Made by a program: the position numbers and the translations under genes
The notes under the pieces: generated by a model
What the model was told of the DNA's origin: nothing
What the model saw: only the letters and a program-made list of their open reading frames with translations
The model's database searches: none
DNA from: a virus
Reading direction: 5' to 3' (one strand)
IMG/VR virus record: IMGVR_UViG_3300044701_002419
Coordinates: 1-29,813 of that record
Length of the DNA stretch: 29,813 bases
Shown: one piece after another, positions 1-29,813 of the stretch
Numbering within the stretch: position 1 is the first letter of the stretch
Layout of the letters: every line of letters starts with the position of its first letter

Positions 1-865
1 TCGGCTGGTTGCCGGTCAGCATTGTCGTGTCGGCCGCATCCAACCCCGTCACGCCGTAGCGGAACGCGGCCTCGGAGCGGCTAATCACTTCGCGCACCAC
101 AACCCAATGCGGAGCCTGCGTAGCCGTTGCGTTCGGGCTGACTCGCACCTGCTCGACTCGCAGCGTCTGGCAGCCAATGTCGCCCAACGGCTTCTTCTCG
201 CCCGGCTTAGACCCTAGCCGCTCGTCCCACGGGCCACGGTCGGAGTCCCAATACAGATGCCAGAAGCTGATGCCGTCCGTCTGCGCCCAGAACGCCGCTT
301 CGCGAGACATGCGCTGCATCTGCAGCTGGTCGTGCTGGTACTCCAGCGCCAACTGCTGCGCCTGCGCCTTGCGGCGGTCGTCCGGGTCTTGCGTCGTCGG
401 CGTAACCGAGAATCCGGGCCGCTGGTCAATCAGAATCTGCAAGCGTTGGTCGAGCGCCTTGTCAATCATGTTGTACACGACCCGCGCCGCATCACGCGGA
501 CGGGCCGGTTCCCGCCACGGCCCGAGGCCGTTCGCAGAAATCCACTGCTGCCCGGCCCGGAACAGGCGATTTCGCTCCACCAAGTGGAGGTGCATCTGCA
601 CCGCTTCGCGCCGGGACTCCCACAGACCACGAGTCCATGACGCCCATGCGTTCAGGTCTTTGGCCGTGTCCGGGTCCGCGCCCGGATAGTCCGCCCCATA
701 CAGCGCTCGCTGCAGCGCAGAGAAATCCTCCTCTGGCGTTGCGCCGGTGTCCTCCGGCGGGTTCGGCTCGACCTGCGCGTTGGGCGCAGCAGGGTCGTTG
801 CTAAACCCTTCCATCGCTCGCTCGAAGGCGTCGCCCAGCAAAGCATCAGTGTATGGAATGGTCAT
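1..865 (-). CDS. Portal protein, N-terminal part (runs off the window)
   Basis: The portal forms the dodecameric DNA channel of the capsid vertex and docks the terminase. I read the frame from ATG at 865; it stays open to base 1, about 288 codons. Typical portal features follow an acidic N-terminal tail: a basic amphipathic segment (LVERNRLFRAGQQW), a conserved VVYNMIDKALDQRLQILID block, then a DPDDRRKAQAQQLALEY helix and RVEQVRVSPNATATQAPHW, which resembles the part of P22-like portals that precedes the stem. The stop of the upstream 91-aa gene lies 12 nt before this ATG. No good Shine-Dalgarno precedes it, so translation is probably coupled. The C-terminal part lies beyond base 1. The assignment rests on remembered family motifs, not on a search. 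Confidence 0.85.
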   Translation of the reverse strand, partial: MTIPYTDALLGDAFERAMEGFSNDPAAPNAQVEPNPPEDTGATPEEDFSALQRALYGADYPGADPDTAKDLNAWASWTRGLWESRREAVQMHLHLVERNRLFRAGQQWISANGLGPWREPARPRDAARVVYNMIDKALDQRLQILIDQRPGFSVTPTTQDPDDRRKAQAQQLALEYQHDQLQMQRMSREAAFWAQTDGISFWHLYWDSDRGPWDERLGSKPGEKKPLGDIGCQTLRVEQVRVSPNATATQAPHWVVVREVISRSEAAFRYGVTGLDAADTTMLTGNQP

Positions 866-877
866 AAGCAGGAGGCG

Positions 878-1153
878 TTAGTCGATGCGACCGACGCCGA
901 ACGCGCCGCGCACTTTGTTCCAGTCCTTCAGTTCTTCGTACCGCTCTCGCATCGCTCGCACAACTTCCTCCTGCGCCCACGATTCGCGCTCCTGCGACGC
1001 CACCGCAAGCAGGTCGTCCGGAACTTCAACTAGTTCGTTCGGGAAATCTTCATTCTCAATCGTTGGCGCAAAGAGGGCCACGGCCTGCAGCACGGTATGC
1101 AAGGCATACACGGCCACCGAGGCCCACAGCACATGCACGAAGAGCGTTATCAT
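878..1153 (-). CDS. Small membrane-anchored protein, 91 aa
   Basis: A small protein of unknown function with one N-terminal hydrophobic segment (residues about 2-28, FVHVLWASVAVYALHTVLQA) followed by an acidic, charged helical domain (ESWAQEEVVRAMRERYEELKDW). I chose ATG at 1153 because its A is also the last base of the preceding TGA (TGATG junction); a GTG one codon earlier is possible. It sits between a beta-rich virion-type gene and the portal, so it is expressed late. It could be an accessory virion membrane protein. Nothing in the sequence identifies it further. Confidence 0.7.
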   Translation of the reverse strand: MITLFVHVLWASVAVYALHTVLQAVALFAPTIENEDFPNELVEVPDDLLAVASQERESWAQEEVVRAMRERYEELKDWNKVRGAFGVGRID

Positions 1154-1506
1154 CACTGATACAGCGTGAAGCCGCGCAGCACCACCGTCGAACGGGTCGT
1201 TCCACCAACCGCTGGGCAGGTAATCGCCGCCGCCGAATCAATGCCACAGCGAATCGGAGCGCTCAGGTTGACCACCACCGGCGAGAACGCCGCTGCCGGA
1301 AGCTCTACCCGCTCCACCGTCGTCGCGCCATCAGTAATCGTGACGCTCACTGCCGCGCCCGGAGCTGCAGAGCACGATACGCTGTAGCCGGTGATGAAGT
1401 GGCGCTGTCCCGCCACGCCAGCCTTCGTCGCCGTCGCCGCTGCATTGGTATTCTGCGTGGCTACCTCAGCCCACTGCGTGATGTAACGACCAGAGTACTC
1501 AGCCAT
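1153..1506 (-). CDS. Small beta-rich virion-type protein, 117 aa
   Basis: Unrecognised. The protein is rich in Ala, Thr, Val and Gly with alternating hydrophobic residues (VSVTITDGATTVERVELP), as in compact beta-sandwich decoration or fibre-associated proteins. It has two or three cysteines (SCSAAPG, RCGID, ITCPAV) and no hydrophobic leader. It starts at ATG 1506, and its stop overlaps the next start by one base. Its place in a run of similar small genes between large terminase and portal suggests a capsid-decoration or tail-appendage role, which is inference from context and composition only. Confidence 0.7.
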   Translation of the reverse strand: MAEYSGRYITQWAEVATQNTNAAATATKAGVAGQRHFITGYSVSCSAAPGAAVSVTITDGATTVERVELPAAAFSPVVVNLSAPIRCGIDSAAAITCPAVGGTTRSTVVLRGFTLYQ

Positions 1507-1512
1507 AAATCC

Positions 1513-1851
1513 TCAATCGGTTTGATTTCTACGAAACAGCGTGGTCAACAGGTCAACGACTGCTGGCGGAATATACGACGATACTAACGCCCCGGCTGCA
1601 GTCAAGGTGCCACTCAGCGCCTTGGGCACTCGCAGCGCCTGCGCGAGCGTTCCAGCCGCCGTTAACGTTCCTGCCAACGCCACCAACGTGTCCAGCACCG
1701 TCGTCAGCGCTCCACTCATCGTCAGCGTCCCGGCAAGTGCCACCGGTGTTTCGACCTCAAATGTCAGCGCCCCAGCCATCGTCAGGGTTCCGCTGACCGC
1801 CTGCGGCGTCGGCGGAGCGCCCTGCGACTGCAGGAGCAGGAGGAGCGACAT
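1513..1851 (-). CDS. Protein of four 20-residue repeats, 112 aa
   Basis: Almost the whole protein is a perfect-register tandem repeat. The motif GTLT(M/A)(A/S)G(A/T)L starts at residues 21, 41, 61 and 81, each followed by a variable stretch ending in (V/K)AL(A/S). A hydrophobic LLLLLQ N-terminus precedes the repeats and a basic tail (LFRRNQTD) follows. Such strictly periodic short beta repeats fit a repetitive fibre or beta-solenoid segment, but the family is not one I can name. The ATG at 1851 follows the TAA of the 49-aa gene by 3 nt. No enzyme motif is visible. Confidence 0.75.
   Translation of the reverse strand: MSLLLLLQSQGAPPTPQAVSGTLTMAGALTFEVETPVALAGTLTMSGALTTVLDTLVALAGTLTAAGTLAQALRVPKALSGTLTAAGALVSSYIPPAVVDLLTTLFRRNQTD
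1552..1791 (-). repeat. Four tandem 60-bp coding repeats
   Basis: The DNA behind the four 20-residue repeats has exact 60-bp spacing. The units differ at many third positions and in the variable half, so they are old or under selection for register rather than a recent slippage product. Confidence 0.75.
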
Positions 1852-1854
1852 ACC

Positions 1855-2004
1855 TTACGCGACCCGCGCCCACCAGATACGGAACGGGTGCGCCGAGTCG
1901 CCGTCCGAGGCAATCCGCAGCTCCGCCACCGGCTCCTTCCGCGATTCCAGCGCCGTCTCCGCATCTGCCAGCGTCTCGTATGCCCCGAGGCAAATCTCAC
2001 TCAT
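1855..2004 (-). CDS. Small hypothetical protein, 49 aa
   Basis: A short gene filling the gap between two longer ones. ATG at 2004 lies 2 nt after the TAG of the 201-aa gene, and its TAA at 1855 lies 3 nt before the next ATG. The product begins MSEICLGAYETLADAETALE and ends FRIWWARVA. It has a helical acidic first half and a Trp-rich end. The tight spacing on both sides, matching the rest of the operon, supports it as a real gene despite its size. Function unknown; context is virion or tail-appendage. Confidence 0.65.
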   Translation of the reverse strand: MSEICLGAYETLADAETALESRKEPVAELRIASDGDSAHPFRIWWARVA

Positions 2005-2006
2005 GT

Positions 2007-2612
2007 CTACCCCTTATATCCATTCGAGCCAATGATTTCATACGCTGGCACGTCAAGAATATCGTCCGTGCGGAAGTCGTCGTTAAAGGTCACAAAACTT
2101 GCGCCCACAAGACCCTGCTGGAAGTTGTTGTAGTCGAAGTCGAATGTGCCCGCGCCCATCGTGCCGACGTTGATTACAGAGACCGTGAACTTGATTCGGT
2201 CGCCCGCGCTGAACGTCGTCGAGGTCGGCGTGATGCTGGCCGTTCGCACCGCTGACGTGGTACCGGCCTCGGCACCAATCACACGCCGCGTAATCATCGT
2301 GGACTGCACCGTCCCGGAGTTGTTCGTCCGGTCTACTTGCAACGCGATACCAGCGTTTACTGTGTTGGCCGACTCGCGGCACCACAGCGAGACATTCGTC
2401 AGCAGCGAGATTGTCACCCCTGCCGTGAGCGGCTCGCTGTACCACGTCAACACCTGTCCGCCGGCCGTGGCCGTGATTTGAATGTTTGTCCCGCCCGATG
2501 TCGTGGTGGTCGTCGCCGTGGTGCGCGGACGGCCAATGCGCTGCGACATCGCACGGTCGCCAGCCCCGCCCAGCGTCGAGCCCAAATTACGAAAATACAG
2601 CGTGGTAGCCAC
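2007..2612 (-). CDS. Beta-rich virion-type protein, 201 aa
   Basis: Unnamed phage structural-type protein. It is Thr/Ser/Gly/Asn-rich with repeated beta-strand patterns (NIQITATAGGQVLTWYSEPL, TISLLTNVSLWCRES, RIKFTVSVINVGTMGAG) and ends FDFDYNNFQQG followed by an acidic tail. The jelly-roll-like composition resembles proteins found in phage tail-appendage regions. The start is GTG at 2612, directly abutting the TAA of the upstream gene (TAAGTG), a junction also used at 4493. Probably a minor tail, fibre-associated or receptor-binding component, by inference. Confidence 0.75.
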   Translation of the reverse strand: MATTLYFRNLGSTLGGAGDRAMSQRIGRPRTTATTTTTSGGTNIQITATAGGQVLTWYSEPLTAGVTISLLTNVSLWCRESANTVNAGIALQVDRTNNSGTVQSTMITRRVIGAEAGTTSAVRTASITPTSTTFSAGDRIKFTVSVINVGTMGAGTFDFDYNNFQQGLVGASFVTFNDDFRTDDILDVPAYEIIGSNGYKG

Positions 2613-3443
2613 TTAGATTTCGTAGCCCCAGACGCTGACCGTCACGGACTGCGCGTTCGTCGTGGTCAGGCGCAGGACGTAGTTCTGCGACCCACGCACC
2701 GGCGTCGGGAACGTGACAAACACGCCCGGCTTGTTGGTGTTGCTTGGCGCAAACTCGCCGTCGAACAGCGCGAAGTCCGTGCCACGATTGTACGTTGTAT
2801 CGCCCGACGCGCCGAACCACACGACGCAGGTGCCCGCCGTCGTGCCGTAGCTCTGAATCTGCAGCGCCGTGATGACCACGGAGAAGTTGCTGGCCGGGGT
2901 CCACAGCGCGGTGCCGGTCTGCGCCGACGTGAACGTCGCGCAGTCGTTGACCGTGGCATGCGCCCGTACCCGGTCCCATGTGGACCCATTCCACTGGAAG
3001 TGTCGGGCCTGCGTGTGCAACGTGTTGACGGCGTTCGACTCGGCGTCCGTCGAGCTGGTGTCCACGGAGATGGCGTCACTGCCGTTGCCAATCGTGACCA
3101 CCGCGTTCGTGATGTTGGCATCGGTCTTCAGGTTCGCCGCCGTGCTCTGCACGACCGTGAAGCTGCCCGTGCCTGCGTTGGCCGTCACCGTGCCTTCGAC
3201 CGTCGCGTTCAGGTTGGCGGCCGTGGCCTGCACCACGGTCACGTTCCCCGACACGCGGGTCACATCCACATCCAGCCCGTTCGTGTTGTCGCCCGGCAGG
3301 TCCACCACCGTCTTGGACCCCTCGCTGCCCGACACGACCACCGGCCGCATCAGCTGCACGAGCGACGTGTCACCCGAGTAGGTCACCTCATCGCTGGCGA
3401 CGAGGGCGCCCGACCCCGGCGTGTACCCAATGTTATCGGCCAT
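2613..3443 (-). CDS. Putative tail-appendage/virion protein, 276 aa
   Basis: The protein begins MADNIGYTPGSGALVASDEV, an opening common in phage virion-associated proteins. It contains a two-copy strand repeat (VVQATAANLN and VVQSTAANLK) in its first half and a beta-rich C-terminal half (WTPASNFSVVITALQI, YVLRLTTTNAQSVTVSVWGYE) resembling a carbohydrate- or particle-binding sandwich. There is no catalytic motif and no signal peptide. The ATG at 3443 overlaps the stop of the upstream gene by one base (TAATG). Expected to be displayed on the virion; its exact place is unknown. Confidence 0.75.
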   Translation of the reverse strand: MADNIGYTPGSGALVASDEVTYSGDTSLVQLMRPVVVSGSEGSKTVVDLPGDNTNGLDVDVTRVSGNVTVVQATAANLNATVEGTVTANAGTGSFTVVQSTAANLKTDANITNAVVTIGNGSDAISVDTSSTDAESNAVNTLHTQARHFQWNGSTWDRVRAHATVNDCATFTSAQTGTALWTPASNFSVVITALQIQSYGTTAGTCVVWFGASGDTTYNRGTDFALFDGEFAPSNTNKPGVFVTFPTPVRGSQNYVLRLTTTNAQSVTVSVWGYEI

Positions 3444-3967
3444 TAGGTGCCCGTGCTCACGGTGAGCGTGTAGGTGAACTCAATCTGCGAGCCGTTGACC
3501 ACGTTGATGGCCGTGAAGACCGAGCGGTCCAGCAGCACCCCGGAGGTCGAGGCGCTGAAGATGCCGTGCTCGGTGATGGCCTGCGACGTGGTGTAGCTAA
3601 TCGTGCCCACGGTCTTGTACTGAACCGACGTGCCCTCGGACTGCGTCCCGGTTACGCGAGCCGGACCCGCAGGCGTCTGCAATCCGGTATCGCCAGCCGA
3701 CTCGGCGTTGGTCCCCGTGCCAGAGTCGTGGTAGTTCATCGCCTCCAGCTCGACCAGATTCTGGAAGGCATCGACGATGAACCCCGCGCCGACGGTCGTG
3801 ATGACCCGCCGCGAGGCCACGCCCAAGTCCACCCAGTCCGCGTCGGGGTGCTTGACCCGCGCCCGCAGCTCGGCGTTGAACCCAATCTTGGCCAGCCGCT
3901 TGGCCTCTTCCTGCCAGCCCCGGAGGCGGTGCGACAGATTCTTCAGCTGCCACCAGCGCCGATTCAC
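3443..3967 (-). CDS. Conserved phage structural-type protein, 174 aa
   Basis: The sequence has a basic helical N-terminus (NRRWWQLKNLSHRLRGWQEEAKRL), then the block VITTVGAGFIVDAFQNLVELEAMNYHDSGTG. It finishes with EHGIFSAS and LLDRSVFTAINVVNGSQIEFTYTLT, a pattern I recognise from many phage virion modules although the function is not established. I chose GTG at 3967 because it overlaps the upstream TGA in the compact form GTGA; an in-frame GTG at 3982 would add five residues and a longer overlap. Likely a tail or neck-associated beta protein. Confidence 0.75.
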   Translation of the reverse strand: MNRRWWQLKNLSHRLRGWQEEAKRLAKIGFNAELRARVKHPDADWVDLGVASRRVITTVGAGFIVDAFQNLVELEAMNYHDSGTGTNAESAGDTGLQTPAGPARVTGTQSEGTSVQYKTVGTISYTTSQAITEHGIFSASTSGVLLDRSVFTAINVVNGSQIEFTYTLTVSTGT

Positions 3968-4236
3968 AGCGTGGCCCAGCACTTCCGTGCCTTTTCCAGT
4001 ACGTTCTCCGTCGCTGCTGCCGTCGTCGGCCCAACGGCCGACAGCGAGGCGTCTGGACGAACCAGCATCATCTGCACTTCGCCGGTCGGGAACACCGACC
4101 GCTCGTAGCGGCAGTTATACAGCACACACGCCGCGTCGAGCGCACTCGGCGGCGGCACCTCGCGGTGCTTGGGCGGTGCCTTGAGCCGGTTCACCGCCTG
4201 CAACACCACGTCACGGATGCGAGTTAGCAATCCCAT
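3964..4236 (-). CDS. Small hypothetical protein, 90 aa
   Basis: Unrecognised small protein with a basic amphipathic N-terminal helix (MGLLTRIRDVVLQAVNRLK), a central segment with two cysteines (ACVLYNCRYERSVF) and an Ala-rich helical C-terminus (TAAATENVLEKARKCW). It starts at ATG 4236 and overlaps the end of the upstream gene by 13 nt. Its GTGA junction with the next gene implies translational coupling. Late-operon context; no function can be assigned. Confidence 0.7.
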   Translation of the reverse strand: MGLLTRIRDVVLQAVNRLKAPPKHREVPPPSALDAACVLYNCRYERSVFPTGEVQMMLVRPDASLSAVGPTTAAATENVLEKARKCWATL

Positions 4237-4493
4237 GCTCGAAGACTCTTGTTAATGCGCGAATCCGGGTCGTTCGCCGTCTTTGCGCTGGTGAGTTTGG
4301 CTTTCATGCCCTTCATGCGACGGCAAAACGCAATACGCCGCTTAGCCGACTTGGGCGAACGCGCTGCTTCCGCTCGCTTGACGGGCGGTTTGATGTTGTG
4401 CCCTGCAGCCCGCAGGCTAGCCCGACCCTTTTCGTTCAGGCCGCCCTCGGGGTTCTTCCCCTCGGCTCGCTGCCACGCCGGGGACTTCGCCAC
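4224..4493 (-). CDS. DUF6321-like conserved phage protein, 89 aa
   Basis: The protein has the layout I associate with a small conserved phage family (DUF6321-like): SPAWQRAEGKNPEGGLNEKGR at the start, a middle PPVKRAEAARSPKSAKRR, then FCRRMKGM and a C-terminal DPDSRINKSLRAWDC. It is strongly basic. Members appear in diverse phage genomes, often near structural genes, and have no established function to my knowledge. The start is GTG at 4493, abutting the upstream TAA. The motif match is by eye; the family number is from memory. Confidence 0.75.
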   Translation of the reverse strand: MAKSPAWQRAEGKNPEGGLNEKGRASLRAAGHNIKPPVKRAEAARSPKSAKRRIAFCRRMKGMKAKLTSAKTANDPDSRINKSLRAWDC

Positions 4494-5261
4494 TTACTTG
4501 TACCGACGCGGAGCGGCCGGGCCACGACCCATCGGGGCCGGAGCCGGAGCCTTCACGGCCGGACGCGCCCCACCCATAGGGCGGGCAGGCTGCGGCGGAG
4601 GAGCCGACTTGACCATCGGACGCGCCCCGCCCATTGGGCGAGCCTGCATCGGCGGAGCCACTGGCTTAGCCGCCGGACGCATGCCGCCCATCGGCTGACC
4701 CATCGGACGACCCTGCGCCATCGGCGGCATCGCCCGTCCGGGCATCGCGCCCTGCTGCAGGATGGGCTGCGGCGAGGCCGGGGCCTTGCTGTACGCAATA
4801 TTTCCGCCACCCTGCATTGGAACGCCCTGCCCAACGCCCTGCGGCTGCTGCTTGAGGACCGGCATCGTTGACGGGTCCAAGCGAGTAAAGCTCAGTTGCT
4901 GTGGGGCAGACGCCTGCTGAGCCTGCATCTGCACCATTCGCTGCGCCTGACCGAGCGCCCCTTCGCCGCCGTAGGCCACGGCAATCGGGTCAACGCCACT
5001 GCCAAGCGCCTGCGCCTGCTCGAACACACGACGCTGCGCGTCGTTCATCCCACGCATTTTATCCTGACGGAACGCATCATACTTGGCCTGCTCCTGCACG
5101 GCAAGATTCTGCATTTCTGGCGAGGGCGGCGTCATCCCGCGAAGCCCCTGCTGGGCCTGCAGCATCCGCTGCCGCAGCTCCTCAGGGCTGGCCTGCGTCC
5201 CGATGCTCTGACCCGGCGAAAACATCTGCCGAAGATTCGAAGGCAACATGATGCTGGTCAT
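4494..5261 (-). CDS. Low-complexity Pro/Met/Gly/Gln-rich protein, 255 aa
   Basis: The N-terminal half (to about residue 120) is helical and Gln-rich (SPEELRQRMLQAQQGL, NDAQRRVFEQAQALG). The C-terminal half is low-complexity with repeated ARPMGGARP and PMGQPMGGMRPA units and a very basic end (APRRYK). No fold or motif is recognisable. The ATG at 5261 overlaps the upstream stop as ATGA. The position two genes after the large terminase suggests a virion or packaging accessory protein. The disordered basic tail could bind DNA, but that is speculation. Confidence 0.7.
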   Translation of the reverse strand: MTSIMLPSNLRQMFSPGQSIGTQASPEELRQRMLQAQQGLRGMTPPSPEMQNLAVQEQAKYDAFRQDKMRGMNDAQRRVFEQAQALGSGVDPIAVAYGGEGALGQAQRMVQMQAQQASAPQQLSFTRLDPSTMPVLKQQPQGVGQGVPMQGGGNIAYSKAPASPQPILQQGAMPGRAMPPMAQGRPMGQPMGGMRPAAKPVAPPMQARPMGGARPMVKSAPPPQPARPMGGARPAVKAPAPAPMGRGPAAPRRYK

Positions 5262-5572
5262 TCCTCATCCTCCATCTCGGCGTCTTCCTTGTACGCCTCT
5301 TCCTCCACCTCTTCCATCTCGTCCTCGTCCTCCAGCAGGGCGAGTTCAGCCTTGAGGGAGGCGATTTTAGCCTGCAGTCGCGCAATCCGCTCGGCCTTGG
5401 AGGTCGTCATCGTCGGCGCGTCCTCCTCTTCGGCCTCCGGCTTGGCCTTCGGCGCGGACTTGGGCGCTCCAATCGCAATCATGACCGCCATACCGGGCTT
5501 CCGCTTCATCATCGGCTTGCGCCCCTCCATCTTCCGGGCGACCGCCTCCATCCCACGCAGCTTCTCTGGCAT
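5258..5572 (-). CDS. Acidic coiled-coil protein, 104 aa
   Basis: The N-terminal third is basic (RKMEGRKPMMKRKPGMAV), the centre is a Lys/Pro/Ala linker, and residues about 58-82 form a heptad helix (KAERIARLQAKIASLKAELALL). A Glu/Asp-rich tail (EEVEEEAYKEDAEMEDEE) follows. It lies directly after the large terminase (TAATG overlap), where scaffold-like or packaging-accessory proteins occur, but no family assignment is possible. A scaffold or terminase cofactor role is a guess from charge pattern and location. Confidence 0.7.
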   Translation of the reverse strand: MPEKLRGMEAVARKMEGRKPMMKRKPGMAVMIAIGAPKSAPKAKPEAEEEDAPTMTTSKAERIARLQAKIASLKAELALLEDEDEMEEVEEEAYKEDAEMEDEE

Positions 5573-6888
5573 TACCAGCCCTCCAAGGGCAGTTGTTTCG
5601 CAAAGTTTCCGGTTGTGACCCCAAGGCGCACCAGTTCGTCCGGTGCCATCACCGCCGTCGGGTCATCCCCAGCCGACCGTGGCAGCGGCATCGCCTCTGG
5701 CACCACCCCTTGCACCCTATCCCAGCCGTATAACGCCAACCCGAGCGCCATCACCCCGTCGTCATGCAGTCCCTTGGGGGCTTCGTAGCGTACACCGGTC
5801 GCCGTGTAGGTGAACTCGAACGCTTCCAGCTCCGATACCAGCCATCCGTCGGGGATATGCAGCTCATTCCCCTGAAAACTCGCAATCAGGCGCTGCATCA
5901 GCCGCAGTTTGCTGGGTTGGGTGAACACATGCGGGGTCACCACGACCCCCATCCCCTGCAAATCTGCGACAATCGCGTCGCCAACGCCCGTGGCGTCCGC
6001 CACCACCGGCGTAGACCCCACTAACGCCGCGATTTTGCTCTTCGTCGCAGCCCACGGTAGCTGCCAGCGCTCTAAAACCGCTACTTTGCGCCACGCATCC
6101 AGCCCAATCACGACGGTAAAGTCCGCCGAACGGGCCAAATCGACCCCGTAGACGACGGCAGGCTGGTCCGACAGGGTGCCCACCGACTTGCGAATCGCCT
6201 CCAACCCGAACGGGTTGGCCCCATCGTCGGTCGGGATACCCTCAAACTCCTGCTGGAAGACCTCGGGCGGCAACTCGCGTCGCGCTGCCTCGACTTCCTC
6301 CGCCGGGATGTACGGGTTGTCCAGTGTACTGGCCCGAAAGCTGGCCCAATCCGGGTCATCGCCCCGCTCGCCCCGCGCAAACAGCACCACAAACCCGTGC
6401 CGACGCCCCTTGGGCGTCCCCAGAATCAGCGCTCGACCCGACAGGTCCACCAGCGTCGGGCGAATGGCGGCCTGAAAAATCTCCAACAGGTCGCGCACAA
6501 TGCCCGCTTCGTCAATCACGGCGCGGGCGTACTTACGACCACGGGCCGGGTCCGGGCTGTCCAGCGTCCAGACCTCAATCACGCCCCCCGTGACAAGTTC
6601 CAGTCGCTTGTCTTGCTCGCTTACACGAGAGGTAATCGGCTGCAAACGCTCCAGCAGTTCGCGCCACGCCTCCAGCGCCAGCTTGTAGCTGGGGGCGAAC
6701 CACGCCACCGGCTCTCCCGCAATCGCCCCGTCGCACAGCCACCGAATCCCTAGCGCCGACTTCCCGTAGCGGCGTCCGCACATGACCACTCGGAACCGGG
6801 CGGGATGTTCCGCGACCCGTTTCTGGCCCGGATGCAGCTTGTGCAGCCGGACGCTGACCTCGGATGGCTTGGACTTGGACGCGGCCAC
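5572..6888 (-). CDS. terL: Terminase large subunit
   Basis: ATP-driven motor that packages phage DNA into the prohead and cuts it. The ATPase half has Walker A CGRRYGKSALG (residues 37-47), Walker B VIDEAG with Asp126-Glu127, and the coupling motif LGTPKG (156-161). The nuclease half has the RNase H-like acidic residues: Asp250 in YGVDLARSADFTVVIGLD, Asp298 in VVADATGVGD and Asp376/377 in LHDDGVMALGLAL. At 438 aa it is near normal length and looks intact. The start is GTG at 6888, supported by AGGAG four bases upstream. It is the first long gene of its operon, behind the AT-rich island at 7060-7226. Confidence 0.95.
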   Translation of the reverse strand: MAASKSKPSEVSVRLHKLHPGQKRVAEHPARFRVVMCGRRYGKSALGIRWLCDGAIAGEPVAWFAPSYKLALEAWRELLERLQPITSRVSEQDKRLELVTGGVIEVWTLDSPDPARGRKYARAVIDEAGIVRDLLEIFQAAIRPTLVDLSGRALILGTPKGRRHGFVVLFARGERGDDPDWASFRASTLDNPYIPAEEVEAARRELPPEVFQQEFEGIPTDDGANPFGLEAIRKSVGTLSDQPAVVYGVDLARSADFTVVIGLDAWRKVAVLERWQLPWAATKSKIAALVGSTPVVADATGVGDAIVADLQGMGVVVTPHVFTQPSKLRLMQRLIASFQGNELHIPDGWLVSELEAFEFTYTATGVRYEAPKGLHDDGVMALGLALYGWDRVQGVVPEAMPLPRSAGDDPTAVMAPDELVRLGVTTGNFAKQLPLEGW

Positions 6889-6913
6889 GAGTCTCCTGCT
6901 ATGTGAGTGCGGC

Positions 6914-7030
6914 TCAGGTCGTTCTGCGCTGGGCCAGCTGAATCCGCTTGGCAGCGGCTCGGTTGCTGGAGGAGGCTATCCGAATCCCCCCTGACAACGC
7001 AGCCCTCAATGACCGCACAATGCTTGACAT
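6914..7030 (-). CDS. Possible leader peptide ORF, 38 aa
   Basis: An ATG-started ORF (MSSIVRSLRAALSGGIRI...) that ends 25 nt before the large-terminase start. The product would be basic and Ser/Ala/Arg-rich. There is no convincing Shine-Dalgarno. I list it because it fills the space ahead of terL in the right orientation; it may simply be untranslated leader. Confidence 0.2.
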   Translation of the reverse strand: MSSIVRSLRAALSGGIRIASSSNRAAAKRIQLAQRRTT

Positions 7031-7059
7031 GCTAGCGCGTACTTCTGCGAGTGTATGTG

Positions 7060-7226
7060 TAGCACCAAAACCCAACTTGCGCAAGAGGGAAATATTTGCG
7101 CCAAAGTACTTTACATCTAGTACTCTGCTACTAGTCCCTTTATATACTAGTAACTAGTAACAGAGTAACGTTACTCCTTGCTAACTACTTTTTGCGCAAA
7201 CGGCGTTTTTTCGGGTTTTAGGGCGC
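7060..7226. promoter_or_regulatory. AT-rich palindromic island between terS and terL
   Basis: This is the most AT-rich stretch of the window. It carries perfect palindromes CTTGCGCAAG (near 7076) and GTAACGTTAC (near 7167), a TTTGCGCAAA site near 7191, the related TTTGCGCCAAA near 7095, and ACTAGT three times between 7131 and 7156. On the minus strand TATAAA at 7144-7139 could be a -10 element for terL, but no good -35 lies 16-18 bp upstream. I see no gene. Possible roles are the terL promoter with operators, or a packaging recognition site. Confidence 0.5.
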
Positions 7227-7258
7227 AAAAAAGGGGAGGGCTACCCCAGCCCCTCCCC
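7227..7258 (-). terminator. Intrinsic terminator after terS
   Basis: Read on the minus strand, a GC-rich stem (GGGGAGGGG paired with CCCTCCCC, one bulge, small loop, 7233-7258) is followed by six T (7232-7227). It lies 28 nt after the terS stop and would separate small- and large-terminase transcripts. Confidence 0.8.
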
Positions 7259-7285
7259 GACCCCGTTCGGGCTTCCTGCGCCGTT

Positions 7286-7771
7286 TTAGAGCAAATCAGC
7301 GGGTAGTTCCGTGCCTGCCTGCAGCACACCCGCCACCGCGCTGGCTTTCAGCGCCTGCACGTTCTTCACGGGGCGCTCCTCCTCAATCACCTTGACTTGC
7401 AGCGTCTGCTGCCCCTGATGCTCGACCGTCTGGCGCTCCCCGTAGTCTGCCGGAGCGCTCTTCGCCGCCGCCCACTTCAGCGTTTCGACCAGCAGTCGGT
7501 CGGCGGCGCTCGCCGCATTGGTCGTATTCCGCGCCACGAGCACCGCCTCCTCCGCAAACGCTGCGCCCAACAAGGGACGCATGCGCTGGTACCGGGTGTA
7601 CGCCGCCTCGTCCTCCCCGAGCCACTTGCGCACCGTACCGGGGCGGAGGCCGAGTTCCCGCGCTACGTCCGCGACGGTCTTCCCGTTGGCCATCCCGTCA
7701 AACACCGCCTCGAATACCGCGCTGCGCGGCATCTCCGTGTCCTGCTTTTTCTTGGCTGGCATGCTAGACAT
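7286..7771 (-). CDS. terS: Terminase small subunit
   Basis: DNA-recognition subunit of the packaging terminase. From ATG at 7771 (MSSMPAKKKQ) the 161-aa protein has a helix-turn-helix (residues about 31-52, KTVADVARELGLRPGTVRKW). It then shows the block typical of one small-terminase family: long helices AFAEEAVLVARNTTNAASAADRLLVETLKW, then APADYGERQTVEHQG and a beta-strand tail. An upstream extension of the frame to 8110 is rejected because it has the Arg/Pro/Ala composition of non-coding GC-rich DNA. A second ATG three codons later is also possible. A terminator follows; the large subunit is the next gene. Confidence 0.88.
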   Translation of the reverse strand: MSSMPAKKKQDTEMPRSAVFEAVFDGMANGKTVADVARELGLRPGTVRKWLGEDEAAYTRYQRMRPLLGAAFAEEAVLVARNTTNAASAADRLLVETLKWAAAKSAPADYGERQTVEHQGQQTLQVKVIEEERPVKNVQALKASAVAGVLQAGTELPADLL

Positions 7772-8188
7772 GCTACGCTTGACTTGTACCACTCGCAACT
7801 GGCCGTGACGGGGTGGTATATCCGCTGCGAGCGGCACGCGGGCGCATACCCCCCTCCCTCGCCGCGTCACGCGCCGTGCGCACGGTGCGCGTTCCATCCC
7901 CTCGCAGCTTGCCACCGCTGCGAGCTGCGAAAGCGCCGTAAGTCGCTGCGGCGTCGTGACTTGCGCCCTCGCAGCGTCGCAGGGCCGCTGCGCCGTATGA
8001 GACGCGCACGGGCGAGGGCCACGCGGCCCGAACCGCGCCACCACATCAACCGCCGCGCCCCCTCGCTTTCGTCGCACGTCGTCGCATGCTAAGTCGCTGA
8101 TATTCAACAACTTGCGCTGACGTTGTACATGTCAATGCATGCGTGTATCTTTCTGACGTGCCGCCACTTCGGCGTCACGTTCACCTAT
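7772..8188. promoter_or_regulatory. Divergent control region between terS and the plus-strand operon
   Basis: About 420 bp without a credible gene. It holds a perfect 12-bp palindrome CCGTGCGCACGG (7874-7885) and an 8-bp stem inverted repeat CTCGCAGC/GCTGCGAG with an 8-nt loop (7901-7924). Several more CTCGCAG or CTGCGAG words lie between 7815 and 7985. Promoters for the leftward terS and rightward accessory operons must lie here or nearby. Only one weak plus-strand candidate could be picked out (8123-8151). Confidence 0.5.
8123..8151 (+). promoter_or_regulatory. Weak candidate promoter of the plus-strand operon
   Basis: TTGTAC (8123-8128), a 17-bp spacer and TATCTT (8146-8151) match a sigma70-type promoter at 3/6 and 4/6 positions. 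The position, 64 nt before the first start codon, is sensible, but the match is weak. Confidence 0.3.
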
Positions 8189-8214
8189 TGCCCCACTGGG
8201 GCAGGAGAGTCAGC
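8189..8214 (+). promoter_or_regulatory. Hairpin-Shine-Dalgarno leader, copy 1
   Basis: TGCCCC-ACT-GGGGCA (8189-8203) forms a 6-bp stem with a 3-nt loop, and AGGAG (8203-8207) follows at once, 7 nt before ATG 8215. A near-identical element precedes the next gene at 8584-8601. The hairpin base touches the ribosome-binding site, so it could control translation. Confidence 0.6.
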
Positions 8215-8508
8215 ATGTCCAAGAGCACCAAGAGCACCAAGAGCAGCAAGCAGGGCGGCCGTGTCATCATCGAGATGTCGGAGCACCAGTGGGCGCAGAT
8301 GTGCGAAGCGCTCTGGCATGCGCGATGCTTGGCGCTCTACGCGGTCGAAGAGGGAATGGACGAGTCGGAGCGGTTCTATCCGAGCATGACGGCGAAGCGG
8401 CGCGTGAAGCATGCGTGGACCACCCTCAAGGCGGTCTACGCCGCAGAGAAGACCGCCGACACGTCCGCGCTCTGGAAGGGGTGCCGCAAGCGTCCCAGCC
8501 GCTCGTGA
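8215..8508 (+). CDS. Small hypothetical protein, 97 aa, first gene of the AAA+/VWA operon
   Basis: Unrecognised. The N-terminus is Ser/Thr/Lys-rich (MSKSTKSTKSSKQGGR), followed by a compact helical domain (EMSEHQWAQMCEALWHARCLALYAVEEGM) and a basic end (KGCRKRPSRS). ATG 8215 is chosen over the upstream frame start at 8143 because AGGAG sits 7 nt before it and because the next gene has the same leader and a similar opening. It precedes the MoxR-type ATPase by 102 nt. It may be a substrate or adaptor of that ATPase, by operon context only. Confidence 0.7.
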   Translation: MSKSTKSTKSSKQGGRVIIEMSEHQWAQMCEALWHARCLALYAVEEGMDESERFYPSMTAKRRVKHAWTTLKAVYAAEKTADTSALWKGCRKRPSRS

Positions 8509-8559
8509 AGCGCCCCGCAGTGTCTCGCAGTCTCGCAGTGCCAGCAGTACCCAACCCAC

Positions 8560-8610
8560 GGGGTCGCGATGCGACCCCACAACGCCCCACAGGGGCAGGA
8601 GAGTAGCACA
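8560..8610 (+). promoter_or_regulatory. Tandem hairpin leader of the AAA+ ATPase gene
   Basis: Two hairpins in series: GGGGTCGC-GAT-GCGACCCC (8560-8578, perfect 8-bp stem) and GCCCC-ACA-GGGGC (8584-8596). The second abuts AGGAG (8597-8601), which lies 9 nt before ATG 8611. No T-run follows the first stem, so it is not a standard terminator. It could be an RNA-processing, stabilising or translation-control element. Confidence 0.6.
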
Positions 8611-10140
8611 ATGTCCAGCACCAAGAGCAGCACCCCGTTCCGCGTCGGCCAGCGCATCCGGACCACCAGCAGCGCCCCGACGTTCGCAGTCACGCCGTGC
8701 GACGCGGACGGCACCCCGCAGGAGCACGAGGGAACGTCCAGCATCAAGGCGAACGGCTGCTACGCCGACGTGCTCGTCGCAGGAGGTAACACGGTCGACG
8801 TGATTCTGTACGTCCCCCGCGACGGGAAGCTGGAGCGGTTCCTCGCTCGGTACTGCGACCCCAAGCGCTTCGAGTCGGTGCGTGGGAAGCCGATGCTGCC
8901 GGGCATCGACGACCGACGCCGGGGCAGCAGCGAGGCGACGACGGCAGCCCCTCGCAGTGCGAAGACTGCAAGCGACCCCGATGTCGACGCGCTGCTGGGG
9001 TCGCTGCGCGACGCGCTGACGGCGAAGACGGGCGGCATCGACGAGGACGCCGTGCGGTCGCTCGTCGACGGCATGCTCGACCCGCTGCGCAACGGCATCA
9101 CCGACGCCGTCGAAGCCGCCGACGCCATCGACGAGCGGCTCTCGTCGCGATGCGACTCGCTGGGGTCGAATATCTCGGACTTGCGGGGACGGCTGGAGGC
9201 GGTGTCGCATGCCTTGCACACGGCGACCCCGGCAACCCGTGCGAGGGTGCGAGTCGCACTGGCCGCAGGAAGCGACCCGAACCCCATCGTCGAGGCACTG
9301 GGCAAGTTCTACACGCCGGGCGAAGAGGCCCCCGCGAACGTGCTGCTCTGCTCGCCGCCGTCGCTGGGCAAGTCGTACGGGGTGCGCACGTTCGCCGCAG
9401 CGTACGACGCCTATCTGGAGCACGGCTGTAGCGATGACATGGACGAAATCGCGACGCTGCTGGGCTCCCCGATGCCCGACGGGAAGGGCGGCTTTATCAC
9501 CGTCGACGGCGTCCTGACACAAGCCGTTCGCACGGCGTCGCAGGGGAAGAACGTGCTGCTGCTGCTCGACGAGGTGCTGCGACTGGCACCGCGAGCGCAG
9601 GAGTGGCTGCTCTCGTTCCTGACGGGCGTGAAGCGGCCCGACGGGACGCGCTGCTACCGACTGCGTACCCGGCGCGTCGACGCCGACGGGGCACTGGAAG
9701 TGCTGGAGTGCGACGCCGCTCGACTGCACCTCGTCGGCGCGACGAATCTCGGCATGTTGCAGCCCGTCGAGGCGTTCTGGTCACGCTGGGAAACGGTGCG
9801 GCTCGACTTCACTCCGGCTACGGTGCAAGCGGTCGCAGCGGCCATCCTCGCAGCGCACGGCATCCCCGACAGCGGCGACGTGCTGGCCAAGGCGTGGGCG
9901 CAGATTGTCACCGAGTCTCGCAGTGCCGTCGCAGAGGGGAAGCTGCGATTCCCGGTCGACATGCGCATGCTGGAGCGTGCCGCGCAGTTCGCAGAGACGC
10001 CGTCGGTCGCAGCCGTCGGGAAGTGGGCAGCCGACCGCCTCGCAGATAACACGGCGCACTGGAACGCTGACTTGGGCGACACCGACCCGCAGTCGGTCGC
10101 CGTGTGCGACGGCTGGACTTCGATGCTTCGCAGCCTCTGA
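8611..10140 (+). CDS. MoxR/CobS-type AAA+ ATPase
   Basis: A 509-aa ATPase. Residues 1-100 form a separate beta-rich N-terminal part, and about 122-215 are helical. The AAA+ core follows: a degenerate Walker A SPPSLGKS (248-255, first Gly replaced), Walker B LLLLDE (316-321), sensor-1 ATN (377-379) and a probable arginine finger in FWSRWETVRLDF (about 392). MoxR/CobS ATPases work with VWA-domain partners to remodel or load metal into target proteins; the next gene encodes such a partner. The ATG at 8611 is fixed by AGGAG 9 nt upstream and by similarity to the preceding gene's start; the 14-codon upstream extension lies in the hairpin leader. Its substrate in the phage is unknown. Confidence 0.85.
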   Translation: MSSTKSSTPFRVGQRIRTTSSAPTFAVTPCDADGTPQEHEGTSSIKANGCYADVLVAGGNTVDVILYVPRDGKLERFLARYCDPKRFESVRGKPMLPGIDDRRRGSSEATTAAPRSAKTASDPDVDALLGSLRDALTAKTGGIDEDAVRSLVDGMLDPLRNGITDAVEAADAIDERLSSRCDSLGSNISDLRGRLEAVSHALHTATPATRARVRVALAAGSDPNPIVEALGKFYTPGEEAPANVLLCSPPSLGKSYGVRTFAAAYDAYLEHGCSDDMDEIATLLGSPMPDGKGGFITVDGVLTQAVRTASQGKNVLLLLDEVLRLAPRAQEWLLSFLTGVKRPDGTRCYRLRTRRVDADGALEVLECDAARLHLVGATNLGMLQPVEAFWSRWETVRLDFTPATVQAVAAAILAAHGIPDSGDVLAKAWAQIVTESRSAVAEGKLRFPVDMRMLERAAQFAETPSVAAVGKWAADRLADNTAHWNADLGDTDPQSVAVCDGWTSMLRSL

Positions 10141-10175
10141 TTCTCACTCACTCACACCGACAGGAGCAACGCAAC

Positions 10176-11834
10176 ATGTCCACGAGCACGAGCACCACGA
10201 GCAGCACGAGCAGCACGGCACCACGAGCGAAGACGCCCGACTGGCGGACGGTATTCAACATGGCGCGGAAGCCGGGCGGCCAGCTGCTCGACTTGGCGAC
10301 ACGCACCGGGGAGCGGGTCAAGTTCCAGAACGTGCCGTGCGGTGGCACGGCGTCGTGGCGCTGGGATGCGACGAGCCGCAAGCGGGGACACAAGCCCGGC
10401 GAGCACGTCGTGAACCTCGACCCGATGTTCACACTGACTCTCGACCGGGTGCCGAAGCCGTCACGCAAGCGGCGGCTGGCGTACGGCACGGCGCTGCTGC
10501 GGCACGAGAAGTGGCACGGCCTCGTGACGGCGCGCGACCTCGACGAGTTGGCGAAGGAAGCCGACAAGCTGGGGGTGCCGTTCTCGCTGCTGAACCTCTG
10601 CGAAGACTTGCGAATCGAGCACAAGGCACGGGTCGCAGAGGGCGACTGCTTCATGTGGTGCGAGTACAATCTGCACCCGCTGCGCATCGCCTCGTCGCGC
10701 AGCGAGCCGCTCGCATGGCTGGCAGCGTATATCCGCGCCGAGTGCAGCACCCGCTCCGATGGCACCAGACTCATCGACGGGTACTGGAACGGCGAGCCCA
10801 TGACGGCGCGAGTGCGCAGCGGTGTCAGTGAGGCGAGCAAGCCGACCGAGGACGTGCTGCGCACGTTCGCGCAGGAGTTCGCCAACGCTGGCACGACGTG
10901 GGACGTGCTGCGACTGGCGAAGGATTGGATGGACACGTTCCCGACGGCGAAGCAGAATCCGCAGGACGTGCCCGGCATGCCGTCGCGGTACGGCGCAGGG
11001 TACACGCCCTCCAACAAGGGCACCGGGTCGACGGGGACGCCGATGGACTACGACGGCAAGCCGTTCGACACGGTCGACCCGTCGAAGCTGCCGCCCGTCG
11101 AGCAGCGACGGCTGGAGTTCTTCCTCGACCGCAGCCTCGACACGCTGCGACTGTCGGACGACGAGTTCGCACGTCGCGCCGGGCACAAGCTGCCGGACAT
11201 GTCGCAGAGTCGTGGCATCGCTCGACGGCTGGCGCAGATGCTCGGCAGCGTCGACTCGGCACGGGTGCGCACGGCGACCAGCGGCAGCCGGGTGCATGTG
11301 CGAGGCGTCATGACGGGCGACCCGTCCAGCTTCCGGCAAGCCGAGCAGCGCGGCGGCAAGCGGCGCGTGGTCGCCGTCTTCGACCAGTCGGGCAGCATGC
11401 AGGGTGACTGGCGGCGGCACGGCGCAGCGTTCGCAGCCGCGCTGCTGCTACTGCATCGGCAGGGGGTGCTCGACGTGCAGCTGATTCTCACGGGCGGTCG
11501 CAGCCACTGCGTGGTGCCGCCGACGCTGAACCCGTCGCTGCTGGGGCGGTTCCCGTGCCAGATGGGCTGCGAGTCGGTCGATGCGACGCTGGGCGCACAC
11601 AAGGCCGCGCTGCAAGCGGCTGACACGGTGCTCATCTACACCGACGGCAACCTCACCGACGGCGACGTGGATGCGGGGCGGTGGCGTTCGCTGGGCGTCG
11701 ACTTGGTCGGCTGCGCGGTCGGCAATCGGCACACGCACGACTCCCTCGTGCGGCACTTCTCGCGGGGCATCACGGCCGACACCGGGGCGCAGCTGGCCAC
11801 CCGCATCGTGCAGTACATCGCGACCCGCAAGTAA
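10176..11834 (+). CDS. CobT-like VWA protein with HExxH segment
   Basis: A 552-aa probable partner of the upstream AAA+ ATPase. The N-terminus is Ser/Thr-rich. Residues 110-114 are HEKWH, a zincin-type HExxH, followed about 30 residues on by NLCEDLRIEHK with Glu143 and Glu148 as possible third ligands. A linker region (about 255-310) precedes a C-terminal VWA domain with a metal-ion-dependent adhesion site, DQSGSM (403-408), and Asp490 in IYTDGNLTDG. The family is known for VWA/AAA+ pairs such as CobT/CobS; metallopeptidase activity is an inference from the motif. ATG 10176 has AGGAG 9 bases upstream; the longer frame from 10104 is rejected because it overlaps the ATPase gene. Confidence 0.85.
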   Translation: MSTSTSTTSSTSSTAPRAKTPDWRTVFNMARKPGGQLLDLATRTGERVKFQNVPCGGTASWRWDATSRKRGHKPGEHVVNLDPMFTLTLDRVPKPSRKRRLAYGTALLRHEKWHGLVTARDLDELAKEADKLGVPFSLLNLCEDLRIEHKARVAEGDCFMWCEYNLHPLRIASSRSEPLAWLAAYIRAECSTRSDGTRLIDGYWNGEPMTARVRSGVSEASKPTEDVLRTFAQEFANAGTTWDVLRLAKDWMDTFPTAKQNPQDVPGMPSRYGAGYTPSNKGTGSTGTPMDYDGKPFDTVDPSKLPPVEQRRLEFFLDRSLDTLRLSDDEFARRAGHKLPDMSQSRGIARRLAQMLGSVDSARVRTATSGSRVHVRGVMTGDPSSFRQAEQRGGKRRVVAVFDQSGSMQGDWRRHGAAFAAALLLLHRQGVLDVQLILTGGRSHCVVPPTLNPSLLGRFPCQMGCESVDATLGAHKAALQAADTVLIYTDGNLTDGDVDAGRWRSLGVDLVGCAVGNRHTHDSLVRHFSRGITADTGAQLATRIVQYIATRK

Positions 11835-11846
11835 CCCACTCACACA

Positions 11847-11864
11847 CAGGAGACTGCGAACATG
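11847..11864 (+). promoter_or_regulatory. Repeated translation start CAGGAGACTGCGAACATG, copy 1
   Basis: This 18-nt block including the start codon recurs exactly at 12058-12075 and is preceded in both cases by a CTCACAC stretch. It contains the AGGAG Shine-Dalgarno. Confidence 0.75.
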
Positions 11865-12041
11865 CAAGCCATGCCAGAACGCTGCGCCTACTGCGGCGCA
11901 CCCGCGACCACACTGCGCCGCGAACACTACGAGGCGCAGGGAGGTGGCATCGTGTGCGAAGCGAACGCCGTGTGCGAATCGTGCGCGGCAGCCGAGCGGG
12001 TGCGCGACGCGAAGCTGGAGTTGCTGGGACTGCTGAAGTAA
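11862..12041 (+). CDS. Cys-rich zinc-ribbon miniprotein, 59 aa
   Basis: A short gene identified by reading the DNA from ATG 11862, placed by a strong AGGAG. The product has a four-cysteine pattern for one zinc ion: CAYC near residue 8, then after about 30 residues C..C in VCESC, with extra Cys in IVCEANAV. A charged helix (AAAERVRDAKLELLGLLK) ends it. Such zinc ribbons often mediate protein or nucleic-acid contacts. It lies 27 nt after the VWA gene and is probably co-transcribed with it. Confidence 0.75.
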   Translation: MQAMPERCAYCGAPATTLRREHYEAQGGGIVCEANAVCESCAAAERVRDAKLELLGLLK

Positions 12042-12057
12042 CCCTCACACCTACAGA

Positions 12058-12075
12058 CAGGAGACTGCGAACATG
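12058..12075 (+). promoter_or_regulatory. Repeated translation start CAGGAGACTGCGAACATG, copy 2
   Basis: Exact second copy of the block at 11847-11864, here starting the 72-aa gene. Confidence 0.75.
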
Positions 12076-12291
12076 ACACCGAAGCACACCGCCGACCAGC
12101 TGCGTCGCAAGTACGGCGCAGCCCTCGCGAAGCAGAAAGCCGGGCACCGACTGCGACTGGCCGACGCCCGGCTCGACTTGGCTCGCATGCACCCGACGCG
12201 CCCCGTGTGGGAGGAGTTCGGCGCGTGGACCCGCATCGTGTACTGGCGCAGCGTGTACGCCGCGCTGCTGCGAGAGGAGGGCGTCGCATGA
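12073..12291 (+). CDS. Small basic helical protein, 72 aa
   Basis: Unrecognised. The sequence is basic and predicted helical throughout (TADQLRRKYGAALAKQKAGHRLRLADARLDLARM), with a Trp/Tyr-rich second half (WEEFGAWTRIVYWRSVYAALL). The start is fixed by the repeated leader AGGAGACTGCGAAC. Its stop overlaps the next start as ATGA, so the two are probably translationally coupled. Function unknown; it belongs to the AAA+/VWA operon. Confidence 0.7.
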   Translation: MTPKHTADQLRRKYGAALAKQKAGHRLRLADARLDLARMHPTRPVWEEFGAWTRIVYWRSVYAALLREEGVA

Positions 12292-12659
12292 AGAGTTACG
12301 ACGTGCATTTCAATGGACCCGGCGGCCGTCGCTGGGTGGCGTGTGTTCGTGCGAAGGGATGGCAGCAAGCCTATGCGTGGGCGGTCCAGTCGTGGCCACT
12401 CGCGCCCGTCGGGTCGCTGGAGGTGGGCGCAGCGACCCCGGCGCATGCACGACGGCGTCCGGGGTTCTCGCAGGAGGGCGTCGCACTGCGAGCCGCCATG
12501 CTGGCGCAGTCCCCGGAAGCACGGGCGAAGCGCGACGCGACACGCGCTGCGCATCGCGAAGCGGTCAGCCAGCGGACGCCGGGGCAGCAGAAGTGGTGGG
12601 ATAATAAGCGCCGACGTGAGCAGGGCGCAAAAGGCAACGGCCCTCAGGGCGAACCATGA
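12288..12659 (+). CDS. Small basic protein, 123 aa, last firm gene of the plus-strand operon
   Basis: The N-terminal half is compact (KSYDVHFNGPGGRRWVACVRAKGWQQAYAWAVQSWPLAP-like), and the C-terminal half is highly basic and Arg/Ala/Gln-rich (KRDATRAAHREAVSQRTPGQ, then WWDNKRRREQG), consistent with nucleic-acid binding. The start ATG 12288 overlaps the upstream TGA (ATGA), and GAGAGGAGG lies just before it. No family is recognised. It ends 60 nt before convergent minus-strand genes. Confidence 0.65.
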   Translation: MKSYDVHFNGPGGRRWVACVRAKGWQQAYAWAVQSWPLAPVGSLEVGAATPAHARRRPGFSQEGVALRAAMLAQSPEARAKRDATRAAHREAVSQRTPGQQKWWDNKRRREQGAKGNGPQGEP

Positions 12660-12692
12660 GAGCCGTGCCGTGGGACAGGAGGGTAGCGGGGC

Positions 12693-12842
12693 ATGTCCAG
12701 TGCCGACGCTCCCGGAAAGCTACTCGTCCGGGGGCGGCGTGTCAAGCCGGAAGCTACTCACTACCGGCTTCGCCGGGGGCTTCGGTCGGTGGACGAAGAG
12801 CGCCAGCCGGAGCCGCTTCGCTTGCCGGGCGGCGCGGGTTAG
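12693..12842 (+). CDS. Possible small plus-strand gene, 49 aa, antisense to the minus-strand operon end
   Basis: AGGAGG at 12677-12682 is followed by ATG 12693, whose opening ATGTCCAG matches the AAA+ ATPase gene start in this operon. The product (MSSADAPGKLLVRGRRVKPE...) is basic. It overlaps the minus-strand ORF 12720-13025 almost entirely, so one of the two may be spurious. Confidence 0.35.
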   Translation: MSSADAPGKLLVRGRRVKPEATHYRLRRGLRSVDEERQPEPLRLPGGAG

Positions 12843-13025
12843 CACGTTGCGAGCGAGGCGCGGCGAAAGCGCCCCGCTCTTGGCGTCGGCGGGTGGACTG
12901 CCCTGCACCTTCGCCAGCGGGTTCGACGGGGGCTGCGGCCCCTCCGCGAACACGCCCCGGACGTTGTAATCCGGTGGCAGGTGCGGGCCGAAGCTGTCCG
13001 GGTCGTCCCACTGCGGGCGTCGCAT
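12720..13025 (-). CDS. Hypothetical protein, 101 aa, overlapping the resolvase gene
   Basis: The frame reads like a protein (RRPQWDDPDSFGPHLPPDYN, then SPRLARNVLTRAARQAKRLRLALFVHRPKPP), whereas the resolvase frame over the same bases degenerates to Arg/Pro/Ala/Gly. ATG 13025 lies exactly where transcription from the promoter at 13033-13061 would begin, so it may be made from a leaderless mRNA. It could also be reached by a +1 shift from the resolvase. A TTG start at 13061 is another option. Function unknown. Confidence 0.5.
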   Translation of the reverse strand: MRRPQWDDPDSFGPHLPPDYNVRGVFAEGPQPPSNPLAKVQGSPPADAKSGALSPRLARNVLTRAARQAKRLRLALFVHRPKPPAKPVVSSFRLDTPPPDE

Positions 13026-13365
13026 GCCTCGCAGTATGCGACGGACTGCGAGGGCTGTCAACCTGCGACCATGCGACCAGCAGGGGAAGTGCGTCCGCGA
13101 AGCGCATCAGAACCAGCGCCTCGCCGTGGTCCTCCCGTGCTACGACCACCGGGATGTCGCCGTCTCGGTCGCAGGCAGCGGTCGCCTGCGCGAGCCACGC
13201 CTGCACTGTTCCCAGCCGCTTGCGTCGCTTGCACTCAATGCGCAAGCGACCCAGCGTGATGTCGTCGCCGCCGTCCCGTGCCTGCCCGATGTTGCGCTTC
13301 GCGCCCAGCTGCTGCGCGATGTCGCGCTCGAACGTCGCCCCCTTCACCCGCTGGCTGCGTCCCAT
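12754..13365 (-). CDS. Holliday-junction-resolvase-like PD-(D/E)XK nuclease
   Basis: The first about 100 residues match the archaeal-type/phage resolvase pattern: Glu13 in KGATFERDIAQQLG, Asp34/Asp35 in ARDGGDDITLG, then the catalytic IECK (Glu44, Lys46) and a helix ending LMRFADALPLLVAW. It would resolve branched DNA before packaging. ATG 13365 has GGAGG six bases upstream and follows the primase-helicase stop by one base. Normal family members end near residue 100-130. Here the frame stays open to 203 aa with a compositionally odd Arg/Pro/Ala tail, while a plausible protein occupies the +1 frame, so the true C-terminus is uncertain. Confidence 0.75.
   Translation of the reverse strand: MGRSQRVKGATFERDIAQQLGAKRNIGQARDGGDDITLGRLRIECKRRKRLGTVQAWLAQATAACDRDGDIPVVVAREDHGEALVLMRFADALPLLVAWSQVDSPRSPSHTARHATPAVGRPGQLRPAPATGLQRPGRVRGGAAAPVEPAGEGAGQSTRRRQERGAFAAPRSQRANPRRPASEAAPAGALRPPTEAPGEAGSE
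13033..13061 (-). promoter_or_regulatory. Sigma70-like promoter inside the resolvase gene
   Basis: On the minus strand TTGACA (13061-13056), a 17-bp spacer and CATACT (13038-13033) match the consensus at 6/6 and 4/6 positions. The predicted start site is at or within a base or two of ATG 13025. Confidence 0.55.
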
Positions 13366-13366
13366 A

Positions 13367-15106
13367 TCAAATCCTCCCGCTGCGAGTCAGTCGCCCGTGA
13401 ATCTTTTCCTGCTCGTCAATCGTGGGGGTGCGGGGCAGCAAGCGCAAGGTGCGATAGTCCCAGCGAATCGGGATGTCGGCCAGCGACCCGTGCCGGTTCT
13501 TGTCCATGATGAGCCACGAATCCGCTTGCAATCCGTTGCGCACCATGCGGGAGTGGTCGAGCAGCAGCACTTGATGGCTGTCGTTTTCGATGGCGCTGCC
13601 GCCCATCAGGCCTTGCGAAACGGGACGCTCCGAGCGAGCGGCCGAAGTCTGGCGGTTGAACTGCGAGAGGCCGATGAGCGTGACGTTCAGCGACTGCGCC
13701 GTGTCGCGCAGCGTGTGCGCCACCAACTCCATGCGGTCGTGGATGCTGTGCGTGTTCGCCGTCCACGCCAGCTGCAAGTAGTCGACGATGAAGTACCGGG
13801 AGCCATGCACCTCGGCGTGATACTTGATGAGCGCCGTGACATCAGCCAAGCGCGAAAGCGGTCGGCGGTTGACCAGCACATGCCCACCCGTGCGCTCGCG
13901 CACCGCGTCCAGCGACTCCGCAGCCTTCGCATAGCTGGCTTGCGAGAAGTGTGCGCCCTGCTCCAGCTCGACCACGGGCACGTCGCTGACGATAGACAGC
14001 AAGCGCGTCGCCAACTCCGAGCGCCCCATCTCCAGCGACACGAACGTCACGACCTCGCCGTGCTGGATAGCAGAGGCGGCAAGGTTCAGTGCGAAGAGCG
14101 ACTTGCCGCTGCCCGTGTTCGCCCCGACCGTAATGAACCAGCCTCGCGCAATCCCGATGCCGCCGCCCCCGCCGTGGCAGAGCGTGTTCCACCCCGGCAG
14201 CGGGGTCGGCACGGCGTCAATCGGGGCCAGCTTCTCATCCAGAATCTGCGAGAGGGTCGTGCCCGTGATGCTATCGAACTGCATCGCCGGAGCCTCCGCC
14301 CCGATAGGCGTCGCCCGGTCACGCAGCGCTTGCCAAATCGCAGCGAACTCGTCGTCGTCTGGCACCCGCTGGTGCAAGTCGCACAAATCTTTGACGATGC
14401 TGCCCTCATACTCGACCTCGCGAATCACCCGCGCCTTCGCGATGTCCTTTGCCACGGCAGCCACCAGCGTCGCCCCGCCCTCGTCCGGCTCCTGCCACAC
14501 GAACACGTCGCGGTCGCGCAGCAGTGCCGCATACTCGGTGCGCCACTGCGACGCGCCCGGCAAGCCGACCACGCACATGCCGCGCTGCCACCCCGCGTGA
14601 CAGTCGGACTCGCCCTCGACGATGAGCACGGGGGCCGTGCGCGAGGAAGCGGCCAGCACGTCCTGCCCATAGAGCGGTGTCCCCACCCCGTCCGTATCCC
14701 AGAACGTGCCCGTGCGGGTGCGCAGCTTCGTGCGAATCGTGCCACCCTCGGCGTTGCGATACGGGATAGCGAGGATGGGGTCGCCGTACTTGCCTACTCG
14801 CTCGACCACCCCGGCCGCGTCGAGCGTCGACCGCAGCAGGTCTTTGCGCTCGCCGTACTCGGCCAGCGTCAGCCCCTTGCTGCGGTCGTCGGGCAGCGTC
14901 ACGCCCAACTCGTCGCCCAACGTGCGCAGTGGCTCCGTAAACCCACACGCACTGCATCCCCACGCATGCTCGCCCAGCCACGCGCTGGCCGTGCTATCGC
15001 TGTGTCTCGGGCAGCGAAACGCGATGCTCTTCCCGCTCTTCTTCGCTGCGTAGCTGCCGCGCAGCAGCGCCGTCGCCAGTACTCCCCTCGTGTCCATCTG
15101 TTGCAT
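13367..15106 (-). CDS. Primase-helicase (T7 gp4-like)
   Basis: A 579-aa fused replication enzyme that unwinds DNA and probably primes the lagging strand. The N-terminal zinc-binding domain is CPRH (32-35) with CSAC (51-54). TOPRIM motifs follow: VLIVEGESD (160-168) and VFVWQEPDEGG (201-211). The RecA-like helicase domain has Walker A GANTGSGKS (328-336), a second-strand motif TFVSLEM (354-360), Walker B FIVDYLQL (439-446) and LIGLSQFNRQ (477-486). ATG 15106 is preceded by GGAGAGGAG about 9 nt upstream; the frame extends 20 codons further, into the microprotein gene. Other replisome genes flank it; no DNA polymerase is visible in the window. Confidence 0.92.
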   Translation of the reverse strand: MQQMDTRGVLATALLRGSYAAKKSGKSIAFRCPRHSDSTASAWLGEHAWGCSACGFTEPLRTLGDELGVTLPDDRSKGLTLAEYGERKDLLRSTLDAAGVVERVGKYGDPILAIPYRNAEGGTIRTKLRTRTGTFWDTDGVGTPLYGQDVLAASSRTAPVLIVEGESDCHAGWQRGMCVVGLPGASQWRTEYAALLRDRDVFVWQEPDEGGATLVAAVAKDIAKARVIREVEYEGSIVKDLCDLHQRVPDDDEFAAIWQALRDRATPIGAEAPAMQFDSITGTTLSQILDEKLAPIDAVPTPLPGWNTLCHGGGGGIGIARGWFITVGANTGSGKSLFALNLAASAIQHGEVVTFVSLEMGRSELATRLLSIVSDVPVVELEQGAHFSQASYAKAAESLDAVRERTGGHVLVNRRPLSRLADVTALIKYHAEVHGSRYFIVDYLQLAWTANTHSIHDRMELVAHTLRDTAQSLNVTLIGLSQFNRQTSAARSERPVSQGLMGGSAIENDSHQVLLLDHSRMVRNGLQADSWLIMDKNRHGSLADIPIRWDYRTLRLLPRTPTIDEQEKIHGRLTRSGRI

Positions 15107-15209
15107 CGGTTCCGTCTCCTCTCCCGGTGAATATGATGTCCCATCTGGCAGCGAACGTCGCGGCATTTACCGCGAGCGGTCGTTGGACACTGCCCTTACC
15201 GTTAGCCAT
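14994..15209 (-). CDS. KGSxQRP microprotein, 71 aa, overlapping the primase start
   Basis: The opening MANGKGSVQRP, then NAATFAARWDIIF, matches a small phage protein I recognise by its pattern KGSxxRP followed by an F...WDxIF-type segment; its function is not established. The domain is over by about residue 32. The remaining 40 residues are charged and lie in the region that encodes the primase N-terminus in another frame (14994-15106), so they may be incidental. The ATG at 15209 overlaps the upstream stop by 8 nt (ATGGCTAA). Confidence 0.65.
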   Translation of the reverse strand: MANGKGSVQRPLAVNAATFAARWDIIFTGRGDGTDATDGHEGSTGDGAAARQLRSEEEREEHRVSLPETQR

Positions 15210-15651
15210 TTGGAAAACTCTGCATAGGTTCGAGGTGGCCGGGCACAACCCACTCCACCTCATGTTCTTGCAACTCGACCGCGCTTTGCCAGCCCATCAA
15301 CTTCACCGTCGCATACTCCACGTTCGCAAAGACGTAGAACATCGGGCACTTGCCGGGGCGCGGGTCCACCTTCCACCGATACCCGCGACTGGACTTCACG
15401 TCGATGTCGTAGGCACCAACCTTCGCATCGTACGACCCGGTGCGCAAGTGGATGGAAAGGTCCGGCCACACGTTTGCATACTTCGCAAAGGCCAGCTCCC
15501 CGTAAATCCCAACTAGCTCGGTGGTCATCGGGTCTTGCGGCCCCGCCTTGAGATTGACGATGTGCGCCGTGCGATTGACTGCCTGTCGCAGACTGGCAAT
15601 CACGCTAGCCACGGCCGTCTCGCCCGGCGACAGCTGAATCTCGGTGCTCAT
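15202..15651 (-). CDS. PD-(D/E)XK-like protein, 149 aa
   Basis: The core has the restriction-nuclease-like layout: Glu52 in GIYGELAFAKYANVW, then Asp84-Val-Lys86 in AYDIDVKSS, followed by beta strands (FYVFANVEYATVKLMGWQ). This matches phage proteins annotated as putative endonucleases. I start at ATG 15651, which overlaps the upstream TGA as ATGA; the frame extends further but over the neighbouring gene. Together with the resolvase and the Cas4-like protein it makes three probable nucleases in this operon. Activity is inferred from motifs only. Confidence 0.65.
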   Translation of the reverse strand: MSTEIQLSPGETAVASVIASLRQAVNRTAHIVNLKAGPQDPMTTELVGIYGELAFAKYANVWPDLSIHLRTGSYDAKVGAYDIDVKSSRGYRWKVDPRPGKCPMFYVFANVEYATVKLMGWQSAVELQEHEVEWVVPGHLEPMQSFPNG

Positions 15652-16214
15652 TCCTCGCAACTCCACACGCGGGTCTGCCGCTTGATGGGCGGGATGCTCC
15701 CAGCTGGCGCGGTGAAGCTGCGCTCGGTCACCAGCACCATGTCCTGCGGCACACAAGTGAAACCGCCGTCCTCCAGCGCCACAATCCAGTGATGCTTATG
15801 CTGCGCGGGTTCCAGCGAGTAGCCGTCGCGGACGTGGTCGAGCAGGAACCAGAGGGTGCCGATGTCGCGGACGTGCTTGTGGTCCTCGGTCAGCACCCGG
15901 CAGTCCAGCCCGGACAAAAACTCTGGCTCGTGCGCCTCCAGCGACCAGCCATAGGCGTCCCACTGCTGCGCCTCGAAGTACCTGATGAGGTGCGTCGCAT
16001 CGGCCTTGTGCCGCAGGCAGTGGAGCGGGAGGTCCACCACCATCGCGCCAGATTCCAGCAGGATGTGGCATCCGAACATCCGGCCCGGCGTCGCACTCAT
16101 CCCCCACCACACCGCCGGGATTGTCTTGTCCTTCGCGCCATCCCGATGCACCGCTGCTTCGATGACATGAACGTAGCGGTGCCGGGGCAAGTCGATGTTA
16201 TGCACTCTTCGCAT
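15648..16214 (-). CDS. Hypothetical protein, 188 aa
   Basis: Unrecognised. Mixed alpha/beta composition, rich in His, Trp and Asp (HRYVHVIEAAVHRDG, GTLWFLLDHVRDGYSLEP, HKHHWIVALEDGGFTCVP). It has scattered His and Cys residues but no clear metal motif. ATG 16214 overlaps the end of the upstream acidic zinc protein by 17 nt; GTG 16205 is an alternative with a shorter overlap. It is in the middle of the replication operon, so an early function is likely. Confidence 0.7.
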   Translation of the reverse strand: MRRVHNIDLPRHRYVHVIEAAVHRDGAKDKTIPAVWWGMSATPGRMFGCHILLESGAMVVDLPLHCLRHKADATHLIRYFEAQQWDAYGWSLEAHEPEFLSGLDCRVLTEDHKHVRDIGTLWFLLDHVRDGYSLEPAQHKHHWIVALEDGGFTCVPQDMVLVTERSFTAPAGSIPPIKRQTRVWSCEE

Positions 16215-16401
16215 CCTCCTCGTCCTCTTCCCACTCGACATCGTCTTCCTCGTCGCGCTCGTCGATGTCGTCCTCGGCCCACTCCTCCACGTCCTCGTCG
16301 GACAGCGGACACGTCCAGCGGTGCGGGTCAATCGGCCGCGCCCCGCAGAAGGGGCAGCGCTCCGACCCGTTGAGGGGAGTGTCGTTCTCACGCGCTGGCA
16401 T
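16198..16401 (-). CDS. Acidic single zinc-ribbon protein, 67 aa
   Basis: The N-terminal half carries CPFCG and, 10-15 residues on, a further Cys in HRWTCPLSDED, suggesting a small zinc knuckle with a His ligand. The C-terminal half is almost only Glu/Asp (EEWAEDDIDERDEEDDVEWE), a DNA-mimic-like or chaperone-like tail. The start ATG 16401 overlaps the end of the upstream gene by 14 nt. Acidic small early phage proteins often bind host proteins, but no specific target is indicated here. Confidence 0.7.
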   Translation of the reverse strand: MPARENDTPLNGSERCPFCGARPIDPHRWTCPLSDEDVEEWAEDDIDERDEEDDVEWEEDEEDAKSA

Positions 16402-16594
16402 GTGCGTCCTCCACGATAAGGGGGTGCAGGGTGGCAGCGAACGCCTCGCCCAATGCGATGTGCGCTCGCACAATCGCTCGCTGCTGATGCAGCTGGGCCA
16501 AGCGCTCGGTGACGGCGCGAATCTCCCGGTCCAACTCCTCGACCGTGCCGCGCCCGTGCTCGTGCAACATCAAGGGAATGTTCATGCTAGACAT
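16388..16594 (-). CDS. Small helical protein, 68 aa
   Basis: Mostly a helical hairpin with heptad character (GTVEELDREIRAVTERLAQL, then HQQRAIVRAHIALGEAFAATL). ATG 16594 is part of ATGTCTAGC, in which the upstream gene's TAG lies; the ATG three codons later (16585) is an equally good choice. No family is recognised. It lies between the replication initiator and the acidic zinc protein. Confidence 0.65.
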   Translation of the reverse strand: MSSMNIPLMLHEHGRGTVEELDREIRAVTERLAQLHQQRAIVRAHIALGEAFAATLHPLIVEDAHASA

Positions 16595-17318
16595 GTGCTG
16601 GCTCCTGTGCGGCGCTGGCCGCGAGTCGGTCAAACTCTGCGATGTCCTGTCCGGACTTCACCCACTCCTCTCTCGTGCGACCGTAGACGCGCACGACATC
16701 GTACTGCAACCAGTGCTCCTCCTCCCCGAAGAACCGCGCCATCGTGCGCACGAAGCGCGTCCCGACCCAACCCTCGTGTTCGAGGAAGCGCCGATACCCA
16801 CGGATGGCGTTCGCCAAGCGCCGGGGGTCCACGTCCTTGCGCAGCAGGGCGACGATGGCCCGTTCGGCGGGGATGTACGGCTGCTCCCCGTCCCGTGTGG
16901 GATACAGCGCCCAGAGTTCCTTGACTAGCTGGCGCTCTTCCGGTGTTGCCTTCGCCGTCTTCGTTGATGGGGTCGTTCTCTGGGGTCGTTTGGGTGTCAC
17001 GGGTGACACCTCCGGGGTGTCATCGGTGGCACCCCCCGGTGTCGCGGGTGACACCCCCTGCAGGACCACCTCGTACAGGTTGGTCTTGCCGGTGCGCCGA
17101 GCGATGCGGATATACCCGCGCTCGGACAGGGCCGACAGCGCCCGGTGAACGGTGCTTTCCGACACCCCGGCCTCGGTGCAGAGGGTGGCCACGCTCGTCC
17201 ACGCATTACCCCCTGCCGCATCGGTGTGCATGCCGATGGCGCAGAGCACTCGCAGGTGCGCATGGTCGAGGGCCGTGTCGAGCACGGCAGCAGACGGCAC
17301 AATGGACAAGTTCGGCAT
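16587..17318 (-). CDS. Winged-helix replication initiator-like protein
   Basis: Residues about 15-92 form a winged helix (DHAHLRVLCAIGMHTDA, SVATLCTEAGVSESTVHRAL, ERGYIRIARRTGKTNLYEV), as in phage replication initiators such as lambda O or DnaD-like replisome organisers. A Pro/Thr linker (about 92-130) is followed by a helical C-terminal domain (GYRRFLEHEGWVGTRFVRTMARFF). ATG 17318 has a strong GGAGG 4 nt upstream. The linker is encoded by three palindromic repeats (16993-17055), as lambda's origin lies inside gene O. Its neighbours are the HTH protein and downstream primase-helicase. The initiator role is inference from architecture and context. Confidence 0.7.
   Translation of the reverse strand: MPNLSIVPSAAVLDTALDHAHLRVLCAIGMHTDAAGGNAWTSVATLCTEAGVSESTVHRALSALSERGYIRIARRTGKTNLYEVVLQGVSPATPGGATDDTPEVSPVTPKRPQRTTPSTKTAKATPEERQLVKELWALYPTRDGEQPYIPAERAIVALLRKDVDPRRLANAIRGYRRFLEHEGWVGTRFVRTMARFFGEEEHWLQYDVVRVYGRTREEWVKSGQDIAEFDRLAASAAQEPAHV
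16993..17055. repeat. Three iteron-like 18-bp inverted repeats (candidate replication origin)
   Basis: GGTGTCAC-GG-GTGACACC at 16993-17010 is a perfect 8+8 palindrome. Imperfect copies lie at 17016-17033 (GGTGTCAT-CG-GTGGCACC, 6 of 8 paired) and 17038-17055 (GGTGTCGC-GG-GTGACACC, 7 of 8). The spacing is 23 and 22 bp, about two helical turns. All lie inside the initiator-like gene, in its linker. Confidence 0.65.
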
Positions 17319-17319
17319 G

Positions 17320-17526
17320 CTACCTCCGGTGGCGGCTGTGACTACCCGTGTTCCCGCCACGCGGACGCATCGTCACGCCCATGCGCACCAGAATCTGATG
17401 CACACACTGGAAGGTCACGTTCATCGCCGCCGCGATATCGCGCAGCTTCATGCCGCTCTCGTACATCTTCTTCATCTGCTCGCGGCGAATCGCCTGTACG
17501 CCGCGCTTACTCGGTGGCCGGGGCAT
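17320..17526 (-). CDS. Small helix-turn-helix protein, 68 aa
   Basis: Residues about 12-55 form a homeodomain-like helix-turn-helix (AIRREQMKKMYESGMKLRDI followed by AAAMNVTFQCVHQILVRMGV), similar to the DNA-binding end of resolvases and small phage regulators. The N-terminus and C-terminus are basic (PRPPSKRG; RPRGGNTGSHSRHRR). ATG 17526 overlaps the upstream nuclease gene by 20 nt. It precedes the initiator gene by one base and may be a regulator or an initiation accessory factor. Confidence 0.7.
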   Translation of the reverse strand: MPRPPSKRGVQAIRREQMKKMYESGMKLRDIAAAMNVTFQCVHQILVRMGVTMRPRGGNTGSHSRHRR

Positions 17527-18403
17527 CGGCAAGCTCCTTGTCTTGGCGGGCCAGTGTCTGCTGCATCGCCTGCCACTGCGGGCAGAACGCACTGACTTCG
17601 CAGTAGTCTTCGCAGCGCCGGAACTCTCCGAGCCGCTCGTCCACGAGGTAGCCGCGCTCCTTCGCCTCCTGAATCAGAGCGCTCACCACCGCTGGGTCGG
17701 TGTCCTCGACCACGCGCAGCGCTCGCTTGCCGCCCGGCTTGACCAGCGCGTACTTGGTGCCCGTGTACCAGCGCTCCTCGTCCGTACACGTCACGCCCGT
17801 GCCAGCCCGAGCCGCCTTGTGCAGGGCGATGCGCTCGCGAATGTACTCGTACGTTTCGTCGAGCGGCCACACGGGTACGTCAATCATCTGCACTTCCTGC
17901 TGCGGATAACTCGGCTCGCGCCGCGCCTTGTTGCGCGACCAGTCCCGAAAGATGGCGCAAATCTGCAGCCGCTCGACCTCGTGCCCGTGCTGCGCCAGCA
18001 GCCAGCGCAGGATGTTCAGCTGGCGAATCCACGCATCGTCGCCCTTGGCCTTGTAAGTCTTGCAGTACTTGTAGTCCTGCAGGGTCTTCGTGCCCAAGTG
18101 CAAGCGGTCGAACTGCCCCGACAGCACCCAGCCGTCGACGGTGGCAAACAGCCGCTGCTCGACCAGCTCGTTCGTCTCGGCGCGTTCGAGGATGTGGTGC
18201 AGCGCCTGTCCTGTCAGCGCCCACATGCGCTCCGACGCATCGACCGTGATGGCGGCGTCGTGCTTCCGACGCAGCGTCCTCACCTGCGGCGAGTCGATAA
18301 GCGCCGTGACGCTGATGTCGCTGGCCCCGGCGTTGTACGGGTCGTTGGTGACGGCGCGAACCAGCGCGTCCGGCAGCCCGTGTTTGTTGGTGATTATCGG
18401 CAT
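17507..18403 (-). CDS. Cas4/RecB-like PD-(D/E)XK exonuclease
   Basis: A 298-aa nuclease likely to act on DNA ends during replication or recombination. The signature is Asp99 in VLSGQFDRLHLG followed by the catalytic Asp110-Tyr-Lys112 in LQDYKYCK, as in RecB-family nucleases. A C-terminal cysteine cluster Cys264-x3-Cys268-x5-Cys274 resembles the iron-sulfur site of Cas4/AddB proteins; the fourth ligand is not obvious. ATG 18403 overlaps the upstream gene by 10 nt. The upstream OB-fold-like gene is a frequent neighbour of such phage nucleases. No CRISPR array is present, so a CRISPR role is not suggested. Confidence 0.8.
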   Translation of the reverse strand: MPIITNKHGLPDALVRAVTNDPYNAGASDISVTALIDSPQVRTLRRKHDAAITVDASERMWALTGQALHHILERAETNELVEQRLFATVDGWVLSGQFDRLHLGTKTLQDYKYCKTYKAKGDDAWIRQLNILRWLLAQHGHEVERLQICAIFRDWSRNKARREPSYPQQEVQMIDVPVWPLDETYEYIRERIALHKAARAGTGVTCTDEERWYTGTKYALVKPGGKRALRVVEDTDPAVVSALIQEAKERGYLVDERLGEFRRCEDYCEVSAFCPQWQAMQQTLARQDKELADAPATE

Positions 18404-18861
18404 GACGTGGATGCCTCCCGCATCCGTTGCAGCATTAGACGTTGGTGATACTTCTCCCATCTCACGCGCACCGCGTGTTGCGCAATCTCCTTTCGGCGCT
18501 CCGGGGACAGCGCCTTCGCCCGTGCCAGTCCGCGAATCCGTCCGATGGTCTTGCCGTCCATCGGCGGTCGTCCGTTCCGTTCACGCTCGCGTATCTCGCG
18601 CAGCCGCGCCGCTTGCTTGGCGCGGTAGGCGTCGCGGTCTTTGTTGATATACTTGAGGGAGTAGCCGCGCCGAGCAACCGCCTTGCACGGACCACAATAC
18701 TTGGCGCGACCACGCTCTCCCTCGACCTTGTTCGGGCACAGTGCGCACAGCCCGGCCCGTTGCCGGGCGCAGCCGGGACATCCGGCCATGCGCCCAAGTG
18801 CGTCGAATCGAATCTCGTACCGCACTCCGCATCGGCGTCGCTCGCACCGTACCGACGCCAT
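18394..18861 (-). CDS. Multi-cysteine zinc-finger protein, 155 aa
   Basis: The N-terminal 55 residues contain four Cys pairs (CERRRC, CPGC, CALC, CGPC), enough for two zinc ribbons. The rest is basic and helical, with QAARLREIRERERNGRPP and the segment ALSPERRKEIAQHAVRVRWEK, which recurs in phage DNA-binding and HNH-associated proteins. No HNH histidines are present, so a nuclease is not supported. ATG 18861 overlaps the upstream stop (TAATG). Likely a DNA-binding early protein. Confidence 0.7.
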   Translation of the reverse strand: MASVRCERRRCGVRYEIRFDALGRMAGCPGCARQRAGLCALCPNKVEGERGRAKYCGPCKAVARRGYSLKYINKDRDAYRAKQAARLREIRERERNGRPPMDGKTIGRIRGLARAKALSPERRKEIAQHAVRVRWEKYHQRLMLQRMREASTSCR

Positions 18862-19343
18862 TACTTCGACGCCTGAATGAACAGGGTGGCTGCCGCGCTC
18901 ACGATGGTCGAGCCATCGTACTGCACCCCGGCATCGTCGAGCTTCGCCACGACGTGCTTCATCGCAATCGCAAGGCACTGCGCGTACAGCGCGTCCAAGT
19001 CTTCGATGCTGCGGCGCGGCGCGAAGGACGCCGTGCTGGCGGTGGCGGTCGCGGCCGCCGGAGCCGGGGCGCTCAGCCCCTCGGTGCCCGGCGCGGCAAG
19101 GTCGAGATTAGTAAACGTCTTGCCGTCCTTCTTGACTTGCGCAAACTTGATGGTCTTCCCGATGACGGTGTCGACCGTGAGGTTCAGTCGCGCAAGGCCG
19201 CGCTCGACCGGAGCCTGATTGACGTACACGTCCGTGCCATCTTCCCCGGTGAACTTCACCTGAGGACCGTACTGCCCCTCGCTCGTGACTGCCGACGCAA
19301 TCGTCATCGTGATGGGGCCATTCGCCAACTTGTGTACCGGCAT
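18861..19343 (-). CDS. Putative OB-fold ssDNA-binding-like protein, 160 aa
   Basis: The N-terminal about 85 residues are beta-rich and look like an OB-fold (GPITMTIASAVTSEGQYGPQ, VKFTGEDGTDVYVN, RLNLTVDTVIGKTIKFAQVKKDG). This is a pattern seen in phage proteins paired with Cas4-like nucleases and proposed to bind single-stranded DNA. An Ala/Pro linker and a helical C-terminal part (DLDALYAQCLAIAMKHVVAKL) follow. It is the first gene of the early operon, with GGAGG 4 nt before ATG 19343 and the promoter at 19378-19407. ssDNA binding is inference. Confidence 0.6.
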   Translation of the reverse strand: MPVHKLANGPITMTIASAVTSEGQYGPQVKFTGEDGTDVYVNQAPVERGLARLNLTVDTVIGKTIKFAQVKKDGKTFTNLDLAAPGTEGLSAPAPAAATATASTASFAPRRSIEDLDALYAQCLAIAMKHVVAKLDDAGVQYDGSTIVSAAATLFIQASK

Positions 19344-19376
19344 ACTACCTCCAAGTGTGAGTGAGTCCAGCGCCCA

Positions 19377-19414
19377 CACGATACAATACTTGACTCGCGT
19401 GTGTCAATATCGTG
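19377..19414 (-). promoter_or_regulatory. Early promoter with overlapping dyad operator
   Basis: On the minus strand TTGACA (19407-19402), an 18-bp spacer and TATCGT (19383-19378) match the consensus at 6/6 and 4/6 positions, with a predicted leader of about 28 nt. Superimposed is a dyad: CACGATA (19377-19383), six extra bases, TTGAC (19390-19394), 8 bp, then GTCAATATCGTG (19403-19414). A repressor bound there would cover both promoter boxes. Confidence 0.7.
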
Positions 19415-19426
19415 ATTGGAGGCAAC

Positions 19427-19451
19427 AAAAAACCGCCGCCAAGTGCGGCGG
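19427..19451 (-). terminator. Intrinsic terminator of the late/lysis operon
   Basis: Read on the minus strand, a perfect 7-bp stem CCGCCGC/GCGGCGG with a 5-nt loop (19451-19433) is followed by six T (19432-19427). The stem begins right after the TAA of the spanin candidate. Confidence 0.9.
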
Positions 19452-19901
19452 TTATGGGCGCAGGGCGTTCAGCACAACCCCAACCCCGACCCCGGCAGCG
19501 CCCCAGAGCCAACGGTCGCGCCGAGCCGTGCGTAGTGAATCGTTGACCACGCCCAGCTGGTGCTGGCCCTTCCGCCGCTCCAGCTCAAGGCGCTGCTCGC
19601 AGGTTCGCAGAGCGCTCGCACAGGCTCGCAGGCTGCTATCTGCGAGCTGGACGTACTCAACAACCCGCAGGGTGTCCGTTTTCCAGCGGTCCACGGACAG
19701 GACCACGGTGTCCCACCGGGTCTTGGTGCGCCAGAAGGTCTGCGTGTCCCGGACATATAGGGTTTCGAGGCGCACCTGCTGCACCAGCACACTGTCGGGG
19801 AGAGGAGGGAGCGCCGGAGTCTCCCGATGCCCGGCGCAGTAGCCCAGCCCGAGGCTGAGGCAGATGACGGGCCAGAGCATGAAGCGCGGGGCGCTAGACA
19901 T
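19452..19901 (-). CDS. Unimolecular spanin candidate, 149 aa
   Basis: Spanins disrupt the outer membrane in the last lysis step. The N-terminus is basic then hydrophobic and reaches Cys22 in LSLGLGYCAGH, a near-lipobox (Tyr before Cys is atypical). The body is a long periplasmic-type helical/beta region (LADSSLRACASALRTCEQRLELERR). A C-terminal hydrophobic segment (WLWGAAGVGVGVVLNAL) could span the inner membrane. A lipoprotein signal plus C-terminal anchor in one protein is the layout of u-spanins such as T1 gp11. It follows the amidase, and ATG 19901 overlaps its stop (ATGTCTAG). Alternatively it is an Rz-like i-spanin with an N-terminal anchor. Confidence 0.6.
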   Translation of the reverse strand: MSSAPRFMLWPVICLSLGLGYCAGHRETPALPPLPDSVLVQQVRLETLYVRDTQTFWRTKTRWDTVVLSVDRWKTDTLRVVEYVQLADSSLRACASALRTCEQRLELERRKGQHQLGVVNDSLRTARRDRWLWGAAGVGVGVVLNALRP

Positions 19902-20346
19902 ACCGCCCCAGCAGCTCCTTGAAGTCCATCAGGTTGAAGTTCGGTGCGCCATACGGGTCCGACTTGCGCTTCGGGTCCACGTCCTTGTGGCCGACGATGG
20001 TGCGAATGGTCGGGAACCCCCGCAGCCAGTTCTGAATCACGCGCTTGGCCACCGCGATTTGCGCGGCGGTCAGCTGCTCCGACCCGTTGTTGCGATTAGA
20101 AAACGCCAGCCCGAGCGAGTCGCGGTTGTTGCCCTTCGCATGCCACGCCATCCGGGTGTCCTCGACAAAGCGGTAGGTGCGCCCGTCCCGCCCAATCAGG
20201 ACGTGGTAGGACGCCTTCGCCTTCGGATTCTTGAACCACTCAATCGTGGCGCGTTCAATCGGGCTGGTGTCGCAGTGCAGGATGATGCGCGTAATCACGG
20301 CGCTCGCCGGACGAATCGACTGGTGGGGGGTAACGCAGTCAATCAT
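19894..20346 (-). CDS. N-acetylmuramoyl-L-alanine amidase (endolysin)
   Basis: A 150-aa Amidase_2-type peptidoglycan hydrolase that cuts the amide bond between MurNAc and the stem peptide. Zinc-site and fold residues are His24 (IILHCDTS), Tyr47-His48 (ASYHVLIGRDG), His69 (MAWHA) and His120 with Asp130 in GHKDVDPKRKSDP. There is no signal peptide or cell-wall binding domain, so release by the adjacent holin is expected. ATG 20346 overlaps the holin gene by 8 nt. Size and motif order are those of a complete single-domain amidase. Confidence 0.92.
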   Translation of the reverse strand: MIDCVTPHQSIRPASAVITRIILHCDTSPIERATIEWFKNPKAKASYHVLIGRDGRTYRFVEDTRMAWHAKGNNRDSLGLAFSNRNNGSEQLTAAQIAVAKRVIQNWLRGFPTIRTIVGHKDVDPKRKSDPYGAPNFNLMDFKELLGRYV

Positions 20347-20626
20347 GTTCGTTCATGTCCATGCCCGGAAAGGGCGGCTTGCTGAGCGAGGCAGTCGCTT
20401 GCCGCAGGGCCGGGGCCAGCAGACGCGCTCGGTCAATCGGCACCTTGATGACCGCGAGAATCAAGACGCTGACAATGTTGTTGGTGACGGCCACGATAAA
20501 GGCTTTCTCGCCCATACGCAAGCCAGCCAGCGTCAGCACCCAGCCCAGCACCAAGTGTGCGCCGAGCATCACCCAGAGCAGGTCAAGGTCGCCGTCCTTG
20601 GTGCGAAACAAAGTGCCGTTGCTCAT
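20339..20626 (-). CDS. Holin, two transmembrane segments, 95 aa
   Basis: Two hydrophobic helices at residues about 16-36 (LLWVMLGAHLVLGWVLTLAG) and 42-62 (AFIVAVTNNIVSVLILAVIK) are separated by a short charged loop. A polar C-terminal tail (DRARLLAPALRQATASL...) follows. Directly upstream of the amidase, this fits a pore-forming holin timing lysis. ATG 20626 overlaps the upstream stop as ATGA. The other membrane protein in the cassette (21351-21674) might be an antiholin or a second holin. Confidence 0.8.
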   Translation of the reverse strand: MSNGTLFRTKDGDLDLLWVMLGAHLVLGWVLTLAGLRMGEKAFIVAVTNNIVSVLILAVIKVPIDRARLLAPALRQATASLSKPPFPGMDMNEHD

Positions 20627-21354
20627 TTGCGCTTAGCCCTGTTGAGTCTTTCGAGGAACTCCTCGGCGCTGACGGGAACTGGCTGTTGCTCTGGGTACAA
20701 TCCAAACATCTTCCGGAGGGGATGGCCACGGAACACGCGACTCTTATCGGCTAGCATCGTTTTTGCAAGCTGAGATGTAGCTCGCCTTGAATCAAGCGAA
20801 GAAGAGCCAAAGTAGTCCTGAGCAACATTTCTAAACCTTTCTTTGGCATTAGCCGTATCAGCCGGACTTCCGGTCTTGGAAAGAAAGTCAAAAACTCTGG
20901 CAAACAAATCTGCCTCTGTTTCTTTTCCATAGAACGGGAACCCGGAGCCGGGCATTGGCCTGCGCTCTGGCTCCTTATTCTGCATCCTATGGGCTGCCTC
21001 GTGAAGCAGTGTCATTCTGTCAGACATTGGGCGCTCCTTGTAGTCCTGCGCCTTTGCGCCACTCATTCCAATGTAATCGGCTCGCGGGACATAGACGCCG
21101 GCCGAGCCGGGGATTGTTCTGTCTCCGAGGGAACCGGGAACGCCAACCATCCTAAATGCGCTATCTGCCGTGGGACTAGCGAAAAGGTCGGCAATCTTTT
21201 TATTGGTACCGGGGACGGTATTGCCTCTCGCCGCAGGAGCAGCGCTTCCATACCGACTACCAGAGTTATCGGCTTGCGCAACCCCTGTCGCATCGGCTGG
21301 CATATTGCTGCCAGTAAACAGCGCTCGAAGTTTCTTGAGCAGTTCCGGGTTCAC
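20623..21354 (-). CDS. HExxH metallopeptidase-like protein in the lysis cassette
   Basis: A 243-aa protein with LLHEAAHRM (HEAAH at 118-122) and, about 25 residues later, KETEADLFARVF with Glu145/Glu147 as a possible third zinc ligand, as in gluzincins. The first 100 residues are Gly/Ser/Pro/Asn-rich and look disordered or linker-like. The C-terminus is basic. The start is GTG 21354 in a GTGA overlap. The gene is visibly less GC-rich than its neighbours, which may mark later acquisition. It could process a virion or host protein, or belong to the polyvalent virion proteins. Confidence 0.65.
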   Translation of the reverse strand: MNPELLKKLRALFTGSNMPADATGVAQADNSGSRYGSAAPAARGNTVPGTNKKIADLFASPTADSAFRMVGVPGSLGDRTIPGSAGVYVPRADYIGMSGAKAQDYKERPMSDRMTLLHEAAHRMQNKEPERRPMPGSGFPFYGKETEADLFARVFDFLSKTGSPADTANAKERFRNVAQDYFGSSSLDSRRATSQLAKTMLADKSRVFRGHPLRKMFGLYPEQQPVPVSAEEFLERLNRAKRK

Positions 21355-21674
21355 TCCCCCTCCAAGCGCCCTTCGAGGTGCGCCATGCGAGACGTGGTAT
21401 CGCGAATCAGGTTGTAGATGTGGCCGATGTCCTCGCGCATGTGGCCGAAGTCCTTGCTGACCTCGTTGCGCAGCAGGCTGATGTCCCGCTCCATCGCTTT
21501 CACCATCCCGCGCAGCATCCCGTAGCTGACAGCGGCGCTAATGGACGCCGCCACCAACGGGATGACTAGCCCGAGGATACCGACGGGGTCGCTGGTCGGC
21601 GTCGCGGCTTGAATCGCGGCGCTCCCAAGCCCAGAGATGACCCCAATCGACAGTGCGTATCCGGCAAGGTTCAT
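21351..21674 (-). CDS. Membrane protein with coiled-coil tail, 107 aa
   Basis: Two hydrophobic segments (residues about 4-24 and 31-54, VGILGLVIPLVAASISAAVS) are followed by a helical heptad region (MERDISLLRNEVSKDFGHMREDIGHIYNLI). This arrangement occurs in phage lysis cassettes, as holin-like or spanin-assisting proteins, and in ejection proteins. ATG 21674 overlaps the upstream stop (ATGA). It is the first small gene after the 1561-aa virion protein. Exact role unresolved between second holin, antiholin and accessory ejection protein. Confidence 0.65.
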   Translation of the reverse strand: MNLAGYALSIGVISGLGSAAIQAATPTSDPVGILGLVIPLVAASISAAVSYGMLRGMVKAMERDISLLRNEVSKDFGHMREDIGHIYNLIRDTTSRMAHLEGRLEGE

Positions 21675-24600
21675 CGCTTCCTCTCCGGTCGACGAATCCC
21701 TCGCGCTTCCATCTCGTAAGTGCTGAACCGGCGCTCGTCCTCAACCATACTCTTAATCAAGTCTCGCTTGGTGTCTTCGTCTGCAGAGAGATAGTACGAC
21801 GACGTGAAGAGCTGCTGCAGTGACTGCCGCACCCGCTTCCCGGCGTCGCGCTGACGGGTCTGGTACTGTTCAATCGGTTCGTTCTTCCAGCGAGCCATCG
21901 GTCCAATCTCCACGCCCATCCGGGACACCTCGGCCAGCGTCGGGTCAGCGCGGCGCAGGTCGCCAAAGGCAAACCCAATCTCCGACCCGTAGCGCATCGG
22001 CTCCCCGAAGACGTTCAGCCGTGCCGGAACACTGCGAGACAGGCCCGGCACTCGCGCTGCAATCGCCTGCCCAATCGTCTCCGGACGGCGCACCACATCG
22101 TCCGTCATGCGCGTCGCTTGTGCCAACGCGGACGGAACGAACGACCCCGCCTGACTGCGAAGGAAGCGCTCGGACTCCTTGATACCGCCCGTCACCGCTT
22201 CCAGCGCCTCCTTCGGCCCGGTCACCATCGGCTGGTTCAGCATCCCCTTCGCCGTGGCCGTTGCGAAGTACGGCGCAAGGCTGCCCAAATCATCCGGGAT
22301 GTCCTCGCGCTCGGCGTTCTGTTTCATCGCCGCCGCCATCGTGAGTACGGCACCAAGCGGCGCAATCTGTCCAACGGGCAGCCACTGCCCACCCAGCAGG
22401 AGCGAGTTCGGCTTGCGACCCTCGGCCGCCCACTGCTCGCGCCCCGCCTCGTCGTCCGGCAGTTCGCCGGTCAGGATGCCACGCTCGTAGAGATACCAGC
22501 CCAGCCCAAAAAGGCCGATGCCAAGTCCCTGCGACATCAGCGTCTCAATCATGCGACGCTGCTCGTTGCGCACCGCTGCGAGCGTCTCCTTGGGCACCTC
22601 GCCAGCGAGCTTCTCGTCTGCCGCCTGCTGTATCAGCTTTGTCCAGTTCGCCAGTCGCTTGGCCCCAATCCCGAGGCCAACCCCCGGCGTCGCTTCGGCC
22701 AAGCGCGTCATGATGTTGGCCGGGGTGCGGCGGAACGGGAGCAGGGTGTTCAGCGCCGCTTCGACCTCGGCACCAGCTCCGATACCCTTCTGGGCATAGC
22801 GACCAGCAATCCCGACCGCACCAGACAGCGCCTCGGCCAGCGCCCCCTCGTTCGTGAACGTCAGGCGCTCCGACTGTGCAATCGCTTCGGCCACCATCTC
22901 ATCCGTCGGAGACTTCAGCAGCTGCTGGACACGGTTGTCAAAGGCGTTACCACGCAACCCCTCGCGGGTCGCCTGTATTCTGGCGGCTTCGTCATACGCG
23001 CCACGGTATGCCATAGCACGGAACACACGGTCACTGGCTCCCGACAGACGCATGACGTACTTCTGATAAAAGTCTGCCATCGCATTAGCGCGGGGCATGT
23101 GCGGGAACAACGACGTGATGTTCACCTGCTGCGGCACGTCCATGCGGCGCAGGAAGTCCGGGTCCAGCTCGGCCTGCCGCACAAACTCAGCAAGGTTCTT
23201 GAACTGTCCGCGTTTGACATACTCCAAGCCCAGCATGTTCACGGCATCGCGCAGGCCGTTCTTGGCCCCCTCGCCCATCGCCCGGAACTCCTGCGCCCGT
23301 GGCATCGCCATCGTGCGGAACTGCTCCGGCCTCATGCCAACGCGCCCGCCCACATAGCGAGAGAGTACCGCGTCCGTTGCAGCGCCGCCAGCAGCTCGCA
23401 GCAGCGGCTGCACGATGACGCTGTTGCCGGTCGACAGCACGTCACGAGCGCGGCCAGCGAGGCCGGTGAGCAACCCGGCACGGCGCATCTGCGCCACCTG
23501 CCCCAGCCACGAGGTCTGTCGCAGCGACGCGATATACTGCAGCAGCTCCTTGCGCCCCGGCTCGCCCTTGTTCAGCAGGTTGGTGATGCGCATGCGCTGC
23601 TCCTGCGTCAGCATCTCCGCGCCCTTGACGCGCTCTGCCTTGAGCAGCCAGTAGGTCGGGTCGCTCGTCAGGTTCGCAAGGATTTTGTTGGCGTTCAGCG
23701 CCTGCGCCTGCGCCTTCCGCCCCGCCATAATCGTAGTCAGCAGCGCGGCGTTCTGTTTGTCGAGGTCATCAATCTGGTCGAGCAGCGCGTTCTTGCCTGC
23801 CACATCCGTCGGCTCCAGCGCCTTCAGGGCGTCAAGGTTGCGGCCAATCACCTCGGTGTTCTCTCGCACCAGCGAGGCAATCGCCAGCCCCTGCGCCCCG
23901 GTCATGTTCTTGGGCGCGATGCCTGCAAGGTTTTCGCGCTGCGTGTTGAGCAAGCGGGCCGCCTCACGCGACTCCTCCTGCCACGACTTGCGCGGCCCCA
24001 TGTTCGCACGAATCTCCGCAATACGCGGAGCCAGCCGGTCCTGCAGCGACGGCTCCAAGTTCATACGCTGCAACAAGTTCCGGTCTTGGTCGACAATCGC
24101 CTCCGCCGTCGGTGTCAGGGGCTGCCCAGCCCGAGACGCCATCTGCGCGTCAGGGATAGGCATGCCGCGCTTAACGCCCCGCACCGAGACACCCTCCACC
24201 GTCCCTGCCGTCGCAGCAAACGGATTGCGAGGGCTGAACGCAGATGCCTTCCCTGCCCGCGTTGCGATGCTTTCCAGCGCCTCGTTAAAACGCTCGGGGG
24301 CCACGTCGCCCGCCCGGCGCAGCAAGGACGCCCCACCCGTTGCACCAGCGCCAAGCAGCGCACCGGCCAGCGCCATGCCGGGGATGTCCTCCGGCTTCTC
24401 GGCGGCCGCTGCACCACCAATGCCGCCCAGCGCTGTTCCGCCAAGGGTGCTCGCCAGCGTTCGCAGCAGCGCCGGGTCGACCGCACCCAGCCGGTTGCGC
24501 AAACGCATCATCTCGCGCTCGCTAGCCCGGCGACCGGGTGCGCCAGCCTCCCGTGCAGCCCGGCGCTCGGCCTCATCAAGCGGCACAGGCGGCATCTCGG

Positions 24601-26356
24601 CCGCCAACTCCGGCCTCGGGCGCTCGCCAATGCGAGACGACAGGAGCGACGGCCGCTCCCGGCCACGGGCCACGCCCTCGCTCAGCTCCTGCATCGCAGT
24701 GTTGAGTTCGTCGAGGAACGCCTCGGCCTCGAACCGGGCGGGGTGGTTCTTGCTGCGCTTGAGCGCCGCCGAAACCGTGACTTCGCGCCCCGTCTGCGGG
24801 TTAATAAGCACAATCTGGTCGAGCGGCGTCTGCGCCATCTCGACAATGGCCTTGCGCCACCCGGACTCCATCGCCTCCAGTTGTCGCCCACGCCCCTCGC
24901 GCTGCATCGCCTCAATAAACTGGCCGCGCTCGGCCTCGGGCAGCTTATACCACGCCTCCATCGCCGCCAGCTGCCGCAGCGCACGGGTCTGCGCCCGGAG
25001 CATCGCCTTCGGGCCGACCTCGGTGGCGTCCGGCATCAAGCCCTGCGCCTTCCGAGACTCATAGTAGGTCATGAACGTCTCGAACTGACGCTGCTCCTGC
25101 TCCGACAGCTCGTCCCACGGCTTGCGCATCTCGTCCAAGAAACCGATGCGAGACTGCAGCTCACGCGCCTGCCGCTGCTGGCCCATGCGAGCCAGCTGCG
25201 ACGCCCGCTCGTCGAGCGCCTCCTGCAGGGAGCGCCGGGGAATCGGCGGCGGCGGGGGCCGGAAGCTCGGGCTACCCGGAAACCGGGACGGCTCCTCCTC
25301 CAGCGCCCGAATCCTCGCCGCACTCTCGGCTTCCCATGACGCCTGCCGGGCAGCAATCGCCTCGTCGAGGCTCTGCGCGTCTCGCAGCTGCTGCTCTGCG
25401 AGCGCCTCCCGCTCCTCGGCCACCGTCCGGGTGCGGAAGCGCGGGCTTTCCGGGGGGAACTTGGGGGCTGGCAGTGCCTTAGGGGGCTCAGGCGACACCG
25501 GAGCGCCCGGCTCCAGTCGCCGGACGGGCAGTTCGGTAGCCAGCGGCTCGCCGGTTCGTGCCCGACGGACTTGTGCAATCCCTTCAGTCAGCTCTCGTGC
25601 CCGTTCGGTTGCCGTAGGTGGCACCGGAGCACCAGCCGGAAGCGCTCGCAGGTAGAATGGGCTTGCCGTCGGCTCGCCAGTGCGAGCGCTGCGAACGGCG
25701 GCCAAGTCTTCGGTCAGGCGCTGCTCTGGGGTCGCCGGACGGCCGCCCCGAATCCTGCGAACGCCCGCCGCGCCAGTCCGCCCAACCACCCGAGCGGCCT
25801 GTCCAATCAGCTCGCCGCCCAGAATGTCGGTGGCCGCACGGCCAAGCGGGTTCTCGGCAATCCGCTGCGCGGCTGCCTGTGTCTTTTCCATCCCCGCCAT
25901 CCCAGCCCCGGTCGCTGCCAATCCTGCCAGCGACTCCTCGGGCCGCGAGGCCAGCGACTCAGCAAGGCCCAGCGTAGCGGCGGCATACGGCCCACCCAGC
26001 GCCGTGGCTGCGCCATAGCGTACAACCGCACCGCCAAGGCCAAGCCCAAGCGAGGTCTTTGGATAGTCCTCGCTCAGCCGCCGCCCTTCCTCCCGGTAGA
26101 CGCGCTCCACCTGTTCCATGCGCTGGCGCGGCGACTCCCCGCGAGCGGGGGCCGCGCCGGGAGAACCGGCAAACGCCATCCCTTCGACCACCGTTCGTGC
26201 CAGCGGTCCAAGGGTCGTCTCTAGCGCACCGGCAACGCGGCCGAGCAGGCCACGATTCTCTTCCTCTTCTTCCTGCTTGGGCGCAAACGGATTGTTTGGA
26301 GAGTACGAGCTACTGCGTGGAGCAAACGGATTCGTTGGCCGGTAGGGTGAAGTCAT
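21671..26356 (-). CDS. Large polyvalent/internal virion protein, 1561 aa
   Basis: A very long late protein probably packaged in and ejected from the virion. The N-terminus has NPFAP motifs (YRPTNPFAPRS, YSPNNPFAPKQ) and Gly/Ala-rich hydrophobic stretches. A duplicated segment follows (LTEDLAAVRSARTGEP... and LTEGIAQVRRARTGEP...), then long charged coiled coil. The C-terminal third carries LPFRRTPANIMTRLAEATPG near residue 1205 and a hydrophobic segment (GLGIGLFGLGWYLYERG) near 1280, resembling LPD38-type domains of large polyvalent proteins. No transglycosylase or protease motif was found. ATG 26356 overlaps the upstream stop (TAATG). It may help form the ejection channel or act in the infected cell. 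Confidence 0.75.
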   Translation of the reverse strand: MTSPYRPTNPFAPRSSSYSPNNPFAPKQEEEEENRGLLGRVAGALETTLGPLARTVVEGMAFAGSPGAAPARGESPRQRMEQVERVYREEGRRLSEDYPKTSLGLGLGGAVVRYGAATALGGPYAAATLGLAESLASRPEESLAGLAATGAGMAGMEKTQAAAQRIAENPLGRAATDILGGELIGQAARVVGRTGAAGVRRIRGGRPATPEQRLTEDLAAVRSARTGEPTASPFYLRALPAGAPVPPTATERARELTEGIAQVRRARTGEPLATELPVRRLEPGAPVSPEPPKALPAPKFPPESPRFRTRTVAEEREALAEQQLRDAQSLDEAIAARQASWEAESAARIRALEEEPSRFPGSPSFRPPPPPIPRRSLQEALDERASQLARMGQQRQARELQSRIGFLDEMRKPWDELSEQEQRQFETFMTYYESRKAQGLMPDATEVGPKAMLRAQTRALRQLAAMEAWYKLPEAERGQFIEAMQREGRGRQLEAMESGWRKAIVEMAQTPLDQIVLINPQTGREVTVSAALKRSKNHPARFEAEAFLDELNTAMQELSEGVARGRERPSLLSSRIGERPRPELAAEMPPVPLDEAERRAAREAGAPGRRASEREMMRLRNRLGAVDPALLRTLASTLGGTALGGIGGAAAAEKPEDIPGMALAGALLGAGATGGASLLRRAGDVAPERFNEALESIATRAGKASAFSPRNPFAATAGTVEGVSVRGVKRGMPIPDAQMASRAGQPLTPTAEAIVDQDRNLLQRMNLEPSLQDRLAPRIAEIRANMGPRKSWQEESREAARLLNTQRENLAGIAPKNMTGAQGLAIASLVRENTEVIGRNLDALKALEPTDVAGKNALLDQIDDLDKQNAALLTTIMAGRKAQAQALNANKILANLTSDPTYWLLKAERVKGAEMLTQEQRMRITNLLNKGEPGRKELLQYIASLRQTSWLGQVAQMRRAGLLTGLAGRARDVLSTGNSVIVQPLLRAAGGAATDAVLSRYVGGRVGMRPEQFRTMAMPRAQEFRAMGEGAKNGLRDAVNMLGLEYVKRGQFKNLAEFVRQAELDPDFLRRMDVPQQVNITSLFPHMPRANAMADFYQKYVMRLSGASDRVFRAMAYRGAYDEAARIQATREGLRGNAFDNRVQQLLKSPTDEMVAEAIAQSERLTFTNEGALAEALSGAVGIAGRYAQKGIGAGAEVEAALNTLLPFRRTPANIMTRLAEATPGVGLGIGAKRLANWTKLIQQAADEKLAGEVPKETLAAVRNEQRRMIETLMSQGLGIGLFGLGWYLYERGILTGELPDDEAGREQWAAEGRKPNSLLLGGQWLPVGQIAPLGAVLTMAAAMKQNAEREDIPDDLGSLAPYFATATAKGMLNQPMVTGPKEALEAVTGGIKESERFLRSQAGSFVPSALAQATRMTDDVVRRPETIGQAIAARVPGLSRSVPARLNVFGEPMRYGSEIGFAFGDLRRADPTLAEVSRMGVEIGPMARWKNEPIEQYQTRQRDAGKRVRQSLQQLFTSSYYLSADEDTKRDLIKSMVEDERRFSTYEMEARGIRRPERKR

Positions 26357-27108
26357 TAGGGCATTTCCTGACGAACCTTACGGGAAGCCTCTTCTTCGCT
26401 CATGCCGCTATTCACAAGCTCTTCCCAACGGTCGGCACGTTGAGCGTCCGTGTACATACTAGCGCCAGCAGGTTGACTGCGCGGCACGGGCCTAAACGAA
26501 CTATCTGCCGGAACGGGCCGGTTGCCAGCGGCCCTCACGCGACCCGACTGCCGCTGCTGCTCCGCCTCATACATCCCCGCCATTAACTCACGCGGGTCTT
26601 GCCGGGGGTTGCCGCGCCGCAGGCGGTCGAACGTTTCGGTCATACGCACGGCCGCCGCCTTCTCTTCCGGGGAGTTCGCCTGCGCTGCGAGCGTCGCGTT
26701 CCACCACGCCTCGGCGCTAGACAGGCGCTGCTGCGCCTTTTGCGCGTCACCGGGGCTGAGCTGGCGCGGCGCTGCGCTGCCACCAGCTTTCCTCTTTAAC
26801 TCTAACTCGGCTTCCGCATTGGCAACCCTGCGCCCTTCAAGGGCCAGCCTTGCGTTCTCACGCTCTTCGTCGGCCTTTCGCTGCGCATCTGCGATAGCCT
26901 TCGCCGCCGGGCCAAAGCGCTCCTCAAACTCCTTGGTCTGCAGGTCAAACTGCGACTGTGCCAGCGCATCACGCACCCTCTGCCGCTCCATCTCAGCCTT
27001 CCGCGCTTCTTCTTCGCGCTGCTGCCGCTGGTACTGCGCATACCCCTGCGCCCCACCGGCGACACCAGAGAGCGCGGCCTGCAGGGCGGTCATCAGTCCT
27101 CGTGCCAT
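26356..27108 (-). CDS. Internal virion-type protein, 250 aa
   Basis: The N-terminus has a glycine-rich amphipathic stretch (GLMTALQAALSGVAGGAQGY) then a long charged helix (RQQREEEARKAEMERQRVRD), the opening common in small ejection or internal virion proteins of short-tailed phages. More coiled coil follows, then a disordered Pro/Arg region and a C-terminal helix that looks UBA-like (RADRWEELVNSGMSEEEASR). ATG 27108 overlaps the upstream stop by one base. Its place between two long virion proteins supports an ejection role; no enzyme motif is seen. Confidence 0.7.
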   Translation of the reverse strand: MARGLMTALQAALSGVAGGAQGYAQYQRQQREEEARKAEMERQRVRDALAQSQFDLQTKEFEERFGPAAKAIADAQRKADEERENARLALEGRRVANAEAELELKRKAGGSAAPRQLSPGDAQKAQQRLSSAEAWWNATLAAQANSPEEKAAAVRMTETFDRLRRGNPRQDPRELMAGMYEAEQQRQSGRVRAAGNRPVPADSSFRPVPRSQPAGASMYTDAQRADRWEELVNSGMSEEEASRKVRQEMP

Positions 27109-29648
27109 TAGTAGTATCCGTAGGGGTTGTAGGTGTTTTCGCCAAACCGCAGAATCTCACCGAAGTCAATCGGGCTGTAGGAGTAATCCTCATTCCCGCT
27201 CGTCGGCCCCAGCGGATTGTTGTACGGATTGGTCGCTGGGGGATTATACGTCGGCGGCGTGTAAGCCGGAGGGGCAGCTGGCGGCGGGCTCGCCGGTGGC
27301 GGGCTGGCTGGAGGCGGACTAGCCGGAGGGGGGCTCGCCGGAGGAGTGCCCGCAGGCGGATTCCCTCCCATCATCGCTGCAAAGCCGGGGATGTTCTGCA
27401 TGAGCATCTGAATCACGGTACGACCCTGCGCCTGCATCGCCGGGTCATCAGCCCCCGCGAAAATCTGCGCCAGCTTGAAGGCCAAGTCCTGCTGGCCCTG
27501 CTGCTGCTGGTAACCGAAGCTCCGCCCGAACTGCGACTCGGCCTGCTCCAGCCGCGCCCGGTCCAGCGCCAGACTATCACTGAACTGCTGCTGCGCCTGC
27601 GAGATGCGCTCGCGGTCCACCGTGAAGCCCTCGCGCCGGAGCGCCTCGTCCGACGCCATCTGCTCGCGCTGGAACTTGAGCTGCTCTTCCTGTCGGAGCT
27701 TGTCAAAGTCAAACTGCTTGCCCTGCATCTCCAGCTGCTGCGCCAGCGAGTCCGCCCGATAGTCAATCTCAGCCTCGTCTCGCGCCTTCTGCAGGTCGAG
27801 CGTCTGGCCCGACCGCTCATACTCATTGGCAATCTGCTGCGCCCGCATGTCCAACTCGCGCTCAGAGATGCCGAGCTGCTGGAGCCGTCCGGCCCGCTGC
27901 TCCTCCAGCGTCCGAACGAAGCGCTGCTCCTCCGCGCCCAAGCTGGCGAGGAACTGGTCGTTCTGTTGCGTGGCCCGCTCCCGCTCGAAGTCGAGCTGGG
28001 CTTCCTGCCGGGCCTCGTCCGCGCTAATCTGGATGCCCTGCATCCGAAGCTGCTGTTCCAGCTGCTCGCCGCGATAGATAATCTCCGCATCGTCGCGGGC
28101 CTTCGTGTTAGAAATCTCGGTGCCACGCAGGCGGGCGTCTTCCTGAATCTGCAACGCTCGCAGGTCCAGCTCGCGGGTCGAAAGGCCCAGCTGCTGCAGG
28201 CGTCCATCGCGCTGCTCTTCGAGGTTTCGAGCAAACCGACCCTCTTCCGCGCCGAGCGAAGCGTAGAACTGCTCCTTCTGCTGCGTCAGGCGCTGGTCTT
28301 CCAGCTCATTCTGCGCCGCGTTCTGTGCTTCCGTGATATTGAGTCGGCGGTCTTCCTGCATGAGCTGCTGCGCCCGCATCCCAAGCTCTTGCGTCGAAAT
28401 CCCCAGCTGCTGGAGCCGGGACGCCTTCTGCTCGTCCAGCTGCAGGCCGAACTGCTCGCCCTGCTGGATGATACGCTGCCGCTCCAAGTCGTTCTGCGCG
28501 AGATTCTGCGCTTCGGTAATATCCATCTGGCGACCCTGCAGCTGCGCTTCCTGCTGCAACTGCTGCGCCCGAAGCCCGAGTTCCTGCGTGGAAATCCCGA
28601 ACTGCTGCAGGCGATTGGCTCGCTGTTCGTCCAGTTGCGCCTCGAACTGCGTCCCCTGCTGGGTGATGCGCTGCTGCTCCAGCTCGTTCTGGGCGAGGTT
28701 CTGCGCCTCGCTGATGTCCATTTGCCGACCCTGCAGCGCGGCCTCCTGCTGGAGCTGCTGTGCCCGCAGGCCCAGCTCCTGCGTCGAGATGCCGAACTGC
28801 TGCATCCGGGCCGCCTGCTGCTCGGAGAGCGACATCCCGAACTGCTCGGCCTCCTGCTGCAACTGGGCCGTCTTGATGCCCAGCTCCTGCTCGCCCAGCG
28901 CCTGCGTCCCGAGCTGGCCCGTGACGTTGGCCAGAATCCCCAGTGCAGACTCACGGCCCCGCTGACTGGCCTCGGCCTGTTGCTGCAGAAGCTGCGCCTC
29001 CAGCCCGGCCATCGCCCGTGACTGCTGGCCCGCAAGGTCACCCATCCGACCCGCGCCAATCGACGAGGCCGACAGCCCACGGCGGGCCAGCTCCTCGTCG
29101 AGCGCCTGCCGCTGCCCGGCGAACTCGGCCTGCAGGTTGCCCAGCTGCGCCTGCCGAAGCTGCTGGAACTCCTCAGTCGTGTAGCCCGAGGGCTGCTGGA
29201 ACTGCTGCTGTAGCTGGCTCTGGAGCTGGCTCAGGAGACCCTGATACGCCTGCTGTGGGGCACCGGTGCCAGCCTGCGGCTGCGGAGCCTGCGGTGCCGG
29301 GGCACCCTGCTGGCTCTCCATGACCATCTGGCCCCCGGGCTGCTGCGTCAGCTGCTGCTGAAGTTGCCGCATCATCGGCGGCTGCTGGGCCTGCTGAGTC
29401 TGCCCGGCAGGCTGCGCTGCCTGAGGGGCCGGACGGGCCTGCCCCGCCTGCTGCATCTGAGCGAAGGTCTGCGTCGGCGCAGCCTGCGCTTGCCCCTGCT
29501 GGGGCTGTTGGCCCTGCAGACGGCGACGGCGCTCCTCCTCCGTCTCGGCGCTTGGCTGCTGGCCGAACATCGTGCCGATGCCAGCCTGCGACCCCTGCTG
29601 GCCAGCGCCGGTAGTGCCGAACAGGTTCGAGTAGCTACTGGTTGCCAT
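27108..29648 (-). CDS. Long Gln-rich repeat coiled-coil virion protein, 846 aa
   Basis: Residues about 1-150 are Gln/Pro/Ala-rich and low-complexity. A coiled-coil core of about 550 residues follows, built of repeats with the signature LQQ(F/L)GISTQELGLRAQQL. Two copies are spaced exactly 65 residues, with later units of 72 and about 105 residues. The end has a PPASP tandem and a Tyr/Asn-rich tail (YNPPATNPYNNPLG, ENTYNPYGYY). No catalytic motif. The Ala/Gln/Leu heptads predict long rods, as in internal virion, tape-measure or fibre proteins. ATG 29648 follows the upstream TAA by 3 nt. The internal virion assignment comes from its neighbours. Confidence 0.75.
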   Translation of the reverse strand: MATSSYSNLFGTTGAGQQGSQAGIGTMFGQQPSAETEEERRRRLQGQQPQQGQAQAAPTQTFAQMQQAGQARPAPQAAQPAGQTQQAQQPPMMRQLQQQLTQQPGGQMVMESQQGAPAPQAPQPQAGTGAPQQAYQGLLSQLQSQLQQQFQQPSGYTTEEFQQLRQAQLGNLQAEFAGQRQALDEELARRGLSASSIGAGRMGDLAGQQSRAMAGLEAQLLQQQAEASQRGRESALGILANVTGQLGTQALGEQELGIKTAQLQQEAEQFGMSLSEQQAARMQQFGISTQELGLRAQQLQQEAALQGRQMDISEAQNLAQNELEQQRITQQGTQFEAQLDEQRANRLQQFGISTQELGLRAQQLQQEAQLQGRQMDITEAQNLAQNDLERQRIIQQGEQFGLQLDEQKASRLQQLGISTQELGMRAQQLMQEDRRLNITEAQNAAQNELEDQRLTQQKEQFYASLGAEEGRFARNLEEQRDGRLQQLGLSTRELDLRALQIQEDARLRGTEISNTKARDDAEIIYRGEQLEQQLRMQGIQISADEARQEAQLDFERERATQQNDQFLASLGAEEQRFVRTLEEQRAGRLQQLGISERELDMRAQQIANEYERSGQTLDLQKARDEAEIDYRADSLAQQLEMQGKQFDFDKLRQEEQLKFQREQMASDEALRREGFTVDRERISQAQQQFSDSLALDRARLEQAESQFGRSFGYQQQQGQQDLAFKLAQIFAGADDPAMQAQGRTVIQMLMQNIPGFAAMMGGNPPAGTPPASPPPASPPPASPPPASPPPAAPPAYTPPTYNPPATNPYNNPLGPTSGNEDYSYSPIDFGEILRFGENTYNPYGYY
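27283..27342 (-). repeat. Four 15-bp coding repeats (PPASP)
   Basis: Four tandem 15-bp units such as GGCGGGCTCGCCGGT (27283-27297) encode the proline-rich PPASP tract near the C-terminus of the 846-aa protein. Units differ at one to four positions. Confidence 0.8.
28191..28796 (-). repeat. 195-bp coiled-coil repeats in the 846-aa protein
   Basis: Units start at 28796, 28601 and 28406 (exact 195-bp spacing); the third is longer, 216 bp. Units 1 and 2 are the most alike, both in protein and over long runs of DNA. Confidence 0.75.
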
Positions 29649-29651
29649 TGA

Positions 29652-29813
29652 TTACCTCGTGGGCATGAACAGACCCGCAAGCCGGTTGGCCTGCGCCTGC
29701 TGACGCTTGCGCTCTTCCTCGGCAACGTCAAACTGCTGCTGAAACTGACTCGCCTGCTGCTCCATCTGCTGCTCGGCAATCCGCTGCTGCGAGCGCTGGC
29801 CCATCACGTCTGC
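29652..29813 (-). CDS. Gln-rich protein, C-terminal 53 residues (enters from beyond the window)
   Basis: An open frame from the right edge to TAA at 29652, ending LAGLFMPTR. The visible part is a Gln/Glu/Arg-rich helix (QRIAEQQMEQQASQFQQQFD), similar in composition to the coiled coils of the next two genes. It is presumably another internal virion or tail-tip protein. An internal Met (MGQRSQQR) exists, but the frame is open to the edge, so the real start most likely lies outside. Confidence 0.65.
   Translation of the reverse strand, partial: ADVMGQRSQQRIAEQQMEQQASQFQQQFDVAEEERKRQQAQANRLAGLFMPTR

Follow-up and report, generated by a model that had tools for sequence, protein, structure and literature searches.

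Described systems related to the module

Jumbo phages encode a MoxR ATPase paired with an N-terminal metallopeptidase-vWA protein, for which a role in virion assembly and processing has been proposed (Iyer et al. 2021, PMC7824862). The group 2.2 jumbo-phage pair of that study (ASV44729.1/ASV44728.2) resembles, by its description, the architecture of the locus analysed here, a MoxR AAA+ gene lying next to a metallopeptidase-vWA gene. Both features were found at this locus: a MoxR-type ATPase adjoining a vWA gene, and a domain with HExxH and ED..E motifs N-terminal to the VWA. The pair of Iyer et al. comes from jumbo phages, whereas the module described here resides on contigs of 4-69 kb and has a fixed location on the terminase side.

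A 'CobS/CobT' pair also occurs in many viruses (PMC8651126). The viral cobST pairs, including the cyanophage 'peptidase', share with the module an AAA+ ATPase and an HExxH...ED..(I/L)E protein with a C-terminal VWA domain, and homology between the partners is detectable. The members compared were PSSM2_150 of P-SSM2 (phrog_459), HVTV1_57, gp41 of ICP2 and the 'porphyrin biosynthesis protein' of SSU5-type phage-plasmids; viral cobST differ from the module in a much longer acidic linker, larger genomes and a gene order that often places CobT before CobS. In Acidianus two-tailed virus (ATV), the VWA protein p892 stimulates the MoxR protein p618 and a role in tail development has been proposed (PMC4124505). 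This too is a viral MoxR-VWA pair, although no zincin domain was reported and the virus is of a different kind.

Cellular CobS/CobT resemble the module in combining a MoxR-related ATPase with a VWA partner in which a similar pair of helices can be recognised ahead of the VWA, but lack HExxH and ED..E, have CobN as a partner and get no match from the family HMMs. For both the ATPase and the VWA domain, the nearest solved structures are those of NorQ/NorD and CbbQ/CbbO; these differ in serving metalloenzyme activation in cells. Neither NorD nor CbbO is known to carry an HExxH zincin domain.

Systems of this general kind have already been found in other phages, where their names conflict. The first-pass annotation had put the locus forward as its best candidate for an undescribed system, a view that is not supported given the description of phage MoxR with metallopeptidase-vWA in 2021 (PMC7824862) and the wide annotation of viral cobS/cobT-like pairs. 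What is new is a divergent branch from small phages, its fixed location and a zinc signature that is absent from five cellular CobT proteins.

Conservation and extent of the module

The window (the whole stretch of viral DNA analysed, 29,813 nucleotides) contains all of the motifs and coordinates given in the first-pass annotation for the ATPase, its 552-aa partner and the small genes. A VWA partner is the next gene after the ATPase in 67 of 67 IMG/VR contigs with room downstream, and the signature HExxH...N..ED...E is carried by every one of these contigs, 48 of which had been found by ATPase motifs only, the zinc signature being unused. The pairing of a MoxR-type ATPase with a VWA partner bearing a zincin-like signature, as initially described, is supported, and the conserved core is a two-gene module, the ATPase followed by this partner. 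Since the contigs were found through the pair, related phages that do not carry it could be missed.

Searches of 50,697 phage records by tblastn with four queries from the family gave no match, whereas a profile reached P-SSM2, S-PM2 and HVTV-1, as well as Gordonia phage GMA2 at an E value of 0.005 over the VWA part only. The records of Atu_ph07, ME3, GAP32, SCTP-2, Cantare and ATV yielded no profile match. Prophage or host homologues were not detected by ATPase motif in 84,980 species genomes, and a zincin-motif search of these genomes returned one weak 12-kb MAG contig. Scans for promoters and terminators were uninformative.

The ATPase

The first gene of the pair (8611..10140, plus strand, ATG start) encodes a MoxR/CbbQ/NorQ-type AAA+ ATPase of 509 aa with the motifs SPPSLGKS and LLLLDE. 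These motifs provide Walker A (G253-K254-S255) and Walker B (D320-E321), with N379 as sensor-1; a candidate Arg finger, R392, and a candidate sensor-2, R452, were both assigned by position. G253, K254, D320, E321, N379, R392 and R452 were invariant in an alignment of 24 relatives. Structure models cover the full length of both the ATPase and its partner. The AF2 model of the ATPase has a pLDDT of 81, and the top PDB folds for residues ~215-508 were CbbQ2 (Z 17.3) and NorQ (Z 16.9). The protein missed the gathering score of Pfam AAA_5 (19.7 bits vs a cut-off of 22); because this score is below the cut-off while the fold match is clear, the ATPase is termed MoxR-type by fold only. Comparison of the window with its sister contig L002, which is 96-98% identical, yielded a dN/dS of ~0.12 for the ATPase, indicating purifying selection.

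The partner with zincin-like and VWA domains

The second gene (10176..11834, plus strand), directly after the ATPase, encodes a 552-aa protein homologous to the CobT-like/peptidase proteins of cultured viruses. The partner comprises an N-terminal zincin-like HExxH domain, with a zinc site predicted from sequence, and a C-terminal VWA/MIDAS domain. The zincin-like domain (residues ~20-260; 10233..10955, plus strand) contains HEKWH at residues 110-114 and NLCEDLRIE at residues 140-148, the latter including E143, D144 and E148. All 54 full-length relatives, whose median pairwise identity is 25%, share H110, E111, H114, N140, E143, D144 and E148; as judged from the aligned sequences, conservation of the partner motifs far exceeds chance. 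In the predicted model HExxH is located in helix 97-117 and ED..E in helix 136-155, after three strands, with a pLDDT of ~87-94 in this region. The candidate acidic third ligands, E143, D144 and E148, are all invariant and all lie on helix 136-155 of the model.

The VWA domain (11226..11831, plus strand) has DQSGSM at residues 403-408 and YTDGNLTDG, and its MIDAS residues (D403-S405-S407 and T489-D490) are invariant in 53 of 53 sequences. Its fold gave a VIA-align Z of 16.1 to the MDN1 MIDAS domain and 14.6 to the NorD VWA. When the full partner was used in a PDB fold search, the matches were all taken by the VWA domain and no PDB zincin was listed, an absence that carries no weight against such a fold. 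The zincin-like domain had no solved relative by sequence, a profile of this domain alone matched nothing, and a DUF922 match to the zincin-like region (residues 43-154) was weak, with an E value of 0.024. The partner is under purifying selection, with a dN/dS of ~0.28 between the window and L002. In the relatives L107-L113 the zincin-like and VWA parts are split into two genes.

Genome position and synteny

The module lies between the terminase genes and a primase-helicase gene. The terminase small subunit (TerS; 7286..7780, minus strand; phrog_1482, E 1.5e-17) is the nearest upstream neighbour, followed outwards by the large subunit (TerL; 5572..6888, minus strand; phrog_2, E 4.5e-37) as the anchor on the packaging side, while the primase-helicase (13367..15166, minus strand; phrog_239, E 2.5e-42) is the anchor on the replication side. 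All nameable neighbours, namely TerS, TerL, the primase-helicase, a replication initiator and an exonuclease, are on the minus strand, in agreement with the earlier description of an operon opposite to the other genes. GC and AT skew flip sign from ~8 to 13 kb in the window.

Across four TerL types, 43 of 67 contigs have TerL no more than ~6 kb from the module, and the module was situated between packaging and replication genes in all 26 contigs that show both blocks. No TerL was found near the module in the split-gene group L107-L113, L006 or L067. The direction of transcription varies: in the lineage of the window, the module and the packaging genes run in opposite directions, a large group of contigs has it running the same way as the replication genes, and in ~10 contigs it shares the direction of the c195-c75-TerL late genes. 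A cell-wall hydrolase is the next gene in >12 contigs. A head protease of the S78 or ClpP type was found in none of 19 related records. Many phages do not require a head protease. A position beside the terminase is no proof of a virion role.

Proposed function and alternative explanations

The ATPase and its VWA partner most likely form one machine, and a protease or remodelling role is plausible. We put the probability at about one half that the two genes encode a remodeller that is driven by ATP, has a zinc protease tethered to it and acts in virion assembly. The AAA+ protein would form a MoxR-type ring, and the VWA/MIDAS domain of the partner may dock on it in the way that NorD docks on NorQ; the models of the ATPase and the VWA domain match structures of MoxR ATPases and partner VWA domains (CbbQ, NorQ-NorD and MDN1). 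The N-terminal zincin of the partner would bind its metal through HExxH and a third acidic ligand from N..ED...E, and a protein pulled or remodelled by the ring could then be cut by the tethered zinc site. Partner-ATPase binding, zinc binding, cleavage and the substrate are all steps that we infer. As the module keeps its place next to the terminase genes whichever of several terminase types is present, the likeliest substrate would be a virion or packaging component, such as the portal, scaffold, or a head or tail protein. No virion proteomics of such pairs was found in the literature.

The same machine might instead be directed at host or defence proteins, in takeover or counter-defence. Transcription of the module is separate from that of the packaging genes in the window and joined to that of replication genes in a large contig group, and some phage zincins are thought to act on host proteins (PMC7824862). 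Genes of this type are, however, usually patchy and fast-changing, whereas the pair, in contigs that were themselves found through it, has a fixed core position and a strictly conserved active site; a host target is unlikely, and synteny favours virion assembly or packaging. Proteolysis itself may be dispensable if the pair is a MoxR-VWA remodelling chaperone in which the zincin-like domain binds metal or substrate, in recognition or as a structural element, without cutting. The site is degraded in phages nickie (SEISK) and ANB28 (REVST) and HExxH is absent from cellular CobT, which indicates that a zincin-like scaffold can work without catalysis, and other MoxR-VWA pairs (ATV, RavA-ViaA and CbbQO) remodel without proteolysis. 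Against this, the catalytic Glu, E111, shows the same invariance as the metal ligands (54 of 54), and a purely structural zinc site needs no such residue, making a non-cutting role rather unlikely.

The viral cobST pair in the wider sense has been proposed (PMC8651126) to act as a cobaltochelatase (CobS/CobT) that uses CobN from the host, to boost cobalamin or to insert metal into tetrapyrroles. The annotations of many such genes read 'cobalamin' or 'porphyrin biosynthesis', and the partner family is homologous to the 'CobT/peptidase' proteins of cultured viruses (P-SSM2, E 1.3e-8; CRP-810, 1.6e-6; ICP2, 1.7e-5). This explanation is nonetheless highly improbable for the module, which keeps the full signature, whereas 5 of 5 cellular CobT proteins (a set that left out those of Cupriavidus and Burkholderia) have HD-x-x-x-H/S and VE.AR.E-like helices instead of HExxH and ED..E. 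Moreover, Pfam CobT (PF06213) was unmatched in the window and in 24 relatives, the family HMMs had no significant match to cellular CobT or CobS, and CobN (PF02514) was absent from 22 related records, which are possibly fragments.

Returning to the tethered protease, a broader formulation would make the MoxR ring with its VWA/MIDAS-tethered zincin the core head or packaging maturation protease of several uncultured phage groups; the viral 'CobS/CobT' pairs at large would be this very machine, and cellular cobaltochelatase CobT would descend from it with its zinc site lost. We regard this as doubtful. Such pairs are annotated as cobalamin or porphyrin genes in cyanophages, haloviruses and other tailed phages, and in hundreds of enterobacterial phage-plasmids, an annotation that casts them as metabolic aids to the host; should they prove to be ATP-fuelled zinc proteases, an 'auxiliary metabolic gene' that is widely counted would instead be a machine for virion or host processing. 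With the strict zinc signature of the family, its absence from the five cellular CobT proteins and the natural site-dead forms of nickie and ANB28, point mutants can address this question directly.

Small neighbouring genes

Four small plus-strand genes flank the pair and are accessory. Neither the leading 97-aa gene (8215..8508) nor the 59-aa Cys-rich gene (11862..12041) has a relative in any related contig, and both are missing from L002; the 72-aa gene (12073..12291) and the 123-aa basic gene (12288..12659) have a relative only in that contig. None of the four was present in relatives more distant than L002. A six-gene system with the small proteins as adaptors, as suggested in the first-pass annotation, was rejected since these genes are lineage-specific, and conservation of the six-gene order is limited to the ATPase-partner pair (67 of 67 contigs). 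The loss of the 59-aa gene in L002 is bounded by a repeated leader.

Conservation and gene content of the module

Partner and ATPase queries against IMG/VR gave 75 distinct contigs once duplicates were removed. A VWA partner followed directly after the ATPase on the same strand in all 67 contigs with room downstream, a set that includes near-identical contigs and does not amount to 67 independent events; the remaining eight end downstream of the ATPase and lie outside this count. The core is two genes, ATPase and partner, and this module is real and strongly conserved.

The six plus-strand ORFs that the first-pass annotation described at 8215-12659 of the window (IMG/VR virus; linear, 29,813 bases) are present in the sequence: a leading 97-aa ORF, the ATPase (509 aa, ATG at 8611), the partner (552 aa, ATG at 10176) and ORFs of 59, 72 and 123 aa reaching 12659, of which the last two share four bases. 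Minus-strand genes flank the block: the large and small terminase subunits lie upstream, and downstream are a PDDEXK endonuclease, a primase-helicase, a replication initiator and an exonuclease. The sign of the base skews flips across the block. Membership of the small genes in the system was not upheld, as none had a relative outside the sister contig L002. The latter matches the window at 96-98% identity across the module region and lacks approximately 8240-8583 (the 97-aa gene) and 11855-12052 (the 59-aa gene). Both gaps are flanked by repeated leaders, GCCCCAC[T/A]GGGGCAGGAGAGT and ACAGGAGACTGCGAACATG, the former including a short palindrome and AGGAG. Near-identical copies stand ahead of neighbouring genes at window 8190-8210 and 8584-8604, and at 11846-11864 and 12057-12075. 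Because the leaders bound both gaps, the small genes appear to be swapped as cassettes, which suggests gain or loss via recombination between leaders. Two long minus-strand ORFs, of 1561 aa (21671-26356; no significant Pfam match) and 846 aa (27108-29648; no PHROGs match), had no relatives in the related contigs.

Features of the two proteins

Walker A, Walker B, the sensor-1 Asn and two late arginines of the ATPase were invariant across 24 relatives. Its model (pLDDT 81) matched CbbQ2 (Z 17.3) and NorQ (Z 16.9), and its Pfam AAA_5 match fell slightly below the cut-off. Partner residues H110, E111, H114, N140, E143, D144 and E148 were the same in all 54 full-length relatives (median pairwise identity 25%), as were MIDAS residues D403, S405, S407, T489 and D490 in 53 of 53. 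Nineteen contigs came from a zincin-motif query and are biased toward the zinc signature; the same signature was found in 48 contigs retrieved by ATPase motifs only. The AF2 model of the partner (pLDDT 71.6, with low values across linker 270-337) places three strands, helix 97-117 (HExxH) and helix 136-155 (ED..E) in that order, a zincin-like arrangement for the N-terminal domain as modelled. The VWA part scored Z 16.1 against the MDN1 MIDAS domain and Z 14.6 against NorD. In seven contigs (L107-L113) the ATPase is followed by one gene for the zincin part and a neighbouring one for the VWA part, with variable spacing and frame, indicating that the zincin part is a unit by itself.

Viral relatives and probable role

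Group 2.2 jumbo phages encode a MoxR ATPase adjoining a vWA protein with a fused N-terminal metallopeptidase, for which virion assembly with processing has been proposed (Iyer et al. 2021, PMC7824862). A 2021 study of archaeal tailed viruses reported the cobST pair as widespread among tailed viruses, suggested that the pair takes over host CobN, and judged the cyanophage label 'peptidase' mistaken (PMC8651126). The viral proteins read here included P-SSM2 PSSM2_150 (HEVGH...NVCEDVRIE), HVTV1_57 (HECGH...NAAEDGAIE), CRP-810 (HEAGH...NALEDIWLE) and RHEph10 (HEVAH...NIVEDTMIE), and HExxH was also present in ICP2 and Monty. Hundreds of plasmids of approximately 100-115 kb, enterobacterial and Acinetobacter, matched the VWA part of CobT. 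The single example read, the SSU5-type Cronobacter phage-plasmid JZ38 (L118), has an intact HEVAH...NAVEDTFIE in a protein labelled porphyrin biosynthesis. Cellular CobT of Sphingomonas, Rhizobium, Cereibacter, Pandoraea and Methylobacterium instead carries HD-x-x-x-H/S and [VM]E.AR.E, unlike the viral HExxH/ED..E. Viral copies are not all intact, since the CobT-like proteins of the ~110-kb phages nickie (L124, SEISK) and ANB28 (L126, REVST) have lost both HExxH histidines and, judged by their sequences, are natural site-dead forms. With E-values set for a nominal 20,000 sequences, the partner family HMM matched P-SSM2 (1.3e-8), CRP-810 (1.6e-6), the phage-plasmid (5.5e-6) and ICP2 (1.7e-5) and had no match to cellular CobT (E 0.4 or worse), while the ATPase HMM had no significant match to either viral or cellular CobS. 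The module is a new branch and variant of an already known viral kind; what the analysis adds is a position that stays fixed, a zinc signature kept strictly, a form split between genes, and a contrast with cellular CobT.

By analogy with solved NorQ-NorD complexes, the MoxR ring would most likely dock the partner VWA domain and deliver or expose a protein to the predicted zinc site; we infer complex formation, zinc binding, cleavage and a substrate alike. Virion assembly or maturation is favoured over a cobalamin role, given the terminase-side position, the ATV and jumbo-phage precedents, and the absence of S78 and ClpP-type head proteases from 19 related records and of CobN from 22, absences that are weak evidence since the records may be fragments.

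Genomic position

TerL and replication genes were located with HMMs built from neighbour clusters. In 43 of 67 contigs TerL and the ATPase were 2.3-5.9 kb apart, and the module lay between TerL and a replication gene in all 26 contigs with both; as these share descent, they point to a fixed core position but do not count as 26 separate placements. Four TerL types were distinguished (a, b and d backed by PHROGs, c weakly), and no TerL was detectable near the module in L107-L113, L067 or L006. The module is opposite in strand to both flanking sides in the window's group, co-directional with late packaging genes in another, and co-directional with replication genes in a third, where a cell-wall hydrolase usually follows directly. 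This hydrolase (PF07486) stands right after the VWA gene, co-directionally, in contigs L071, L075, L083-L087, L093, L094, L096, L097, L100, L101, L103 and L106. In contig L026 the stretch from TerL to the module contains a ParB/methyltransferase-like gene (6006-6704, minus strand), and L023 has a gene of equal length at the same place.

Tyrosine-integrase genes near the module, at L020:7848-9167 (same gene cluster in L019 and L022) and L006:6672-7826 (read by eye only), suggest that these groups are temperate, yet 84,980 genomes yielded no provirus. The sole cellular-genome match to the zincin motif, L053 (MAG JAUWRZ010000028.1, 12.3 kb; 24% identity), is probably of viral origin, binned together with a Sulfurimonadaceae MAG.
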